Source: Aliivibrio fischeri ATCC 7744 = JCM 18803 = DSM 507 (lineage in GTDB: Bacteria > Pseudomonadota > Gammaproteobacteria > Enterobacterales > Vibrionaceae). From it: a stretch of 64,000 nucleotides of DNA. Positions 1 through 64,000 of this stretch are shown in pieces. Below the pieces are notes generated by a model. That model ran no database searches and was not told the origin of the DNA. It saw only the letters and a list, made by a program, of their open reading frames with translations. The position numbers were made by a program, and so were the translations under genes. Positions within the stretch are counted from its first letter, which is position 1. The number at the start of each line of letters is the position of its first letter. The stretch spans positions 1,736,001 through 1,800,000 of the forward strand of contig NZ_CP092712.1 of the NCBI RefSeq assembly GCF_023983475.1. Reading direction: 5' to 3'.

Positions 1-427
1 CCTCTGGAATATACCGATACTGAACCGCTACCCTTCTTCCATCAATATAAATAAGAGAAACTTGTTGTGTGACGTAAGAAAATGGAGACAACTTTAAAAC
101 GGTCAGCATTTCTTTTGTTGCTAACAACCGATGAGAAGAAAGCTCTTCAATTTGAAACCTTCTTTTTTGTTCCTTACATACATCAGCAATATCAATGTCT
201 TGCATCGGGTTAAATATTAACTTAACCGTTGATACAAACCAGCCTCTACGCTCTTCTTTGTATATTTTCCCTGATAAGGCTAAATGATTTAATGCTTCTC
301 GTAATGTAATTCGTGTTGTAGCAAATGTTTCAGCTAGCGTTCTTTCTGAAGGCAACTTTTGTCCAGCCTCAAACATGCCAGTGTCAATTTGCTCTTCTAT
401 TGCATCTTTAATCGTTAAATACTGCAT
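1..427 (-). CDS. GntR-family transcriptional regulator with UTRA-type effector domain (partial, C-terminus beyond window)
   Basis: Reading from ATG at 427, the 142 visible residues begin MQYLTIKDAIEEQI and continue through a GntR winged helix-turn-helix (KLPSERTLAETF, then TRITLREALNHLALSG). After about residue 75 follow the first strands of a UTRA/HutC-like ligand domain (RFQIEELSSHRLVAT, then VTQQVSLIYIDGRRVAVQYRYIP). The start lies 8 bases after the stop of the siroheme gene, so the two are probably co-transcribed. GntR/UTRA proteins are usually repressors released by a small metabolite; the effector cannot be read from the sequence. Similar Vibrio proteins are sometimes annotated as phosphonate or sugar regulators, but I cannot choose between these. 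The gene runs off the left edge. Confidence 0.85.
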   Translation of the reverse strand, partial: MQYLTIKDAIEEQIDTGMFEAGQKLPSERTLAETFATTRITLREALNHLALSGKIYKEERRGWFVSTVKLIFNPMQDIDIADVCKEQKRRFQIEELSSHRLLATKEMLTVLKLSPFSYVTQQVSLIYIDGRRVAVQYRYIPE

Positions 428-435
428 TAATAAAC

Positions 436-1377
436 CTATAATGTAGGGACGTATACATCATTTGCTAAATAATGCTGAATATTTGAATCACTGAATAATT
501 GGCCTTTTTTCACTAAAACGGTCACTCGGATGTTTTCATCATTTGCTTTATCCAAATAATCCGCCATCTCTTTTTCAGAGCGAATATAAATACGCTCCGC
601 ATCACGACGGCAAAGCTCAATGAATTCAGCAGGACAACTTTCAAAAGCAATAACCCATTCTGCTTGCTGCATTAATCGCAGTGCTTTTAGAGTCAGCATT
701 TCAGTATCCGAATTATACTCAATCCAATTCCGTTCAGACTTAATTTGAACATCAGTCGTTAATGCTTGTTGAAATAATGCTTCTAATTCATTTCGAGTAT
801 TTATCTTCTCGATTTCAGGCAGTCGCAAAAAGGTTTCCCAAAATTTTCTTCTTTCATCAACAGTTTTAAAATGCTGTTTAATAAGATTTCGCTTATCAGC
901 ACCAAAGTCCGCTAACATGGCAACTTTTGTTGATAACTGAGTTTCAAGCTGTTCTCTAATAATTCGGATCAATACCGGAGATGCTCCACCACTTGAAATA
1001 GCGACCTGAACACGACCTCGATTGACCATTGATGGCGTTATAAAATCACAATATTCCGTATCATCAACAACATTCACCGAAACGCCGACGTCATGCGCAT
1101 CAGCATGTACTTGGTGATTTAAATCAGAATTGTCTGTTGTTGCCCATACTTGTACGTAATCATTACTTAATAAATTTTTATGATAAAAACCCTTTATATA
1201 TTCAAGCTTCCCTTCTTCTACGTACTTCATTAAATAAGCTTTAATTGATGGTGCGACAACGGTAATACTTGCCTCAGCTTGCAGCAACATATCTATCTTA
1301 CGACAGGCTACTTCACCACCACCAACAACCAATACTGGTCGCTTTTTAATATCCATAAACATGGGAAAATATCTCAT
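436..1377 (-). CDS. CysG N-terminal-type siroheme synthase (precorrin-2 dehydrogenase/sirohydrochlorin ferrochelatase) with vestigial C-terminal domain
   Basis: 313 residues. Residues 1-115 form the NAD-binding Rossmann domain of the Met8/CysG-B family (VLVVGGGEVACRKIDMLL), with the catalytic-aspartate region VNVVDDTEYCDFITPS near 100-115 and VAISSGGASPVLIRIIREQLE after it. The known reaction is precorrin-2 to sirohydrochlorin, then iron insertion to siroheme, the cofactor of sulfite and assimilatory nitrite reductases. Full-length CysG is about 457 residues with a C-terminal uroporphyrinogen-III methyltransferase. Here residues about 225-313 still align with the start of that domain (LTLKALRLMQQAEWVIA, CRRDAERIYI, then EMADYLDKA and RVTVLVKKG), but the SAM-binding glycine motif, the GGDP loop and the remainder are absent. 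Methylation must then come from a separate SUMT. ATG at 1377 follows AAGGAAG at good spacing. Operon with the GntR gene downstream. Confidence 0.9.
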   Translation of the reverse strand: MRYFPMFMDIKKRPVLVVGGGEVACRKIDMLLQAEASITVVAPSIKAYLMKYVEEGKLEYIKGFYHKNLLSNDYVQVWATTDNSDLNHQVHADAHDVGVSVNVVDDTEYCDFITPSMVNRGRVQVAISSGGASPVLIRIIREQLETQLSTKVAMLADFGADKRNLIKQHFKTVDERRKFWETFLRLPEIEKINTRNELEALFQQALTTDVQIKSERNWIEYNSDTEMLTLKALRLMQQAEWVIAFESCPAEFIELCRRDAERIYIRSEKEMADYLDKANDENIRVTVLVKKGQLFSDSNIQHYLANDVYVPTL

Positions 1378-1767
1378 TACAATCCGCTTCCTTAATATCT
1401 CTTTGAATATACAGCTTTAATATACCTTGATTTTAAAAAATAAGGTATGCATTCAGTAAACCATGATTGTTTAGTTAACACATTCAAAATTTATAATAAT
1501 TAACAATCTTACAACAAATACACTCATTAGACCTGATCACTATGACCATATAAAATCAAAAAAGCAGTGTTTATCACCAATAAACATAAAAATAAACCGA
1601 TAGATCAACTGGTTTTTACATTATCTTGAATTTCACAAATTGTTAACCTTTAGTTATCTTTAAATACAGTTGCTTAAAAAATAAAGCAATCGTTCTATCT
1701 AACGGCTAACTCAACACAATAGATTGAGATAAGCCAGCTAAATTACGCACAACAAGGAAGAACACAG
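1378..1767. promoter_or_regulatory. Divergent promoter region between the siroheme gene and aapJ
   Basis: A 390-base, very AT-rich gap between divergent genes. It contains the ribosome binding site AAGGAAG for each side (minus strand just before 1377, plus strand at about 1754-1760). Several TTAAC/GTTAAC stretches occur at about 1480-1660, but I see no convincing operator palindrome or riboswitch. It presumably carries both promoters. Confidence 0.5.
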
Positions 1768-2796
1768 ATGAAATTTAAAACAAATACACTGTTTGCTGCT
1801 ATTGCTACTTCTGCGGCACTTTTATCGGCTCCAGCACTCGCTGCAAGTGGAACATTAGAAAAAGTTCAAAAAAATGGATATTTACAATGTGGTGTGAGTA
1901 CTGGTTTACCTGGTTTTTCAAACCCTAACTCAAAAGGTGAATGGGAAGGTATCGACGTTGAATTCTGTCAAGCCGTCGCTGCTGCCGTACTAGGTGATAA
2001 ATCTAAAGTAAAATACGTACCTTTAACAGCCAAAGAGCGATTTACAGCTCTACAGTCAGGCGAGATTGATGTGCTTTCTCGTAACACTACATGGACTTTA
2101 CACCGAGACACTTCTTTAGGCCTAAATTTTGTCGGTGTAAATTACTATGATGGTCAAGGCTTCATGGTGAAGAAAGAACTTGGATTAACGAGTGCAAAAG
2201 AGCTGGATGGCGCATCGGTTTGTGTTCAATCAGGTACAACTACCGAGTTAAACCTTGCTGACTACTTCCGTAATAATAATATGGAATACAAGCCTGTGGT
2301 TTTTGATACTGCAGCACAAACATCTAAAGGTTTTGATGCTGGACGTTGTGATGTCCTTACTACAGACCAATCCGGTCTCTATGCCCTACGCCTTAATTTA
2401 AAAGACCCTAAAACCGCTCAAGTTTTACCAGAAATAATCTCAAAAGAACCCTTAGGTCCGGTAGTTCGCCAAGGGGATGATCAATGGTTCAACATTAATA
2501 AATGGGTTTTAAATGCCATGATCAATGCTGAAGAATACGGTATCAGCTCTAAAAACGCTGACCAAATGCTGAAATCAAAAGATCCTAACATTAAACGTAT
2601 TCTTGGTGTTGATGGACCAAAAGGCAAAGGATTGGGAATTCGTGACGATTGGGGATACCAAGTAGTGAAACAAGTGGGCAACTATGGTGAAAGTTTTGAA
2701 CGTACCGTAGGTGAAGGTTCTCCATTACAAATCTCTCGTGGCGTCAATGCACTTTGGAATGCCGGTGGCTTTATGTATGCGGCACCCATTCGTTAA
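1768..2796 (+). CDS. aapJ: General L-amino acid ABC transporter, periplasmic binding protein
   Basis: 342 residues with an Sec signal peptide (hydrophobic stretch ending SAPALAA at about residue 26) followed by an SBP_bac_3 amino-acid-binding fold: GTLEKVQKNGYLQCGV, GIDVEFCQAVAAAVLG, FTALQSGEIDVLSRNTTWTL. This matches AapJ/BztA of general amino acid importers and not the shorter single-residue binding proteins (about 250 residues). It captures amino acids in the periplasm and delivers them to AapQ-AapM. ATG at 1768 is preceded by AAGGAAG. It is the first gene of the aap operon; the 90-base gap before aapQ has an imperfect hairpin (GGGGTGAGTCTTCACCCC at 2838-2855) followed by a T-run, which may partly terminate or stabilise the abundant binding-protein mRNA. 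Confidence 0.92.
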   Translation: MKFKTNTLFAAIATSAALLSAPALAASGTLEKVQKNGYLQCGVSTGLPGFSNPNSKGEWEGIDVEFCQAVAAAVLGDKSKVKYVPLTAKERFTALQSGEIDVLSRNTTWTLHRDTSLGLNFVGVNYYDGQGFMVKKELGLTSAKELDGASVCVQSGTTTELNLADYFRNNNMEYKPVVFDTAAQTSKGFDAGRCDVLTTDQSGLYALRLNLKDPKTAQVLPEIISKEPLGPVVRQGDDQWFNINKWVLNAMINAEEYGISSKNADQMLKSKDPNIKRILGVDGPKGKGLGIRDDWGYQVVKQVGNYGESFERTVGEGSPLQISRGVNALWNAGGFMYAAPIR

Positions 2797-2837
2797 TCAA
2801 CTCATAGTCTAATTATAAATATAAAAACACAATTTAT

Positions 2838-2861
2838 GGGGTGAGTCTTCACCCCTTTTAA
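2838..2861 (+). terminator. Intercistronic hairpin between aapJ and aapQ
   Basis: GGGGTGA at 2838 pairs with TCACCCC at about 2849-2855, followed by TTTTAATAA. Such a hairpin after a binding-protein gene usually gives partial termination or 3-prime mRNA protection, so that the binding protein is made in excess over the permeases; that role is inferred here. Confidence 0.6.
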
Positions 2862-2886
2862 TAAATGGATTTAAGGTTGTAGTTGT

Positions 2887-4053
2887 ATGTCATCTAAAAA
2901 TAAAAACATCTTATATAATCCAACATTTCGTGCGATTTTATTTCAAGTGATAGCCGTTGCTGCACTTGTCTTTTTCTTTTACACCATAGTTAACAATGCA
3001 TTATCCAATTTAGAATCTCGTGGTATCGCAACTGGCCTTGGCTTTTTAGATCAAGAAGCCGGCTTTGGTATCGGTCTTTCTTTAGTGGAGTACGATGAAA
3101 CATACAGTTATGGTCGCACGTTTGTTGTCGGGTTATTAAACACCGCTCTTGTGTCTGTTCTCGGTATCTTATTTGCTACCGTTTTGGGCTTTACTATTGG
3201 TATCGCACGACTCTCAAGTAACTGGCTAGTTAGTCGATGTGCCGCAGTTTATATTGAGACTTTCCGAAATATCCCTCTTTTATTACAAATTTTCTTTTGG
3301 TATTTCGCCGTCTTACAAGCGCTTCCTTCTCCTAGGCAAAGTTTGAGTTTAGGTGAAAGTGTCTTTTTAAACGTACGTGGTTTATTTTTTCCAAGCCCTA
3401 TTTTTGAGGAAGGATCGAACTTAATTGGTATCGCTGTTATTGCTGCGATTATATTTATTTTATTCTTATCAAAATGGGCAAAAAACAAACAGCGCCTAAC
3501 AGGGCAACAAACACCGGTATTACGTTACTCTCTTCTTGCTCTGTTTGGTTTACCCACTTTAGCCTATTTTATTTCTGGAATGCCAATATCTATTGAATAC
3601 CCAGAATTAAAAGGATTCAACTTCCGTGGTGGTATTAGCATCATTCCTGAATTAGCGGCATTGGTCGTTGCTCTTAGTGTGTATACTGCCTCTTTTATTG
3701 CTGAGATTGTTCGTTCGGGTATCAATGCCGTGAGCCATGGTCAAACAGAAGCAGCGATGGCACTTGGTTTACCAAGAAAACGTACCCTTAAATTGGTCGT
3801 TATTCCGCAAGCAATGCGAATCATCATTCCACCTCTAACTAGCCAATATTTAAATTTAACTAAAAACTCCTCCCTTGCAATGGCAATTGGTTATCCTGAT
3901 CTGGTTTCTGTTTTTGCAGGAACGACATTAAACCAAACAGGACAAGCCATTGAGATCATCACAATGACCATGGCGGTGTATCTAACACTAAGCCTATTAA
4001 CCTCATTTTTGATGAATATTTACAACAGCAAAGTGGCATTGGTTGAGAGGTAA
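2887..4053 (+). CDS. aapQ: General L-amino acid ABC transporter, permease AapQ
   Basis: 388 residues, an inner-membrane permease of the HisMQ/GlnP type extended at the N-terminus, as is usual for AapQ/BztB. About eight hydrophobic segments are seen. The cytoplasmic EAA loop that docks on the ATPase is clear near residue 300 (GQTEAAMALGLPRKRTLKLVVIPQAMRIIIPP). It forms the channel heterodimer with AapM, whose start is 2 bases after the stop of this gene, so translation is coupled. The short GTTGTAGTTGT leader gives only a weak Shine-Dalgarno signal. No defect seen. Confidence 0.92.
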   Translation: MSSKNKNILYNPTFRAILFQVIAVAALVFFFYTIVNNALSNLESRGIATGLGFLDQEAGFGIGLSLVEYDETYSYGRTFVVGLLNTALVSVLGILFATVLGFTIGIARLSSNWLVSRCAAVYIETFRNIPLLLQIFFWYFAVLQALPSPRQSLSLGESVFLNVRGLFFPSPIFEEGSNLIGIAVIAAIIFILFLSKWAKNKQRLTGQQTPVLRYSLLALFGLPTLAYFISGMPISIEYPELKGFNFRGGISIIPELAALVVALSVYTASFIAEIVRSGINAVSHGQTEAAMALGLPRKRTLKLVVIPQAMRIIIPPLTSQYLNLTKNSSLAMAIGYPDLVSVFAGTTLNQTGQAIEIITMTMAVYLTLSLLTSFLMNIYNSKVALVER

Positions 4054-4055
4054 TT

Positions 4056-5216
4056 ATGAGTACACATCAATTTCAGCCAGATTTACCACCACCAGCTAAT
4101 ACCGTTGGTGCAGTAACTTGGCTTAAAAAACATTTATTTAATGGACCAATTAACTCCGTTCTGACTCTTATTATTGCTTATCTTGCAATCGTTGGACTAT
4201 GGAATGTGGTTTCTTGGGGCTTAATTAACGCAGATTGGATAGGAACAACCCGTGATGCCTGCTCCAGTGAAGGCGCTTGCTGGGTGATGATAAACGTTCG
4301 CTGGGACCAATTTATGTATGGTTTTTATCCTAGTGAGGAGTTGTGGCGTCCTCAGCTGTTTTATGGGCTATTGGCAATTTTTGTCGCATTATTAGCTTAT
4401 GAACATACGCCAAAGAAATTTGCGATTTGGTTAGTTTTTGTAAATATCTTTCCTATCTTCGCAGCCTTTCTTCTTTATGGCGGTGTTTTTGGCTTACCGG
4501 TTGTAGACACTCACTTATGGGGCGGATTACTAATAACTCTCGTGATTGCCATTGTAGGTATTGTCGTTTCTCTTCCTATTGGTGTTGCACTGGCACTTGG
4601 TCGACGTTCAGAAATGCCGATCATTCGAAGTATGTGTACCGTGTATATCGAAATCTGGCGTGGTGTACCACTCATTACCGTACTTTTCATGGCTTCTGTG
4701 ATGCTTCCGCTATTTTTATCAGAGGGAATGGAGCTAGATAAACTCTTTAGAGCATTAATTGGTGTTGTTCTATTTAGTGCCGCTTACATGGCAGAAGTTG
4801 TCAGAGGTGGTTTACAAGCGATTCCAAAAGGCCAATACGAGGCTGCAGACGCACTTGGTTTAGGATACTGGAAAAAGATGCGTTTAATCATTTTGCCGCA
4901 AGCATTGAAAATTACGATCCCTTCCATTGTGAATACCTTTATCGGTCTATTTAAGGATACCAGTCTGGTTCTTATTATCGGTATGTTTGATGTGCTAGGT
5001 ATTGGCCAAGCCGCAAACACCGACCCTGAATGGCTTGGGTTTTCAACAGAAAGTTATGTCTTCGTCGCTTTGGTTTTCTGGGTGTTCTGTTTCTCTATGT
5101 CGAGATACTCCATCTACTTAGAAAATAAACTTCATACAGTTTTCCTAATATTGCTTTTCACCTTCAAATGTTGTCAGTATATATTCTATATCTTACTGAT
5201 AGGTTGTAACGGATAG
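4056..5216 (+). CDS. aapM: General L-amino acid ABC transporter, permease AapM, 3-prime end replaced by an island insertion
   Basis: 386 residues as it now reads. The membrane segments and EAA loop (GQYEAADALGLGYWKKMRLIILPQALKI, about residues 257-284) are intact. The family normally stops shortly after YSIYLENKLHTG. Here the match ends at Thr361 (codon 5136-5138) and residues 362-386 are a foreign hydrophobic tail (VFLILLFTFKCC and on to a stop at 5214-5216). The missing end is found at 26822-26835, just before aapP: joining base 5139 to 26822 gives codons for G-H-K-R and stop, for a native 365-residue protein. So the core fold is complete, but the C-terminus gained about 25 residues that could form an extra membrane-associated segment. 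Activity is probable but not certain. Confidence 0.88.
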   Translation: MSTHQFQPDLPPPANTVGAVTWLKKHLFNGPINSVLTLIIAYLAIVGLWNVVSWGLINADWIGTTRDACSSEGACWVMINVRWDQFMYGFYPSEELWRPQLFYGLLAIFVALLAYEHTPKKFAIWLVFVNIFPIFAAFLLYGGVFGLPVVDTHLWGGLLITLVIAIVGIVVSLPIGVALALGRRSEMPIIRSMCTVYIEIWRGVPLITVLFMASVMLPLFLSEGMELDKLFRALIGVVLFSAAYMAEVVRGGLQAIPKGQYEAADALGLGYWKKMRLIILPQALKITIPSIVNTFIGLFKDTSLVLIIGMFDVLGIGQAANTDPEWLGFSTESYVFVALVFWVFCFSMSRYSIYLENKLHTVFLILLFTFKCCQYIFYILLIGCNG

Positions 5217-5605
5217 CTGCATTGATTTTAGTATACCTGCCTTTGATACATCCGTATCCATTTCACTTCTACCCTCTCTACTTTCTAGAAAAAGAAACAT
5301 AAATCAATTATAGGGTGTTCGCCAGATGAATAAATATTCATTATATAATGTGAGTTGATTCTAATTAGTTAGCTCATGAAGTAAAGTTTATACCTTAGAG
5401 GGGGAACATCAGATAGGATCTAGCGTAAACATGGAAAGCCGTTAAACTGAGTGACCTGATTTGGATTAGGTAGAATAACGATTCAGACATTCACTATATG
5501 ACTACCGCATTTCCCATAAAATGTAAGCGTAAATGTGTTGCAACACATTGAAAGAAATAACAATCTCGTATAGCATTCGGTACACATAATAATAGAGTTG
5601 CTTAT
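5217..5605. other. Island left-end gap, no gene recognised
   Basis: 389 bases between the extended aapM stop and the TrlF-like gene. Only short reading frames without a recognisable family. It must hold the promoter of the next gene. I see no repeat array, tRNA or clear attachment-site duplication in it. Confidence 0.5.
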
Positions 5606-8317
5606 TTGCATTGGGAGCACAAGTTGCAAATTGTTGGTAGCAAGTGGTTTAAGGTTGATTTTCATTGTCATTCTCCTGCCTCGGATGACTTTCCTAGGTC
5701 TGACAGGTCACTTATCTGTACTAGCCGTGAATGGCTCCTTGGTCAAATGTCCAATGAAGTGGATTGCGTGGTATTGAGTGACCACAATACGGGGTCTGGT
5801 CTAGATACCATTCGAGCAGAACTTGATGCGCTCAAAGCTGAGTCTGATTCTGGTGTGAGTAATGGGTATCGGGACATTGTTATTATGCCTGCAGTGGAGC
5901 TCACTGCAGCGGGTAACGTACATGTTCTTGCTATCTTGCATGACGACGCTACGTCCTCAACCATTAGTGAGCTGGTGGGTAGTTGCGGTCTTCCTTCCAC
6001 CCAAGGCAAGAATCATTCATTGGAGCTGACATATGGTACACGCGGGATTATTGAGGCTATCCATGGCTTTTCTACACCTGCTTTGGCCATTCTGGCGCAC
6101 GTAGACATGCATAAAGGAATTTTCAAGAATTCCAATCAGGGGTCAGTAAGCAGTATTTTTGATGCAAATCCTGATGCTATAGAGCTAATCGGTGAGATGG
6201 ATGCTCTCGAAACTTATCAGAAGAAGCTCATCGAGGATCTGGCTTGGGTAAAAGGGTCTGACGCGCATTCTATTGATGAGATGGGTCAGGGTTACACTTG
6301 GGTTAAGATGATAAAACCTTCTTTTGAAGGGTTAAAGGTCGCACTGTCTGATCCTAAGCACTGTATAAAACGCGGACCTAAACAGCCACCAGCGATCCCA
6401 TCGCAGCAAATCACCAAATTAACTTTAAAGACCAAGATGTGCCAAGACGTCAATGGTAATCCCATTAGCATTGACCTAAGCCCTTGGTATACATCAATTG
6501 TAGGGAGTCGTGGTTCGGGTAAGTCAACGTTGATAGAAGCGATACGCTTGAGTCTCCGTCGTGATGAAAACCTTCCTCTAATACAACAAAGCAATATCGA
6601 TGTATTCAAAAAGGCGGGGCCGGACGGGGCTATGTCACCTGACTCATTCATCGAACTTGAGTACCGTAAAGGTCAAGAGAGATACAAGCTGACATGGTCA
6701 CCGACAAATACTCATTTTCATCACCTTAATAAGGTAAGTGGGCTGTGGGAGGAGGAAGAAACCTTTAATACATCGCGCTTTCCAGTCTCGATTTACTCAC
6801 AAAAAATGTTGTATGAAATGGCGACTCAACCGAATTCATTTCTTCGCGTAATCGATGAAAGTGAAACGGTAAATTATGCTAAGTGGGAACAAGATAAACT
6901 CAATCTTGAAACTAAATACAAACAGTACTGTTCTGACGAGCGTGAAGCCCTGCGATCTATCGAAAACCTAACAATTACTAAAGGCCAACTACAAGACGTT
7001 GATCGTAAGCTTCAAACCTTAAAAGAGGCCGGATTAGAGTCACTTCAACAGACGCTTACTAACGATAAGGAAGAGTTAAGCAAAGCTGAAGGCAGTAAGC
7101 AGAAAGTGGACGACTTAATCGAGACGCTGGAAAGTGCTTGCGCGGAGAGTACCGTAACAGATATTGACGATCCTGAGTCTGATTTAGGTAAGTGGCAACT
7201 AGAGGTGAATGAAATTCACGACACCTTGAGTACAGCTGTACTCTCATTAATTGATGAATCAAAGGCAAAATTAATTAAGTCATCTGAGCAAAGCTATCTT
7301 CAGACGCTCAAGCTTAGAATTTCTGATAATACTAGTGAGTTGAGTACCAAGGTATCTGATTTAAACAACGCGAGCATTGACCATGAAGAGCTGAGTGCTC
7401 TTATGGACTCGCAAGCGGAGTTCCAGCTGGTTCTAAATAACGAGCAAGGTTTGAAGGACGAACTTGCTTTGATTCAAGCAAACAAAGCTGATGTATACGA
7501 GCAGCTTGTCACTCATAGGGAGAATCTAACCACAGTTCGCAATCAGTTTATTGCTGATCTTGGTTTAGTGGAGCTGAAAATCCAGGTGCTTCCTCTGGCA
7601 TGTTCGAGCGACCGATTAGTCAAAAGTTACCAGGCAGCCTCTGGAATCGAAAGATTCGAAAGTCACATTTTTGATGAAGGTACTCCGAATAGCTTGTTGT
7701 ACGACCTAAACAGTTTTAACAAATTCAATCCTAAAAGTGCGGAGCAGCGATATTCTGAGTTGGCAAAACTAAAGCGTTTTCATATCGCTTGTGTCAAAAA
7801 GGAAGGTAGTAGTGACTATGCCGGGATACACGGCTCACTAAGAACTCGATTGGGACAACTACAAGATGAAAGATTGGATGACTTACATTGTTGGTTTCCT
7901 GATGATGGTCTTCAAATTCAGTTCCAAGACTCGATTGGTGAATTTCGTCAATTAGAAAGGGCGTCACCAGGTCAAAAATCTGCGTCTATGTTGTCGTTTT
8001 TGATGTCATATGGCGAAGACCCACTTATCCTCGATCAGCCTGAAGATGACTTGGACTGCGCAATGCTTGCCAGTTCTGTGATCCCTGCGATTTCAAATAA
8101 TAAGAAACGCAGACAATTAGTTGTCGTAACTCACTCTGCGCCAATTGTTGTGAACGGGGATGCTGAGCTAGTGGTAGGGATGAAACAGCAAGCTCAAAGG
8201 TTAGAGCCTCATATATCAGGAGGACTTCAGGAAGAGGCGGTCAAAGCGTTTATATGTTTCCAAATGGAAGGTGGTGAGAAAGCCTTTAGAACTCGATTTA
8301 AACGCATCATAGGCTAG
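5606..8317 (+). CDS. TrlF-like protein: N-terminal PHP phosphoesterase fused to SMC/ABC-type ATPase
   Basis: 903 residues. Residues about 14-270 are a PHP domain with its metal ligands: FHCHSPASDD, VVLSDHNTG, MPAVELTA, AILAHVDMHKG and KGSDAHSID. From about 290 an ABC/SMC-type ATPase follows: Walker A GSRGSGKST (about 303-311), a coiled-coil middle (about 430-640), an ABC signature-like RASPGQKSA and Walker B LILDQPEDDLD near 800, then VVVTHSAPIV as the H-loop. Order and length fit the TrlF family of AAA-like ATPases, found in bacterial conflict loci and suspected of nuclease or phosphoesterase action gated by ATP; substrate unknown. The start is TTG at 5606 (L-H-W-E-H-K), because the frame is open only from 5561 and contains no upstream ATG or GTG; the Shine-Dalgarno signal is weak. 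It stands alone, with its own terminator. Base use is more GC-rich than the neighbours, suggesting transfer. Confidence 0.82.
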   Translation: MHWEHKLQIVGSKWFKVDFHCHSPASDDFPRSDRSLICTSREWLLGQMSNEVDCVVLSDHNTGSGLDTIRAELDALKAESDSGVSNGYRDIVIMPAVELTAAGNVHVLAILHDDATSSTISELVGSCGLPSTQGKNHSLELTYGTRGIIEAIHGFSTPALAILAHVDMHKGIFKNSNQGSVSSIFDANPDAIELIGEMDALETYQKKLIEDLAWVKGSDAHSIDEMGQGYTWVKMIKPSFEGLKVALSDPKHCIKRGPKQPPAIPSQQITKLTLKTKMCQDVNGNPISIDLSPWYTSIVGSRGSGKSTLIEAIRLSLRRDENLPLIQQSNIDVFKKAGPDGAMSPDSFIELEYRKGQERYKLTWSPTNTHFHHLNKVSGLWEEEETFNTSRFPVSIYSQKMLYEMATQPNSFLRVIDESETVNYAKWEQDKLNLETKYKQYCSDEREALRSIENLTITKGQLQDVDRKLQTLKEAGLESLQQTLTNDKEELSKAEGSKQKVDDLIETLESACAESTVTDIDDPESDLGKWQLEVNEIHDTLSTAVLSLIDESKAKLIKSSEQSYLQTLKLRISDNTSELSTKVSDLNNASIDHEELSALMDSQAEFQLVLNNEQGLKDELALIQANKADVYEQLVTHRENLTTVRNQFIADLGLVELKIQVLPLACSSDRLVKSYQAASGIERFESHIFDEGTPNSLLYDLNSFNKFNPKSAEQRYSELAKLKRFHIACVKKEGSSDYAGIHGSLRTRLGQLQDERLDDLHCWFPDDGLQIQFQDSIGEFRQLERASPGQKSASMLSFLMSYGEDPLILDQPEDDLDCAMLASSVIPAISNNKKRRQLVVVTHSAPIVVNGDAELVVGMKQQAQRLEPHISGGLQEEAVKAFICFQMEGGEKAFRTRFKRIIG

Positions 8318-8330
8318 CTAATGTCAACGG

Positions 8331-8354
8331 AAAGCTCACTTTGTGAGCTTTTCA
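8331..8354 (+). terminator. Rho-independent terminator-like hairpin after the TrlF-like gene
   Basis: AAAGCTCAC (8331-8339), loop TTT, GTGAGCTTT (8343-8351), then TTC. A 9-bp perfect stem 14 bases after the stop codon. The trailing T-run is short (the last stem bases supply most of it). Confidence 0.7.
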
Positions 8355-8678
8355 ATTCCAATAGTTTAAATCTAGCAGCCAATAAATGTGGGATTAAGTG
8401 GAAGAGTGACTCTAGTCACGGCTCAATCAAAGCCCATAACGCATCGTTTATAGCGTGTGAACTTCATAAATTGCCGAAAGTTATCGTATAACTCCGGCGA
8501 TATCTGGAAAGTACGGCTTCCAACCTATTCATATTCCCAAAAATGCACGCACATAAATTTTGTAGAGTATTTGATTTAACAAGTTTTGGGGCGTAAACGA
8601 GTTAAAATATTCTCCAGTAACCTTTTGGGCAGTATTTAATTTAAAGCTAACCACAGACTGCCATCCCATTTAAAAGTT

Positions 8679-8713
8679 AATTATGCAAGTTGCATAATGC
8701 AACTTGCATAATT
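8679..8713. repeat. Perfect 35-base palindrome
   Basis: Left arm 8679-8695 (AATTATGCAAGTTGCAT) is the exact reverse complement of 8697-8713, around a single A at 8696. It also contains TTGCAT/ATGCAA sub-repeats. It has no T-run, so it is not a typical terminator. It could be a cruciform, an operator, or a recombination or replication element. Confidence 0.85.
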
Positions 8714-8810
8714 TATAAGTAACTGATAGTAATGGGGAATGAGCATTTTTATTCGATCGTGTAGATATAATTAAACAACTTATTCACCTTTATTTTCTAG
8801 GGATAAAAAC

Positions 8811-8917
8811 AACTCAGCTTGATGAGGTGTGTTAGCTGCGATAGGCTCTTGCACACCTCTGGATAGAAACAGTTTAGAGGTGTTACACTAAACTGCTAGA
8901 TATTGATAAGCTGAGTT
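8811..8917. other. Nested inverted repeats, possible structured RNA or folded DNA site
   Basis: Closing arms AACTCAGCTT (8811-8820) and AAGCTGAGTT (8908-8917) are perfectly complementary. Inside, ACACCTCT (8853-8860) can pair either with GAGGTGT at 8824-8830 or with AGAGGTGT at 8876-8883. CAGTTTAG (8870-8877) pairs with CTAAACTG (8888-8895), which excludes the second option. The set of mutually exclusive stems within one closing stem resembles a structured RNA or a single-strand-folded recombination site. It does not match an integron attC consensus that I can recognise. Confidence 0.45.
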
Positions 8918-8982
8918 TGAGCAAAATTGAACTTGTTAAGGTTTACAAGTTGGGTGGCAATTCATACCTTAAAAATGAAATG

Positions 8983-11349
8983 CTATGAAGACAAGTAATA
9001 CACAGCTAATGCTTTGTCGTTGTAATCAGTACAGTTTGACTTTAGAAGTAATCGTTGCACATTTTTATCATAAAGACCTCCTTCGGGAACTAAAGCTGTA
9101 AAGTTAATTGAATCACCCCCAGGTTCATGAGCTTTGATTTTTATATCTAGTTCAACAGCCTGCGCCTTCTTCTCAGATATTGCATTTTGTTCTGAGTTAT
9201 TTGAAGCTACTAAAGCATGGGAAGACTTCAGCCAATCTCGGTACATAACAAAATTCGCACTTGTTGATTTACGAAACGAATTCATTGCTTGAGAGTCTAC
9301 TGGAACCATCGTGACTGTATCGTAAACTTCACTCCAAGGATAAGTCGCTATTCCTTGGTTTCGATGTTGAGCTGTATGAAACTCAACCCATCTAGATTCA
9401 CTGTCGGTTACAATTACCGAACCTGTTACTTGAGCTAAAAATAAACCCATTTCATAGTTTGGTGCCATGCTAAAGGGCATAAACTGACCTCCTAAGTCTT
9501 GTAAGGGGATTAATGGATCAATTTTGGCTTTCTCATTTAAAGTATCATTCACGTCTTCAGCTTGGCTGTCTGTCAAATGAGGAAACTCACTCAATAGCAT
9601 TCTCTTTCGTACTTCTCGAGGCCTCATATATGTAGAGTTTAAAAGGTCTTCTGTCATCAAATGCAAGTGCAACAGGTGATCTGACGGGCTAATGAAAGTT
9701 CCTTTTCTAGAAGCTGCCATGTCTAGCATTTCACGATGTAAGCTATAGTCAAAGCAACAAGGATCAGGAATGAGATTTACCAACCCTAAACCAATATATG
9801 GCTCAATCATTAACATGAAGCGAAAATCTTTCAGGGCCTGATATTTGTAACTATTAGGTGTTTCAACAGGACTAAATTCAGGCTTTACATTGTTAGGATT
9901 GATAAATGGGTGTTGAATCAGAAACTCCTCAAAATGAGGTGCCATAGCAAGTGCGTGTATACCTATCCTTCTAATATCTAATGGGCCAGTATAAAGTCCA
10001 CGAAACTTACCATCAGGTTTAGGCAACATAGAATAGATATCAGTATCAGTGGGCCATAGTACGGAATAAAACCTATAGATTTCTGACACCTGTTCATCTG
10101 ACAATTCACGCCTAACATCATCCCATGACTTTCCTTTATTGAGCCCCAGAACGTCTCTGATTGCATTACACAACGCTAGATTTCGTTCCCTAATACTTAG
10201 ATACGACCAAGTCGAACGCTTCTCTATCGGTATATCTCTACAGCACTTCTTGAACTTTCTACCACTACCGCACCCACAGCTGTCATTGGGACCTAGCATT
10301 TTTTCATCAATTGTCTTTTTAAGAAAACTACTTTCGGGTGTTTGCCGGCCAAATTCATCTTGATAATGAACATGGCCATCATCAAATTTTGCAAGCATCT
10401 CCCCACCATAACAATAAAGTTCGCTAGATGGTGGTAACAATACATGTTTTAAATCAGCCCAATCGCAATGAACTTCGTTATCAGGATGTAGCCAAGAATC
10501 AGAGCCAGCAGCTACAGACTCATTTGAACGACTTTTGATTATATAGTTAATCTTAGTTACTTCTTCATCTGACAACTTTCGAGTATTGATAAACTCTATG
10601 GTATTAACCATGCTTTGACGCATCTTTGCTGCGTTAGTGCGAGGCTCTAGAGGGTCTACTGATTCAGGGGCTTTTGCATATTCAAGATTGGTCAAAATTA
10701 AGCATCTATTTTTATCTAATGGAAAAATAGTTTGTGAGCCTTTTAGTGAAATATCTGGATCGTTGGGGTATTTACATAGCTTTGAGTCAGGTGGGCATGC
10801 ATTGTTGTATACCGTTACAGGATGATCTGAAACTATAAATTTAACCGCTGAATCTTCGGCTGAAACGAGTTCTCGTACTCCCTCAGCCCACAGAGTACAA
10901 TGCAACGACCTTACTGATTGCATTTCTTTCATCAAGTCATTTTGACTAAGCTCTGGGTAATGGCTTTTTATCCAATCTAAGCCCTTTGGTGTTCTTATTT
11001 TTTGGGCATCTAAATACGAAAAGAAACTTTCAAAATGCTGATGCCATTCAGCTGGGTCATCTGTTAGAAACGCCTTTACAGCATGTGAGCCATTATCATC
11101 AATATACCCAAACAATTTTTTCTCAATTTCATCGTTGATTTCATCTCCAAAGAAAGTCGTGTATAGGTCTTTTTGATAAAAACGTTGGGTCGGAGTCTGC
11201 CACTTTTTGGATGGAGGGATAATTTTTTCAGTCCCATTCGGCAATATAATTATTTTTTGCTTGAGATGGCAAAGCTCGTTTTCTCTTTCACTAACAAAGC
11301 CCTTTTGATGCCACTGAGGCACATAATGATTATCTCTTGTTTTAGGCAT
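8983..11349 (-). CDS. DUF4238 / SEC-C zinc-motif protein of unknown function
   Basis: 788 residues. The N-terminus (about 1-300) has the hallmarks of DUF4238: NHYVPQWHQKGF at 7-18, FIVSDHPVTVYN near 170 and IFPLDKNRCLILT near 208. Residues about 353-372 are a SEC-C zinc-binding motif, the SecA C-terminal type (DSCGCGSGRKFKKCC). The remaining 400 residues match nothing I recognise; they look globular with no membrane segment or signal peptide. DUF4238 proteins are common in mobile and defence-rich DNA but their activity is unknown, and the SEC-C motif usually marks a protein- or ribosome-binding module. It has its own promoter (TATAAT at 11386-11381 on the minus strand) and a GGTGAT Shine-Dalgarno before ATG. 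Single-gene unit in the island; a defence role is only inferred from the setting. Confidence 0.75.
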   Translation of the reverse strand: MPKTRDNHYVPQWHQKGFVSERENELCHLKQKIIILPNGTEKIIPPSKKWQTPTQRFYQKDLYTTFFGDEINDEIEKKLFGYIDDNGSHAVKAFLTDDPAEWHQHFESFFSYLDAQKIRTPKGLDWIKSHYPELSQNDLMKEMQSVRSLHCTLWAEGVRELVSAEDSAVKFIVSDHPVTVYNNACPPDSKLCKYPNDPDISLKGSQTIFPLDKNRCLILTNLEYAKAPESVDPLEPRTNAAKMRQSMVNTIEFINTRKLSDEEVTKINYIIKSRSNESVAAGSDSWLHPDNEVHCDWADLKHVLLPPSSELYCYGGEMLAKFDDGHVHYQDEFGRQTPESSFLKKTIDEKMLGPNDSCGCGSGRKFKKCCRDIPIEKRSTWSYLSIRERNLALCNAIRDVLGLNKGKSWDDVRRELSDEQVSEIYRFYSVLWPTDTDIYSMLPKPDGKFRGLYTGPLDIRRIGIHALAMAPHFEEFLIQHPFINPNNVKPEFSPVETPNSYKYQALKDFRFMLMIEPYIGLGLVNLIPDPCCFDYSLHREMLDMAASRKGTFISPSDHLLHLHLMTEDLLNSTYMRPREVRKRMLLSEFPHLTDSQAEDVNDTLNEKAKIDPLIPLQDLGGQFMPFSMAPNYEMGLFLAQVTGSVIVTDSESRWVEFHTAQHRNQGIATYPWSEVYDTVTMVPVDSQAMNSFRKSTSANFVMYRDWLKSSHALVASNNSEQNAISEKKAQAVELDIKIKAHEPGGDSINFTALVPEGGLYDKNVQRLLLKSNCTDYNDKALAVYYLSS

Positions 11350-11541
11350 TAAATCACCATAAGCTACTATAAATAAAAAGATTATACTGGATACTGTTGT
11401 TTAACAAACTAAAAAATCTCGATAGCCCTCACTGATATTAGATTTATAGTCATAATTTTGGCAATAAGATAAATACTGCCGAGTATCAGATGGTAAGGAT
11501 AACTATATCGTTTGCCCCTTTGAGTAATGCGTCTACTTTTA
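11350..11541 (-). promoter_or_regulatory. Promoter region of the DUF4238-SEC-C gene
   Basis: On the minus strand a consensus -10 TATAAT is at 11386-11381, with TTGTTA-like -35 sequences about 15-17 bases upstream. The leader to ATG at 11349 is about 30 bases. The rest of the gap, toward the helicase stop, shows no feature. Confidence 0.45.
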
Positions 11542-12924
11542 TTATATGGTAGAAAATGCCGAGATTACTCGCTGCTTAAAAGCTCCAAGCCGAAGTTCAT
11601 CAAACGTCCCTTGAGTGCCATAAAGAGCGGTTGAACTGCCTATACCATTTCCCCAAGATACATTTGAACTTGTGTGACTTAGAGGCTCAAGCAAAGGTTT
11701 TTTATCATTCAAACCATTTCGTTTATTAGGGAGTTCAGTCTTGATTGGTTTTCCCATGTTCGCATAAATACATGACTCAGGAATATCGTCTTCAATTCGC
11801 TCAGCAAACTGGATAAGGTTTTGTTCTGCAAATGTAAATAACCATGCTTGTTGAGCCGTGGAAGAGTCGATTCGAAGAATACGTCCTAGCACTTGCCTGA
11901 AATACAGTTCCGTTTTTACAGCGCTCATATGACAACACACTTGAAGTCTAGGGATATCCGTTCCTTCGCTTATCATTCCGACACTAACGATCCATTGAGT
12001 GTCGCTTTGTCGATAACGTTTTATTTCTGCTAGCGGTTCTTCATGTCGATAAGTAACAATTGAAACGGTTTGACCAAATTTCTGAGAGAGAACCTCTTTG
12101 ATTTCGTGTGCATGCTGAACTGACGCAGCAACAATGAGTCCGCCGGCATTTGGAGAGTCTAAGCGCACTCTTGCTAATCGTTCACACCCTAAACTTAGTA
12201 GATATTCTATAGCCTCTTGGTTGTGAATTACACTCTGGTAAGACGCTTTTGTCTGCTTAAGCATCTCTAATATTGATGAAAAAGATTCCACTTTTTCGCT
12301 ACTACTAACAGACAAGTGTTCATTATCAATTAACACGATTTTAGGCGATCTACAGACACCATCAGTAATCGCTTGTTCAAGAGTATATTGGTAATCGACA
12401 AGAAGTTGTCCTTCTGGGTCGCTGTATTCACCCATCACAATAGGTAAAGAGTCTGATCGCCATGGTGTTCCTGAAAGTGCAAGTGTAAAAGTAGCAAGCC
12501 CTTGTATCTTTGTTAGAATTTGCTGCCCCTAAATGTTCGCATTTTCAACCTCAGAGCCAGCGCAGTGGTGTATTTCATCAAAAACAACAAAGACTCTATG
12601 ATTGCGTAATGTTTGCCAAAACTCATCATTAAGGAACTGGATAGATTGATAGGTTAAAGATTGTCCGATAGCTCCCATCCCACCATTAAATGTGCAATTA
12701 AGGAATGATGAAAAGGTTTTCTTAATACTATCAGAAACCGTCAACGATGGTGAAAAGCACAACACAAGATCCACCATGTCGTTTTGTAGCAGTCTTAATG
12801 CAATATTAGCAGCAAGAACCGTCTTTCCAGCCCCTGGTGTAGCTTGGCAAAAAAAATGGGAGCCGTTAGATTGGTATTTCTCCAATGCTCTGTCAGAACA
12901 TTCACTTTGCCACTTTCTCAACAT
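11542..12924 (-). pseudogene. DEAD/DEAH-box helicase interrupted by an in-frame TAG
   Basis: A 461-codon frame from ATG 12924 to 11542 broken once by TAG at 12529-12531 in the same frame. Before the stop: WQSECSDRALEKY (Q motif), Walker A QATPGAGKTVLAA and the DEAH-type box VVFDEIHHCAG. After it, the unbroken frame resumes with GQQILTKIQ, then LALSGTPWRSDS (motif III), IVSVGMISEGTDIPRL (motif V) and FRQVLGRILRID (motif VI). So all superfamily 2 helicase motifs are present in order and a single base change explains the break; W (TGG) or Q (CAG) to TAG is the simplest. The second half can restart only at an ATG at about 12438, giving a piece with no P-loop. Either a recent pseudogene, an assembly error or a suppressed stop. 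The start overlaps the end of the winged-helix gene (ATGTTGA). Confidence 0.82.
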
Positions 12925-13460
12925 GCTTCATTTCCTTCATAAAGAGTGTTAAGAACTTTTGTTAAAACGTTCACTTTACCGAGCAATAAAGCAGCGCGCT
13001 CCTTAGCCTGCTGATGCAAAGGGGCCAGTTTATTTTCTAGCTCAGGAAATCGGGATATGACCGACTGATACTCGTCAACCTCCCCAAGTACTATCTCCAG
13101 TTCGCCCTTGTATTCATTACGCTCATTGTTCAAAATAGAATAGTCTTGAACGAGTGCCTGAGATTTTGTATTTACTTGATTATTCGTGGTTACATTTTTA
13201 TGTAACTCTTTAAATTGAACAGTTTGAAAGTAACGTTTTGCCCGTCCAGATCCTTCAGTTCGCAACCAACATTTCTTTTCAAAGTGTAAAATGGAACGAT
13301 ACACTTTTTTGCGAGCTTCAGCAGAATTGGTGTTCATATTATTAAGTGATAGCCACAAATCTCTAGCTTCTAGCACAGTGAACCCATTTAACCCATTTTC
13401 TATCAATAACTTGTGCATCACCGCACTAATTCTTCGAGACCGTTTCATTTTCAAAATCAC
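12918..13460 (-). CDS. Small basic protein with predicted winged-helix N-terminus and coiled coil, partner of the helicase
   Basis: 180 residues, no family recognised. Residues about 1-75 look like a winged helix (SRRISAVMHKLLIEN, then ARKKVYRSILHFEKKCWLRTEG, then RAKRYFQ as the wing). Residues about 100-170 are a long amphipathic stretch rich in E, K and L that should form a coiled coil. It overlaps the helicase start by 7 bases and so is translated with it. It stands immediately downstream of a double operator that also faces the XRE regulator. A DNA-binding or helicase-loading partner is a reasonable guess but not shown. Confidence 0.65.
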   Translation of the reverse strand: MILKMKRSRRISAVMHKLLIENGLNGFTVLEARDLWLSLNNMNTNSAEARKKVYRSILHFEKKCWLRTEGSGRAKRYFQTVQFKELHKNVTTNNQVNTKSQALVQDYSILNNERNEYKGELEIVLGEVDEYQSVISRFPELENKLAPLHQQAKERAALLLGKVNVLTKVLNTLYEGNEAC

Positions 13461-13471
13461 ATTAACTAAAA

Positions 13472-13523
13472 ACTAAGTATTGCTTAGTATACAGGAATCG
13501 ATAAAACTAAGACAATCTTAGTT
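13472..13523. promoter_or_regulatory. Twin palindromic operators between the winged-helix/helicase operon and the XRE gene
   Basis: ACTAAG-TATTG-CTTAGT at 13472-13488 and AACTAAG-ACAAT-CTTAGTT at 13505-13523. The two have the same half-sites, the same 5-base spacer and lie 34 bases centre to centre, all inside the 90-base divergent gap. This is the arrangement expected for a dimeric HTH repressor that binds side by side; the XRE protein encoded next to it is the obvious candidate. No other copy of the pair is seen at the other island genes. Confidence 0.75.
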
Positions 13524-13550
13524 ATTAGAGTCTACCGAAATGAAATTTAA

Positions 13551-13862
13551 GTGTTATTTATTAGTCCAATCCCAGAGCGACTCAAACAAGCTCGTAAAAA
13601 AGCGAAACTCTCTCAAAAAGCATTGGGAGTGTGTATAGGTATGGATGAAAGTTCAGCAAGCCCTCGAATGAATCAATACGAGAAAGGCAAGCACACCCCT
13701 GATATTCAAACCTTAAAGCTTATCGCTGATGAATTAGGTGTGCCGCTTAATTATTTCTTCTGTGAAGATGAAAGTGCAGCCGAGTTAGCCTGTTTAATTT
13801 CTCAAATGACTGAGAGTGAAAGAAAAAAACTCATTGCATCACTAAATCAAAGTAAAGACTAA
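13551..13862 (+). CDS. XRE-family HTH regulator, possible controller protein of the type I RM locus
   Basis: 103 residues starting at GTG 13551. Residues about 8-68 form a Cro/C1-type HTH domain (ERLKQARKKAKLSQKALG, then MNQYEKGKHTPDIQTLKLIADELGVPLNYFFC). A short acidic/basic tail (MTESERKKLIASL) follows. Size and position are those of control proteins next to restriction-modification genes. It lies 110 bases before hsdM and divergent from the helicase pair, with matching twin operators upstream. I infer autoregulation plus control of the leftward operon, and possibly of hsdM. The start is weakly supported: an ATG at 13540 is out of frame. Confidence 0.82.
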   Translation: MLFISPIPERLKQARKKAKLSQKALGVCIGMDESSASPRMNQYEKGKHTPDIQTLKLIADELGVPLNYFFCEDESAAELACLISQMTESERKKLIASLNQSKD

Positions 13863-13903
13863 AGAAAAAGGGTATATTCCTCCCTAATTACATAATTCAA
13901 TTT

Positions 13904-13946
13904 GTTATGGGTTTCTCAGGAGAATATTAGACCTTCTTCCCATAAC
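13904..13946 (+). promoter_or_regulatory. Inverted repeat upstream of hsdM
   Basis: GTTATGGG (13904-13911) and CCCATAAC (13939-13946) are exact reverse complements separated by 27 bases, inside the leader of hsdM (ATG at 13973). It may be an mRNA hairpin or a second operator. It is unlike the ACTAAG operator, so it is unlikely to bind the same protein. Confidence 0.4.
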
Positions 13947-13972
13947 TTAGCCGCTATCAGGACACTCAAAAC

Positions 13973-15457
13973 ATGTTTGAACAAGTATTCAAGAACGTTG
14001 ATGACATCTTCCATAAAGATGCAGGTTGCTCTTCTGAGCTAGATTACACAGAACAGTCTTCATGGATGCTGTTTTTAAAGTACCTTGACGATCTTGAGTT
14101 CACCAAATCCCAAGAAGCGGAAATGATGATGGAAACTTACGAGTACATCATCGAAGAACAATTCCGTTGGAGTAACTGGGCTGCGCCTAAAGATGCAGAT
14201 GGTAAGTTTGATCATAACAACGCCTTAACGGGTGATGACCTGATGGATTTTGTGGATGGCAAGCTTTTCCCATACTTAAAAGGCTTTAAGCAACGTGCTG
14301 ATAGCGCAAACACCATCGAATACAAAATTGGTGAGATTTTTAGCGAGATAAAAAACAAGATTCAAAGTGGTTATTCACTGCGTGACGCATTGGAAAAAAT
14401 TGATACATTACGTTTTCGCTCACAGCAAGAAAAACACGAACTGAGCCACTTGTATGAAGCTAAAATTAAAAACATGGGTAACGCAGGTCGTAACGGTGGT
14501 GAATACTATACGCCGCGCCCATTAATCCGAGCGATGATCGATGTCGTTCAGCCTAAAATCGGTGAAACTATTTACGATGGCGCAGCAGGTTCTGCGGGGT
14601 TCTTGTGTGAAGCCTTTGATTATCTACGTCAAGGTGGCCGCGAAAAAGTAAAATTAAGCACCACTGACTTAGCGACACTGCAAAAAGATACGTTTTATGC
14701 CAAGGAGAAAAAATCTCTGGCGTATGTTATCGCTATCATGAACATGATTTTGCACGGCATTGAAGCGCCTAACGTATTACACACCAATACACTGTCTGAA
14801 AATCTGCAAGATATTCAACCAAGCAGTCAACACGACATCATTCTGGCTAACCCGCCATTTGGTGGAAAAGAGCGTAAAGAGGTTCAAGAGAACTTCCCTA
14901 TCCAAACGGGCGAAACAGCATTTTTGTTTTTGCAGCACTTTATCAAAATGCTTAAACCCGGTGGCCGTGCGGCTGTAGTTATTAAAAATACCTTTTTAAG
15001 TAATACCGATAAAGCGGCAATTGCACTGCGTAAGGAACTACTTGAAAACTGTAACTTGCATACAGTACTCGATTGCCCTGGTGGTACGTTCTTAGGTGCA
15101 GGTGTAAAAACCGTGGTGCTGTTCTTTACCAAAGGCGAACCTACGCTTAATACATGGTTTTATGAGCTAAATGTCGGTCGTAACATGGGTAAAACAAACC
15201 CACTAAACGACAAAGATTTAGAAGACTTTGTTAAGCTGCAAAAAGCCGCTATGGGTGATTTGAAAAAAGGGGTTTCAGATAAATCATGGTCATTAGCAAT
15301 TAGTGATATTGATGAAAACACCTATGACCTATCGGTTAAAAACCCGAATGTTGCAGAAGACGCACCACTGCGTGAGCCTAAAGCTATTATTGATGACATT
15401 ATTAAACTTGATAAAGAATCTGAAGCGATTTTAGCTAAGATTCAGGAGTTGTTGTAA
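13973..15457 (+). CDS. hsdM: Type I restriction-modification system DNA methyltransferase subunit
   Basis: 494 residues. HsdM_N helical domain over about 1-140 (IFHKDAGCSSELDYTEQSSWMLFLKYLDD), then an N6-adenine methyltransferase domain: NGGEYYTPRPLI (N-terminal to motif I), IYDGAAGSAGFLCEAFDYL (motif I, SAM binding) and the catalytic motif IV ILANPPFGGKE near residue 292. It methylates adenine in the target set by HsdS and is needed for restriction as well. The stop TAA overlaps the ATG of hsdS by one base (TAATG). Intact. Codon use appears more GC-rich than the flanking core genes. Confidence 0.95.
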   Translation: MFEQVFKNVDDIFHKDAGCSSELDYTEQSSWMLFLKYLDDLEFTKSQEAEMMMETYEYIIEEQFRWSNWAAPKDADGKFDHNNALTGDDLMDFVDGKLFPYLKGFKQRADSANTIEYKIGEIFSEIKNKIQSGYSLRDALEKIDTLRFRSQQEKHELSHLYEAKIKNMGNAGRNGGEYYTPRPLIRAMIDVVQPKIGETIYDGAAGSAGFLCEAFDYLRQGGREKVKLSTTDLATLQKDTFYAKEKKSLAYVIAIMNMILHGIEAPNVLHTNTLSENLQDIQPSSQHDIILANPPFGGKERKEVQENFPIQTGETAFLFLQHFIKMLKPGGRAAVVIKNTFLSNTDKAAIALRKELLENCNLHTVLDCPGGTFLGAGVKTVVLFFTKGEPTLNTWFYELNVGRNMGKTNPLNDKDLEDFVKLQKAAMGDLKKGVSDKSWSLAISDIDENTYDLSVKNPNVAEDAPLREPKAIIDDIIKLDKESEAILAKIQELL

Positions 15458-16647
15458 TGGAGTGGTCAAATCAATCTTTAGGTGATTTCTGTGAGGTAAT
15501 TGCAGGTCAATCACCTCAAGGTAAATATTACAATACTGAGGTGGAAGGCTTACCTTTTTATCAAGGGAAAAAGGAGTTTGGTGACCGTTTTATAGGTGCT
15601 CCACAAAAATGGACGACAAAAGTCACGAAAGAAGCACAAGCTGGTGATATTTTAATGTCAGTAAGGGCACCTGTTGGCCCTATTAATTTCTCAACACAGA
15701 ATATTTGTATTGGCCGAGGTCTAGCTGCAATTAGACCGAGTGAAAAGCTAAATAAAGACTTCTTATATTATTACTTATTATCTAAACAAGATGAGATAAC
15801 AGGTAATGAAGGGGCTGTATTTGCATCAATTAATAAAAAGCAAATAGAGTCATTAAGCTTTTCGTATGTAAATTTAGTGGAACAAAAGCGCATTGTGGCA
15901 TTGCTCGATACTGTATTTTCCGACTTAGAACAAACCCGTGCTAAAACCGAACAAAACCTAAAAAACGCCCGCGAGTTATTTGATAGCTACTTGCAACAAG
16001 TGTTTAGCCAGAAAGGTGAAGGTTGGGTTGATTTACCCCTAGGAGATATTTGTAATTTTAAGCATGGATTTGCATTTAAATCTGAGTTTTTTGTAGATAA
16101 ATCGAAGTTGATATTATTAACTCCAGGTAGCTTCTACGAAGATGGTGGATATAGATATAGAGGTGAGAAAACAAAATATTATGAAGGTGATTTTCCTGCT
16201 GAGTATTTACTTAAAAAAGGTGACCTTCTGGTTGCTATGACGGAACAAGCAGTAGGTTTACTAGGCTCTTCTGCTTTAGTACCTGAAAATAATACCTTTC
16301 TTCATAATCAGCGTTTAGGATTGGTTGAACTTACACCTGAGTTTAAAAATAAAGTCAGTTTGAAATTTTTATTTCATCTATTTAATACAAAAAATTTCAG
16401 AGCAAAGGTTCAAGAGACCGCTACAGGATTAAAGGTTCGACATACGTCACCAAAAAAAATGCAGGTGATATCTGTTCCAATTTTAAATGATGTGATTGAG
16501 CAGGAATTGATTGCGCAAAAGTTATTTGAAGCTAAAGAAAGGGTTATTGAGCTTGAAGCAATTTACCAGCAAAAATTAGACTCGATAGACGAACTTAAAA
16601 AGTCCATCTTACAAAAAGCCTTTAGCGGTGAATTAACTCACGATTAA
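15457..16647 (+). CDS. hsdS: Type I restriction-modification system specificity subunit
   Basis: 396 residues with two target recognition domains. TRD1 is about 1-150 (SLGDFCEVIAGQSPQGKYY), then a conserved helical spacer (EQKRIVALLDTVFSDLEQTRAKTEQNL), TRD2 from about 190 (LGDICNFKHGFAFKSEFF), and a distal helical spacer ending SILQKAFSGEL. This is the usual circularly arranged HsdS design that reads two half-sites separated by a gap. The TRDs are visibly lower in GC than the spacers, consistent with TRD exchange. Specificity cannot be deduced here. Overlaps hsdM by one base. Confidence 0.93.
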   Translation: MEWSNQSLGDFCEVIAGQSPQGKYYNTEVEGLPFYQGKKEFGDRFIGAPQKWTTKVTKEAQAGDILMSVRAPVGPINFSTQNICIGRGLAAIRPSEKLNKDFLYYYLLSKQDEITGNEGAVFASINKKQIESLSFSYVNLVEQKRIVALLDTVFSDLEQTRAKTEQNLKNARELFDSYLQQVFSQKGEGWVDLPLGDICNFKHGFAFKSEFFVDKSKLILLTPGSFYEDGGYRYRGEKTKYYEGDFPAEYLLKKGDLLVAMTEQAVGLLGSSALVPENNTFLHNQRLGLVELTPEFKNKVSLKFLFHLFNTKNFRAKVQETATGLKVRHTSPKKMQVISVPILNDVIEQELIAQKLFEAKERVIELEAIYQQKLDSIDELKKSILQKAFSGELTHD

Positions 16648-16682
16648 GCATCAGTCTAAACAGTAAACACAAGGTAAGTGTC

Positions 16683-19256
16683 ATGAGTAGAAATGAATCT
16701 GAAACCCGTGCTGAGTTAATCTCGCCTAAATTGACGGTCGATGGTTGGGGTAAAGCTGATCACAGCATTATTCGCCGAGAGGTGAGTATTACTGCTGGCC
16801 GTATTTTGGGCGGCGGTAAACGTGGCTCAAAACTCAGTGCTGATTACGTTTTAGAGTTTCAAGGCCGTAAACTCGCTGCTGTTGAAGCCAAACGTGAAAG
16901 CCTAAGTTACACCGAAGGTGTACGCCAAGCCAAAGACTACGCCGAGCGTTTACAGTGCCGTTTCGCTTATGCCACAAATGGTCATGACATTTACCAAATA
17001 GACATGCTGACGGGTGAAGAACAGCTCGTTAACCGCTATTTAAGCCCTGAAGAGATGTGGGCGATTGCATTTAATGGTGATGACGGTAAAGCCGAGCCAG
17101 CGTTTACGAGCACTTGGCGTGAAAACTTTGCAAAAATCCCCTTTGAATGTAAAGGCGATTGGCAACCTCGTTATTACCAAGAAAACGCCATTAACCAAGC
17201 GTTAGAGGCAATAGCAAAAGGCAAAGACCGTATTCTACTCACACTTGCAACAGGCACGGGTAAAACCTGTATTGCCTTTCAATTGTCATGGAAGCTGTTT
17301 AATAGTCGTTGGAGTTTACAAGCGGCTAAGAACCCAAGTAATGCTAAAAAACGCCCACGTATTCTATTTTTAGCCGACCGTAATGTATTAACCAAACAAG
17401 CCTTTAACGACTTCGGCGCTTTTGGTGAAGATGCCGTCGTGCGTATTACTCCAAGTGAAATCAAAAAAGCCAAGGGTGTACCTAAAAACGCCAGTATCTT
17501 TATGGCAATTTTCCAAACCCTAATGACCGACTCTGCAAATAAACACAGCTTAAATGCAGAAGAAGTTGAAGATGAAGAATTTGAACAAGCGGTAATAACA
17601 GATACAAGCAACTGTAACTTCAGACAATACCCAGAAGACTTTTTCGATTTTATCATTATTGATGAGTGTCACCGAGGCGGTGCGAATGATGAGAGTTCGT
17701 GGCGCGATATTCTAGATTATTTCTCTCCTGCGGTGCAGTTAGGTTTAACAGCAACACCAAAACGTACTGACAATGCCGATAGTTATAAATACTTTGGTGA
17801 GCCAGTTTACAGCTATACCTTAAAACAAGGCATTAACGATGGTTTTTTAACGCCATTTAAGGTGTATCCGATAGTCGGCACCATGGATGAGTATGTTTAC
17901 ACACCTGGCGATGCTGTTACGTTTAAAGGCGAGCCTGAAGCTGGCAAAGTTTACAAAGAAGGGGACTTTAACCGCATCATAGTAATGCCGCAGCGTGAGC
18001 AAAAGCGTGTGCAGTATTGGATGGATCATATTAACCCATCTGAGAAAAGCATCGTGTTTTGTGCCACACAAGAACACGCAGGTATGGTACGTGATTTAAT
18101 CAATCAATATGCAGTAAAAAAAGGGTGGACGACTAACCCAAGCTATTGTGTGCGTATTACTGCAAATGATGGTGCAGCAGGCGAAAATGATCTTCGCACA
18201 TTCTGTGATAATGAAAAAACCATTCCGACCATTTTAACTACTTCACGCAAGTTATCGACAGGCGTAGATGCCCGTAATGTGCGAAACATTGTGTTAATGC
18301 GTGAATGTAAAAACATGATTGAGTTTAAGCAGATCATTGGCCGTGGTACGCGGATGTATGATGGGAAGTCATTCTTCACCGTGTATGATTTTGTAAAAGC
18401 CCATCATAATTTTTCTGATCCTGAATGGGACGGTGAGCCGTTACCACCAGACGAAAAACCAGAGCAAGAGCCATGTGATATCTGCAATCACAATCCATGT
18501 AGTTGCGTATGTGAAACCTGTGGATTTAACCCGTGTAACTGCGTCATAGAAGATCCTGACGTGCTTTGTGGCAAATGTTTTCACTCTCCTTGTCAATGTA
18601 TTGTAGAACCTTGCAATAACTGCGGAAACTCGCCGTGTAGTTGCCCTATAGGTGATGATGAAGACGATACGGGTAAACCAGAGAAGATATTCATTACGTT
18701 AACCGATGGAAAAGTGCGTCAAATACAGCACATGAAGAGTGTGTTGTTTATGGGAGCCGATGGCGCAATGCTGACAGCCAAACAGTTCGTTGAGCAATTG
18801 TTTGGGGACTTACCAAGGTTTTTTGCTAATGAAGATGAGTTACGTGAGATATGGAGTAATCCAAATACCCGTGAAAAGCTATTAGCTGATTTATATGAAG
18901 CTGGGTACGACGATGAAAAACTCGATAGCATGAAAGATATTATCGATGCCAAAGACAGTGACGTATACGACTTATTATCTTTTGTGGCTTACGCTAGAGA
19001 TACGCATACACGTAAAGAGCGTGTCGCCATTGCGAAACCGGCTATTTCAAGTCATTTTTCCTATAAACAAGTTGAGTTTATAGAATTCATTTTGGATAAA
19101 TATATTGAAGATGGTGTACAAGAACTAGCTGCACAGAAAATGCGTAGTTTGGTTGAGCTTAAATACAATACGATTAGTGATGCAGCCGTAGAGTTTGGAT
19201 CTCCTTTGGCGATACGAGACACGTTTATTGGGTTTCAGAAGTATTTGTATGAGTAG
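16683..19256 (+). CDS. hsdR: Type I restriction-modification system endonuclease/translocase subunit, EcoEI-like
   Basis: 857 residues. N-terminal nuclease domain with D...EAK (SADYVLEFQGRKLAAVEAKRE, about 50-75), RYYQENAINQAL as Q motif, Walker A LATGTGKT near 188, DECH box FIIIDECHRGG near 325, motif III GLTATPKR, and motif VI IIGRGTRMY near 550. The C-terminal helical part resembles the EcoEI R C-terminal family. Residues about 597-655 hold an unusual insert of four repeats of C-x2-C-x3-PC-x-C, which should bind metal. It translocates DNA and cuts when the site is unmethylated. ATG follows AAGGTAA. Its distance of 35 bases from hsdS fits one operon. Confidence 0.94.
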   Translation: MSRNESETRAELISPKLTVDGWGKADHSIIRREVSITAGRILGGGKRGSKLSADYVLEFQGRKLAAVEAKRESLSYTEGVRQAKDYAERLQCRFAYATNGHDIYQIDMLTGEEQLVNRYLSPEEMWAIAFNGDDGKAEPAFTSTWRENFAKIPFECKGDWQPRYYQENAINQALEAIAKGKDRILLTLATGTGKTCIAFQLSWKLFNSRWSLQAAKNPSNAKKRPRILFLADRNVLTKQAFNDFGAFGEDAVVRITPSEIKKAKGVPKNASIFMAIFQTLMTDSANKHSLNAEEVEDEEFEQAVITDTSNCNFRQYPEDFFDFIIIDECHRGGANDESSWRDILDYFSPAVQLGLTATPKRTDNADSYKYFGEPVYSYTLKQGINDGFLTPFKVYPIVGTMDEYVYTPGDAVTFKGEPEAGKVYKEGDFNRIIVMPQREQKRVQYWMDHINPSEKSIVFCATQEHAGMVRDLINQYAVKKGWTTNPSYCVRITANDGAAGENDLRTFCDNEKTIPTILTTSRKLSTGVDARNVRNIVLMRECKNMIEFKQIIGRGTRMYDGKSFFTVYDFVKAHHNFSDPEWDGEPLPPDEKPEQEPCDICNHNPCSCVCETCGFNPCNCVIEDPDVLCGKCFHSPCQCIVEPCNNCGNSPCSCPIGDDEDDTGKPEKIFITLTDGKVRQIQHMKSVLFMGADGAMLTAKQFVEQLFGDLPRFFANEDELREIWSNPNTREKLLADLYEAGYDDEKLDSMKDIIDAKDSDVYDLLSFVAYARDTHTRKERVAIAKPAISSHFSYKQVEFIEFILDKYIEDGVQELAAQKMRSLVELKYNTISDAAVEFGSPLAIRDTFIGFQKYLYE

Positions 19257-19299
19257 AGGCTATTGACCACAACAACCCATACTACAACGTAGATAAAAA

Positions 19300-19336
19300 G
19301 AAGCAGTATTGCTAACAACGAGTAATACTGCTTTTA
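19300..19336. terminator. Bidirectional terminator between hsdR and the VOC gene
   Basis: AAGCAGTATT (19301-19310) pairs with AATACTGCTT (19324-19333), followed by TT on the plus strand and flanked by AAAAAG on the left, which gives a T-run on the minus strand. It lies between convergent genes. Confidence 0.8.
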
Positions 19337-19348
19337 TGACTCTATTTA

Positions 19349-19840
19349 TTACTCATAATCTGACGCATATGTATCTTCGTAAGAGTGTGAGTAAAATTCA
19401 AATAAGTTGCCAAATGGGTCTTCTAGGTAAACCATTTGTGCTTGCTTTGAATCGTCTTCTGGATGGTATCGCATGATATCCATACGAACCTTACCTCCGA
19501 ACTCTTCAACACGTTTAATAGCTGAATCAAATTGCTCTTTTGGCAGTTGTAAACAGAAATGGAAAATGCCTAGACGAGAGAAATCAACTTCATGACGTTC
19601 TTGGCGATCTTTCATTTCAAATAACTCAACACCAATACCATCAGTTGTTACAAGATGAGCAATGTTAAAACCTTTAAAGCCTTCACCGAATACCGCGATA
19701 CACATGCGGCCAATCGCACTTTCACGCTCTTCAATAACCTTGGTATTGTTCATTACAATGCGAAGACCTAAAGCTTTAGTGTAGAACTCTACTGCTTTAT
19801 CCATATTTCCGACCATTAGGCCAACATGATTCATTTTCAT
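19349..19840 (-). CDS. VOC-superfamily (glyoxalase/dioxygenase-like) metalloprotein
   Basis: 163 residues from ATG 19840, which follows GGAGAAAG; the longer frame beginning at TTG 19852 would put that Shine-Dalgarno inside the gene. Two beta-alpha-beta-beta-beta modules are visible: MNHVGLMVGNMDKAVEFYTKALGL at the N-terminus and LGIFHFCLQLP in the second half. Candidate metal ligands are His in NHVGL, Glu in GVELFEM, His in IFHFCL and Glu in NLFEFY. Members include glyoxalase I, extradiol dioxygenases and antibiotic-resistance proteins; the substrate is not predictable. It lies between the restriction system and the recombinase module of the island, and may be cargo or a passenger from an earlier insertion. 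Confidence 0.82.
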   Translation of the reverse strand: MKMNHVGLMVGNMDKAVEFYTKALGLRIVMNNTKVIEERESAIGRMCIAVFGEGFKGFNIAHLVTTDGIGVELFEMKDRQERHEVDFSRLGIFHFCLQLPKEQFDSAIKRVEEFGGKVRMDIMRYHPEDDSKQAQMVYLEDPFGNLFEFYSHSYEDTYASDYE

Positions 19841-19951
19841 TACTTTCTCCAAATATTTATGTAATTGTTTTGATGTGAGAAGTATAGGTAAATAATCCTG
19901 AAATTAATAATTATCAATAATTATATTTTTGATAACAAAAAATTATAAAGC

Positions 19952-21325
19952 TTAGTGTTTCATGGGTTTTTCTTCAGTGCATTTCTTAATATCGGATTTA
20001 AATGCATTTAATAAACTTTTGATCTCAATAAGAGCTGCAGTAGTTTTTAATTCCTTTTTGAGTATCTGTTCTTCTAATACTGCAATCTGACGCTCCATCA
20101 ACTTTACACTACTTGATAGCGATACTGCGTTATAAACAGTCGTATAGCCATTTAAATCAGCGAACACTAAGTCTATATAAGTATCTAATGAATTTAAGTT
20201 AGTGTGGCCTGTCCATTGCTGCAATTGTTGCTTAAAGGTAGCAGTGTGTAATAAGCGCCTTCTGAAATCATCTTTATTGTTTATTTCAGCATCAGTGAGA
20301 ATTAGTTCTTTGAGTTTATCAGTGACAAATGCATGTCTCCACAAATGAGGGCTGATGGCTCCTTCTATCCCTAATTCTTTCTGCCAGTTGTTTATGTAGG
20401 TTGTCCAAGAGCCTGCTGCAATCGGTTTGCCTGTTGTTAAGCTGATAAAAAGAAAGTCATGTTTAACCTTCTTTTTCTTCATGATTTTTTTTCTAACTTT
20501 TCCGTAATCACTAATACTTGCTAGTAAAATATTGGGGACTGGGACATAACGCGTAGTTTTGTCATCCTGTCGCTTCAAGGTAATTAATTTAAGTGAACCC
20601 GTTCGCCTAGCTTCCTCATAGTCACTCCACTTCATTAAACTCAATTCTTCAACACGAGCTCCAGTTTGTTCCATGGTTGTATAAAGCGCCATATCACGCT
20701 TGCGTTTGTCTTTTGATGTTTGAAGCTTGATATATTGCCAAATTTTTATGGCATCCTCTTCTGATACTGGATGGCGTTTCTTTTTTGCATCTGGAGTAGG
20801 AAAAGCAGAATGAGTGTACTTTACCCCTTCACTAAAACCTTTGTATCCCTCAGGTTTACGTTTGTAGTTTTTTTTCAATATTCGAATCGAGTTGCTTTTA
20901 TCTGTTCCAATAAAATTACTTAGGTCATGGAATGACTGCACAAAAAGCAAAAAATCGATACAACTATGGGCTATGGTAATCACCGTGTTATTCGACTTTT
21001 TCAGCTCACCGTTAGCTTTACGTTCTACCTGTAGCCCCTGAATAAACAGCCTAAAGGTTGAATCATTAAGTTGGCTGAATTTAGTGATGCTAGGTTGATT
21101 CTCAACAAAACGAACCAAGGTATTAATGTTGTGCGCTTTACTACGAAGAGTGCCTTGCTTTTTGTTTGTCACAACCAAATAGTGAATGTAAGCATTTGCC
21201 TCAACACACGGTAGATGGTTGCTGTAAGTTATAAAAGGGATGTTGATGGGCTTGCGAAATTGAAGTTTCTTGTCAAACCCAATATGAGTCCATTGTTTAT
21301 GGTTATTTAGCTTATGTAGTGGCAT
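19952..21325 (-). CDS. Tyrosine recombinase, last gene of the island integration module (GmtY-like?)
   Basis: 457 residues. The C-terminal half has a complete catalytic set: Arg in QTGARVEELSLMKW (about 220), HLWRHAFV (HxxR, about 327), WTGHTNLNSLDTY with the third His and the nucleophile Tyr (about 370-381). A core-binding helical domain precedes it (about 30-170) and a coiled coil follows it (about 400-445). It should cut and rejoin DNA at the island ends. ATG 21325 follows AAGG and overlaps the upstream gene by 14 bases. The set of genes resembles the Gamma-Mobile-Trio (GmtY/GmtX/GmtZ) found in Vibrio defence islands; that assignment is from memory of the architecture, not a search. Confidence 0.85.
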   Translation of the reverse strand: MPLHKLNNHKQWTHIGFDKKLQFRKPINIPFITYSNHLPCVEANAYIHYLVVTNKKQGTLRSKAHNINTLVRFVENQPSITKFSQLNDSTFRLFIQGLQVERKANGELKKSNNTVITIAHSCIDFLLFVQSFHDLSNFIGTDKSNSIRILKKNYKRKPEGYKGFSEGVKYTHSAFPTPDAKKKRHPVSEEDAIKIWQYIKLQTSKDKRKRDMALYTTMEQTGARVEELSLMKWSDYEEARRTGSLKLITLKRQDDKTTRYVPVPNILLASISDYGKVRKKIMKKKKVKHDFLFISLTTGKPIAAGSWTTYINNWQKELGIEGAISPHLWRHAFVTDKLKELILTDAEINNKDDFRRRLLHTATFKQQLQQWTGHTNLNSLDTYIDLVFADLNGYTTVYNAVSLSSSVKLMERQIAVLEEQILKKELKTTAALIEIKSLLNAFKSDIKKCTEEKPMKH

Positions 21326-21890
21326 CTAGAAACCTTGTAAATTCAGTTATAAACTTATTAAAATCATCAGATTGTTGTGCGTGACTGAGTTTCACTTCGA
21401 GTCTTGCGTTTACTTCTTTGTACAATTCGATACGCTGGTCAAGAGTACCGTTGTGCACTGCCAATGTTTTAGCTTGAGAGTGAAGTTCATCAACTACTGT
21501 TGTTAAATTAAAGCAAGCAAAGCGCATTGCAATTAGCTGCTCTTCCAACTCATCTATTTTTAGTTTTAAACCTGTTATAGATTGCTTGTTTGGTTTTCCT
21601 GTTTTTTCTGAATGCAGAGCAGCTTCTATAGCAGCCTTAGCGTTAATTCTTAACTTATCCAGACCTAAAAAACCTCTATCCAAAAGAGCTTCAGAGACGC
21701 TTTTTACGGTATTCAGCGAACATGAGAATATTTGTCTATCTGGGTTTTCAAGTTTCGCTATAGCTGCTTGAGATTTCAGTGCCTTATATAGCTCAGCATC
21801 GCCTTTATAGCCATGAGGATCTTTGATAATTTCGAGTAGAAGCTTTTCGGTTTCAAATACCTTAGTTTGGTTTTTTTCTTTTGCTTTCAT
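21312..21890 (-). CDS. Small coiled-coil protein of the recombinase module (GmtX-like?)
   Basis: 192 residues from ATG 21890, which is preceded by AGGGGA at proper spacing; the longer frame starts at 21908 within the end of the upstream gene. No known domain. The middle and C-terminus (about 100-190) are helical with heptad character (LKLKIDELEEQLIAMRF, then LYKEVNARLEVKL). It contains no recombinase residues. Its position between two tyrosine recombinases, with overlap to the next gene, recalls TnpC of Tn554 and GmtX, accessory proteins that help the recombinases; that role is inferred. Confidence 0.7.
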   Translation of the reverse strand: MKAKEKNQTKVFETEKLLLEIIKDPHGYKGDAELYKALKSQAAIAKLENPDRQIFSCSLNTVKSVSEALLDRGFLGLDKLRINAKAAIEAALHSEKTGKPNKQSITGLKLKIDELEEQLIAMRFACFNLTTVVDELHSQAKTLAVHNGTLDQRIELYKEVNARLEVKLSHAQQSDDFNKFITEFTRFLDATT

Positions 21891-21900
21891 TGAGAATCCC

Positions 21901-24345
21901 CTAATCAAGGTCTTTTATTTTTAGTATTAAGTTAAATGTTCGTACTTCGTCACCATTAGCTTCAGTAATCGTAAAAAACTCTGGCTCTAATGTGATCGAA
22001 CCTACTTCAAGCATATCTATGATTTCATTTTCGATGGCTTGTTCTTTCTGTATTTGACTGATATGCGGTATGGTTTTATAGGATTCATCCTTATAGTATT
22101 CACTGGCATCACTCAAAGTACTGAGCTCTACAGCTTTAGCTTCGTTGCCTAACACACGCCTTGCAATGACTTTACGCAATTCTTCAATTTCGATGGTATT
22201 GTGAAGTTCGGATGAAGGGTCAATTATGCTGCGAGTTATGGTTGTGGCTTTAACACCTGTAAGAACTACACCTGACTCTGATTCTGAAATATAGTGATAT
22301 AAGTGCTCTATGTCTGAATGAGCGAGCATCCAACGTAAAGACTCCATTCCTTTAAAGCGCTTAGACCAGAAAAAAACCATTGCAAAAAATCGTCTAAGTT
22401 GATGTTGGCGTACATAGTTACGGCGATATTCACCTGTGTCATATTGCACCAAAGGTGTTTCAAAGTAGTCACATACAGCATTAAGGTGGTTATTAAAGCT
22501 TCGGTAGTTCAAACTACTGAACCTACAAGTCCTCGAAGTTAAACAATTAAATAGAGATAGGGGACCGTTGTTTAATTTTCGTCGAATGACTTCAATGTTG
22601 AACTGCTCTAGTTGCCAAATCAGTTTTGCGATAGACCGTGGTATTGGTCTCTTTGCTGTTTCATTTCTTCCTTTGTTTCCACCAATCCCTGTCTTTTTAA
22701 TATTGAACTTTAAGCTGTAGTTGGATGTTGATCCTTTATCGGTGAATGGATTGATATTGGGTGACAAGTTACCATGAGCTTTAAGTTTTATGAGTTCATC
22801 TTGTCTCCTTGCCATAATTACACCCACAAGGATTTGAATAGAGCCTTGCAGAATATCAAATAGATCGAACAGACTCTCGTTAGCCCTGATTCTTTTGTGC
22901 CGATCTAGAATATTTATATCAAATACGTGAATTTGCTTAATGCCCTTAGCAAGGTAATCACTGCTCAAAAAATTCATTGCTTCACTATGGAACCAATCTT
23001 TACGTTCCGTTGTTGGTAAGTTATCTCGTAGAACTTCGGTAAATTCCTTCACTTTTTTAGCCGATTTAGACCGGTTTTTACGTTTTGCTACCGACTTCGA
23101 TGCCCCCTTCGTTACGCTTTGTAAAATCTCACTGAGTAGAGATGTTTCATTTGAATTAGTTACGTCATCTTTGGGTAAATGTTCTTTGGTAAACTCGTAA
23201 CATTGGCGAATTAAATTAAAAACAAACTCAGGAGAAAGTGTGCGTGTCCTTCCTGCCTTTTTCAGCTTAACAAGTTCATTTTGACTCACACTGACTGCGG
23301 TTATGTGTTGACCGAGAATATTGGGAGAGCAGGCATTATTTCGTTCAAAGTTGGTATAAATAAAGCGAATAGCATTTATGTAGTCTGAAATTACTTTCTG
23401 AGTTAGCTCAGAACTTGTATTTTTATTTGCTATAGCAGCGTATTCTGTCGTGAGTAAATGACCTTTTAAGCTCAACTCAGGGTATGCAGGAAGTACAAAA
23501 TCGGTTGATAGGATGGTGCCATTGAATAGTAATGAAGCCAAAATAGAGGAATTTCCTTGAAGTCTAGGAGACCCACCCTCGAGCCTGTAGTAACCTTGCT
23601 CATAGAGCCACGCACAAGCTTTGGCTTTATCATTTAATGATAGCTTTATTTCATCACTAGCTAGGCTCTTAGATAAATATGGGTATTTTTTTTTGAATTG
23701 TTCCGCTTGCTCACTTGTAATGTTTAAGCTTTCTTTGTTTAAAAGTTTCTCGAGATTAATATCAGGTCTATAAATTCCTGAAAAACTTCCTTGGATGGCT
23801 ATTTGTATAAGGATATTCAGCCAAAAATCATCGTTTACATTGACTAATTGAAACTTTGCAAGCTTTAATGATTTAGAGTGTAGTAATATTGCGTTAACTA
23901 AGTGAATGACAGTATTAAACCTTCCATATGCGGTTCTTACGGCAATTAATTTTCCGCCATTTTCTAACGGATTATCGATAGCGACTATCCAATATTTGAA
24001 ACTATTTAATAGTTTTTTGTGCTTGATGGCTGTTAGTCGCTCGCCATCGTCAAGATAAACAGCACTCCAATTTAACTCCTTTGTTTTAGTATCAAATTTT
24101 TTCCTTGTTTTTTGTTCATCACTGGTAAAGTCAATTAACCATACATCATCATCAAAATCAGAAAGTAACCACCAAGGTTTACGGTCATTGTATTCATAAA
24201 CTCCTGTGTATATATTGGTTAGTTTTTGTAATGCACGATAATCATTGCTGGCAATTGACTCTTGAATCAGTTGCTCTAACTCTTGCGAACCCAAGCTTTC
24301 AAAACTCAGCTTTTCATCAAAAATTTTCTCGATAAGTCTTAACAT
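21901..24345 (-). CDS. Large tyrosine recombinase of the integration module (GmtZ-like?)
   Basis: 814 residues. The catalytic signature sits in the C-terminal third: Arg in MARRQDELIKLKAHG (about 508), HQLRRFFAMVFFW (HxxR, about 645) and MLAHSDIEHLYHYI (His and Tyr nucleophile, about 674-684). The long N-terminal part has no recognised domain and a basic stretch at about 415-435 (SKSVAKRKNRSKSAKKV). Length and motif spacing match the large second recombinase of multi-recombinase elements. ATG 24345 lies inside the end of the upstream gene (7-base overlap), with GGAG before it, so translation is coupled. No disruption seen. Confidence 0.82.
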   Translation of the reverse strand: MLRLIEKIFDEKLSFESLGSQELEQLIQESIASNDYRALQKLTNIYTGVYEYNDRKPWWLLSDFDDDVWLIDFTSDEQKTRKKFDTKTKELNWSAVYLDDGERLTAIKHKKLLNSFKYWIVAIDNPLENGGKLIAVRTAYGRFNTVIHLVNAILLHSKSLKLAKFQLVNVNDDFWLNILIQIAIQGSFSGIYRPDINLEKLLNKESLNITSEQAEQFKKKYPYLSKSLASDEIKLSLNDKAKACAWLYEQGYYRLEGGSPRLQGNSSILASLLFNGTILSTDFVLPAYPELSLKGHLLTTEYAAIANKNTSSELTQKVISDYINAIRFIYTNFERNNACSPNILGQHITAVSVSQNELVKLKKAGRTRTLSPEFVFNLIRQCYEFTKEHLPKDDVTNSNETSLLSEILQSVTKGASKSVAKRKNRSKSAKKVKEFTEVLRDNLPTTERKDWFHSEAMNFLSSDYLAKGIKQIHVFDINILDRHKRIRANESLFDLFDILQGSIQILVGVIMARRQDELIKLKAHGNLSPNINPFTDKGSTSNYSLKFNIKKTGIGGNKGRNETAKRPIPRSIAKLIWQLEQFNIEVIRRKLNNGPLSLFNCLTSRTCRFSSLNYRSFNNHLNAVCDYFETPLVQYDTGEYRRNYVRQHQLRRFFAMVFFWSKRFKGMESLRWMLAHSDIEHLYHYISESESGVVLTGVKATTITRSIIDPSSELHNTIEIEELRKVIARRVLGNEAKAVELSTLSDASEYYKDESYKTIPHISQIQKEQAIENEIIDMLEVGSITLEPEFFTITEANGDEVRTFNLILKIKDLD

Positions 24346-26693
24346 GTTATTGCTCCACGAATTAAGTTAATATCTAATGCGTTTTGATTAGCGTCATGGA
24401 GCATTGATGCAAGCTCTGTATCAGAACGATACTGCTCAGTAGAAAGAGAGTTAAGGATAAACACCGCTGACTCGTACCAATCGTTTACAATATCTAAAAA
24501 TGTATGTTTATTTTCTTCATTTTCTACAATCGCCCTAATTGCTATGAGTAACTGTAATAACGATGTCGAAATTAGAAATGAGATTTCGTCGAAGCTGGAC
24601 TCTTTTATGCTTCTTTCATCAGTTTGCTCTTGAAGTCTGCAATCAAAGTGAGGAGGCAGATGACCAAGACCATGATTACGAAGAAACTCTTCAATATCTT
24701 CAGCCGTCAAATCGGTAGCATCGAGTAGATATGGTGAGTTCTTCATCGCTTCAAGAATAATTGCATTCTGGAATTGACGTATCCAACGATCATTAAAAAA
24801 GTCCATGAGTGGTTTGGGGAGGTATGAAGCCAATAATACCAAGTCTTTTTTCTTGTGTCCCAAAGCCTCAGCTACAGCATCCATAGAACAGGTTTCAAGG
24901 TAAATCTGAAGGCCTCTATGTTTACGAATTGAGCGTAGAGATATTAATTTGGCGAGCTTTATTGCATTACATGGTGTCATTAAACTACTAGATTCAACTA
25001 GTAATGGGTTACTTATCCACTCTAAATATTGCGAAGCATTATTGATAATATTTATAGAGCTGATATGTTTGACCTCTGTTGTCGATGCAGTGAGAAGCAT
25101 TTTTCTCCAAGCGGCCTTACCACTTGCCTTTAATTGCTTACGAGCAAACGACGTATGCTCAATCAAATACTCGACCACAACTTTTGAACGATCATTTAAA
25201 ACAACGGATTGCTGGGCAGTGATTATTCCTTTCCTATCTTTGTTGCTCACCGCTATATACTGATTATTCGATTTCTTAAAACCTGCTTGTTTTCCATTTT
25301 TATCGTACAGTTCCCATGTTTCTAGCCATGCCGGAGTAATTTCAGGGTGTTCCATTACAAGTAATGTTAATAGGACTGCCAAAGAGGAAGTTGTAGGAAG
25401 ATTTAATTCTTCCAACAAAATACTATTTTTACCTTGGAAACCTAAAAAATTAATGTAATTACCAAATTTTTTCGGATTAAAACCATGTGTATAAAAAGTT
25501 GCTACTGTATTGGCAAGGTTATTCTCACCAACAAAGCCTCGATATTTATGGTCGTTTTTAGTTCCCAAAAGGGGTTTAGCATTGCCTGTTTTGATAAAAA
25601 TAGCGTTTCGTTTAGTTCTTTCTTTAAATTCTTTAAATTTTGTCATACATATTTGGTGAATGTACGCTAAGTCGTCATCAATCTTTGATTTGATAATTGA
25701 TATCGCTTCTTCATCGTTAATTTTAATAGGTATATCTACAAACCAACGTTGCTTTTCCTTTTCCGTCGCTTGAGCGCCTACTGAAAATGTTGGAGCGGTA
25801 TCTTTGGGATATTTCCACTTTGGAACAATAAACGGTTTTATGGGGAGATCAAATATACCAGTATCAATAAAGGATTCAGTATATATCTTTACAATTTTGT
25901 GCCAATAAGAAAAAAATGTTTTGGGCTCATTACCTCTCGATAAATGTGAGGCGAACCATACATTCATTATATCGTTGAAGAAGCTTTGAACGTGGCTACG
26001 GCTAAGACATTTTTTAATTTCATCGTGATTTGGACATACTAAAACCATCGCTTCAAAAAACGCTTTTATATATATAACATAAGTTTGTAAGCTTCTTTTC
26101 TTTTGGGTATGCCCATAGTCAATTAATGCCTTGTGAACTTGCGCCGTAAATTCAACCCCATATGTGGTATAGATAGAATTAAGGTGTAACTCAAATTCAG
26201 TACCATCTTTTGAGAGTACTTGCCATCCGTTAAGGTAATTAAGTTTATTTCTATCAACATTCAACTCGTTGAAGCTATTTATACACTTTTGTATATCATC
26301 ACTGACTTCAAGCCTACTTATTTTCAAGTCATTGAAGTTAAGGTGCTTATCCGCCGCAATTGTTTTGAAAATTTTTTTAAATACACACAGGTATATGTAA
26401 TTAGTGCTGAGTAAACTTTGATTTTCTTGATATATAAAGCCAACAAATAGTTCAAAGTGTTTGTTGAAATTATCATCACAATTTAATATATCAATTGCGG
26501 TATAGCTGTTAGGTTTAGTTAAGAAACAGAATGATGAGTAAATATTCAAAAAAAACTTTTTCTTGTAATTAACAGTGCTAGTTTGGACTATCCGAGCAAA
26601 GTAATCATAATATTCAGGTGATAACGCATTACTTAGCAAAGATAGTTCCCTTAAGATACTTGCTCTCATATCTAACCTTTCATTTATTGACAT
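24339..26693 (-). CDS. Divergent tyrosine-recombinase-like protein, first gene of the integration module
   Basis: 784 residues with no obvious full-length family. Residues about 578-622 look like the end of a tyrosine recombinase: LRSIRKHRGLQIYLETC, then AVAEALGHKKKDLVLLASYLP, with Gly-His and a downstream Tyr at the usual spacing. The box that should be HxxR reads L-R-S-I-R, so one active-site histidine is apparently replaced. It may be a catalytic or a structural partner. First gene of a four-gene run with 7-18 base overlaps. The longest start is ATG 26693, but ATG 26669 (residue 9) has AAAGG upstream and may be the real one. A TTGACA -35-like hexamer is at 26730-26725. Confidence 0.72.
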   Translation of the reverse strand: MSINERLDMRASILRELSLLSNALSPEYYDYFARIVQTSTVNYKKKFFLNIYSSFCFLTKPNSYTAIDILNCDDNFNKHFELFVGFIYQENQSLLSTNYIYLCVFKKIFKTIAADKHLNFNDLKISRLEVSDDIQKCINSFNELNVDRNKLNYLNGWQVLSKDGTEFELHLNSIYTTYGVEFTAQVHKALIDYGHTQKKRSLQTYVIYIKAFFEAMVLVCPNHDEIKKCLSRSHVQSFFNDIMNVWFASHLSRGNEPKTFFSYWHKIVKIYTESFIDTGIFDLPIKPFIVPKWKYPKDTAPTFSVGAQATEKEKQRWFVDIPIKINDEEAISIIKSKIDDDLAYIHQICMTKFKEFKERTKRNAIFIKTGNAKPLLGTKNDHKYRGFVGENNLANTVATFYTHGFNPKKFGNYINFLGFQGKNSILLEELNLPTTSSLAVLLTLLVMEHPEITPAWLETWELYDKNGKQAGFKKSNNQYIAVSNKDRKGIITAQQSVVLNDRSKVVVEYLIEHTSFARKQLKASGKAAWRKMLLTASTTEVKHISSINIINNASQYLEWISNPLLVESSSLMTPCNAIKLAKLISLRSIRKHRGLQIYLETCSMDAVAEALGHKKKDLVLLASYLPKPLMDFFNDRWIRQFQNAIILEAMKNSPYLLDATDLTAEDIEEFLRNHGLGHLPPHFDCRLQEQTDERSIKESSFDEISFLISTSLLQLLIAIRAIVENEENKHTFLDIVNDWYESAVFILNSLSTEQYRSDTELASMLHDANQNALDINLIRGAITC

Positions 26694-26789
26694 ATAATAA
26701 TCAGATTAGTCGATGTTTGATAGTTGTCAACATGATAGGTTGGTTTTTAAATCTATTAAACCATTGTTATTTAGCTGGTTTTATTGGCT

Positions 26790-26821
26790 TTGACTAGTTT
26801 TTAATATTGGGATTAGTAGGC
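26790..26821 (+). promoter_or_regulatory. Possible outward promoter at the island right end
   Basis: TTGACT at 26790-26795 is followed after 18 bases by TAGTAG at 26814-26819, pointing toward aapP. The -10 is poor, so this is only a candidate. It is of interest because aapP was cut off from its native operon promoter by the island. Confidence 0.3.
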
Positions 26822-26835
26822 GTCACAAGCGATAA
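26822..26835 (+). pseudogene. Displaced 3-prime end of aapM
   Basis: GTCACAAGCGATAA: with the G from 5139 it reads G-H-K-R-stop, the usual AapM C-terminus. It marks the right island junction. The following 27 bases up to aapP, including AAGGAAG, are the original intercistronic leader. Confidence 0.88.
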
Positions 26836-26862
26836 TTAACAGAATTCAAGGAAGTAGCAATT

Positions 26863-27612
26863 ATGGAAAATCAACAAGATTATATGATCCAACTAGAAGA
26901 CATGAACAAATGGTATGGTCAATTTCATGTTTTAAAAAACATTAACTTAAAGGTTAAAAAAGGCGAAAAGATCGTTATTTGTGGACCTTCTGGTTCTGGA
27001 AAATCAACAATGATCCGCTGTATTAATCGACTAGAAGAGCACCAAAGAGGACACATCTATGTTTCTGGTACAGAATTAACAGAAGATCTAAAAAACATCG
27101 AAGCGGTAAGAAAAGAAGTTGGAATGTGTTTTCAGCACTTTAATCTCTTCCCTCACCTAACGGTGTTAGAAAACTGTACTCTCGCTCCTATTTGGGTAAA
27201 GAAAATGCCTAAAGCAGAGGCTGAAGCCTTAGCAATGCAATATCTTGAACGTGTAAAGATCCCTGATCAAGCAGATAAATACCCAGGACAACTCTCTGGT
27301 GGACAACAACAGCGTGTAGCTATCGCCCGATCATTATGTATGAATCCGCAAGTGATGCTATTTGATGAACCAACATCGGCACTTGACCCTGAAATGGTTC
27401 GAGAAGTATTGGATGTAATGGTTGAACTGGCAAGTGAAGGCATGACAATGCTGTGTGTTACACACGAGATGGGCTTTGCTAAAGAAGTGGCAGATAGAGT
27501 GATATTTATGGATGCAGGCGAAATCATAGAAGAGAACAACCCTGTCGATTTCTTTGAAAACCCACAATCAGATCGAACTCAATTGTTCTTAAGTCAGATC
27601 TTGCATCATTAA
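26863..27612 (+). CDS. aapP: General L-amino acid ABC transporter, ATP-binding protein
   Basis: 249 residues with all ABC ATPase motifs: Walker [11 protein letters not shown] (about 44-53), Q-loop CFQHFNLFP, signature [14 protein letters not shown], Walker [16 protein letters not shown] and H-loop LCVTHEMGF. It powers AapQ-AapM. Its leader AAGGAAG-TAGCAATT is the native one. It now sits 21.7 kb from aapM and needs a new promoter or read-through from the island; the island genes nearest to it are transcribed away from it. A terminator follows. Confidence 0.95.
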
Positions 27613-27637
27613 TGTTTAAATACTAAATCCTCAGGTT

Positions 27638-27667
27638 AAAGCAGTGATCGTTTGATTGCTGCTTTTT
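27638..27667 (+). terminator. Rho-independent terminator of the aap operon
   Basis: AAAGCAGTGATC (27638-27649), loop GTTT, GATTGCTGCTTT (27654-27665) with two G-T wobble pairs, then TT. It lies 26 bases after the aapP stop. Confidence 0.8.
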
Positions 27668-27830
27668 GTTACAGATGCTTACAAACTACATCTGCTAAGT
27701 TAATGTACTGATGTAAAATGGTTTCCAGCTCAATAAATTCAAACCGAAAGTCAATTCTATCTTGATTTTTGGAACTATAAGCGCCATAACTGTCTATATA
27801 ATTATGTCAGTACATTCCAAGGGGAATACG

Positions 27831-28493
27831 ATGAATAATCAAATGTTCAGCCAAACTCATACACAAGAGTCGGCTCTACAAACTAACAAAGTATTACGTA
27901 ATACTTATTTCTTATTATCAATGACACTACTTTGGTCTGCGGTAGTTGCTGGTGTTTCAATGGCAATGAACCTACCTCGTCCGGGTATCATCATCATGCT
28001 TGTTGGCTTCTACGGTCTACTTTTCTTAACGGAAAAAAACCGTAACAACAACATGGGTCTTGTATTTACGTTCTTATTTACAGGCTTCCTAGGCTACACC
28101 ATTGGTCCAATCCTTAACATGTACATTGGTGCAGGTATGGGTGATGTGATCTTAACTGCACTTGGTGGTACTGCGCTTTCTTTCATGGCAGCATCTGCTT
28201 ATGCACTAACAACCAAGCGTGACCTATCATTCCTTAACGGTGTGTTATTGGCTGGTTTTGTTGTTCTATTAATTGGTATGGTAGCGAACATCTTCCTACA
28301 AATGCCTTTATTACACCTAGCTATGAGCGGTATGTTTATCCTGTTCTCAACGGGTGCAATCTTGCTAACAACACAATCAATCATTCGTGGCGGTGAAACA
28401 AACTACATCTCAGCAACGATTACGCTGTATGTTTCTATCTACAATATCTTCATCAGCCTACTAAGCATTCTTGGTATCATGCGTGATGATTAA
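27831..28493 (+). CDS. yccA: Bax inhibitor-1/YccA family membrane protein
   Basis: 220 residues from ATG 27831, preceded by AAGGGGAAT; the 23 extra upstream codons of the longest frame contain no ribosome binding site. Seven hydrophobic helices follow a short polar N-terminus (LRNTYFLLSMTLLWSAV, then LSMLGIMRDD-like end ILGIMRDD). In E. coli YccA interacts with the FtsH protease and protects SecY under stress; that role is assumed here by family. Single-gene unit closed by a strong terminator. Confidence 0.9.
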   Translation: MNNQMFSQTHTQESALQTNKVLRNTYFLLSMTLLWSAVVAGVSMAMNLPRPGIIIMLVGFYGLLFLTEKNRNNNMGLVFTFLFTGFLGYTIGPILNMYIGAGMGDVILTALGGTALSFMAASAYALTTKRDLSFLNGVLLAGFVVLLIGMVANIFLQMPLLHLAMSGMFILFSTGAILLTTQSIIRGGETNYISATITLYVSIYNIFISLLSILGIMRDD

Positions 28494-28511
28494 TCGATAA
28501 TATCGAATAAA

Positions 28512-28542
28512 AAAAATGCCAGTCAATCGACTGGCATTTTTG
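28512..28542. terminator. Strong bidirectional terminator after yccA
   Basis: AAAATGCCAGTC (28513-28524), loop AATC, GACTGGCATTTT (28529-28540) and TT. A 12-bp perfect stem with A-run on one side and T-run on the other; it can serve yccA and the convergent Sel1 gene. Confidence 0.92.
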
Positions 28543-28585
28543 TATCTATGGTTTCTCTTATTGTACCAATCACAGTAACTAGGTA

Positions 28586-29611
28586 TTAATTCACATACAT
28601 AGCACATTCATCATCAATATCTTCTGGTGGGAAATAGTTCTCTCTCACGTAGAATTTATTTAGTAATTTAATCACTGAATGTTTCTTTACTGGTTTTTCT
28701 TCCATCAAACCATGCAGCTTTCTCGCTACATTTTGAATGCTTAATAAGTTCTCTAAAGGCAGTATTGCTTCTAGTTCATTCTTTAAATCATGTGCATCTT
28801 CATTATGGTTCGCTACCGCTAAATAAGCCCAAATATAAGCGACAGCATTATGCGATGAAGATACCTTTTGGTTATATTGAGCCGCTCTGTATTGTGATTC
28901 AGGCGCTTTAAGCTCACCACCACGTTCTGCCCAGTAAATTGCCTTATAAACGTTTTTCTGCGTCCCTATTCCATGGTAATAACAAGAGCTTACCGTTGTC
29001 ATTGCTTTAGGATCGTCTTGATAAGCCGCTTTTAGCATCCAATAAAACCCTTCAGGGTGTCCATCTTGTTGCTTTTGATACCATTGCGCCAAAAACAGCT
29101 GAGACTCTAAATGATTTTGCAGTGCCAGCTTTGTAATTGTTTTCGTTCCAAGCTCTATATCTTTCTCACATCCAGAGCCTGTGAGGTACAACTTACCTAG
29201 AGTTAAAGATGCACTGATATCACCTTGGCTATCACCCAGTCTAGCCGCCCAATAATCAGACTTTTCTGTTGCTTCAGGGTCATCATAATTATCATCATAT
29301 AAGCGCACTAGAGCATAAAAGGCTTGTTGGCTATTTTGTTCTGCCGCTTTTAAGTACCACTTAATCGCTCCATTTTGATCGACCAATTCAAGATCAGCAC
29401 CTAAAGCTAGCTGAGCTGTAATATTTCCGTTTTTCGCTCGTTGAATTTTGTCCTTTTTATCCGCTTCGTCATCAAACGGAGCAACGGGAGATTTATGACT
29501 ACTTTGTTGATTTTGTCGAATCGTTAACTTTTTTTTCTTTTCTGTAGTTTGGAAGTGTAAAACCATCAAAACGAGGCACACAACACTACCGAAAAATAAG
29601 AACCAATACAT
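28586..29611 (-). CDS. Membrane-anchored Sel1-repeat (SEL1-like TPR) protein
   Basis: 341 residues. An N-terminal membrane anchor (WFLFFGSVVCLVLMVLHF, about 3-20), then a charged linker and several Sel1-type repeats (AIKWYLKAAEQNSQQAFYAL, ASLTLGKLYLTGSG, AMTTVSSCYYHGIGTQKNVYKAIYW spread over about 70-270). Sel1 repeats mediate protein-protein contact in envelope and signalling complexes; no partner is evident. It is convergent with yccA and divergent from the ATPase-channel pair. Function unknown. Confidence 0.75.
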   Translation of the reverse strand: MYWFLFFGSVVCLVLMVLHFQTTEKKKKLTIRQNQQSSHKSPVAPFDDEADKKDKIQRAKNGNITAQLALGADLELVDQNGAIKWYLKAAEQNSQQAFYALVRLYDDNYDDPEATEKSDYWAARLGDSQGDISASLTLGKLYLTGSGCEKDIELGTKTITKLALQNHLESQLFLAQWYQKQQDGHPEGFYWMLKAAYQDDPKAMTTVSSCYYHGIGTQKNVYKAIYWAERGGELKAPESQYRAAQYNQKVSSSHNAVAYIWAYLAVANHNEDAHDLKNELEAILPLENLLSIQNVARKLHGLMEEKPVKKHSVIKLLNKFYVRENYFPPEDIDDECAMYVN

Positions 29612-29850
29612 ATCTATATCATCGAAAAAGGAATACGTTTTTTTGAGGCCTTATTCTAATGATTTTTGTTCTGAATGAGAACGAATACCTGTCGACAAAA
29701 TGGTAATTAAGGCCACTTTTTACAAAAAAATGCGACAAATTTAAATAAACAAAACATATTCGTTTTTTATTCAATATTCCTAGCTTTGTGACTGGTTTTT
29801 TTCAATAAGTTAGCTAAGGTATAATTAAAATTATTATTTATTTGGTTAGT

Positions 29851-32208
29851 ATGAAAGAACTCTATCGTTACGTTTTATTTACTTTTTTGTTGATATTCTC
29901 TCAGCTCAGTTTTGCCAATTGGGATCTCATTGATAATCAACCAATAGAGATTAGCGCTCAAGCGACAAATATTGAGGCGGATATTCGTGCACTTCCTGAA
30001 CAGCATTTTTTTTCAAATAACGATTATGCTCAAGTAAAACGTCTGCTTTCCACTACTATTCTGCAGCAAAAAAAGCATGCTGCGAGTCTTAAAGAGGCAT
30101 TAACGGCTTATCGAAATGACAGCAGTAATGAAAACTGGATAGCTGTAGAAAACGTTCACCAATCTCTTACTTCACTAAACCTAAGTAAAGAACAATTGCT
30201 TAAACTAACGGACACCACAACACGAGAGCAATTAACCGGTTTTGGCCCTTATGGTGTAACTCAATTTTACTCTGAATTGTCGATTACCCAACTTAATATT
30301 GAATATTATCTCCATTACCAAATTCGTAGCTTTAAAAGCTTATTAAAAGATTTAACTATTTCACCAGTTCCTATTATTAGTGTCATTTTTAAAGTCCTTT
30401 TTGTGTTCTTTATTTTTAGTTGGTGGATGAAAAACAGCACTCGACTTATTAATGATTTCAAAACATCAAAACTAGAAAATACTACAAGTAAACCGAATTT
30501 CTTTATCAGAACGATTTGGTATTTAACTCGTGCACATAAAGCAATTGCTTGGTTATTATTAATCACGGTAACGTTACGAATTGTATCTACATTACCGAGC
30601 TTACAGCATTTAATATTCTTAGAAATATTCACTTGGTGGATTTTAGGTGGTTCTATTGCCGTCAGCCTTATTCTTGAATTTATTTATCGTAATAGTAAGC
30701 ACAATAAAAAAGAGATTATTGCTTTGCGACTCTCAACCATCCGTCACTATGTTTGGGGGATAATTGTTGCTGGCGTTATTTTGCAAATATCATCACGTAC
30801 ATTAGGACAAGGAACGATCTATGCGTGGATAAATTCTCTGGTTTATTTATTTTTTATACTTCTTACTATTCATACATTAAGAAAATGGAAACCAACGGTT
30901 TTCGAAAGAATCGAGCGTGTCGAACCTGTTCCGATATCGATCCAATGGGCAATACGAAATAAAAATACCTTTTTAATCTCAATTGCTGCTACCGCTTGTG
31001 GTGCTGCTTGGTTATCTTGGCGTGCGCTTCAACATTCGATCATTGCTTTATTATCGCAATATGCCGCTTTTAGCCACGCTTTAGCCTACCTATTTAGAAT
31101 TGAAGTTGCCAAACAAACCGAAGTAGCACGTGAGCAATCCAATCTTGTTCGTGTTAAAGGTACGGCAGCTTTTGATTACATTGCTCCTGGTTCTGAAGAT
31201 TCAGAGCTTATTGAAGACTATGCTAAAGATGAAATGTCCGCTCTTTCACGTTACTTATTAACCGAAAGTCCTGCGGTATGCGTGCTATCTGGTGAACGTG
31301 GTGTAGGTACAACTACCCTTCTTAATCGTATTTTAAATAAAGTAAAAAACGCGACACCGATTTATATTAATTGCCCATACGATGGCTATTCTGCTTTGCT
31401 TCCTGAGCTGGCAAAACAATTAGGGCTAGATGAAGAATCAAGTGAGCGTGATATTCTTCAATACCTACGTAACAGCGATACTTGTTATCTGCTTGCATTT
31501 GATAGTGCGCAACGGTTAGTAAAACCCAAAGTGAATGGCTTAGCCGATTTAATGAAGCTGACTAATTTATTGCGCCGAGCTCGTAAAAGTCACCGAGTGG
31601 TACTGGCTATTGAAAAATCGTGCTGGCGCTTTATTGATCGCGCTCGTGGTGAACGATTACTATTTGATTTAGTCACTTTTATGCCTAAATGGGATGAAAA
31701 GCAAATTGGCCAATTATTAGAATCGCGAATTACGTTATCTGAAAACCAACCAACGATTTCATTTGATGGTTTAGTACTACCAAGACAGTGGGATGAAGAG
31801 AACTTAACCGAAGAAGAACGAGCGAGAAATGGATTCTATCGTATTCTTTGGGATTACTCTGATGGTAACCCTACGGTAGCTCTTCGCTTCTTTAGACTAT
31901 CACTTCACCGTGATAAAGACACTGATGCAATTTTGGTTCGTTTATTTAGAGCGCCACACTCTGATGATTTAGAAACCATGCCAAAACCTATGTTGGCGGT
32001 GCTTAGATCAATTGTACAGTTGGAGGTCGCCTCTCCTGCCGATGTATGTGATTGTAGCCGCTTAAGTATGGCTGAAGTTATCAGTACACTTCGTTATTTC
32101 CAAAGTCGTGGCTACATTGAATGGAGTGATGATAAAGCAAGGATCTCCGATCACTGGTTCCGTCACATTACTAATGTTCTTCATCGTCAACATTTATTGG
32201 TGAAATAA
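29851..32208 (+). CDS. Membrane protein with AAA-type domain lacking the Walker A lysine, paired with an MscS channel
   Basis: 785 residues from ATG 29851 (a TTG nine bases upstream is possible; neither has a good Shine-Dalgarno). Signal-like N-terminus ending LSFA, a periplasmic helical part (about 25-165), then six or so membrane helices between about 170 and 410. From about 455 a cytoplasmic AAA domain follows: P-loop-like LSGERGVGTTTLLNR (about 477-491), where the invariant Lys is Thr; Walker B-like CYLLAFDSAQRL; HRVVLAIEKSCWRFIDRARGERL. A winged-helix-like end (LEVASPADVCDCSRLSMAEVISTL) closes the protein. One base separates it from the MscS gene. Perhaps a regulator of the channel; the missing lysine argues against normal ATP hydrolysis. 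Confidence 0.75.
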   Translation: MKELYRYVLFTFLLIFSQLSFANWDLIDNQPIEISAQATNIEADIRALPEQHFFSNNDYAQVKRLLSTTILQQKKHAASLKEALTAYRNDSSNENWIAVENVHQSLTSLNLSKEQLLKLTDTTTREQLTGFGPYGVTQFYSELSITQLNIEYYLHYQIRSFKSLLKDLTISPVPIISVIFKVLFVFFIFSWWMKNSTRLINDFKTSKLENTTSKPNFFIRTIWYLTRAHKAIAWLLLITVTLRIVSTLPSLQHLIFLEIFTWWILGGSIAVSLILEFIYRNSKHNKKEIIALRLSTIRHYVWGIIVAGVILQISSRTLGQGTIYAWINSLVYLFFILLTIHTLRKWKPTVFERIERVEPVPISIQWAIRNKNTFLISIAATACGAAWLSWRALQHSIIALLSQYAAFSHALAYLFRIEVAKQTEVAREQSNLVRVKGTAAFDYIAPGSEDSELIEDYAKDEMSALSRYLLTESPAVCVLSGERGVGTTTLLNRILNKVKNATPIYINCPYDGYSALLPELAKQLGLDEESSERDILQYLRNSDTCYLLAFDSAQRLVKPKVNGLADLMKLTNLLRRARKSHRVVLAIEKSCWRFIDRARGERLLFDLVTFMPKWDEKQIGQLLESRITLSENQPTISFDGLVLPRQWDEENLTEEERARNGFYRILWDYSDGNPTVALRFFRLSLHRDKDTDAILVRLFRAPHSDDLETMPKPMLAVLRSIVQLEVASPADVCDCSRLSMAEVISTLRYFQSRGYIEWSDDKARISDHWFRHITNVLHRQHLLVK

Positions 32209-32209
32209 T

Positions 32210-33085
32210 ATGCTTCGTATTTTTATATTTTTTATAACGCTCGGATTTGGTTCGCTTGCATTTGCAGAAGAAACACAATCCATCGACAACTTACAGCAGT
32301 TCGCCAGTCTAATTCGTTGGAGCGGTGTTGCTTTCTCATTTGTTATTGTCTTTGTTGCTTGGTTACTGTTGCGCTTTACCCAATCCATTGTAGATGGAAT
32401 AAGTAGTCAATTTGCTCAACGTCGAATGTTGATGCAAAAACTGCAATCTTTCTTTCAATTCTTCATTTATATGTCAACGGGTATGGCTGTTTTCATGCTT
32501 AGCTTCCGCGTTGATGAGCGAGTATTAGCACTGATTGGTGGTACGATTGCTGTCTCTGTTGGTTTTGCACTGAAAGACTTAACGGCATCATTCATCGCTG
32601 GGTTAACGGTAATGATTGATCGCCCTTTCCAAGTAGGTGATCGTGTAACATTTGAAGGAAATTATGGGGATATTATCGCTATCGGTTTACGCTCTGTTCG
32701 AATGCAAACTCTAAACGATGACATTATTACTATCCCTAACAACAAATTCTTAAATGAAGTTGCCGTAAGTGGTAACTATGGTGCGTTAGATATGCAAGTT
32801 GTCATTCCATTTTATATTGGTATGGACCAAGACATTAATACCGCAAGAGATATTATTCAAGAAGCAGCATCTTCTAGTCGTTATATCCACTTACCTAAGC
32901 CTGTGGTTGTGTTAGTGAAACAAACCATTACAGATAATTATTTAGCCATTCAATTAACTTGTAAGGCTTATGTGGTAGACATTAAGTTTGAAAAGCTGTT
33001 CGAAACGGATATCACCTTACGTGTTATGCAAGAATTCAGAAAATCAGACATATTCCCACCAGCCATTGCCGTTCAAAACAAATAG
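32210..33085 (+). CDS. Mechanosensitive channel of the MscS family
   Basis: 291 residues. Cleavable signal peptide (IFFITLGFGSLAFA), two hydrophobic helices, then the MscS pore helix region with alternating Gly/Ala (LALIGGTIAVSVGFALKD, then IAGLTVMIDRPFQVGDRV, about 100-145) and the cytoplasmic beta domain (IIAIGLRSVRMQTLNDDIITIPN). These channels open on membrane tension and release osmolytes. ATG lies one base after the stop of the ATPase gene, so the two are co-translated, which suggests a functional complex. Similar to small Vibrio MscS homologues and not to E. coli MscS in full. Confidence 0.9.
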   Translation: MLRIFIFFITLGFGSLAFAEETQSIDNLQQFASLIRWSGVAFSFVIVFVAWLLLRFTQSIVDGISSQFAQRRMLMQKLQSFFQFFIYMSTGMAVFMLSFRVDERVLALIGGTIAVSVGFALKDLTASFIAGLTVMIDRPFQVGDRVTFEGNYGDIIAIGLRSVRMQTLNDDIITIPNNKFLNEVAVSGNYGALDMQVVIPFYIGMDQDINTARDIIQEAASSSRYIHLPKPVVVLVKQTITDNYLAIQLTCKAYVVDIKFEKLFETDITLRVMQEFRKSDIFPPAIAVQNK

Positions 33086-33223
33086 TTCTTCAATCAAAGG
33101 TAGCATGATTATTCGTGCTACCTATCTCTTTTCTCTTCTTCGACATTCACTTATCGCTCGCCGTACTGTGCTTTTATTGCTAACATACAAACAATAATAT
33201 TTTGTTAACTCGTTGGTTATGTA

Positions 33224-33919
33224 ATGAAAATACTTTTAAAATCGTTAGTTATATCTGCTTCATTATGCTCACCTTTTGTTCTAGCTAACAGTGAAGCTCA
33301 TAGTGACTATCTAAAAGGCACAGCTTACTTAAATCAAAATAACTATAAAGAAGCAATTACTTGGTTAACCAGTGCTGCTAATAATGGTTCTATTGAAGCC
33401 CAAAACAAAATTGGAACTATTTATGCAAAAGGGATTGGTACTGAAGCAAACACACAGCTTGCTACCCAGTATTTTTTGAAAGCCGCAGCAAACCAAAGCT
33501 CTATGGCTTACTATAACCTTGGAAAAATCTACGAATCTGAAGAAAAGTATTCCACATCTATTGATTGGTACAACAAAGCAATTGAAGAAAACAACAGTAA
33601 TGCAATGAATAACCTTGCAGACTTATATCTTCATGGAAAAGGACTTGTTCAAAATACTCACCAAGCAGAGTTACTGTATATTCAAGCAGCTGAATTAGGT
33701 AATGCTACAGCGATGCGTAATCTTGGTTTCTTATACACGAACAATAAAGAAGTTAAACAAGACATGAGCAAAGCGTATTTTTGGTTTAACCTTGCTGCTG
33801 AAAAAAACTTCCCAGACGCAGACAAGTACCGTGACTATACCGGGAAAAAGCTAAGTAAAAATAAACGCATTAAAGTTCAAAACGAAGCGCTTGAATGGTT
33901 AGAACAACATAACAGTTAA
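33224..33919 (+). CDS. Secreted/periplasmic Sel1-repeat protein
   Basis: 231 residues. Signal peptide (SLVISASLCSPFVLA, cleavage near residue 22), then at least four Sel1 repeats of about 36 residues: EAITWLTSAANNGSIEAQ, LATQYFLKAAANQSSMAYYN, SIDWYNKAIEENNSNAMNNLAD and HQAELLYIQAAELGNATAM, ending with AYFWFNLAAEKNFPDA. It acts in the periplasm as a scaffold in other bacteria; its partner here is unknown. 138 bases separate it from the MscS gene. A terminator follows. Confidence 0.82.
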   Translation: MKILLKSLVISASLCSPFVLANSEAHSDYLKGTAYLNQNNYKEAITWLTSAANNGSIEAQNKIGTIYAKGIGTEANTQLATQYFLKAAANQSSMAYYNLGKIYESEEKYSTSIDWYNKAIEENNSNAMNNLADLYLHGKGLVQNTHQAELLYIQAAELGNATAMRNLGFLYTNNKEVKQDMSKAYFWFNLAAEKNFPDADKYRDYTGKKLSKNKRIKVQNEALEWLEQHNS

Positions 33920-33947
33920 TTTATAACCATAAGATAAGCAGACAAAC

Positions 33948-33983
33948 AAGGCCACATCAGTGATTCACTGATGTGGCCTTTTG
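33948..33983. terminator. Strong bidirectional terminator
   Basis: AAGGCCACATCAGTGA (33948-33963) pairs with TCACTGATGTGGCCTT (33965-33980), then TT. A 16-bp stem between the convergent Sel1 and NUDIX-PAP2 genes. Confidence 0.92.
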
Positions 33984-33985
33984 AA

Positions 33986-35458
33986 TTATCGTTTAACGAA
34001 CTTATTTTCGATTACCTTAGGCAACCATGCGGCATAAACAAATAGGCCAAAAATAACGGTAAAATTACCAATAGTTCTAATTACCAACACATTCAAACTA
34101 CTCGCTTCAACTTGTGTTAATAAATAATTCACGCCATACCTAGCTAACATTACACTCAATACAATGGTTATTAATGCAATTAATTTTACTTTTACATCCG
34201 TAATAACTTTAGGTTTAGAACACATAATCGCAGCGACGACACCCCAGCATATTGCTGCAGCATATAGGTAATTAACATACGCCATAACAAACGCGATACC
34301 ACTAATAACCACACTTAGCAGTAGCCAAAAATGTAACCCCCCAATCACTTTGTATAATAAATCACCATGTTTTTTCTGCATATTTGAGAAATGATAGAAA
34401 ACCATTCCACCCAAACACAAACCAACAATGGCATCAGAGACAAAATGAACACCGAGCCAAACTCGAGCAATTGATTGTCCTATTATTAGAATAATGAAAA
34501 TGCATGCGTACCGTTTTAATATTTTTTCTGAGAGTGGTAATCTTTTTAAAATTAAATAAAAAGTACCGTAAATCACAACAGATAACATACTGTGCATACT
34601 TGGCATACCAAAACCAACGGCTTCAGTTAATTGCAATTGCGGTATATACACAAAAGGACGAGGTAAACCTAAACCTTGCTTTGCCAACCCTGTCAAAACT
34701 ATCGATAAAATAATGCCAAACAATAAGGTTAAAGCCGAATTTCGACCAAAATAAACCAACGCTATAATAACGAAAAAGTAGAAGAAGCCTTCCTTGCCAG
34801 TTTCGTTAATTAAGGTGAATATCGTTTTAACACTCAGCGTGACCACTTGCGGTAATTGATCTATTTTCGCGCGAAGTGACGAGAGTAAATCTAATTCAAA
34901 CTGATGAACTTTAGGAGCTTGGTCTACAAGATTGGTTACCCACAATATTTTATTTTCTGCGCTCGCTGTATCTAAAGACCATTGTTGTAATAACGGTAAT
35001 TGTCCCGGATAACGATATTTATGTTCTGGGATCTTATAGACTTCACTTAAATAGACAGCTTCAGTTTCTATACCGTAATGAGGAGCAAACCACGAAGGTA
35101 TACGAAATAAGCCATTAATGGTTTCTAGATCAAACGCAACAATATCGGATTCACTTACACAACGAAATATTGCTGCTGTTTCATCCTCGATAAGCAGCTC
35201 TTTAGCTGTAACAACTAATCCCGTTTCTTCCCATACCTCTCTTTCTGCTGCTTCTTGAGGTGTCTCTCCTTTTACTTTATCAATAGTCCCACCTGGAAGT
35301 GACAATTTTCCAGTGATTAACTCTTCAACTAAAACAATATGGCTACCATCACCAATAACGCACACCGCGCCCTTAGGCTGTACAATATTCGCTGATGCGC
35401 TGTGCATTGAAAATAGAGATAAAATGAATACAAATATGTTAAATAGTGGCATTTTCAT
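33986..35458 (-). CDS. Fusion of NUDIX hydrolase and PAP2-type lipid phosphatase
   Basis: 490 residues. Signal peptide or anchor (FNIFVFILSLFSMHSASA), then a NUDIX domain with box GETPQEAAEREVWEETGL (about 65-83; the spacing before the box is two residues longer than the canonical form). After a linker come membrane helices and a complete PAP2 site: KQGLGLPRPFVY, GMPSMHSML and SIARVWLGVHFVSD (about 265-350). The NUDIX part faces the periplasm if the N-terminus is a signal. The PAP2 half likely dephosphorylates a polyprenyl or phosphatidyl phosphate. This bifunctional architecture is known in Vibrio, with substrate untested. The GNAT gene ends 7 bases upstream. Confidence 0.88.
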   Translation of the reverse strand: MKMPLFNIFVFILSLFSMHSASANIVQPKGAVCVIGDGSHIVLVEELITGKLSLPGGTIDKVKGETPQEAAEREVWEETGLVVTAKELLIEDETAAIFRCVSESDIVAFDLETINGLFRIPSWFAPHYGIETEAVYLSEVYKIPEHKYRYPGQLPLLQQWSLDTASAENKILWVTNLVDQAPKVHQFELDLLSSLRAKIDQLPQVVTLSVKTIFTLINETGKEGFFYFFVIIALVYFGRNSALTLLFGIILSIVLTGLAKQGLGLPRPFVYIPQLQLTEAVGFGMPSMHSMLSVVIYGTFYLILKRLPLSEKILKRYACIFIILIIGQSIARVWLGVHFVSDAIVGLCLGGMVFYHFSNMQKKHGDLLYKVIGGLHFWLLLSVVISGIAFVMAYVNYLYAAAICWGVVAAIMCSKPKVITDVKVKLIALITIVLSVMLARYGVNYLLTQVEASSLNVLVIRTIGNFTVIFGLFVYAAWLPKVIENKFVKR

Positions 35459-35465
35459 TCTTATA

Positions 35466-35942
35466 TTACCTATTCAATGGCTTACGTAAATAATGAATAT
35501 GATCATGCAACCCTTGTTTATTATAGAATTCCAATGCCCCTTTATTAAAATCCCACACTTCGACAAAAATTTCTTTTACACCATAATCTTTTAATTCTTG
35601 TTCTATTCGCATCATTAATTGCTCAGCAACACCTTCGCGTCGATATTCTTTTTCAATATATAATTCATCTATGGTTGCCATCATTACTGGTTTACTCACC
35701 GTTGAAATTAATTCGCAAAAATGACCAGTAACAAATCCAATAATGGTGTCATTCATTTCCGCCACATACACCATACATTCTGGATCATCTAGATATCGAG
35801 CAATACTTTTCTCTTCTTCGATTTCAGAAGCAGTTTTGAATAAACCTGGACATTGTTGGTGATGTTCATCGTGCAATTTATACATCAGTGAATTTAAACA
35901 ATAGAGATCGGTCTCTTTTGCTCGACGGATAACTGGAGCCAT
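35466..35942 (-). CDS. GNAT-family N-acetyltransferase
   Basis: 158 residues from ATG 35942 (M-A-P-V-I-R-R-A). The longer frame begins at 35993, directly inside the terminator of fadL, which argues against it. GNAT motifs are present: VAEMNDTIIGFVTGHF (motif D region), MMATIDELYIEKEYRREGVAEQLMMRIEQ (acetyl-CoA loop R-R-E-G-V-A near 105-112) and ALEFYNKQGL near the end. The substrate is unknown. It is probably transcribed with the NUDIX-PAP2 gene (7-base gap). Confidence 0.85.
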   Translation of the reverse strand: MAPVIRRAKETDLYCLNSLMYKLHDEHHQQCPGLFKTASEIEEEKSIARYLDDPECMVYVAEMNDTIIGFVTGHFCELISTVSKPVMMATIDELYIEKEYRREGVAEQLMMRIEQELKDYGVKEIFVEVWDFNKGALEFYNKQGLHDHIHYLRKPLNR

Positions 35943-35991
35943 GTAAATACCAAATGAGAAATGAGGTGTAATTAGAGCATGTTTACTAAAC

Positions 35992-36021
35992 AAAAAAAAG
36001 GCTCGGAATAATCAGAGCCTT
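35992..36021 (-). terminator. Terminator of fadL
   Basis: Minus-strand hairpin: arms AAGGCTC (35998-36004) and GAGCCTT (36015-36021) around a 10-base loop, followed on the minus strand by a run of seven Ts (35992-35997 region). It fixes the downstream GNAT start. Confidence 0.85.
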
Positions 36022-36057
36022 GAATCATTGAGGTGCATAGCAATTTTATGAGTTATT

Positions 36058-37377
36058 TTAGAAACTATGGCTCAATTGAATAGCTGCCAACACCGCATTA
36101 GCATGTGTGGTTGCTGTAACCGCTGGTGCAGGAAGTGACTCTTCAATGAACTCATGAACTTCAACATCCTCACCAATTAGATAAGTAAAGCCAAAATCAA
36201 TGGCTGTATTTGAGCTCCAATTATAAGTAAACCCAGCAGAAAACCACTGACGATCTGAATCAGGAATAGAAATAGATGTTAACTCATCAACAGGAGTTTG
36301 GTCGTACATATAACCCGTACGCAAAATCCATTTGTTATTTAGGTAATGAGTAGCGCCGATAGAATAATGGTAAGAATCTTTCCAGTGATACTCTTTAATC
36401 GTATCGTATTCAGTTTCGATTGTATCAAATGCAGACCAACCGACCCACTGAATACTATAATGAATCGCCGTTTTATCTGTAATCATATGAAAGCCTGAAA
36501 ACTCGGCAATATCTGGTAACGGAAGGTATATTTTATCGCTATTTTTACCTGTTAAAGCAGAAGGTGCATAATATACATCACCTTCTGCTTCTATTTCAGG
36601 GCTGTATTTATAGCTAAATCCAAAACGATTTTTCTGATCAAATTCATACACCATACCGATATTAGCACCTAAACCAACACCAGTTGCATGAACATCAAGC
36701 GCATTTTCTTTTAATACAAGATTACCTACAGGAGCTCCACCAACTGAAGCCCCTACATTAACGTCAATATCTCGGTATAAGTCCCCTACACCATATATAA
36801 CATCTATTCCACCACCTACACTCAGATGTTCATTAAGACGATAGGCTATGCTCATTCCTAGATTCATACTTTGAACACTGGTTTTCCCACCGAAAATTGG
36901 AGCTTCATAATTAGATTTAAACTCAGTTCCTGTACCAAAGTTAGAATATGCAGAAACACCTACAGCCATTTTTTCATTAATCGGATGTATATAATAAAAA
37001 TTCGGGACAACTGCTGTTGGCGCAATACCATCAACATCATTCATTGAAACTGCTTCATATGAAGTGGACGCTGTAATGTTACCAAAGATAGGTTTATTCA
37101 CATCAACTTCAGGACGATAATACGTACCATTTTTCACTGTTACATCTGGTTGAACTATGGTCATACCGACAGAGATTGCATCTTTATCAAACATCGTCAT
37201 CGCCGCCGCATTACGGCTTAATACCGAAGCGTTATCTGCAATTACCGCCTCACCTGCAAATGCTCGACCTAAACCTGTAGCTGAGTGCTCATTTACTTGA
37301 AATCCTCCAGCCATAGATGTTGCACTAATAAATAAAGTACTCGTTGCAAGCAGCGTACGCGAAAATGTTGTATTCAT
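36058..37377 (-). CDS. fadL: Outer-membrane long-chain fatty acid transporter
   Basis: 439 residues. Signal peptide (LLATSTLFISATSMA) followed at once by GGFQVNEHSATGLGRAFAG, the N-terminal hatch of the FadL/OmpP1/TodX family, then AVIADNASVLSRNAAAM. The rest alternates short strands (YRLNEHLSVGGGIDVIYG, NRFGFSYKYSPEIEAEGDVYY, KWILRTGYMYDQTPV) and ends in Phe (LSHSF), as for beta-barrels. It imports long-chain fatty acids across the outer membrane. A FadR-like site lies upstream at 37489-37506. Own terminator. Several FadL paralogues are common in vibrios, so exact orthology is open. Confidence 0.93.
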   Translation of the reverse strand: MNTTFSRTLLATSTLFISATSMAGGFQVNEHSATGLGRAFAGEAVIADNASVLSRNAAAMTMFDKDAISVGMTIVQPDVTVKNGTYYRPEVDVNKPIFGNITASTSYEAVSMNDVDGIAPTAVVPNFYYIHPINEKMAVGVSAYSNFGTGTEFKSNYEAPIFGGKTSVQSMNLGMSIAYRLNEHLSVGGGIDVIYGVGDLYRDIDVNVGASVGGAPVGNLVLKENALDVHATGVGLGANIGMVYEFDQKNRFGFSYKYSPEIEAEGDVYYAPSALTGKNSDKIYLPLPDIAEFSGFHMITDKTAIHYSIQWVGWSAFDTIETEYDTIKEYHWKDSYHYSIGATHYLNNKWILRTGYMYDQTPVDELTSISIPDSDRQWFSAGFTYNWSSNTAIDFGFTYLIGEDVEVHEFIEESLPAPAVTATTHANAVLAAIQLSHSF

Positions 37378-37710
37378 AATTGTGTTATATCCACTTTGGA
37401 CAAATCAAACCGAACTTTATTTAAAAGGAAATGTCTGAAATTTGCTGTGTTATTTTTTTAGGGAAAAAGTGTAACAGCATGTGTATCGTCAGAAATCTGA
37501 CCAGTGTTTTTTTGACGATTATTTAAAGGAGCTCTGACAATGGTTAATAAATTTGAGAATTTATGTAATCAAGAAAAGAGATATAAATCACTGACTTTGT
37601 TATCAAATAGAGCGAATACTCTATTACATCACCTTTTTATTACTTTAGCTTGACTTGCCTAGGCCTCAGGAAGTTACACTACTCCCACTCATTTACTCTA
37701 TGATTTCATT
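37378..37710. promoter_or_regulatory. Divergent promoter region of fadL and PAP2 gene with FadR-like site
   Basis: 333 bases. On the minus strand 37506-37489 reads CACTGGTCAGATTTCTGA; the first half ACTGGTCAGA fits the FadR operator consensus (ACTGGTC-N-GA), the second half is weaker. FadR repressing fadL is established in E. coli and Vibrio. The short GCTTGACTTGCC at about 37649 may belong to the PAP2 promoter. I see nothing else. Confidence 0.45.
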
Positions 37711-38451
37711 ATGACTTTTTCATTTTCGCCTAAAAACAGAATTTACGAACTCATTGCGCTAGGTTTCTTTTCATTAATGATGATTTGCGTTTTATTATTA
37801 ACACCAAAACCTGACTTATTTGAACCGTTATCAACAAATGTAAATGCACTACTCAATTTTTTAAGTAACTCTGCCGGAAATCCATTTTTTCTTGTTACTA
37901 CTTTTGTTCTTTGTCTTATTCCTGTAATTAAACGCCTACCAAGAAAAAAATTGGCATCGCTATATGTGCAATTTGCTTTGTTGCTGGTGTTAAGTTTTGC
38001 TCTTAAAACTGGATTAAAATCAGCAACAGAAGTGCCCCGTCCATACAGCTATGCATTAGCAGAAGTAGGATTAGTCGATAATGCAGCCAGTTTTTATCAA
38101 TTAGAGCCAGCACTTAAAGATGAATTGATTGAACGTATCGCTTCAAAAGTGAGCTCTGCCAGAATCGAACAATGGCACGGTGAAACTAACTATGCGTTTC
38201 CATCTGGTCATACGATCTTTGTTGCTATCTGTATTTTGTTTTGGGGTGGTTTTTTACTGAGAAATAATCATTACATCACAGCTGGTATATTACTTACCTG
38301 GGGGGTTGGTGTAGGGTTCAGTCGTATTTGGCTTGGAATGCATTGGCCAACGGATTTAATGGCTTCAACTGTTTTAGCTTCATTACTCATATTTTGCGTA
38401 CCAACTATTAATTTTGAAAATAATCACCAAGTAAGTAATACCGTAAATTAA
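37711..38451 (+). CDS. PgpB-like PAP2 phosphatase
   Basis: 246 residues, membrane protein with about six helices. PAP2 catalytic motifs: KSATEVPRPYSYA (K-x6-R-P, about 109-121), YAFPSGHTIF (about 163-172) and SRIWLGMHWPTDLM (about 210-223). PgpB-type enzymes act on phosphatidylglycerophosphate and undecaprenyl pyrophosphate at the periplasmic face, feeding lipid-carrier recycling. Its stop shares four bases (TTAA) with the convergent LysR gene, so no terminator lies between them. In vibrios it is annotated as PgpB; I leave the symbol open because of the PAP2 paralogue nearby. Confidence 0.85.
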   Translation: MTFSFSPKNRIYELIALGFFSLMMICVLLLTPKPDLFEPLSTNVNALLNFLSNSAGNPFFLVTTFVLCLIPVIKRLPRKKLASLYVQFALLLVLSFALKTGLKSATEVPRPYSYALAEVGLVDNAASFYQLEPALKDELIERIASKVSSARIEQWHGETNYAFPSGHTIFVAICILFWGGFLLRNNHYITAGILLTWGVGVGFSRIWLGMHWPTDLMASTVLASLLIFCVPTINFENNHQVSNTVN

Positions 38452-39329
38452 GCATTTAAATTACATAAGATACTCCATACTTTCTCGCCTGCAGGATGTA
38501 ATCTTGCTTGATAACGATACGCATAATATTCAATAGGAAGTCGTAGTAATTGATCACCAATTATTGCGACTTTTTTCTGTGCTAACTCTTCTTGAATACT
38601 GTAAGCGGGCAACCACGCGATGCCTTGTTTATTCAGGACTAATATCTTCAACATATCAGTCATTGATGACGAAAAAATAGGCGTTAGCGCCACTTTCTCT
38701 CTTATAATTTCTACCTGTCTCCCCATATAGGATGTCGAACTATAAGTTAACCATGGTACAGAATGTCCAGATTCAAAATCATAAACAGAGTTACCCTCAT
38801 CATCACACGCACTTACAGGTAACAGCTCCGTTTTTGCTATAAGTTGCGATTGATAAGGTGGTAAACGTAAAATCTCATCATCAAAAGCCAATAATATGTC
38901 GCACGCCCCCTCTCTTAACTCTTTTGTCGCTTCATCTACATCAATGGCTTCAACACTTAAAATCGGTTTATAATCCCCCTCATTAAACCCTTGTTGTATC
39001 TTAGGTATTAAGCTTGTAGCCAAAGAGTGTGCCGCTGCGATTTGAACTACATTTCCACCTAATTGAGATAAATCTGATATTTGGCTTATGCCAGCTTCAA
39101 TCTGATTAACCAAGGTTCTTGCGGTTATTCGGAATAATTTACCACTTGGTGTTAACTCTATCGGCTTACTCTTTCTATCAACTAATTCAGCACCTACGGT
39201 ATCTTCTAATAGACGAATTCTTCGACTGAATGCAGGCTGAGTGACATTTCTCAATTCCGCGGCTTGTGAGAAATTTTTCACTTTTGCTAGCACTAAAAAA
39301 TCTTCTAACCATTTACTTTCTACATTCAT
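38448..39329 (-). CDS. LysR-family regulator, HypT/YjiE-like
   Basis: 293 residues from ATG 39329, supported by GAGG seven bases upstream; the longer frame starts with TTG at 39344. N-terminal HTH: WLEDFLVLAKVKNFSQAAELRNVTQPAFSRRIRLLED. The effector domain begins after about residue 85 (VVQIAAAHSLATSLIPKI), similar to E. coli HypT (IKIAAAHSLSLGLLP). In E. coli HypT responds to hypochlorite, but homologues in vibrios stand beside transporter and racemase genes, so the effector here may be an amino or dicarboxylic acid. Divergent from the Dcu-racemase operon, with a LysR-type dyad between them. Convergent with the PAP2 gene, sharing the TTAA stop. Confidence 0.85.
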   Translation of the reverse strand: MNVESKWLEDFLVLAKVKNFSQAAELRNVTQPAFSRRIRLLEDTVGAELVDRKSKPIELTPSGKLFRITARTLVNQIEAGISQISDLSQLGGNVVQIAAAHSLATSLIPKIQQGFNEGDYKPILSVEAIDVDEATKELREGACDILLAFDDEILRLPPYQSQLIAKTELLPVSACDDEGNSVYDFESGHSVPWLTYSSTSYMGRQVEIIREKVALTPIFSSSMTDMLKILVLNKQGIAWLPAYSIQEELAQKKVAIIGDQLLRLPIEYYAYRYQARLHPAGEKVWSILCNLNA

Positions 39330-39525
39330 TTCAACCTCATCCAAGCATTCTATTTGAGATAGTTATCACTATTCCGAAACTGCATTATCACTCCTATTAA
39401 AAAAATTTAATGTCGATAAACCCTAAATATTCGCTTTAATTTTCGAGTTATCTGCCTTTTATGTTTAAAAAAAACATCAAAAAAGTAGTTACCGAGATCA
39501 AGTTCAACTCTTTTATCATTTAGCT

Positions 39526-39589
39526 ATGCCGATTTGGCATGATGAAACAATTCTTAGCATTTAACAAAACACATACCGACTGACATGAT
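39526..39589. promoter_or_regulatory. Two related LysR-type operator sites upstream of the Dcu transporter
   Basis: Site 1: ATGCC-GATTT-GGCAT at 39526-39540, a perfect T-N11-A dyad, followed by GAT. Site 2: ATACCGACTGACATGAT at 39573-39589, an imperfect copy in the same orientation. They lie in the 329-base gap between the LysR gene and the transporter. This is the expected two-site layout (recognition plus activation site) of LysR regulation. The rest of the gap has no gene. Confidence 0.6.
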
Positions 39590-39658
39590 TTATTTAGCTT
39601 ATCCATCGCAAGATGAATTAAAAAAAATCAATTACTTAAAATTTAAATAGGATGTTTT

Positions 39659-40960
39659 ATGTCGGTAATAATTGAAATCTCAGTAGTGTTAATTTGCATC
39701 TACTGGGGATTAAAAATGGGTGGCCTTGGCGTTGGTTTGGCTGGTGGGTTTGGTCTTGCGGTGTTAACGCTTGGATTAGGTCTTGAACCTAGCGCGCCTG
39801 CTATTGATGTTATTCTTATTATTATGTCTGTTGTGACTGCTGCTTCAACCATGCAAGCTGCGGGCGGTATGGAATGGCTAGTTCATCATGCAGGTAACTT
39901 AATGCGCCGCCACCCAAAATACATAAATGTATTAGCTCCAATCATTACTTGGTGCATGACGATAATGGCAGGAACAGGGTATACGGTTTTTTCAACTCTT
40001 CCAGTTATTTCTGAAGTAGCAAAAGAGATTGGTGAAAGACCATCAAGACCTTTATCTGCCGCAGTTGTAGCTTCACAAGTTGCAATTTCTGGATCTCCTA
40101 TCTCTGCGGCTATGGCGGCTATGATTTCAATCATGGAACCAGCAGGAGTCAGCTTCTTACAAATTATGGCTATCTGCTTACCCGCATCTTTCATTGCAGC
40201 GATGGTTGCGGCGTTTGTTGCCTCTCGACAAGGTTGTGAATTAAAAGACGATGTGGTGTATCAACAAATCCAAAAAGAAGATAAACAACAAGTTACTTCC
40301 ACAACAAAAGAAATTGATCCTAAAGCTAAATATTCTGTTTTTCTTTTTGCATTAGCTACCTGTGCCATTGTTCTTTATGCCGCTATTCCATCGCTACGAC
40401 CTGCTTTTCCAAGTGGCGATATCATGACGACACGAGACATCATTATTGTCAGTATGTTTGCCGCAGCATGTCTAATGGTGCCTATGTGTAACATTCACCC
40501 AGATCGTATTATTAAAACCACGACGTTCCGTTCAGGAATGAGTTCTGTAGCGGTTATTTTAGGTATTGTGACCATGGGCTCAACCGTTGTTAATGCTCAC
40601 CTTCCTGAGATTAAAGAATTTGCAGGCTCTCTACTTAACTCTTACCCAATGTTGCTATCACTTGTTCTTTTTGGAACCTGCACATTATTAATGTCACAAG
40701 GTGCAACTACCCCATTAATCGTTCCTTTAGCGCTGAGTTTAAACGTTCCACACTGGGCGATCTTAGCGTCATTCGTTGCAGTAACAGGCGTGTTTGTTCT
40801 ACCGACATACCCTACCTCTCTTGCGGCTATAGAGTTTGATTCAACAGGCTCAACTCGAATGGGAAAAAACATCTTTGATCATCCATTTATGTTACCGGGT
40901 CTAACGGGTGTCATTGTTGCCATTGGCTTTGGTTTCTTACTCGCTCCAGCAGTGCTTTAA
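39659..40960 (+). CDS. Dcu-family C4-dicarboxylate transporter (aspartate/fumarate/succinate type)
   Basis: 433 residues, 10-12 hydrophobic segments, matching DcuA/DcuB (IMSVVTAASTMQAAGGMEWLV, AGTGYTVFSTLPVISEVAKE, SGSPISAAMAAMISIMEP and LSAPTTPL-like QGATTPLIVPLALSL). Dcu proteins exchange fumarate or aspartate for succinate in anaerobic cells. Followed after 41 bases by an aspartate racemase, so aspartate is the likely substrate. Probably activated by the divergent LysR protein. The protein has no extra domain. Confidence 0.88.
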   Translation: MSVIIEISVVLICIYWGLKMGGLGVGLAGGFGLAVLTLGLGLEPSAPAIDVILIIMSVVTAASTMQAAGGMEWLVHHAGNLMRRHPKYINVLAPIITWCMTIMAGTGYTVFSTLPVISEVAKEIGERPSRPLSAAVVASQVAISGSPISAAMAAMISIMEPAGVSFLQIMAICLPASFIAAMVAAFVASRQGCELKDDVVYQQIQKEDKQQVTSTTKEIDPKAKYSVFLFALATCAIVLYAAIPSLRPAFPSGDIMTTRDIIIVSMFAAACLMVPMCNIHPDRIIKTTTFRSGMSSVAVILGIVTMGSTVVNAHLPEIKEFAGSLLNSYPMLLSLVLFGTCTLLMSQGATTPLIVPLALSLNVPHWAILASFVAVTGVFVLPTYPTSLAAIEFDSTGSTRMGKNIFDHPFMLPGLTGVIVAIGFGFLLAPAVL

Positions 40961-41001
40961 CACTTACTACAACACGTATTTCATTTAAAGGAGTAAATAT
41001 T

Positions 41002-41712
41002 ATGAACAAGAAATTAGGTATTTTAGGCGGTATGGGACCTTTAGCAACGGTTGAGTTTATGTTGAAGATCATTAGCCAAACCCCTGCACATAATGACCAA
41101 GAACATATTCCGATGGTAGTAAGTAGCGTTCCACAAATCCCTGACAGAACGGCTTTTATTATGGGACATGGCCAAGATCCTTATCCTGAATTAAAGCACA
41201 GCTTTGAACAACTTGAGCAATCTGGCGCTGAATGTATTGTTATCCCTTGCAATACCGCTCATTACTGGTATCCACAACTGAGTGCGACTAGCCATGTGCA
41301 TACCATCAGTATCATCGATAGTGTTGTTCAAGAAGCGCAGGCTCGCCGATATAAGACCGTTGGTTTATTAGCAACGACGGCGACAATGAAAGCCAGAATG
41401 TATCAACAAAAGCTTAACCAATATAATATTGATGTTATTGAAACTGATGACACTCAACAACGTGATGTCATGCAGGGTATTTATGAGGTAAAAGCAGGTA
41501 ATGTAGAAAAAGGAAAAGCGTTAATGCTACCGGTATTTAAATCAATGCTCGCTCAAGGCGCAGAGGCGGTTATCTTAGGCTGTACTGAAATACCTGTTGC
41601 TCTGGCCGAGCAAAACCTCAAACAACCACAACAATGTTTAGATTCTCTTGAGATCTTAGCCAAGTGTTGCGTTGATTGGTCTTATGAAAAACAAACCGCT
41701 TTAGCAAGTTAA
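41002..41712 (+). CDS. Aspartate/glutamate racemase family protein
   Basis: 236 residues. N-terminal LGILGGMGPLATVEFM and the two catalytic cysteines in VIPCNTAHYWYPQL (about residue 80) and VILGCTEIPVAL (about residue 193), as in aspartate racemases. It interconverts L- and D-aspartate (or related acids). ATG follows AAAGGAG. Operon with the Dcu transporter suggests uptake of aspartate and its racemisation. The stop shares TTAA with the convergent nrfF stop. Confidence 0.9.
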   Translation: MNKKLGILGGMGPLATVEFMLKIISQTPAHNDQEHIPMVVSSVPQIPDRTAFIMGHGQDPYPELKHSFEQLEQSGAECIVIPCNTAHYWYPQLSATSHVHTISIIDSVVQEAQARRYKTVGLLATTATMKARMYQQKLNQYNIDVIETDDTQQRDVMQGIYEVKAGNVEKGKALMLPVFKSMLAQGAEAVILGCTEIPVALAEQNLKQPQQCLDSLEILAKCCVDWSYEKQTALAS

Positions 41713-42158
41713 CGATTTCTTCTTACTGAATTCACCGCCATGATGCAAAAAACGACAAGTAACAATAATGGTAATAACCAAAGTACGTATGTTTTAGCAT
41801 TCAATGGCGGTTCATATAATACGAAATCACCAAATCGATGCGTCATAAAAGCAATCACTTCATCTTCACTTTTTCCTGCTTTAATCTGTTGATACACAGT
41901 TAATCGTAAATCTTTAGCTATTGGTGAATTAGATTCTATTAAGTTTTGATTTTGACATTGTGGACATCGCAAGCGTTTAGCCAGTTCAATCGCCTGCTTT
42001 TGTTGCTCTTGAGAATCAAACTCAAACAATTCAACACTTTCAATCGTCTCTTTATCTGCGGAAACAAATAGACCATTGCTACTATTTGATGAGGCATTGG
42101 CTGAAAACACACCCAATAAGCAGAGCAAATACAACAATGATTTAAAAGAATGCTTCAT
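41709..42158 (-). CDS. nrfF: NrfF, cytochrome c heme-lyase subunit (CcmH-type)
   Basis: 149 residues. Signal peptide (LLYLLCLLGVFSANAS), then the CcmH/NrfF domain with the redox motif RLRCPQCQNQNLIESNSPIA (C-x2-C-x-N, about 63-66) and ends with a membrane helix (TYVLWLLPLLLLVVFCIMAV). It reduces or presents apocytochrome cysteines for heme attachment; NrfF works with NrfE and NrfG on the CxxCK heme of NrfA. Overlaps the DsbE-like gene by one base. Last gene of the minus-strand nrf operon. Confidence 0.9.
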   Translation of the reverse strand: MKHSFKSLLYLLCLLGVFSANASSNSSNGLFVSADKETIESVELFEFDSQEQQKQAIELAKRLRCPQCQNQNLIESNSPIAKDLRLTVYQQIKAGKSEDEVIAFMTHRFGDFVLYEPPLNAKTYVLWLLPLLLLVVFCIMAVNSVRRNR

Positions 42159-42685
42159 TATTTTTCCTCAAAAAAACCAGCAAATTCACGTTGCCACTTT
42201 TCTTCATTCAACGCACCAGTAAATCGATGTAATATTTCACCTTGTTGATTAATTAAAAACGTCGTAGGCGTACCATAAACACCCAAGTCCATCGCTAAAA
42301 TTCCTTGAGGATCATAAATAACCGACTGATACGGGTTGCCAGTTTGCTCTAATACATGTTTAGCTGCACTTCTATCATCACGATAATCTAAACCTATGAT
42401 AGGTATTCCTTGGTCTTTTAATTGATGTAAGAATTGATGCTCTGTTTTGCATATCCCACACCACGCTGCCCATACATTAAGTAAGGTGAGTGGTTCATTA
42501 TAAAAATGAGCTTCTGTTACATGCGTAGAAGCTTCAGTTAGATCTGATAATTTAAAAGCAGGAACCATTTCCCCCACCATTGCCGTAGAGCCTGAGGATT
42601 CCTTGGTCTCTAGACCACTTAATAAAATAAAAAAAACCGCAATACACAAAATGATAGCAGTGAGAACTTTAACTATTTGCTTCAT
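42158..42685 (-). CDS. DsbE/CcmG-like thioredoxin of the nrf operon
   Basis: 175 residues from ATG 42685, which overlaps the stop of nrfE (ATGA); the longer frame is inside nrfE. N-terminal membrane anchor (VLTAIILCIAVFFILLSGL), then a thioredoxin fold with WAAWCGICKTEHQFL (C-x2-C, about 74-77) and cis-proline region VYGTPTTFLINQQGEI. It keeps apocytochrome thiols reduced in the periplasm before heme ligation. E. coli nrf has no such gene, whereas many other gamma-proteobacterial nrf clusters do. Confidence 0.9.
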   Translation of the reverse strand: MKQIVKVLTAIILCIAVFFILLSGLETKESSGSTAMVGEMVPAFKLSDLTEASTHVTEAHFYNEPLTLLNVWAAWCGICKTEHQFLHQLKDQGIPIIGLDYRDDRSAAKHVLEQTGNPYQSVIYDPQGILAMDLGVYGTPTTFLINQQGEILHRFTGALNEEKWQREFAGFFEEK

Positions 42686-44568
42686 GCTGTTTTTCTCTTT
42701 CTTTTCATCATTGCAACTAAACCACCAATGCACATTAATATCGAACCAAACCAAATCCATCTCACGTACGCTTTATATTGAAGTCGCAACGCAAAACTTC
42801 CATCCTTTAGCTTCTCACCCAGTGTAACGTATATATCACCGTGCCAAAACCAGTGCATTGCCGGCTCACTCATATTCATCACTCGTACTTGATAATGTCG
42901 ACGTTGAGGGTGAATATTCGCTATCTCTTTCCCACTTTCATAAATACGTAAATTCGCTTGCTCTGCAGTATAATTAGCACTAACTAATAGCTCAGTCTCT
43001 TTATAATAGATGTCATAATTCGCTAGCTTCGCACTCATTCCAGGTTCCATTTTTGCACTGGCTTCAAATGAATGATAACTGTTCATCGCAGCACCAATCA
43101 TAACCATCGCCACCCCGATATGTGCGATCGCCATACTTAGACTTTTACCCGTGGACAGCTTTATCCCCCACACACACCCAATAATAACCGCGATAGAGAG
43201 AACCCATACGGTAAGAGGAATAACATAAATGCGATGATATTGAAGTTTATAAATTAGTATTCCGCTAATTACAGCGATACTTACTAAGATAATTGTATTT
43301 TTTACCGTCGCAACTTCTGTTTTCTTACGCCACCTAACAAAAATAGACAACGCCATCATACCGAGTGCAATAAGCGCCATAGGAACAAAAAGTAAATTAA
43401 AATAAGGAGCCCCTACTGATATATTTCCTAATCCTAAAATCTGGAAAATCATAGGATAAAACGTGCCAAGTAATACGGTAATTGTCGCAATAGTAAATAA
43501 GCCACAAAGGACTAAGAACATAAAGTCACGGCTGATAAATTGACGAATAGGCTCACTCTGAATCTGTTTACTCTTTAATGAATAAAGACCAAATGAAAAT
43601 AGCATAGTAATAAACAAAATCAGCAATAATATGATGCCTCTTGTTGGATCTACTGCAAACGCATGAACGGATGTTAATACACCAGAACGAACCACAAAAG
43701 TACCCAAAATACTTAAGCAGAATGTAACTAATGCTAAAATAAGTGATGTTTTTAGTAATAGCTTTCTTTTATGGCTAGCAATTAATGTGTGCAGTAATGC
43801 TGTCGAGGTTAACCAAGGCAACAAAGAAGCGTTTTCTACTGGGTCCCAAAACCACCATCCACCCCAACCTAATTCATAATAGGCCCACCATGAGCCAAGA
43901 CTTATCCCGCCAGTCAATAATGACCATGCTAGCAATGTCCAGTTTCTCGCATAGTCTACCCATTCAGATGGGACTTTTTTCATCATTAATGCAGCGAGTG
44001 CAAATGAAAAGGTAGCGGCAAAACCAACATAACCGAGATATAACAATGGGGGATGAAATATCAATCCAATATCTTGCAACATTGGATTCAAATCTCGTCC
44101 TTCTAAAGGAGTATTGGTATAAATAATAAAAGGATTAGATGCAAATAAAGTAAATGCTGAAAAGATAACAATTAATCCATTTAATATTAAAAGAACTCGT
44201 ACTAAATAAGATTGTTCAATGCTATTTCTTTTTAATGTAATTAAACCTGCCCATAAGGTGAGTGTTAATACCCAAAATAGCAATGAACCTTCATGCCCAC
44301 CCCAAATCGCAGCAATTTTAAAAAATACAGGTAATTCAGAATTAGAATGTTCAGCAATATATCGAATAGAGAAATCATCAATATAAAACCCATAACCTAA
44401 AGCGGATATTGATAAAATACAGAAAAGAGTTGTTAATAATGAAAGTGGGAAAATAGATACGGCCCAATTGTCTTCATTTCTAAAAATACCGTAACTAGCT
44501 GTCACACAAGCAACAGCAGACAACACCATAGTGGTTATTAACCAAAATTGTCCAATTTCAGCAATCAT
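42682..44568 (-). CDS. nrfE: NrfE, cytochrome c heme-lyase subunit (CcmF-type)
   Basis: 628 residues from ATG 44568 (M-I-A-E-I-G), which follows GGAG and matches the CcmF/NrfE family start; the longest frame opens seven codons earlier at GTG. About 14 hydrophobic segments, with the WWD heme-binding signature WGGWWFWDPVENASLLPWL (about residues 220-238) and SLLFWVLTLTLWAGL at about 100. It ligates heme to NrfA with NrfF and NrfG. Separated from nrfD by a 53-base gap with a 13-bp hairpin; overlaps the DsbE-like gene by four bases. Confidence 0.93.
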   Translation of the reverse strand: MIAEIGQFWLITTMVLSAVACVTASYGIFRNEDNWAVSIFPLSLLTTLFCILSISALGYGFYIDDFSIRYIAEHSNSELPVFFKIAAIWGGHEGSLLFWVLTLTLWAGLITLKRNSIEQSYLVRVLLILNGLIVIFSAFTLFASNPFIIYTNTPLEGRDLNPMLQDIGLIFHPPLLYLGYVGFAATFSFALAALMMKKVPSEWVDYARNWTLLAWSLLTGGISLGSWWAYYELGWGGWWFWDPVENASLLPWLTSTALLHTLIASHKRKLLLKTSLILALVTFCLSILGTFVVRSGVLTSVHAFAVDPTRGIILLLILFITMLFSFGLYSLKSKQIQSEPIRQFISRDFMFLVLCGLFTIATITVLLGTFYPMIFQILGLGNISVGAPYFNLLFVPMALIALGMMALSIFVRWRKKTEVATVKNTIILVSIAVISGILIYKLQYHRIYVIPLTVWVLSIAVIIGCVWGIKLSTGKSLSMAIAHIGVAMVMIGAAMNSYHSFEASAKMEPGMSAKLANYDIYYKETELLVSANYTAEQANLRIYESGKEIANIHPQRRHYQVRVMNMSEPAMHWFWHGDIYVTLGEKLKDGSFALRLQYKAYVRWIWFGSILMCIGGLVAMMKRKRKTA

Positions 44569-44593
44569 ATTGCTCCATACATTTTTCACATAA

Positions 44594-44633
44594 AAGCCAT
44601 GCTTATGCTCATAATTATTGGCATAAGCATGGC
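44594..44633 (-). terminator. Hairpin between nrfD and nrfE
   Basis: GCCATGCTTATGC (44596-44608) pairs perfectly with GCATAAGCATGGC (44621-44633) around a 12-base loop. On the minus strand it is followed by TTTTATG, a short T-run, so it looks like an attenuator or processing point that would lower nrfE-dsbE-nrfF output relative to nrfBCD. Confidence 0.7.
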
Positions 44634-44642
44634 ATTACCACA

Positions 44643-45599
44643 TTATACGACCGTCATTTGTCCTGCATACAACACAAACGTACGAAGCATTAATACACCA
44701 ATTAAACTTAATGATGTCACAACAAAAATAAACCCTTTACCGTGAGCCAATTCCTTTGGAGCAAACGCATTCAAAGTTAAAGGGGCGATCATACCTAAAC
44801 CAATAACGCCAACCCAGAACCATGTTCCCCAAAAACCACCACCAATAGCAGCCCAAGCAGCAGCTTCGCCCTGCCCTCCACTAAAGATTAAACCAGTAAA
44901 GAAGGTAACAAGTACGAACAGCTCAAACAGTACAACAGGTCGTTCAAAGTTATGGATCCACTTCACCGAATGGCTATGACTTGGTTCTTTAAAGCCTAAA
45001 ATACCAAACAGTAAACACGCCGCTGCACCAGACGATAAACTTGAGAACAAGAATAAAATCGGCAATACCGGGTTATTTAACATTGGATACGTTTGTAATG
45101 CAGATAATAAGAAACCGGTATAAGCCGCAAGCATAATAGCAAGCACAGCTAAAAAGATTTCTAACGCATTTTCAAACTGTTCAATCTTAAGCAAGATAGT
45201 ATCGATAAAACCAAACTTTCCTTTTAGAAAGCTCATGATATCCTTTCTAAACATCACGCCAAGCCAAGCAAATAGCACAGCCATATACACTTGGAATAGA
45301 ATAACCCCCATCGACATCACAGATGTTGGGTTAAAGAAAATCATAATTTTCCAAAAAGAGAGTGGTTTGGTTAAGTGGAAAATCAAAATGGTTAAACCTG
45401 CAATAATGCCAAATGGCGCTAAAATTGCGGTTGCTTTGATAATACCGTTATCTGCTGGGTTACCTTCAATCACTTTACGTTTTAAGTAAATCGATATCAT
45501 AACCGCACCAGCAGACATACCGGCTAAGAAAAGGTAGATCGCAATGATCCAATCCCATACTAAAGAGTCGAAATTAAACGCTGCTTCCCATGCACTCAT
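44643..45599 (-). CDS. nrfD: NrfD, membrane quinol-oxidising subunit
   Basis: 318 residues with eight or so hydrophobic helices (IIAIYLFLAGMSAGAVMISIY, LTILIFHLTKPLSFWK, FLAVLAIMLAAYTGFLLSAL, EAAAWAAIGGGFWGTWFW). NrfD/PsrC family: takes electrons from menaquinol and passes them to NrfC. One base separates it from the nrfC stop. Intact. Confidence 0.93.
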   Translation of the reverse strand: MSAWEAAFNFDSLVWDWIIAIYLFLAGMSAGAVMISIYLKRKVIEGNPADNGIIKATAILAPFGIIAGLTILIFHLTKPLSFWKIMIFFNPTSVMSMGVILFQVYMAVLFAWLGVMFRKDIMSFLKGKFGFIDTILLKIEQFENALEIFLAVLAIMLAAYTGFLLSALQTYPMLNNPVLPILFLFSSLSSGAAACLLFGILGFKEPSHSHSVKWIHNFERPVVLFELFVLVTFFTGLIFSGGQGEAAAWAAIGGGFWGTWFWVGVIGLGMIAPLTLNAFAPKELAHGKGFIFVVTSLSLIGVLMLRTFVLYAGQMTVV

Positions 45600-45600
45600 C

Positions 45601-46287
45601 TTAAATCTCCCCTTTTAAATATGGAATCTTATACAATTTAGGTTTGGTACCTAGATCCACTTTGTCACGGTATACCGGATTCGTATTTAATACGGCATTT
45701 ATCTCGCTATTTTTGTCATTGAGATCACCAAAAGTCAGTGCTTTTGTTGGACAAGATTCAACACAAGCCGGTTGCTTACCTTCTGCTAAGTTTGTTTCAC
45801 GGCAAAAATCACACTTATCTGCCGATTTAGTCACAGGATTAAAGAAACGGACTTGGTACGGACAAGCAGCCAAACAATAGCCACAACCAACACATTTTTC
45901 GTTATGAACATCAACAATGCCTGTTGTTTCATCTTTATATGCAGCGCCTGTAGGACACACCATTACACAAGGGGCATTTTCACAATGTTGACACGATTTA
46001 CGAGTAAAACGGTATTCAACATCAGGAAACTCACCTTTAGGCTCACTACGAATGATTTCTAAACGTGTTACCCCTTCAGGAACACGGTTTACTTCTCTAC
46101 ATGCTTCCGTACATGCTGTACAGCCGATACACGCATTTTCATCATGAACCATACCATAACGCTTTGAACCATCTTCCATAGAATACGCTAAGGTTTTTTT
46201 ACTGTTTATTAATGATGTTGTCGCGACACCTGTTGTGAAAATAACCGCACCAGAACCAGCTAAAAAATTTCGTCTAGAACAACTCAT
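45601..46287 (-). CDS. nrfC: NrfC, four-cluster iron-sulfur protein with Tat signal
   Basis: 228 residues. Twin-arginine signal CSRRNFLAGSGAVIF at the N-terminus. Four [4Fe-4S] binding sets: CIGCTACTEAC, CQHCENAPCVMVC, CVGCGYCLAAC and CDFC...CVESC. It sits on the periplasmic face and carries electrons from NrfD to NrfB. One base after the nrfB stop. Confidence 0.95.
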   Translation of the reverse strand: MSCSRRNFLAGSGAVIFTTGVATTSLINSKKTLAYSMEDGSKRYGMVHDENACIGCTACTEACREVNRVPEGVTRLEIIRSEPKGEFPDVEYRFTRKSCQHCENAPCVMVCPTGAAYKDETTGIVDVHNEKCVGCGYCLAACPYQVRFFNPVTKSADKCDFCRETNLAEGKQPACVESCPTKALTFGDLNDKNSEINAVLNTNPVYRDKVDLGTKPKLYKIPYLKGEI

Positions 46288-46288
46288 A

Positions 46289-46882
46289 CTATTCTCCTAG
46301 CTTATTTTCTTTCTGATTAAAATCAGCATGGCAGTCAACACACATTTTGATCTTCGCTGAATGGTCAAAAGAAAGCACGGCTTCTTTCTCTCCATGAACG
46401 ATATGACAAGATGAGCAGGTTAGGTTTTTAGCATGAACATCGTGTGTCCAGCTATCTTCACGTAATCTATCTGGCGTATGACAATCAGTACATTGGCTAT
46501 TAGCTTGTAAAATTTCATCAAACGAAAGGGTCACTTTTTCCGTGCCGACTTTTGATTGTGCTGCCGAGTATTTGATGACTTGCGGAGCGCCTTCTCGATG
46601 ATCAGGCCCAATTGATTTATGACACTCTACACAATTCACATCACGTTTAAGAATCGCAAATGAATCTTCCCCGTGTGATCCTTTAAGTGTCTCTTTTTCG
46701 TCTTTATGACATTGTGTGCACGCATAATCGCGATCTCGAATTAATGTCACTTCATGTCGATTGGATGAGTTAGCCTCTACTTGGGGCGATTCATCTGCAG
46801 CAACATTCAGAGACAAACCATAGAGACAAAATGCGAAGGTAAGCTTCAACATTGTGGCTATGGCTAATTTGACTTTGCCCAT
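46289..46882 (-). CDS. nrfB: NrfB, pentaheme cytochrome c
   Basis: 197 residues from ATG 46882, preceded by GGAAGG; the longer frame begins 13 codons upstream without a site. Signal peptide (LAIATMLKLTFAFCLYGLSLNVAA), then five CxxCH motifs: CTQCHKDE, CVECHKS, CTDCHTP, CSSCHIV and CVDCHAD. It relays electrons from NrfC to NrfA. First gene of the minus-strand nrf operon, divergent from nrfA. Confidence 0.94.
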   Translation of the reverse strand: MGKVKLAIATMLKLTFAFCLYGLSLNVAADESPQVEANSSNRHEVTLIRDRDYACTQCHKDEKETLKGSHGEDSFAILKRDVNCVECHKSIGPDHREGAPQVIKYSAAQSKVGTEKVTLSFDEILQANSQCTDCHTPDRLREDSWTHDVHAKNLTCSSCHIVHGEKEAVLSFDHSAKIKMCVDCHADFNQKENKLGE

Positions 46883-47350
46883 TTTATATCCTTCCCTTTC
46901 CATTCTATTTATCAAATTCATAAATAGTTGGATGAGTAATTGTTGTTAAAGAGCTCGTGCTCTTCTTTGGTATCAATTCTCATTGGATAGTTAGCCACAA
47001 CGCTTAACAAAGACATTTTATAATTAAATGTGTCTAAATAATACAACTTATGAGTCTATTGTTACAATTATCTACTACTTTTGTGATATAGGCCAAGTTG
47101 GTATATCTATCTGTTATTTAAAGAAAATAAGAATCATTCTTAATAAGAACGCTCAAAAATAACACCAAAGAGGTATACGCCTTTAATGGTGACATTGATC
47201 ACTTATGTAACTTGATGTAAATCAACTCTTATATTGATGTAAAAATTAATAACCTCTAATTAGTATACAATTTACTTGTTTCCAATTCTGATTGATGGTC
47301 GCTTTCACAACGCTTGGCTAATTAATTAAAAGAATATTGGAGATACAATA
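46883..47350. promoter_or_regulatory. Divergent nrfB/nrfA promoter region with FNR-type site
   Basis: 468 bases, no gene. TTGAT-GTAA-ATCAA at 47212-47225 is a perfect FNR (also CRP-compatible) palindrome, 126 bases before nrfA GTG. ACATTGATCACT at about 47191-47202 is a second, weaker half-site pair. TATACAAT at 47262-47269 is a candidate -10 for nrfA. FNR control of nrf under oxygen limitation is established in E. coli; NarP/NarL sites were not identified with certainty. Confidence 0.75.
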
Positions 47351-48787
47351 GTGAAAAAGCAATGGACCCGTCGTTCAGCCGCTGCAATAGCAATGGTGAC
47401 TACTTTATTATTAAGTAGCCACAGCTTCGCTGCCTCTGAAAACAGTGAACGAGTTGACCCTCGTAATGAAGCCTACGCAAAAGATCATGCCGATCAATAT
47501 GATTCATGGCGATCTACCTCTGATAGTGTGCAAATCGAAGATGCATTAGCTGAAGATCCAAATATGGTTATCTTATGGGCTGGCTACGGTTTTGCAAAAG
47601 ACTACAACAAAGCTCGTGGACACTTTTATGCTGTCGATGATGTAAGACAAACCCTACGTACCGGTGGCCCAACCGATGAAAATTCTGGCCCAATGCCAAT
47701 GGCATGTTGGAGCTGTAAAAGCCCTGATGTTGGTCGAGTTATCGAAGAACAAGGCGAAGATGGTTATTTCTCAGGAAAATGGGCTCGTTTAGGCAGTGAA
47801 ATCCAAAACCCTATCGGCTGTGCAGATTGTCATGATACTCGTAGCGAAGAGTTTAAAAATGGTGGCCCTGCACTCGCCTTAACTAAACCTCACGTTAAAC
47901 GTGCAATGGATGCCATTGGCAAACCTTTTGGTGATCAATCTCGTTTAGATCAACAGGCAGCGGTATGTGGTCAATGTCACGTAGAATATTACTTCACTGG
48001 TAAAACTAAAGCCGTGAAATTCCCTTGGGATAATGGCACTACTGTTGACGAAATGGAAGAATACTATGATGAGATCGGCTTTAAAGACTGGACTCACAAA
48101 GTATCTAAAGCTCCTATGTTAAAAGCTCAGCATCCTGGTTATGAAACTTGGCGTGATGGCATTCATGGCAAAAACAAAGTGACGTGTGTTGATTGTCATA
48201 TGCCTAAAGTAACAAAAGAAGATGGCACTGTTTATACAGACCATAAAGTGGGGAACCCATTTGATCGTTTCGAAGATACCTGTGCAAATTGTCACACTCA
48301 ATCTAAAGAAATGCTTCAAAGTGTTGTTGCAACCCGTAAAGCGCAAGTGCTTAAAATGAAACTGACTGCAGAGCGTCAAATCGTTGCTGCTCACTTTGAA
48401 GCTGGTGCAGCATGGGATGCAGGTGCAACTGAAAAAGAAATGGCACCAATCCTACAAGACATTCGTCATGCACAATGGCGTTGGGATTATGCGATTGCTT
48501 CGCATGGTGTTCATATGCACGCCCCTGAAGTTGCTCTAGAAGTGTTAGGTACCGCTGTCGATAAAGCGGCAGATGCACGAACTAAACTTGTACGCTTACT
48601 TGCGAAGAAAGGCATTACAGAGCCAGTTGCTATTCCTGATATTTCAACGAAAGCTGCAGCACAAAAAGCATTAGGAATGGATATGGAAGCGATGAAAGCT
48701 GAGAAGAAACACTTCTTAGAAACCGTTGTTCCAGAGTGGGAAGAACAAGCAAAAGAACGTGAAGCTCGAGATTACGATCCAATGTAA
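47351..48787 (+). CDS. nrfA: NrfA, cytochrome c nitrite reductase (ammonia-forming)
   Basis: 478 residues, GTG start preceded by GGAGAT. Signal peptide ([21 protein letters not shown]). Five heme motifs: the special lysine-ligated CWSCKSPD (about 116-123) and [23 protein letters not shown] and CANCHTQ. Periplasmic enzyme that reduces nitrite to ammonium with six electrons from formate or quinol. Strong bidirectional terminator follows. On the plus strand alone, unlike the E. coli operon nrfABCDEFG. Confidence 0.97.
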
Positions 48788-48821
48788 TTACTACTAGCCT
48801 AAACAAGTAGTAGTCATAAAT

Positions 48822-48850
48822 AAAAAGCCGACAGTTAAGTCGGCTTTTTT
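48822..48850. terminator. Bidirectional terminator between nrfA and nrfG
   Basis: AAAAAGCCGAC (48822-48832) pairs with GTCGGCTTTTT (48839-48849) around AGTTAA; flanked by As and Ts on either side, so it works for both convergent genes. Confidence 0.92.
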
Positions 48851-48883
48851 ATATTTCTTATTTATTAGTACAGCTTATATTGT

Positions 48884-49531
48884 TTAATTACGGCGTACAT
48901 GCATCAACTGCTTGGCTTCATTAATTGAGTTAATAATTGTAACTCGATCTACATCAACTCGCTCAGAGTCTAAAATTTTCTGCCACGTATTAATGGCCTT
49001 CTGATAACGGAAAGTAACAAAATGATCAGAAGCAATTAATGTTAAAGCAGCTTGATTATATTCATCAAGAGCTAACGCCTTCTTAAGTAACTCTTCTACT
49101 TCATCATTCATAATCTGAGAATGTAAATAATACTGAGTCGTCGCTTTCGCTGCGTATTGATTGGCTGTTGGCTCTTCTGTTAAACGAATTGCGTATCCAA
49201 AACAGATATTCGCATTGTTTAATTCACCATTAAGTAGATAACCCTGCCCAATTTCAAACCACAATTTAGCGTCATTTGGGTTCTGTTTCAGTTGATCCTC
49301 TAAATAGCGCATCTTATCTTCATAAGAGAGAGGACCTAGCGGCTCTGTAATTAACTCATTTTGTACTGCGAATTTTTCTGGTCTTAATCCTGAAGAAAAG
49401 ACCACAATCACACTGACTACAACAACAAATATCATCCATACAGGATTTAAAGAAGCGGCATTTCCACGGCTATAAAACCACCATAATACTGCCCCAATAA
49501 GAACAAAACTTAGTAACATCGTTATAATCAT
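48884..49531 (-). CDS. nrfG: NrfG, TPR subunit of the nrf heme lyase
   Basis: 215 residues. Two N-terminal membrane segments (IITMLLSFVLIGAVLWWF and WMIFVVVVSVIVVFS), then TPR repeats (YLEDQLKQNPNDAKLWFEIGQGYLLNGELNNA; LLKKALALDEYNQAALTL). It binds the C-terminus of apo-NrfA and, with NrfE and NrfF, attaches heme to the CxxCK site. It is separated from the other assembly genes and lies convergent to nrfA, so it needs its own promoter. Confidence 0.88.
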   Translation of the reverse strand: MIITMLLSFVLIGAVLWWFYSRGNAASLNPVWMIFVVVVSVIVVFSSGLRPEKFAVQNELITEPLGPLSYEDKMRYLEDQLKQNPNDAKLWFEIGQGYLLNGELNNANICFGYAIRLTEEPTANQYAAKATTQYYLHSQIMNDEVEELLKKALALDEYNQAALTLIASDHFVTFRYQKAINTWQKILDSERVDVDRVTIINSINEAKQLMHVRRN

Positions 49532-49623
49532 ACTGAGTATCCAAATAAAAAATCGGCCAGATCGTAATTGAAATCATCATTTTTCGCAATGATCGCCATC
49601 ATAGATGTCCTTTCTCCAAACAT

Positions 49624-49652
49624 AAAAAAAGCTTCTTGATCACAGAAGCTTT
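49624..49652 (-). terminator. Terminator of pldA
   Basis: AAAGCTTCT (49628-49636) pairs with AGAAGCTTT (49644-49652), loop TGATCAC. On the minus strand a T-run follows (the A-run at 49624-49630). Confidence 0.85.
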
Positions 49653-49681
49653 AAATTATTTCGCAATAAATAACACTGGCA

Positions 49682-50455
49682 TTAATTTGGCGGCATTAAT
49701 TTAATACCAAGACCAATTCGAGTTTGATCATGATTATAATCAATTAAGGTTTCCCCATACCCTTTCCATGCTTGAACATATAAACCAACAAATTGATTAA
49801 CATTTAATGTGTAGCCAAGCTCTGCACCACCTTTATCCGTTTCAAAATTATAATGGAAACGAGTACTAAGTGTACCAATATCATTGCCAACAGACGCCCA
49901 AACATCGTAATTTCCTAAATAATCCGTTATATCCGCATTATTTTCTTCATCAGCAATGACATACCAAGCTCTAACGCCGTATTGTACAGGGCCATCAATT
50001 CGTTCTAATGCGCCATAAATGCGATCCCAACTACGAGATAAACTTGCTGTTTGACCATTAGATTCATGCATATAACCAAGTTCAGCATTGTTAAAAATCA
50101 ACATATTTGACTGATGCATCAAGAAAAATTGTGGTTTATAGTTAGTTTCTCTAAAAGGGGATGAAATATCGCTATTACCTAACTGCCATAATGACTTTTG
50201 TGTATAAGCAAACATGATCGAAGAACTTTGACTAACTGGAAACAAAGGCACTGCAAATGAAAATTTAAACTTCACTTCGACATCATGAAGACCATCAGCA
50301 TCTTCAAAACCACCATCAATGTAAGTTTGTTTATTCAAATCACTAATATAAGAACCTAAAATATAGCTATCTTCATAGGCGTGTATACGATTTAACTCTT
50401 TTGCGAACGATAAAGAGGGTATTACCAATGCAATTAATAGCATCCATTTTTTCAT
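49682..50455 (-). CDS. pldA: Outer-membrane phospholipase A
   Basis: 257 residues. Signal peptide (MLLIALVIPSLSFA), then beta-barrel strands. The catalytic residues are in HESNGQTASLSRSWDRIYG (His-Ser-Asn-Gly, then Ser-Arg-Ser-Trp, about 137-155), as in E. coli PldA (HDSNG and SRSWNR). It hydrolyses phospholipids in the outer membrane, normally after envelope damage. Shine-Dalgarno AAAGG. Own terminator. No defect. Confidence 0.92.
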   Translation of the reverse strand: MKKWMLLIALVIPSLSFAKELNRIHAYEDSYILGSYISDLNKQTYIDGGFEDADGLHDVEVKFKFSFAVPLFPVSQSSSIMFAYTQKSLWQLGNSDISSPFRETNYKPQFFLMHQSNMLIFNNAELGYMHESNGQTASLSRSWDRIYGALERIDGPVQYGVRAWYVIADEENNADITDYLGNYDVWASVGNDIGTLSTRFHYNFETDKGGAELGYTLNVNQFVGLYVQAWKGYGETLIDYNHDQTRIGLGIKLMPPN

Positions 50456-50551
50456 AGTCGACCTTTTGTCATTAACTTGCCTTTCTTAACCTTAATGCAA
50501 AAACCATACCTAATAATAAAGCGTTTTATCTATACATTCATAATGTTAATA

Positions 50552-52894
50552 CTATTTGATATCGACTGTTCGACTTGCTTTCTTATATTGTAATTTCCAT
50601 CCTGCCCAGCTTGGTAGTTCCCAACGCTTAACATCACCTTTACGTTGTCCTTTATGATAATGCAGTAAAATGCGCTTACTTAGCGGAAAATATTCAACAG
50701 ACAATACAATATCTGGTAGCACAACTTTTTGAGGATAGGTATCTAGAAAATCTTGAAGCTCCCACTCAGGGATACCATGAAAGACAAAATCCGTTTCATC
50801 AAATAACTCCATCTCATCAACAGAGATTACTCCAAGGCTTTCTAATTGCTCTTTAAACCAAATCTCAAATGAAATTGGAGAACATGTTTTATTGTTTAAC
50901 TGACAATAAAGTTTCCAAGCGGCAATTTCTTTCTCTCTTGTCTCTTTTAATTGAGGCATAAGCAAACCGCTACAGACTTGGTTGACGATCACTGCGATAT
51001 TATCGGTATTCTCAGGAGCGGCAAATTCCGTTTTCAATTTTCGATTTGCATAAAAGTATTCGTGCATTATTTTAAATTCACCATCCTGATTTACGACCTC
51101 GCCCGTTCTACATTCAGCTAATCCAGAATTTAAAACTAACGATAAATCAATCGGTGCCAGTGCAGTTGCAATAGTTAATGTCTGCTTCGAGCCTCTTCCA
51201 GGTAAAGAAAACTGATCAAAAACCAGTGCAGCTTCATACGATGATGGAAAACAGCTATGACGTCCTAACAAGACCTCTTGTTTACCATTACCCAATGCTT
51301 CTTTTCTTTTTTCTCTTCTTACAAAGACGAGTTCAGGTAACTTTTCTACCAATTGTTGTAACACTTCATCACGTTTAATACAGCTACTAACCTCTAAATC
51401 AGGTAGACCGAGTTCATGTCTAATTTGCTTTGATAGCTGGCGAGCTTCAAACTGCAGTTCTTTATCAACGACCACTCCATCACAAGAGTAATCACGAATA
51501 ATAGAAACTAATGTAATTAGATCACAACCTTTAGGGTTCCAACGATTAAAATCTTCTAATGCATCTTGATTTCTAGACATTGAATAAAGCTTGTTTGATA
51601 CGGATAAAGCAGAAACTAAATCTACAATGGTTTCTTTCTCCGCCCGACCAACCACCACCGAAAGCATATGTGAAAATAACGTATCAATCGGTAAAGGAAA
51701 AAGTCGACGACCATAATCGGTTATCTCACCTTGCCCATTAAGCGCTTTCATCGCTTGAAGTTTCAATTCAGCATTACTCAGAGATTTCGTCGGTAACATT
51801 TCCAAAAACGGTAAATTACGCAGAATAGAACCACAGCTTGCTGCCGCCAACATAGGTTCTACTAACTCTTCTCGTTGTAATTCTGGTGGGGTTGTTTTTT
51901 CTAATGGCGCAAATTCACCATACATATGAATAGCCGTACCCGCTTGTGTTCTCCCTGCACGACCAGAGCGTTGGGAAACACTTGCTTTAGAAATCGCTTG
52001 TAATGATAACGTTGTCCGACCATTTCGTTGATGAGTTCTTCGCTCTAATCCAGAATCAATAACAACTGTAATATTGGGAATAGTCAGAGACGTTTCAGCC
52101 ACGTTCGTTGAAAATACAAATCGTTGCTGATCTGAAGTACTCAATACTTGTTGTCGAATATCATCACTCACTCCTGCATACAAAGGAAGAATAAGAACAT
52201 CTTGAAATTTTGTTTGTACTGCTTGAATACAGTGCTGAATTTCTTTTTTACCTGGCAAGAAAATTAATATATCACCATGCTCATTTTGAGCACTTAAATC
52301 CATTAATATATTTAATATACGTACCTCTAAATCTTTATTTGAAGGCATGCCTTGAGAATGTGTAGATATATAACGATGAGTTACTGGATACTGACGACCT
52401 TTTGATTGTAATACATCAGCATCAATATATTGAGCTAATGAAGTACTATCCATAGTAGCGGATGTTAGAATAAGGCGGTGTTGTTGATGTAACTTTAATA
52501 ATGATAGTAATAGATCACTATCCCAGCGACGTTCATGAAACTCATCAATAATGATGAAGCGAAAATTAACTAATCTATCTTCCATGAACCATTTTAATGC
52601 AATACCTGGAGTTACAAATACCACTTTACTTTTATCTGTGTATTGAGCATCTAGCTTAATGGCATACCCAATATCATCTCCCACAACCTGTTCTCTTTGA
52701 TCAGATAAATAGTCAGCTAAAGCAGTACAAGCTATACGGCGCGGTTCAACAACTAATACTCTCCCATGTTCAGCCCCCCATAGAGGTAAGTGAGTGGATT
52801 TTCCAGAACCGGTTTCAGATTCAACCACTAAATTTTTATGGTTAACTAAAGATGAAAACTCATCGTATAAGGCATTAATTGGTAATAAAGACAT
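50552..52894 (-). CDS. hrpB: HrpB-type DEAH ATP-dependent helicase
   Basis: 780 residues. Walker A SETGSGKST (about 26-34), DEFH box FIIIDEFHERRWDSD (HrpB-type DEFHER), LTSATMDST as motif III, FSTNVAETSLTIPNITVVID as motif V and QRSGRAGRTQ as motif VI, then the helicase-associated HA2 and HrpB C-terminal region (AYKLQ-like KKASRTVDIK end). E. coli HrpB is 809 residues. Function unsettled: RNA helicase of unknown substrate. Orthology to hrpB is likely though a second copy in the genome cannot be excluded. Confidence 0.85.
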   Translation of the reverse strand: MSLLPINALYDEFSSLVNHKNLVVESETGSGKSTHLPLWGAEHGRVLVVEPRRIACTALADYLSDQREQVVGDDIGYAIKLDAQYTDKSKVVFVTPGIALKWFMEDRLVNFRFIIIDEFHERRWDSDLLLSLLKLHQQHRLILTSATMDSTSLAQYIDADVLQSKGRQYPVTHRYISTHSQGMPSNKDLEVRILNILMDLSAQNEHGDILIFLPGKKEIQHCIQAVQTKFQDVLILPLYAGVSDDIRQQVLSTSDQQRFVFSTNVAETSLTIPNITVVIDSGLERRTHQRNGRTTLSLQAISKASVSQRSGRAGRTQAGTAIHMYGEFAPLEKTTPPELQREELVEPMLAAASCGSILRNLPFLEMLPTKSLSNAELKLQAMKALNGQGEITDYGRRLFPLPIDTLFSHMLSVVVGRAEKETIVDLVSALSVSNKLYSMSRNQDALEDFNRWNPKGCDLITLVSIIRDYSCDGVVVDKELQFEARQLSKQIRHELGLPDLEVSSCIKRDEVLQQLVEKLPELVFVRREKRKEALGNGKQEVLLGRHSCFPSSYEAALVFDQFSLPGRGSKQTLTIATALAPIDLSLVLNSGLAECRTGEVVNQDGEFKIMHEYFYANRKLKTEFAAPENTDNIAVIVNQVCSGLLMPQLKETREKEIAAWKLYCQLNNKTCSPISFEIWFKEQLESLGVISVDEMELFDETDFVFHGIPEWELQDFLDTYPQKVVLPDIVLSVEYFPLSKRILLHYHKGQRKGDVKRWELPSWAGWKLQYKKASRTVDIK

Positions 52895-53048
52895 ATAAAC
52901 CGATAGATAATAGAATATTTCACTACTTTAGCGGATTTGATTGATAAAAACATGACTCTATTCGCACTTTATTTTCAATCACGCTTTGATATTTGCTTAA
53001 AGTAGGCATAGGATCTGTGGTTCATTCTCGATTTGAAGAAGCCTAACG

Positions 53049-54737
53049 ATGAATAACAATAAACGTCCCCTATATATCCCTTATGCAGGTCCTGCACTTC
53101 TAAGTACTCCTCTACTCAATAAAGGTAGCGCATTCAGTACTACAGAGCGTAAATATTTTAACTTAGAAGGTTTGCTTCCTGAGGCTATTGAGAGTATTGA
53201 AGAACAAACAGGCCGTGCTTATAAGCAATATCAGAGCTTTGAAAATGATATGGATAAGCACATTTACCTGCGCAATATTCAAGATACAAACGAAACACTT
53301 TTCTACCGTTTAGTACAAAACCACATTAGTGAAATGATGCCTATCATTTATACGCCAACGGTAGGCGCTGCTTGTGAGAACTTCTCAAACATTTACCGTC
53401 GTGGTCGTGGTTTGTTTATCTCTTATGAAAACAAAAACCGCATCGATGATTTATTAAATAACGCGGCTAACCAAAACGTAAAAGTAATCGTAGTTACTGA
53501 TGGTGAACGTATTCTTGGTCTTGGTGATCAGGGTATTGGCGGCATGGGGATCCCTATCGGGAAGCTTGCATTATATACAGCATGTGGTGGTATCAGTCCT
53601 GCTCATACATTACCTATCGTTCTTGATGTAGGCACAAATAACCCGCAACGCCTTGCTGATCCTATGTATATGGGTTGGCGTCACCCTCGTATTACTGGTG
53701 ATGAATACGCAGATTTTGTTGAAGATTTCATCCAAGCAGTTCAACGCCGTTGGCCTGAAGCGCTTGTTCAGTTTGAAGATTTTGCACAAAAAAATGCAAT
53801 GCCTCTTCTTGAGCGCTACAAAAATCGCATTTGTTGTTTTAATGATGATATTCAAGGTACTGCAGCGGTTACTGTTGGTTCATTACTTGCTGCTTGTAAA
53901 GCTGCAGGCAGCTCTCTATCAGAACAACGTGTAACATTCCTAGGAGCTGGCTCGGCTGGCTGTGGCATTGCTGAAGCAATCATTGCACAAATGGTCTCTG
54001 AAGGCATTTCAGATGCTCAAGCACGCTCGCAAGTATATATGGTTGACCGTTGGGGTCTACTGCAAGAAGGAATGCCTAATCTATTAGATTTCCAACAACG
54101 TCTTGTACAAAAAGCTGAAAATACAAAAGATTGGGTTTCTGAGGAACCTAACTTCTCACTTGTCGATGTTATGCGTAATGCAAAACCAACCGTATTAATC
54201 GGCGTATCTGGTGCTCCTGGCTTATTTAGTAAAGAAGTGATCCAAGAGATGCATAAACATTGTGAACGTCCGATTGTTTTCCCTCTATCAAATCCGACAA
54301 GCCGTGTTGAAGCAACTCCAAACGATATTATCCGTTGGACTAATGGTCAAGCGCTAGTCGCAACGGGAAGCCCGTTTGATCCTGTATCACACAATGGTCA
54401 GACTTATCCAATTGCTCAATGTAACAATAGCTTTATTTTCCCAGGTATTGGTTTAGGCGTACTTGCAATTAAAGCAACTCGCGTTACCGATGAAATGCTG
54501 ATGGAATCAAGCCGTGCTCTTGCTGAATGTTCACCACTTGCAATTAACGGTACTGGCGCATTACTTCCACCACTGGAAGAAATTCACAGCGTATCGAAAC
54601 GAATCGCATTTGCTGTAGCTAAAAAAGCTATTGAACAAGGCCACGCACTTGAAATTACAGATGAAGCCCTTCATCAAAAAATTGAAAGCTACTTCTGGAA
54701 ACCAGTTTACCGCCGTTATAAACGAACAGCATTCTAA
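53049..54737 (+). CDS. maeA: NAD-dependent malic enzyme
   Basis: 562 residues. Signatures: [69 protein letters not shown] and [15 protein letters not shown] (NAD binding, about 310-325). It oxidatively decarboxylates malate to pyruvate. In line with SfcA/MaeA of enterics and vibrios in length (565). Divergent from the hrpB-like gene; strong terminator follows. Near-complete match to family consensus, high confidence. Confidence 0.96.
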
Positions 54738-54758
54738 TAAGTAACTGATTTCACTATA

Positions 54759-54790
54759 AACCAGAGTAATTATTACTCTGGTTTTTTTTC
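54759..54790 (+). terminator. Terminator of maeA
   Basis: AACCAGAGTAAT (54760-54771) pairs with ATTACTCTGGTT (54772-54783), followed by seven Ts. A textbook rho-independent terminator. Confidence 0.93.
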
Positions 54791-54847
54791 AACTTTTACT
54801 GAGCTTAGCCGATATATTTATTATGAATAAATAATCGTGTATACCTT

Positions 54848-55180
54848 ATGAACCAAATACTTTCTTTTTTTAATACCTTAGGCAGTTACCTTACTCCCTA
54901 TTTATCTGATATCTCAGTAGCTATGATTGCTTGTGCACTCGTGATGCTTGGCGGCGATATTAACCGTGCCCTAAGGGCTTTTTTAGCAGGAAAACATTTT
55001 TTAATTCGTACTTGTGCTTTTATTGGCATTAACGCTTTTGGCTATGGATTATTGATTGTAAAAGCTTCTCCATTTCTCACATCTGCTTTGCGTTCTATAC
55101 AACCTGCTTTTATGCTTGCTATTGTTTTTTCGACCTTTATTATTATCGGTATATGGGCACAAAAAAATCGTCAAGTATGA
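54848..55180 (+). CDS. DUF3392 family small membrane protein
   Basis: 110 residues with three hydrophobic helices (ISVAMIACALVMLGGDIN, LIRTCAFIGINAFGYGLLI, MLAIVFSTFIIIGIWA). The family DUF3392 is known from Vibrio and relatives but has no assigned function. 110 bases after maeA, behind its terminator, and 26 bases before sanA, so probably in one transcript with it. Confidence 0.85.
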   Translation: MNQILSFFNTLGSYLTPYLSDISVAMIACALVMLGGDINRALRAFLAGKHFLIRTCAFIGINAFGYGLLIVKASPFLTSALRSIQPAFMLAIVFSTFIIIGIWAQKNRQV

Positions 55181-55206
55181 TCATGATTCATTAAAGTTGA
55201 GGGATA

Positions 55207-55884
55207 ATGGTAGTTTTAAAAATAGAGACATTTAAGAAATGGATAAAAATAGTATTGGTAGTGGCTATCATTGCTACATCGGCTATTTTGGCTCCAGATA
55301 TCTATATGTCACTATCGACTCAATCGCAACTTTATAAGCAAGTTAAGGCTCTACCAGAGCAAGAAACGGCTCTGGTTCTTGGTACAAGTAAGTACATTCG
55401 TCGTACACTAAACCCTTATTATCAATACCGTATAGACGCGGCAATCGAATTATTTAAACAGAATAAAGTATCTCATTTTTTACTCAGTGGCGATAATGCC
55501 CATCGTTCATATAATGAACCGTGGACAATGAAGCGTGATCTATTAAAAGCAGGAATACCTGAAGATAGAATAACATTAGACTATGCAGGGTTTCGTACTC
55601 TAGATTCAGTTCAGCGAGCAAAAGAAATTTTTGATGCAAACAGCTTGACGATAGTTTCACAACAATTTCACTGCCAACGAGCTGTTTTCATTGCGAATCA
55701 TTTTGATATGGACACGGTTTGTTTAGTGGTTCCATCCCCTTCAGGATGGGCGAATACAAAAATTAGGTTTAGAGAAGTATTAGCAAGAACCAAAGCCGTA
55801 TTAGATTTGTATATTTTTAATGTACAACCTAAATTCCTTGGACCTAAAGAGCCAATTGACCACAGATCCCTTCCTAAAGAATAA
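55207..55884 (+). CDS. sanA: SanA/YdcF-type DUF218 protein
   Basis: 225 residues. N-terminal membrane helix (IVLVVAIIATSAILAPDIYM), then a DUF218 domain: ETALVLGTSKYIRR, INYRIDAAIELFKQNKVSHFLLSGDN (about 72-97 in order), TLDYAGFRTLDSVQRAKEIF, FIANHFDMDTVCLVVP. SanA of E. coli affects vancomycin exclusion at high temperature. Start ATG 55207 follows TTGAGGG. Convergent with the GGDEF gene, sharing a terminator. Confidence 0.88.
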   Translation: MVVLKIETFKKWIKIVLVVAIIATSAILAPDIYMSLSTQSQLYKQVKALPEQETALVLGTSKYIRRTLNPYYQYRIDAAIELFKQNKVSHFLLSGDNAHRSYNEPWTMKRDLLKAGIPEDRITLDYAGFRTLDSVQRAKEIFDANSLTIVSQQFHCQRAVFIANHFDMDTVCLVVPSPSGWANTKIRFREVLARTKAVLDLYIFNVQPKFLGPKEPIDHRSLPKE

Positions 55885-55906
55885 TTATCCAGAACCCATT
55901 AGATAT

Positions 55907-55938
55907 AAAAAACCCTAGCCTCATTAGCTAGGGTTTTT
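55907..55938. terminator. Bidirectional terminator between sanA and the GGDEF gene
   Basis: AACCCTAGC (55911-55919) and GCTAGGGTT (55927-55935) with flanking A- and T-runs. Confidence 0.92.
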
Positions 55939-55940
55939 AT

Positions 55941-57272
55941 TTAATTCATATAATGTATATTTGAAACTGGCTTAACAATATTAGAACTGGCTTTTACATT
56001 ATTTCGCCCTGCATTTTTTGCTTTAAATAAAGCATCATCAGCACGTGCAATAACTTCAGTAATCCGTTCATCTTTCATTTCAGCAACACCAAGACTGCAA
56101 GTTAAGCGTTCATTGTGACACCATAAATGATGCTCTACAGTACGACGTATATGTTCCGCTTTTTCTTCTGCCTGTTGAAGATCATTATTTGGAGAAAATA
56201 CGATAAACTCTTCCCCTCCCCAACGAACCAAAAAATCAGTACTTTTAATTGCTCCAGTAATAACTAAAACAAACTCTCGTAAAATATCATCACCTGTTTG
56301 ATGCCCTAAGTCATCATTCACTTTTTTAAAGAAATCAATATCTATATAAATTACAGAAAAAGTCTGTTTACCCCAACGAACTTGTTGTGACATACGCTCT
56401 AACCAATCACGAACCGCGTTACGGTTACGAGCACCAGTTAAAGAATCTCGATGAGCTAATTCTGCAAACTCTACATTTTTCTCTTTTAATGTATCATTCA
56501 GTTTACGTAAGCGGCTTTCACGGTAAGTACTGGCTTTTAATCGCTTATTCAATGCACGCTGTTCATACAAAACATAAGCAATAATAGCAACAAGCCATGC
56601 CCCTAGAATCGTTTTTAATAAGGTTGTTTCTTTAATCCAAACACCTCGTAATTCAATACTGTTTATGGTCATTTCGAAATGACCTTCGTTTACACCTGAA
56701 GCTGTTGCTATTTCAATGATTGAAACATTCGAAAACTCAGGAGAAGCATGTTCTACAGCAACTTTATAATCTGCAATCCACCAAGTTAGCACTTGAAAAT
56801 CTGATAAGCTAATTTCTTTAGGACCGGTATTAAAACCTGGTTCATACTCAATCCCATTAAATTTCAACGATGCAGCGTCATTACGTTTAGTGTATGCAGG
56901 ATTACTATTACGTAAATAAACACGTAAACGCCCATTTGGATCCGAGTTTTTATAATCAATATCTAAAACAAGCTTTGAATAATCGGAAAGATCAATCCCT
57001 TCAAACATACTGTCTGATAAATGAATTGCAGCTTCGCAGTATGGCCAAGCATAATTACCTTGTTTAAGATCGCACTTAATCGTCGGTTTATTATTGGTTT
57101 GAACTAAAACGGAATCACTAATACCACCAACTTTTCGGTCATCTGTTGCAAAATATTGATATTTTTCGGGGCTGATGGTTAATGTTTTCGAGTCACCATC
57201 AAAGTGATACCAGACAAGAATGCCAATCGACAGTATCAACATCACCACTGCAATTTTTTGAAAAATTCTCAT
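55941..57272 (-). CDS. Diguanylate cyclase with periplasmic sensor domain
   Basis: 443 residues. N-terminal membrane helix (IAVVMLILSIGILVWY), a periplasmic domain (about 25-205, carbohydrate-binding-like beta strands: SKLVLDIDYKN, RLRVYLRNSN), a second helix (TILGAWLVAIIAYVLY, about 220), a coiled coil (RESRLRKLNDTLKEKNVEF), then GGDEF: DSLTGARNRNAV, FSVIYIDIDFFKKVNDDLGH, VRWGGEEFIVF (active site GGEEF, about 347-351). The inhibitory I-site, usually R-x-x-D five residues before, reads K-S-T-D. It makes cyclic di-GMP. Own promoter; effector unknown. Confidence 0.9.
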   Translation of the reverse strand: MRIFQKIAVVMLILSIGILVWYHFDGDSKTLTISPEKYQYFATDDRKVGGISDSVLVQTNNKPTIKCDLKQGNYAWPYCEAAIHLSDSMFEGIDLSDYSKLVLDIDYKNSDPNGRLRVYLRNSNPAYTKRNDAASLKFNGIEYEPGFNTGPKEISLSDFQVLTWWIADYKVAVEHASPEFSNVSIIEIATASGVNEGHFEMTINSIELRGVWIKETTLLKTILGAWLVAIIAYVLYEQRALNKRLKASTYRESRLRKLNDTLKEKNVEFAELAHRDSLTGARNRNAVRDWLERMSQQVRWGKQTFSVIYIDIDFFKKVNDDLGHQTGDDILREFVLVITGAIKSTDFLVRWGGEEFIVFSPNNDLQQAEEKAEHIRRTVEHHLWCHNERLTCSLGVAEMKDERITEVIARADDALFKAKNAGRNNVKASSNIVKPVSNIHYMN

Positions 57273-57521
57273 AGTAATCCTTTACGCAAACTCTTAATTA
57301 TTTTGATCTTCATTCCAAAAAAAATAATACCCCACTTATTTTTCATTGCAAAGAAATAAAAATACGATATATCACGAAAAGAAGAACTTACATTCTATTT
57401 TATGATGTAGTTCAAAAAACAATAAGCACATTCACACAGTAAATATAACTCATTGATTTAAATGTCATTAAACCGTCTACTCGCCATATTTTTGTCACGC
57501 ACTCTAAAAAATGCAATCAAT
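57273..57521. other. Intergenic region upstream of the GGDEF gene
   Basis: About 300 bases to the next gene; AT-rich; must hold the promoter for the GGDEF gene. I see no strong operator. Its end carries the mipA-type terminator. Confidence 0.4.
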
Positions 57522-57546
57522 AAAAAAGCGCCTGTTTAGGCGCTTA
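57522..57546 (-). terminator. Terminator of the MipA/OmpV gene
   Basis: AAGCGCCT (57526-57533) and AGGCGCTT (57538-57545) around GTTT; A-run on the left gives a T-run on the minus strand. Confidence 0.88.
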
Positions 57547-57573
57547 TCTTAAAGATGAGGATAGAAATTAAAC

Positions 57574-58914
57574 TTATAAGTCAAATTGTAAGTAAACTGA
57601 ATTGTAATTACTTCCACCTTTAATTCTTCCGTATTGTGATGAATTTTCAAAAATAGCAGAACGATGATGAATGCTATATCCTAACCAGACACTGTCCCAT
57701 TCTCTTTTATTGAAAAGATCGCCCAAATTAATATCAAAAGAAAAATCTAAATAATTTAATAATTTACTTTCTCTATATCCTTTTCTATCCATCTCTGTTT
57801 GTTCTATATAAGATACGTGATTGATGTATGATAATCCCTCCGCTACACCAAAGCGCCATTTCGTAGGCCAAGGGATTGTTGCATAAGCTTTTATGGCAAC
57901 AACAAATTCTGAACTAAAATTCTGAACATCTGATTTCCAGTGTTGGACATAGCCAGGGGTTAAATATAGATCAAGAGGAAGTGAAAACAACTCATCAGTC
58001 AGAGGTAAACCATAAAATACCGAAGTCATTTGGTTATTATGCGGATCTTTTTCTGAATCTAAACGAATAATATCACCAATATTAGATGGTGTTGCCCATC
58101 CATGAGCAACTCTCAAATAAGGTTTATTACCAATATTTTTTCTTGTTGGTTTGCCTTCTTCAGCAAAGAAACCGACACCAAGAAAATATTCATACTCCCA
58201 ACGATTATCAATATATTGACTATCGTATGCATTGGCGTCTAATCGAGAAACATAAGTTCCGCCAAGAAGGTAAAGATTTGAAATTACGTGGTAGCGAGAC
58301 ATAAAGCCAGCTTTAAAATCAATTCCCGAACCAATACTTTGGTTAGAATCATCACTCAGGCCGTAATAGTAATTGTTAAACTCAGCTTCTTTAAATCGAG
58401 TTTCGATTGTTGGATTAAACCACCAATCACCAGAACTAATTTCAGCCCCTAACTTAAAATTCAAATAGGAACGAAACTCAGGATCTACCATTACTTCTGA
58501 ATCAAAAAACCATTCATCATTTATTTGATAACGCGCTTGAAGGCCAGTATCAACAACATCTCCACCAGCTTTATTCTGCACTTCTTTTGGCAAATCAAAA
58601 TAACGTAACCTCATTAAAGCACTAAATTGCCAATCGCTCGCTTCATAAATATAAACTCCACCTTCCATGCCATTTATAAACACGTATTCATTTTCAAAAA
58701 ACATCATTGGAATGAAGGTTGAAACTGTTTCTGATTCAGTTTCATAAGGAATACTTGCTGTTCTAATTACCCCAGCAATACCCCAGTTCTTTTCAGTTTC
58801 TAATGATTCTTCATTTGTATTTTTAGTTTCTTCTGCAACAGAGAAAAAACTCATAAATAAAAATGAAAATATCCAGTTCAATGATTTTTTTTGAAAATAA
58901 AAAAGATTAGACAA
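57574..58914 (-). CDS. MipA/OmpV-family outer-membrane protein
   Basis: 446 residues, TTG start at 58914 with GAGAG upstream. A hydrophobic signal (NWIFSFLFMSFFSVAEE) then NWGIAGVIRTASIPYETES, typical of MipA/OmpV entry. Then many short beta strands (ALMRLRYFDLP, FDSEVMVDPEFRSYLNFKLGA, WWFNPTIETRF), ending in the barrel motif VYLQFDL. About 150-190 residues longer than OmpV of Vibrio cholerae (about 260), because of larger loops and an acidic N-terminal stretch. Role unknown: MipA is a scaffold for murein enzymes in E. coli, OmpV a porin-like protein. Single-gene unit. Confidence 0.82.
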   Translation of the reverse strand: MSNLFYFQKKSLNWIFSFLFMSFFSVAEETKNTNEESLETEKNWGIAGVIRTASIPYETESETVSTFIPMMFFENEYVFINGMEGGVYIYEASDWQFSALMRLRYFDLPKEVQNKAGGDVVDTGLQARYQINDEWFFDSEVMVDPEFRSYLNFKLGAEISSGDWWFNPTIETRFKEAEFNNYYYGLSDDSNQSIGSGIDFKAGFMSRYHVISNLYLLGGTYVSRLDANAYDSQYIDNRWEYEYFLGVGFFAEEGKPTRKNIGNKPYLRVAHGWATPSNIGDIIRLDSEKDPHNNQMTSVFYGLPLTDELFSLPLDLYLTPGYVQHWKSDVQNFSSEFVVAIKAYATIPWPTKWRFGVAEGLSYINHVSYIEQTEMDRKGYRESKLLNYLDFSFDINLGDLFNKREWDSVWLGYSIHHRSAIFENSSQYGRIKGGSNYNSVYLQFDL

Positions 58915-59054
58915 AATAGCTCTCTAGATGAATAAATTTTGATATATGTGATGAATAGATAAGCAATTGAAGTAAAAAAACAATTCAATCAACTTTATAA
59001 TTTGAGTATAGTGTCGTTATTAAAAAATATAAATCATCGCCTTGAGAAATTAAC

Positions 59055-59423
59055 GTGAAAATTTCAGAATTGATTCAAAATTTACAAAGCATTCAAAAAG
59101 AACATGGCAATGATATTGAAGTCGTTACAGGCGAAGAATGGTTCCCTGAACAGCTGTTAACTTCTTCAGTTAATCATAATATGGCTTTTTTAAAGTTTGA
59201 TCGTTTACCTTGCGATATTCCTGCAGAGATAGACGCCCGCGGTTTTCTAGAACACGAAGAAATTTTAATAAAACAATTAGTAAACAATGTGATTTTTAGC
59301 GAGCTAGAACCAGAAATGATGGTAGATAAACTGACCGACATGCTCGTATTTAGTCATGAAAATATTAGTTGCGATGTTATCGAACATTTTAGTCAATTAG
59401 AAAATAAAAAAATAGGCGTATAG
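59055..59423 (+). CDS. Small protein of unknown function
   Basis: 122 residues, GTG start at 59055 with TTGAGAA before it. Begins KISELIQNLQSIQKEHGNDIEVVTGEEW, similar in style to short phage-type proteins that start with a helical SEL..L..I..HG stretch. It then has an acidic helical tail (DARGFLEHEEILIKQLV). No domain recognised. The stop lies in the loop of the terminator. Convergent with the ECF T-component gene. Confidence 0.6.
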   Translation: MKISELIQNLQSIQKEHGNDIEVVTGEEWFPEQLLTSSVNHNMAFLKFDRLPCDIPAEIDARGFLEHEEILIKQLVNNVIFSELEPEMMVDKLTDMLVFSHENISCDVIEHFSQLENKKIGV

Positions 59424-59439
59424 CACGCCTATTTTTTTT
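59405..59439. terminator. Bidirectional terminator between the small gene and ecfT
   Basis: AATAGGCGT (59411-59419) pairs with ACGCCTATT (59425-59433), loop ATAGC containing the TAG stop of the small gene; A- and T-runs flank it. Confidence 0.92.
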
Positions 59440-59446
59440 GTCTTAA

Positions 59447-60289
59447 TTAAGATAAAGGATACCAAAACAATGATGTATCCATTATTTTTTTAGTAATAGC
59501 TAAAGAAACAACCAAAAATAAACTAAGCATTATTAATTTATCTGTTTTAGTAATACTTTTTTCGCTAAACCAAGTTCTGCTTTTTCCTCGGCCAAAACCA
59601 CGTAATACCATTGCATTTGATATTTCATCAGCTCGATCTAAGCTTGAGAATATCAATGGGCCTAAGATTTTCGCCAAATTACTAATTCGCGTAAATACAG
59701 AAACATTTTTTGATAAATCGACACCTCGTGCTTGCTGTGCATGCATAATATTAACAAAGTCGCTTTTCACTTCCGGTAAATAACGAAGCGTTAAGCTCAC
59801 GGCATAAGCAATCTTATAAGGTAGTCCTATTCGATTTAGACTTGCAGCAAACTCTGTTGGGTGCGTTGTAAAAACAAACACTAATGCAATTGGAAACATA
59901 CTAAAATATTTTAGTGTTACCGTGACCAAATAAAAAAGTGTCTCTTGTGTAACGACATAATTACCGAAAATAGGAAACAATTCTGTCGTTGTACCTATCA
60001 ATTCATTTCCTTGATTTGGTGCAAGTAAAAACATAAAAACAGCATTCATACTTAAAACCGATAATGTACCAATAAGTAACGGTTTATAAGCAATGTATGG
60101 TACTTTTGTTTCTTTTAATAAAAACAAACCAAATAAAATTAATGGAATAATAATTCGTAAATCAAACGTTGTTAGTACTACTGTTATCCAAGAGATAAAA
60201 AGAAGAAACTTAGTTACGCCATTTAAACGATGTAACCATGTATCAATATCTACATAGTTAATTCCAAAGCTTTGCTTCTTAGTGGACAT
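59447..60289 (-). CDS. ecfT: ECF transporter T component
   Basis: 280 residues from ATG 60289; a GTG at 60304 is also possible and both lie inside the ATPase gene, overlapping it by 11-26 bases. Five or so hydrophobic helices and the two cytoplasmic Ala-Arg-Gly motifs that bind the ATPases: MHAQQARGVD (about 175-184) and VLRGFGRGKS (about 231-240). Couples the ATPase dimer to the S component. Last gene of S-A-T operon. Confidence 0.9.
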   Translation of the reverse strand: MSTKKQSFGINYVDIDTWLHRLNGVTKFLLFISWITVVLTTFDLRIIIPLILFGLFLLKETKVPYIAYKPLLIGTLSVLSMNAVFMFLLAPNQGNELIGTTTELFPIFGNYVVTQETLFYLVTVTLKYFSMFPIALVFVFTTHPTEFAASLNRIGLPYKIAYAVSLTLRYLPEVKSDFVNIMHAQQARGVDLSKNVSVFTRISNLAKILGPLIFSSLDRADEISNAMVLRGFGRGKSRTWFSEKSITKTDKLIMLSLFLVVSLAITKKIMDTSLFWYPLS

Positions 60290-61988
60290 TTTTCGTACTC
60301 TCACACTCTTCAGTAATAAACTGTGTTATAAACCCATTAATATTTTCAATATCCACTTTCTGAGCTAACTCAAATAAGCTTGTTACTGTTAAATTTGCTC
60401 TATTTAGCAACTCTGGTTGACTAAATACCTGTGTAACAGACTCATCAGCAATACAATGACTATCAGCAATAACAATCGCTCTTGTCGTATGCTCAAGAAC
60501 CAAATGCATATCGTGTGAAATAATAATAACGGTTAATCCAAGAGCTCTATTTAACTGATTAATAAAACCAAGCATAGACGTATAATTACGGTAATCTTGT
60601 CCAGCAGTCGGCTCATCAAGGATTAATAACTCAGGCTCTAATACCAAAATTGAAGCGATTGTGACTCGTTTTTTCTGACCATAGCTTAAAGCATCAATTG
60701 GCCAATGACGAAAACGGCTTAAACCACACAGTTCTAAAGCATTAAGTACTTTTTTCTCAATATCACTTTCAGATAATCCACTATTAACTAAGCCGAAAGC
60801 AACTTCATCATAAATCATATGATGTGAAATCATGTGATTTGGATTTTGCAGTACAACACCAACTTTCTGAGAACGCTCATAAATAGACAATTCAGATAAA
60901 TCAGAGCCGCTTAACTGGATACTTCCTTGATCAGGTTGCAAAACTCCCATGATCAATTTAGTAATCGTTGATTTACCCGAGCCATTTTTACCAAGAATAG
61001 AAACGAATTCGCCTTTATTAACGGTAAAACTGACATTTTCAAGAGCATTAACTTCGCCATCATAAGAATACGTTAGATCCTTAATAGTTAATAACGCTTG
61101 CTCTGCATCCACTAACGATTCATTGAAGCATTCATCTTTAAACCAGTTAGTCACTTCTTTATGAAATTGAACTGGGTTTACACCACTTAATGGCGTAATC
61201 GGCTTTAAAGCGTCCAAAGCAACATTTGTTTGTTTTAATAACGAGATGTATAGCGGTTCACGGATACCATGCTTCTCTAATAAAGGAGATTTCAATAACG
61301 CATCAGGCGTCATATCTGCAATAATTTCCCCCTGATCCATTAAAATAATACGGTCAACCGATCTATGCAGAACATCTTCTAATCGATGCTCAATAATAAC
61401 AACGGTCTTACCGCTATTTTTATGCAGGTCATCGATAATCTCTATTGTCGCTTTACCTGTTTTTGGGTCTAAACTCGCTAAAGGTTCATCAAACAATAAA
61501 AGATCAACATCATCGACAAGAATACCACCTAGCGATACTCGTTGTTTTTGGCCACCACTAAGATCGTAGGGAGATTTTTTCAATAATGACTCTAAATCCA
61601 CCATCTTTGCGGTATCACGAACTATCGGATACATTTTTGCTCTTGAAACCATCTGATTTTCAAGTGCAAAAGCTATATCTTCGCCCACAGTTAACCCTAC
61701 AAACTGGCTATCTGTATCTTGTAAAACTGTACCGACATTTTCGGTATACTGCTCAATCTTCCATTCAGATACATTCGTATCATTAATCGTCAATTGACCT
61801 TGTGATTCACCTTTAATGGTGTGCGGAATTAGGCCATTTAGGCACTGACCTAATGTTGATTTGCCGCTTCCACTTGGTCCTATAATTAGGATCTTTTCAC
61901 CTTGCTCTATCCTTAGATTAATATTTTTCAGCGTCGGTTTATCCTGTGACGCATATCGAAAAGAGAAATTAGAAAAGGTTACGCTCAT
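60279..61988 (-). CDS. ECF transporter ATPase, two fused ABC domains
   Basis: 569 residues with two ABC domains. Domain 1 (about 1-250): [35 protein letters not shown]. Domain 2 (about 290-550): LGKNGSGKST, LSYGQKKRVTIAS, LLILDEPTAGQD. Normally two separate genes (ecfA1, ecfA2); the fusion is known in Vibrio-type ECF systems (YkoD-like). It drives uptake by T and S subunits. 3 bases separate it from the S gene stop side. Confidence 0.92.
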   Translation of the reverse strand: MSVTFSNFSFRYASQDKPTLKNINLRIEQGEKILIIGPSGSGKSTLGQCLNGLIPHTIKGESQGQLTINDTNVSEWKIEQYTENVGTVLQDTDSQFVGLTVGEDIAFALENQMVSRAKMYPIVRDTAKMVDLESLLKKSPYDLSGGQKQRVSLGGILVDDVDLLLFDEPLASLDPKTGKATIEIIDDLHKNSGKTVVIIEHRLEDVLHRSVDRIILMDQGEIIADMTPDALLKSPLLEKHGIREPLYISLLKQTNVALDALKPITPLSGVNPVQFHKEVTNWFKDECFNESLVDAEQALLTIKDLTYSYDGEVNALENVSFTVNKGEFVSILGKNGSGKSTITKLIMGVLQPDQGSIQLSGSDLSELSIYERSQKVGVVLQNPNHMISHHMIYDEVAFGLVNSGLSESDIEKKVLNALELCGLSRFRHWPIDALSYGQKKRVTIASILVLEPELLILDEPTAGQDYRNYTSMLGFINQLNRALGLTVIIISHDMHLVLEHTTRAIVIADSHCIADESVTQVFSQPELLNRANLTVTSLFELAQKVDIENINGFITQFITEECESTKNVH

Positions 61989-61991
61989 TAA

Positions 61992-62543
61992 TTATGGCGC
62001 CTCTGTTAAATTAGTACTTTGTTTTTTACGCTTCGCTAAATTGTTTAAAATAAAATAGCCAACAATTGCGATTAAGAACGTATTACCTGCTGCGATAATA
62101 CACAGTTGCATAAATACTTTTGTAAATGGTTCTGCGTATAAAATAGTATCTAAAAATGCAGAAGTACCATAACCGAACACATTGCCGAAAAAAGCCAATA
62201 CAACGAAAATTAAGAAGTCTTTCTTATCAAATAAACCTGATTCAATTCGGTTCTTAGTAATGATTGGAAATAAACCAATAATCATACCAACAATACCCGA
62301 GCCTAATACCCATGTAAGCCAAACGCCCCAACCAGCAAATAGATCCGTCACCCAGTGACCGATAAAACCAACCAGAAAGCCTACAATTGGACCATATAGC
62401 ACAGAGAATAGCGCCAGTACAGCCATAGCGGGTTTTAGTGTTGTGTTTGCAAATACTGGAATACCAAACATTGGTAAACCACCAATACCATATAGCGCAG
62501 CGCCTATAGCAATAACAACAACAGTCTTAGCAGAAAGGTTCAT
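61992..62543 (-). CDS. ECF transporter substrate-binding S component, UPF0397 family (predicted riboflavin type)
   Basis: 183 residues, six hydrophobic segments. Sequence is a close match to the UPF0397 family ([56 protein letters not shown]). Annotated as riboflavin-type but the substrate of this family is not firmly shown. I see no FMN riboswitch in the 155-base leader (no RFN pairing pattern). First gene of the ECF operon. Confidence 0.9.
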
Positions 62544-62654
62544 AGTGTTCGCCTTGAAGCAAAAATGAGATTATAGGAAAGAAAGGCGCGCATTATACAG
62601 TAACTCACTCGGTTTGGAAATGTTTACATCTAGACGGCTATATGTTTTTTATAT

Positions 62655-62683
62655 AAAAAAGCTCACTATAATAGTGAGCTTTA
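62655..62683 (-). terminator. Terminator of the gene at the right edge
   Basis: AAAGCTCACTA (62658-62668) pairs with TAGTGAGCTTT (62672-62682) around TAA; As on the left supply a T-run on the minus strand. Confidence 0.88.
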
Positions 62684-62698
62684 AATTATATTTTTTTG

Positions 62699-64000
62699 TT
62701 ATCGTTCATATACATACATTTTATAAATTTCATCATTTAAGTTAGAAGCAAAAACAAAAATATAACGATTATCTTCTGAGAACTGTATTTCATTAATATA
62801 AACAGCTTCCTCATTAACAACCAATGGCGAACCTATCTTAAAAAACACGCCTTCATTTGATTGAATATCATACACTTCTATCTGCCTCTCACTAAAATCA
62901 TAATGAGCAGCATATGACCCATCTAAAGAAACAAAAGTTCGATTCCATATATCATCATTCAATCCAACACTTCCAATCACAATGGCTTCATTATTATAAA
63001 TGCTATTTTGGTAAGACGCTCGCTCACCAGTAGCGCTAATTGAAAATGAATTTAAATAAAAGTCATAACTACCATTCGTATCCAATTCATTAAACTTGTT
63101 ATTTCGTACATCATAAACATAAGCATTTCTTGGAGAAGATATACCTGTTGAGTCCGCCCATATTAAGTGCGTTCCATTCTTACTCAATATAGCATTCGGT
63201 GAATAAACGCTTGGATAATTGACTGTCGCTAATTCCCAATTTGGATAATTGTAAATACTAGGCCATTGATTTGTATCAATAACAACAGTTTCTCCCGTGT
63301 AATATTGGCCAATAAAGCCAAAGTCCATGTAACCACAATGTGTGACACTTGGTGCATCCACAGTCACTTTTGTATCCAAATCAATTTTCGTCATAGAGCA
63401 TGCAACACTGGACGTTAATAGCTGTGTACCATTATCAATAATCGCTAGTCCCTTAGGGCTCTCTCCTACAATTTGCTCGACTATCCATTGCTCATTGTCA
63501 TGAGAGATTTCATATAATAGATTAGTCCAATTTGAGTAACTTCTAAAATAAAAGCGCTCCCTTTCTGAATCATAAATAACTTTTGATGCTGGGTTTTCTG
63601 GTAAGTTTATTGACGCAACGGGAAATACTGGAGTATGACGAACAACAACTTTTGCCTCTCCTCGTAAATAATCTAAGCGATTTTCAATAGAAAAGTTAAT
63701 TTCTTGCTCTGTTGTATTAGCTTTAATATTAAGTTCAACTTCATTATCACTAATATAATTAACCGATTGAATAATTGGAGTAAATGCTTTGAAGTCCTCC
63801 TCTGTTAATGACATCAAATTATTACCCCAGACTCTTACGGTAACTTCATCTGATGTATAAAGAACATACGGAGAAATCTGTTGAATATCAGTAAAATCTA
63901 TCTCTACATCAAACTCAATTTTACGTGTTTTTGGGAACAGTAGGTCACCATATTGGTATTCAAACTCAATCCATTGTTGATATATACCGTTATTTTGAGA
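62699..64000 (-). CDS. Partial secreted protein with probable IPT/TIG segment (N-terminus beyond window)
   Basis: The frame is open from 62699 to the window end, 433 codons; the internal ATG at 63817 is not the start since the frame continues unbroken upstream for 61 codons (SQNNGIYQQWIEFEYQYGD, then ISPYVLYTSDEVTVRVWGNN). The segment ISPYVLYTSDEVTVRVWGNNLMS followed by about 50 residues fits an IPT/TIG immunoglobulin-like domain. The later part has repeated strand pairs (YDSERERFYFRSYS, DNGTQLLTSSVACS, LSKNGTHLIWADSTG, ISATGERASYQNS, EDNRYIFVFA) like a beta-propeller. Likely an envelope or secreted protein; role unknown. Confidence 0.7.
   Translation of the reverse strand, partial: SQNNGIYQQWIEFEYQYGDLLFPKTRKIEFDVEIDFTDIQQISPYVLYTSDEVTVRVWGNNLMSLTEEDFKAFTPIIQSVNYISDNEVELNIKANTTEQEINFSIENRLDYLRGEAKVVVRHTPVFPVASINLPENPASKVIYDSERERFYFRSYSNWTNLLYEISHDNEQWIVEQIVGESPKGLAIIDNGTQLLTSSVACSMTKIDLDTKVTVDAPSVTHCGYMDFGFIGQYYTGETVVIDTNQWPSIYNYPNWELATVNYPSVYSPNAILSKNGTHLIWADSTGISSPRNAYVYDVRNNKFNELDTNGSYDFYLNSFSISATGERASYQNSIYNNEAIVIGSVGLNDDIWNRTFVSLDGSYAAHYDFSERQIEVYDIQSNEGVFFKIGSPLVVNEEAVYINEIQFSEDNRYIFVFASNLNDEIYKMYVYER

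Follow-up and report, generated by a model that had tools for sequence, protein, structure and literature searches.

A four-gene recombination operon at one end of a 21.7-kb mobile element in Aliivibrio fischeri: a likely third lineage beside SE and GInt

Four overlapping genes on the minus strand, encoding products of 784, 814, 192/198 and 457 aa, form one end of a 21.7-kb element in the 64,000-nucleotide stretch of the A. fischeri genome analysed here (the window; Table 1), and blastn located an identical second copy of this 21,676-bp element on the other replicon of the same genome (C2:737834-759509). We consider it likely that this quartet serves as the recombination operon of a site-specific mobile element related in kind to Tn554, SE and GInt, and that it represents a third lineage, distinct from both SE and GInt: it forms a separate clade, is arranged in a permuted order and leaves a footprint whose polarity relative to the operon is opposite to that of SE.

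Table 1. Features of the element and its insertion site (positions within the window)
Feature	Position	Strand	Basis or remark
Host gene at insertion, ABC transporter permease	4056..5139	+	PF00528; split just ahead of last codons
Native 6-bp target core ATACAG, retained at distal end	5134..5139	.	Empty sites L189-L193, L195, L198
Whole mobile element, window copy (C1)	5140..26815		21,676 bp; blastn block of 100% identity, flanks differing
Distal (cargo-side) end	5140..5153		Reads TTTTCCTAATATTG; imperfect inverted repeat of operon-proximal end
Ppl-type defence protein, 903 aa	5606..8317	+	PADLOC Ppl, 2.8e-264
788-aa protein, DUF4238 with SEC-C motif	8983..11349	-	
180-aa protein and SF2 helicase gene	11542..13460	-	Helicase gene broken by one in-frame stop
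Xre-type control gene and type I restriction system HsdM, HsdS, HsdR	13551..19256	+	
Glyoxalase gene adjoining the recombinases	19349..19852	-	TIGR03645-like, below model cut-off
Gene 4, 457 aa, ordinary tyrosine recombinase (IntA/GinA-like)	19952..21325	-	PF00589, hhalign
Gene 3, small partner (Srap/GinD/TnpC-like by position)	21312..21908	-	198 aa from TTG
Gene 2, 814 aa, large catalytic tyrosine recombinase (IntB-like)	21901..24345	-	Complete catalytic set
Gene 1, 784 aa, degenerate tyrosine recombinase (Tfp-like)	24339..26693	-	Predicted fold and residue census
Operon-proximal end	26802..26815		Inward TAATCCCAATATTA; 122 bp upstream of gene 1
Foreign 6-bp footprint GTAGGC	26816..26821	.	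Native six bases adjoining the C2 copy

The window copy and the C2 copy each sit in a different gene, and a recent, putative movement would have copied the element between the two chromosomes of A. fischeri. Its termini are inverted repeats that match at 10/14 positions (counted by eye). The distal end recurs as TTTTCCTAATAT at two insertions in comM and as TTTTCCTAATATCA at a third, and close relatives carry a similar TCCCAATA or TCCTAATG sequence ahead of the first gene. Comparison of both end regions revealed no terminal direct repeat, the only match (15/16) lying well inside the element.

The empty site in a congener (L189) reads LHTGHKR-stop at the end of the permease, and empty sites in congeners indicate that GTAGGC is foreign at the window insertion and native at the C2 insertion. 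In the one pair that could be traced, the six bases at the left (operon-distal) side of the C2 copy reappear at the right (operon-proximal) side of the window copy. Three comM-type insertions also have foreign-looking bases at the operon end, as read from the continuity of the interrupted gene itself and not from empty sites.

Only the 457-aa protein passed a Pfam cut-off (PF00589, 4e-14); the 814-aa protein and the small partner, for which an ATG at 21890 would give the 192-aa version, had Pfam matches only below curated cut-offs, and the 784-aa protein had none. The 784- and 814-aa proteins are predicted to have a tyrosine-recombinase fold. The AlphaFold2 model of the former (pLDDT 86.4, pTM 0.52) aligned over residues 179-641 with Xer/Cre structures at Z of about 11, and the model of the latter aligned with XerA at Z 13.0. 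Recombinases ranked top for both models only after VIA re-alignment, following a plain Foldseek search against the PDB that returned no match at E <=0.001 for either model; PDB sequence profiles gave chance matches only.

The catalytic residues are conserved across the family. In the 814-aa protein, R514, E517, K551, H648, R651, H676 and Y685 are present in 75/75 distinct relatives, and in the 457-aa protein R224, R330 and Y383 are invariant (72/72), with K251 and H327 in 71/72 and H374 in 68/72. Relatives of the 784-aa protein retain K485, R590 and Y624 (69/69 each) and mostly H613 (61/69). Across positions 445 to 463, where box I is expected, arginine never ranks among the five most frequent residues, and at position 587, three before R590, the five most frequent (R, T, A, S and P) do not include histidine. 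The first-pass annotation of this DNA had read recombinase motifs at the ends of these three proteins, and its reading proved correct and holds across their relatives; the census likewise bears out its description of two canonical recombinases and an atypical one. The active site of the 784-aa protein, whose presence it had left as a question, is there in part: Lys, Arg II and Tyr are kept, and Arg I and the His of HxxR are absent.

The four-gene order is conserved in 69/79 related loci, far beyond chance, and eight of the remaining 10 are short or truncated by a contig end. These loci come from records named Vibrio, Photobacterium, Pseudomonas, Acinetobacter, Methylophilus and others. One near-identical element, whose ends could not be fixed, is common to Thalassolituus, Colwellia, Neiella, Acinetobacter and Providencia, and on the one Providencia plasmid that was read the quartet adjoins a class A beta-lactamase gene. 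Among viral contigs, 165 stretches fitted a search pattern and none encoded a relative. We found no description of this lineage in the literature. Earlier work may have come across individual members, since excerpts of PMC8373256 mention islands in hrpB; those excerpts leave the quartet module unnamed, and together with excerpts of PMC12595487 they describe Pseudomonas islands with one integrase each.

The cargo includes the Ppl-type protein and the type I restriction system, in agreement with the earlier suggestion of a multi-recombinase mobile island with anti-phage genes; the 180-aa/helicase pair has homologs in four related elements. The glyoxalase gene is 79% identical in amino acids to the glyoxalase gene interrupted by the C2 copy, and a related locus (L046) has the same arrangement. 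Some other relatives carry full-length homologs of the gene that they interrupt, encoding HrpB, TopB, ArfB, PhoH2 or a NADAR-type glycosidase. These conserved genes would be the home targets, and the homolog behind the operon probably compensates for the insertion damage. That the homologs are instead ordinary cargo is unlikely, although several observations agree with it: 45/55 testable relatives, including all nine of the comM-type target cluster, have no target-gene copy within the stretch examined, one locus (L117) carries a comM-type homolog with no match in its own flank, and the window copy now resides in a gene other than the glyoxalase gene. Against it, matches to an element's own target occur at 10/55 testable loci, compared with 26/2,702 pairs of different targets (pairs that are not independent of one another), the carried copies are full length whereas the target gene is cut, and six gene families are represented. 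One of the ten (L078; 40 aa, 100%) is doubtful and is given no weight here, since a repeat in the assembly could account for it. The target-gene homologs suggest a route by which site-specific elements could enter useful genes at little cost.

Our data suggest the following mechanism. The 457- and 814-aa recombinases would exchange one strand at both ends and join the ends as a circle, with 6 bp of the distal flank as spacer. Insertion of this circle at a fresh target would involve a 6-bp overlap, such that the target's own six bases stay at the distal end and the six that were brought in lie at the operon end, and the donor copy would persist either because excision is replicative or because it is restored from the sister chromosome. 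With its nucleophilic Tyr retained and both Arg I and the His of HxxR missing, the 784-aa protein is most likely a mostly inactive subunit of the complex that enforces strand bias, and the small protein may bridge the recombinases. The full proposal, of a widespread third quartet lineage that combines a 6-bp copy rule of reversed polarity, a degenerate strand-bias recombinase that keeps its nucleophile and repeated protection of the host by a full-length replacement for the broken gene, is one that we advance tentatively. With defined ends, the 6-bp rule and target sites, elements of the lineage can be counted; it carries defence genes here, though in the plasmid records that were read genes 1 to 3 are annotated as hypothetical protein or integrase.

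A close parallel in organization is provided by the strand-biased circularizing integrative elements (SE; SE-6283, SE-6945 and SE-Pda04Ya311), which likewise encode two canonical recombinases, a recombinase-fold protein and a small protein. Both have imperfect terminal inverted repeats (13 to 19 bp in SE), both carry a 6-bp footprint from the donor flank to the new insertion, and no mobilization genes were recognised in either. By hhalign, the 457-aa protein matched SE IntA at 1.3e-16 (IntB, 6.3e-6) and the 814-aa protein matched IntB at 3.8e-8 (IntA, 5.3e-4); the match of the 784-aa protein to Tfp was weak (E 0.0017, probability 16%), and Srap was the best but non-significant partner of the small protein (E 0.076), whose profile matched one Srap at 0.007. 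On these profiles, the quartet appears to correspond gene for gene to that of SE in a permuted order, Tfp-IntB-Srap-IntA here and IntA-Tfp-IntB-Srap in SE, which replaces the earlier notion of one extra gene ahead of a trio. Could it then be a very divergent SE with reshuffled genes and no separate lineage? The component matches and the shared footprint principle would allow this, as would the diversity of SEs (20 to 27% identity between the products of SE-6283 and those of SE-6945, according to excerpts of PMC9345347), yet we regard it as improbable. Wherever the quartet is complete, its order differs between the two groups, 69 loci here against 19 SE stretches and pAQU1 (20/20 SE stretches start intA-tfp, 19 have all four genes in SE order, two of these with one gene split, and the 20th is cut). 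The footprint originates in the operon-distal flank and comes to lie beside the operon, opposite to the SE rule, and Lys, Arg II and Tyr are retained in the atypical protein, unlike in its SE counterpart. Among the best 40 matches of the SE profiles (to E 0.0017) are gene 4 and the IntB-like gene of two loci (L122 and L123, 8.8e-4), with no gene 1 or 3. In a tree of gene 4 (IntA/GinA), the one gene of the four on which the grouping rests, this family (98/94), SE (100/100) and GInt (100/98) are separate groups, and this family is placed together with GInt, split from SE (100/100; the midpoint root serves display only). The same genome also holds a 15,418-bp SE pair that obeys the published SE footprint rule when a one-base edge shift is allowed and the sites are read without empty counterparts, so that strand choice by four proteins could be compared directly between two element types of opposite polarity.

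GInts (ginABCD, Tn6571 subfamily) resemble the element in having a four-gene operon at one end, an atypical recombinase and a small protein, in inserting at chosen genes, and in carrying defence and resistance cargo. Because a search of 185 class-level genomes with E. coli GinC gave no match, and was uninformative since none was known to be positive, our 10 reference loci were drawn from E. coli (two genomes with insertions at the ssb end) and from plasmids (eight loci). The two were read from among 449 of 5,375 genomes with a match, those without a place covering 80%. Gene 4 matched GinA at 1.1e-22 and is closer to GInt than to SE, which counts against the reading that we prefer, and GinC is described in PMC5385486 as lacking the first arginine, as does the 784-aa protein. 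We nevertheless regard it as very improbable that the element is itself a GInt. The order A-B-C-D, with the atypical gene third and GinD last, is found in 7/10 GInt loci (in two no D was recognised, and in one A has moved onto the opposite strand) and differs from the order here, in which the atypical gene is first. Genes 1 to 3 had no significant match to Gin proteins (the 784- and 814-aa proteins, E 0.01 or worse to GinB or GinC; the GinD alignment was inflated, at 387 columns), the GInts that were read form their own group in the gene-4 tree, and the targets identified for this family are genes other than ssb. A moved first gene is not unique to this family, since a GInt-like Rhizobium locus has gene A behind D on the other strand.

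The first-pass annotation had likened the genes to Gamma-Mobile-Trio islands, which also combine recombinases with a small protein and carry defence cargo, and to RIT elements. The NCBIfam library contains GmtY (NF040693) and recomb_assoc (NF040692, 207 positions), the latter of which we take to be GmtX. Neither was listed for the four proteins at E <=1 (HMMER filters drop most matches above 0.1), NF040692 had no match in this genome, and no GmtZ match was listed from a library whose inclusion of a GmtZ model is unconfirmed. When the profiles of this family were run on ORFs from three NF040692 loci, the only matches were to the recombinase gene adjoining the NF040692 gene (E 0.006 and 0.01) and, at one locus, to an unrelated integrase gene (1e-5); one such locus (L133) encodes 432, 1270 and 207 aa, in an order unlike this quartet, and two (L133 and L134, ORFs by eye) have a 180 to 191-aa protein and helicase gene nearby. 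Despite the row of several recombinases and the defence cargo, identity with either type is extremely improbable, as GMT is refuted at the sequence level tested and RIT elements consist of three recombinases of 315 to 410 aa (PMC10214605), unlike the 784, 814, 457 and 192/198 aa found here.

The likeness to Tn554, which had also been proposed, is upheld in mechanism by the GTAGGC from the donor at the new junction. Compared by description, Tn554 brings 6 bp of the donor to the new junction (PMC10214605, PMC12486829), Tn554 and Tn552-II share with this element the donor 6 or 7 bp at that junction and a small partner (TnpC), and Tn552-II also carries a gene like its target gene (PMC12486829). 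Tn554 (tnpA, tnpB and tnpC) and Tn552-II, however, have three genes and lack a Tfp-like protein, whereas the A. fischeri element has four.

Alignment of the window, which lies on replicon C1, with positions 732001-792000 of the genome's other replicon, C2, gave a single block, 21,676 bp long and 100% identical, and a search with the 814-aa protein matched ten of 149 genomes, the window's own genome having two identical places, one per contig. The recombinase operon forms the right end of this element, and the remainder is cargo: a Ppl-type defence protein, a DUF4238 protein, a 180-aa protein and an SF2 helicase, an Xre-type control gene, a type I restriction system, and a glyoxalase. The helicase gene has one in-frame stop after codon 131. 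It and its 180-aa neighbour form a homologous pair in four related elements, and a similar ORF pair was seen by eye near L133 and L134, two loci matching the recomb_assoc model NF040692; the pair is apparently a cargo module common to these elements and the NF040692 loci.

Locations of the features discussed
Feature	Record	Positions
Element, C1 copy	Window	5140-26815
Element, C2 copy	C2	737834-759509
SF2 helicase cargo gene	Window	11542-12924
SE pair (L212 with L213, L214 with L215)	C1; C2	about 2851997-2867413; about 187894-203310
Near-identical quartet region and class A beta-lactamase gene (also L098, L099, L100 and L101)	L038	3576-4439
SE genes adjoining a quartet, Pseudomonas gessardii	L093	2-5350
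Gene 4 and IS17, plasmid pOXA58_010030	L037	14718-16581
GInt-like locus with moved gene A, Rhizobium plasmid	L181	3497-8675

The two insertions differ in their flanks. At C1 the order is CTTCATACAG, element, GTAGGC, GTCACAAGCG, and a permease gene is altered in its final codons only; at C2 it is AATCACGTAGGC, element, AAGTAC, ATCATGG, and a glyoxalase gene is severed from its initial codons. In element-free congeners the empty C1 site is CTTCATACAGGTCATAAGCG (L189) or a near variant (pattern matched in 7 of 11 loci), and the empty C2 site is AATCACGTAGGCATCATGG in L200, L201 and L202 (L203 gave no pattern match) or AATCACGTTGGTATCATGG in L205, L209, L210 and L211, four further loci on the other strand being left out of this sample. 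GTAGGC is thus native at C2 and foreign at C1. Because of this, the C1 copy most likely derived from the C2 copy, bringing with it the six bases that flank the cargo-side end.

Other insertions were compared at both ends. Sequence resembling TCCCAATA precedes gene 1 in close relatives, and TTTTCCTAATAT is the distal end at three insertions (L052, whose contig is also G063; L055; and G053), all in one gene, which its protein motif marks as comM. There the gene is native up to the distal end and, judged by its own continuity, six non-gene bases stand at the operon end. A relative whose 814-type protein is 74% identical (L046) is inserted at the glyoxalase site of the C2 copy.

The four overlapping ORFs described in the first-pass annotation were recovered, all on the minus strand, and the full four-gene order was found in 69 of 79 related loci fetched from genome contigs; eight were short or cut by a contig end, and in L122 and L123 the small gene was not recognised. 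Among 72,556 plasmid records, 13 matched the 814-aa protein, two of them over at least 80%. One quartet region is at least 99.8% identical between a Providencia plasmid and Thalassolituus, Colwellia, Neiella and Acinetobacter records, and in the Providencia plasmid examined a class A beta-lactamase gene lies immediately ahead of gene 1. On the Acinetobacter plasmid pOXA58_010030, IS17 apparently splits gene 4, which is followed by Qat anti-phage genes.

Only the 457-aa protein passed the Pfam recombinase cut-off. In family alignments of distinct sequences within set length limits (identical and truncated ones removed), the catalytic set is complete in the 814-aa protein (each of seven positions kept in 75 of 75 relatives) and in the 457-aa protein (68 to 72 of 72). 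In the 784-aa protein, Lys485, Arg590 and Tyr624 are each kept in 69 of 69 relatives and His613 in 61; Arg is absent from the five commonest residues at positions 445-463, where the placement of box I is an alignment reading, and His from those at position 587. The predicted structure of this protein (pLDDT 86.4, pTM 0.52) matched a staphylococcal integrase (Z 11.2, 204 residues, rmsd 7.4), XerA (11.1, 274, 13.7), XerH (10.9, 295, 6.7), Cre (10.5, 277, 7.5) and the Tn1549 integrase (10.5, 281, 7.4), and that of the 814-aa protein matched XerA (Z 13.0, 181 residues, rmsd 2.9), Z values of a size that may be unspecific among helical proteins. Of the 50 matches listed for the 784-aa model, 49 were recombinases, type IB topoisomerases, protelomerases or the recombinase-fold repressors SroF, YopR and MrpR. 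The alignment with Cre ends on the pair 641 to 341 and, if that end is ungapped, Tyr624 would fall on Cre Y324.

For comparison we used strand-biased circularizing integrative elements (SEs; intA-tfp-intB-srap) and GInt elements (ginABCD). The SE references were pAQU1 (L128) and 20 stretches around matches of its Tfp, which matched 35 of 150 genomes of the window's family; all 20 begin intA-tfp, and 19 have all four genes in order (two with one gene split), the 20th being cut. Seven of ten GInt references have the order A-B-C-D and two lack a recognised D; in the tenth, a Rhizobium plasmid locus, B-C-D remain in order and gene A, in opposite orientation, follows D. Profile comparison paired the 457-aa protein with GinA (1.1e-22) and SE IntA (1.3e-16), the 814-aa protein with SE IntB (3.8e-8) and, weakly, the 784-aa protein with SE Tfp (0.0017); Srap was the best partner of the 198-aa protein, not significantly (0.076). 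Weaker cross-matches joined the 457-aa protein to SE IntB (6.3e-6) and GinB (4.1e-6), and the 814-aa protein to SE IntA (5.3e-4). For the ordinary recombinase, a maximum-likelihood tree built from 37 of 72 window-lineage, 21 SE and 9 GInt sequences resolved three groups, with support 98/94, 100/100 and 100/98, respectively, the window lineage and GInt sharing one side and SE lying opposite. From these pairings and the tree, the quartet looks like the SE quartet in the gene order 2-3-4-1. The SE Tfp profile matched GinB (4.8e-8) and not GinC (0.05), which departs from the equation of Tfp with GinC in PMC10214605. In Pseudomonas gessardii, SE genes (three in view) adjoin a quartet of the window-element lineage. 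The open PMC literature, which leaves most subscription papers outside, yielded the SE, GInt and Tn552-II papers and, among the listings and passages covered, no description of the window element's gene order or lineage; the SE survey's supplementary lists may include some members.

Some elements carry a homolog of the gene they interrupt. The comparison covered 55 relatives sequenced far enough to either side. In 10 of them, protein fragments flanking the operon end matched the DNA behind gene 4 of the same element, versus 26 of 2,702 different-target pairs, mostly from L089 and L117 (Fisher 7e-10, pairs not independent); counted by target cluster, the figure is 7 of 29, with the doubtful L078 included. 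The carried glyoxalase (L046, 165 aa), ArfB (137 aa), TopB (646 aa), PhoH2 (461 aa), HrpB (four Pseudomonas-type loci, 839 to 867 aa) and NADAR-type glycosidase (328 aa) are full length. Beside the operon, host HrpB is partial, from residue 126 to 156 on, as are ArfB (from 73 on), TopB (up to 209) and PhoH2 (up to 318); both halves of the interrupted gene are visible in L115, and one side alone in the remaining loci. The window element has its glyoxalase homolog at the matching position behind the operon. All nine loci in the comM-type cluster lack a target-gene homolog within the stretch compared. Tn552-II is reported to carry a gene resembling its target, for which a rescue role has been suggested (PMC12486829).

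The genome also holds an SE in two copies, one per replicon, which are identical over a 15,418-bp block. When the flanks of both copies were compared, ATTTGT beside the intA end of the C1 copy recurred at the intA-distal end of the C2 copy, a reading that allows one chance-shared base at the block edge and that agrees with the SE rule as published in PMC10214605. The window element shows the reverse polarity: its six bases originate in the operon-distal flank and end up at the operon end.
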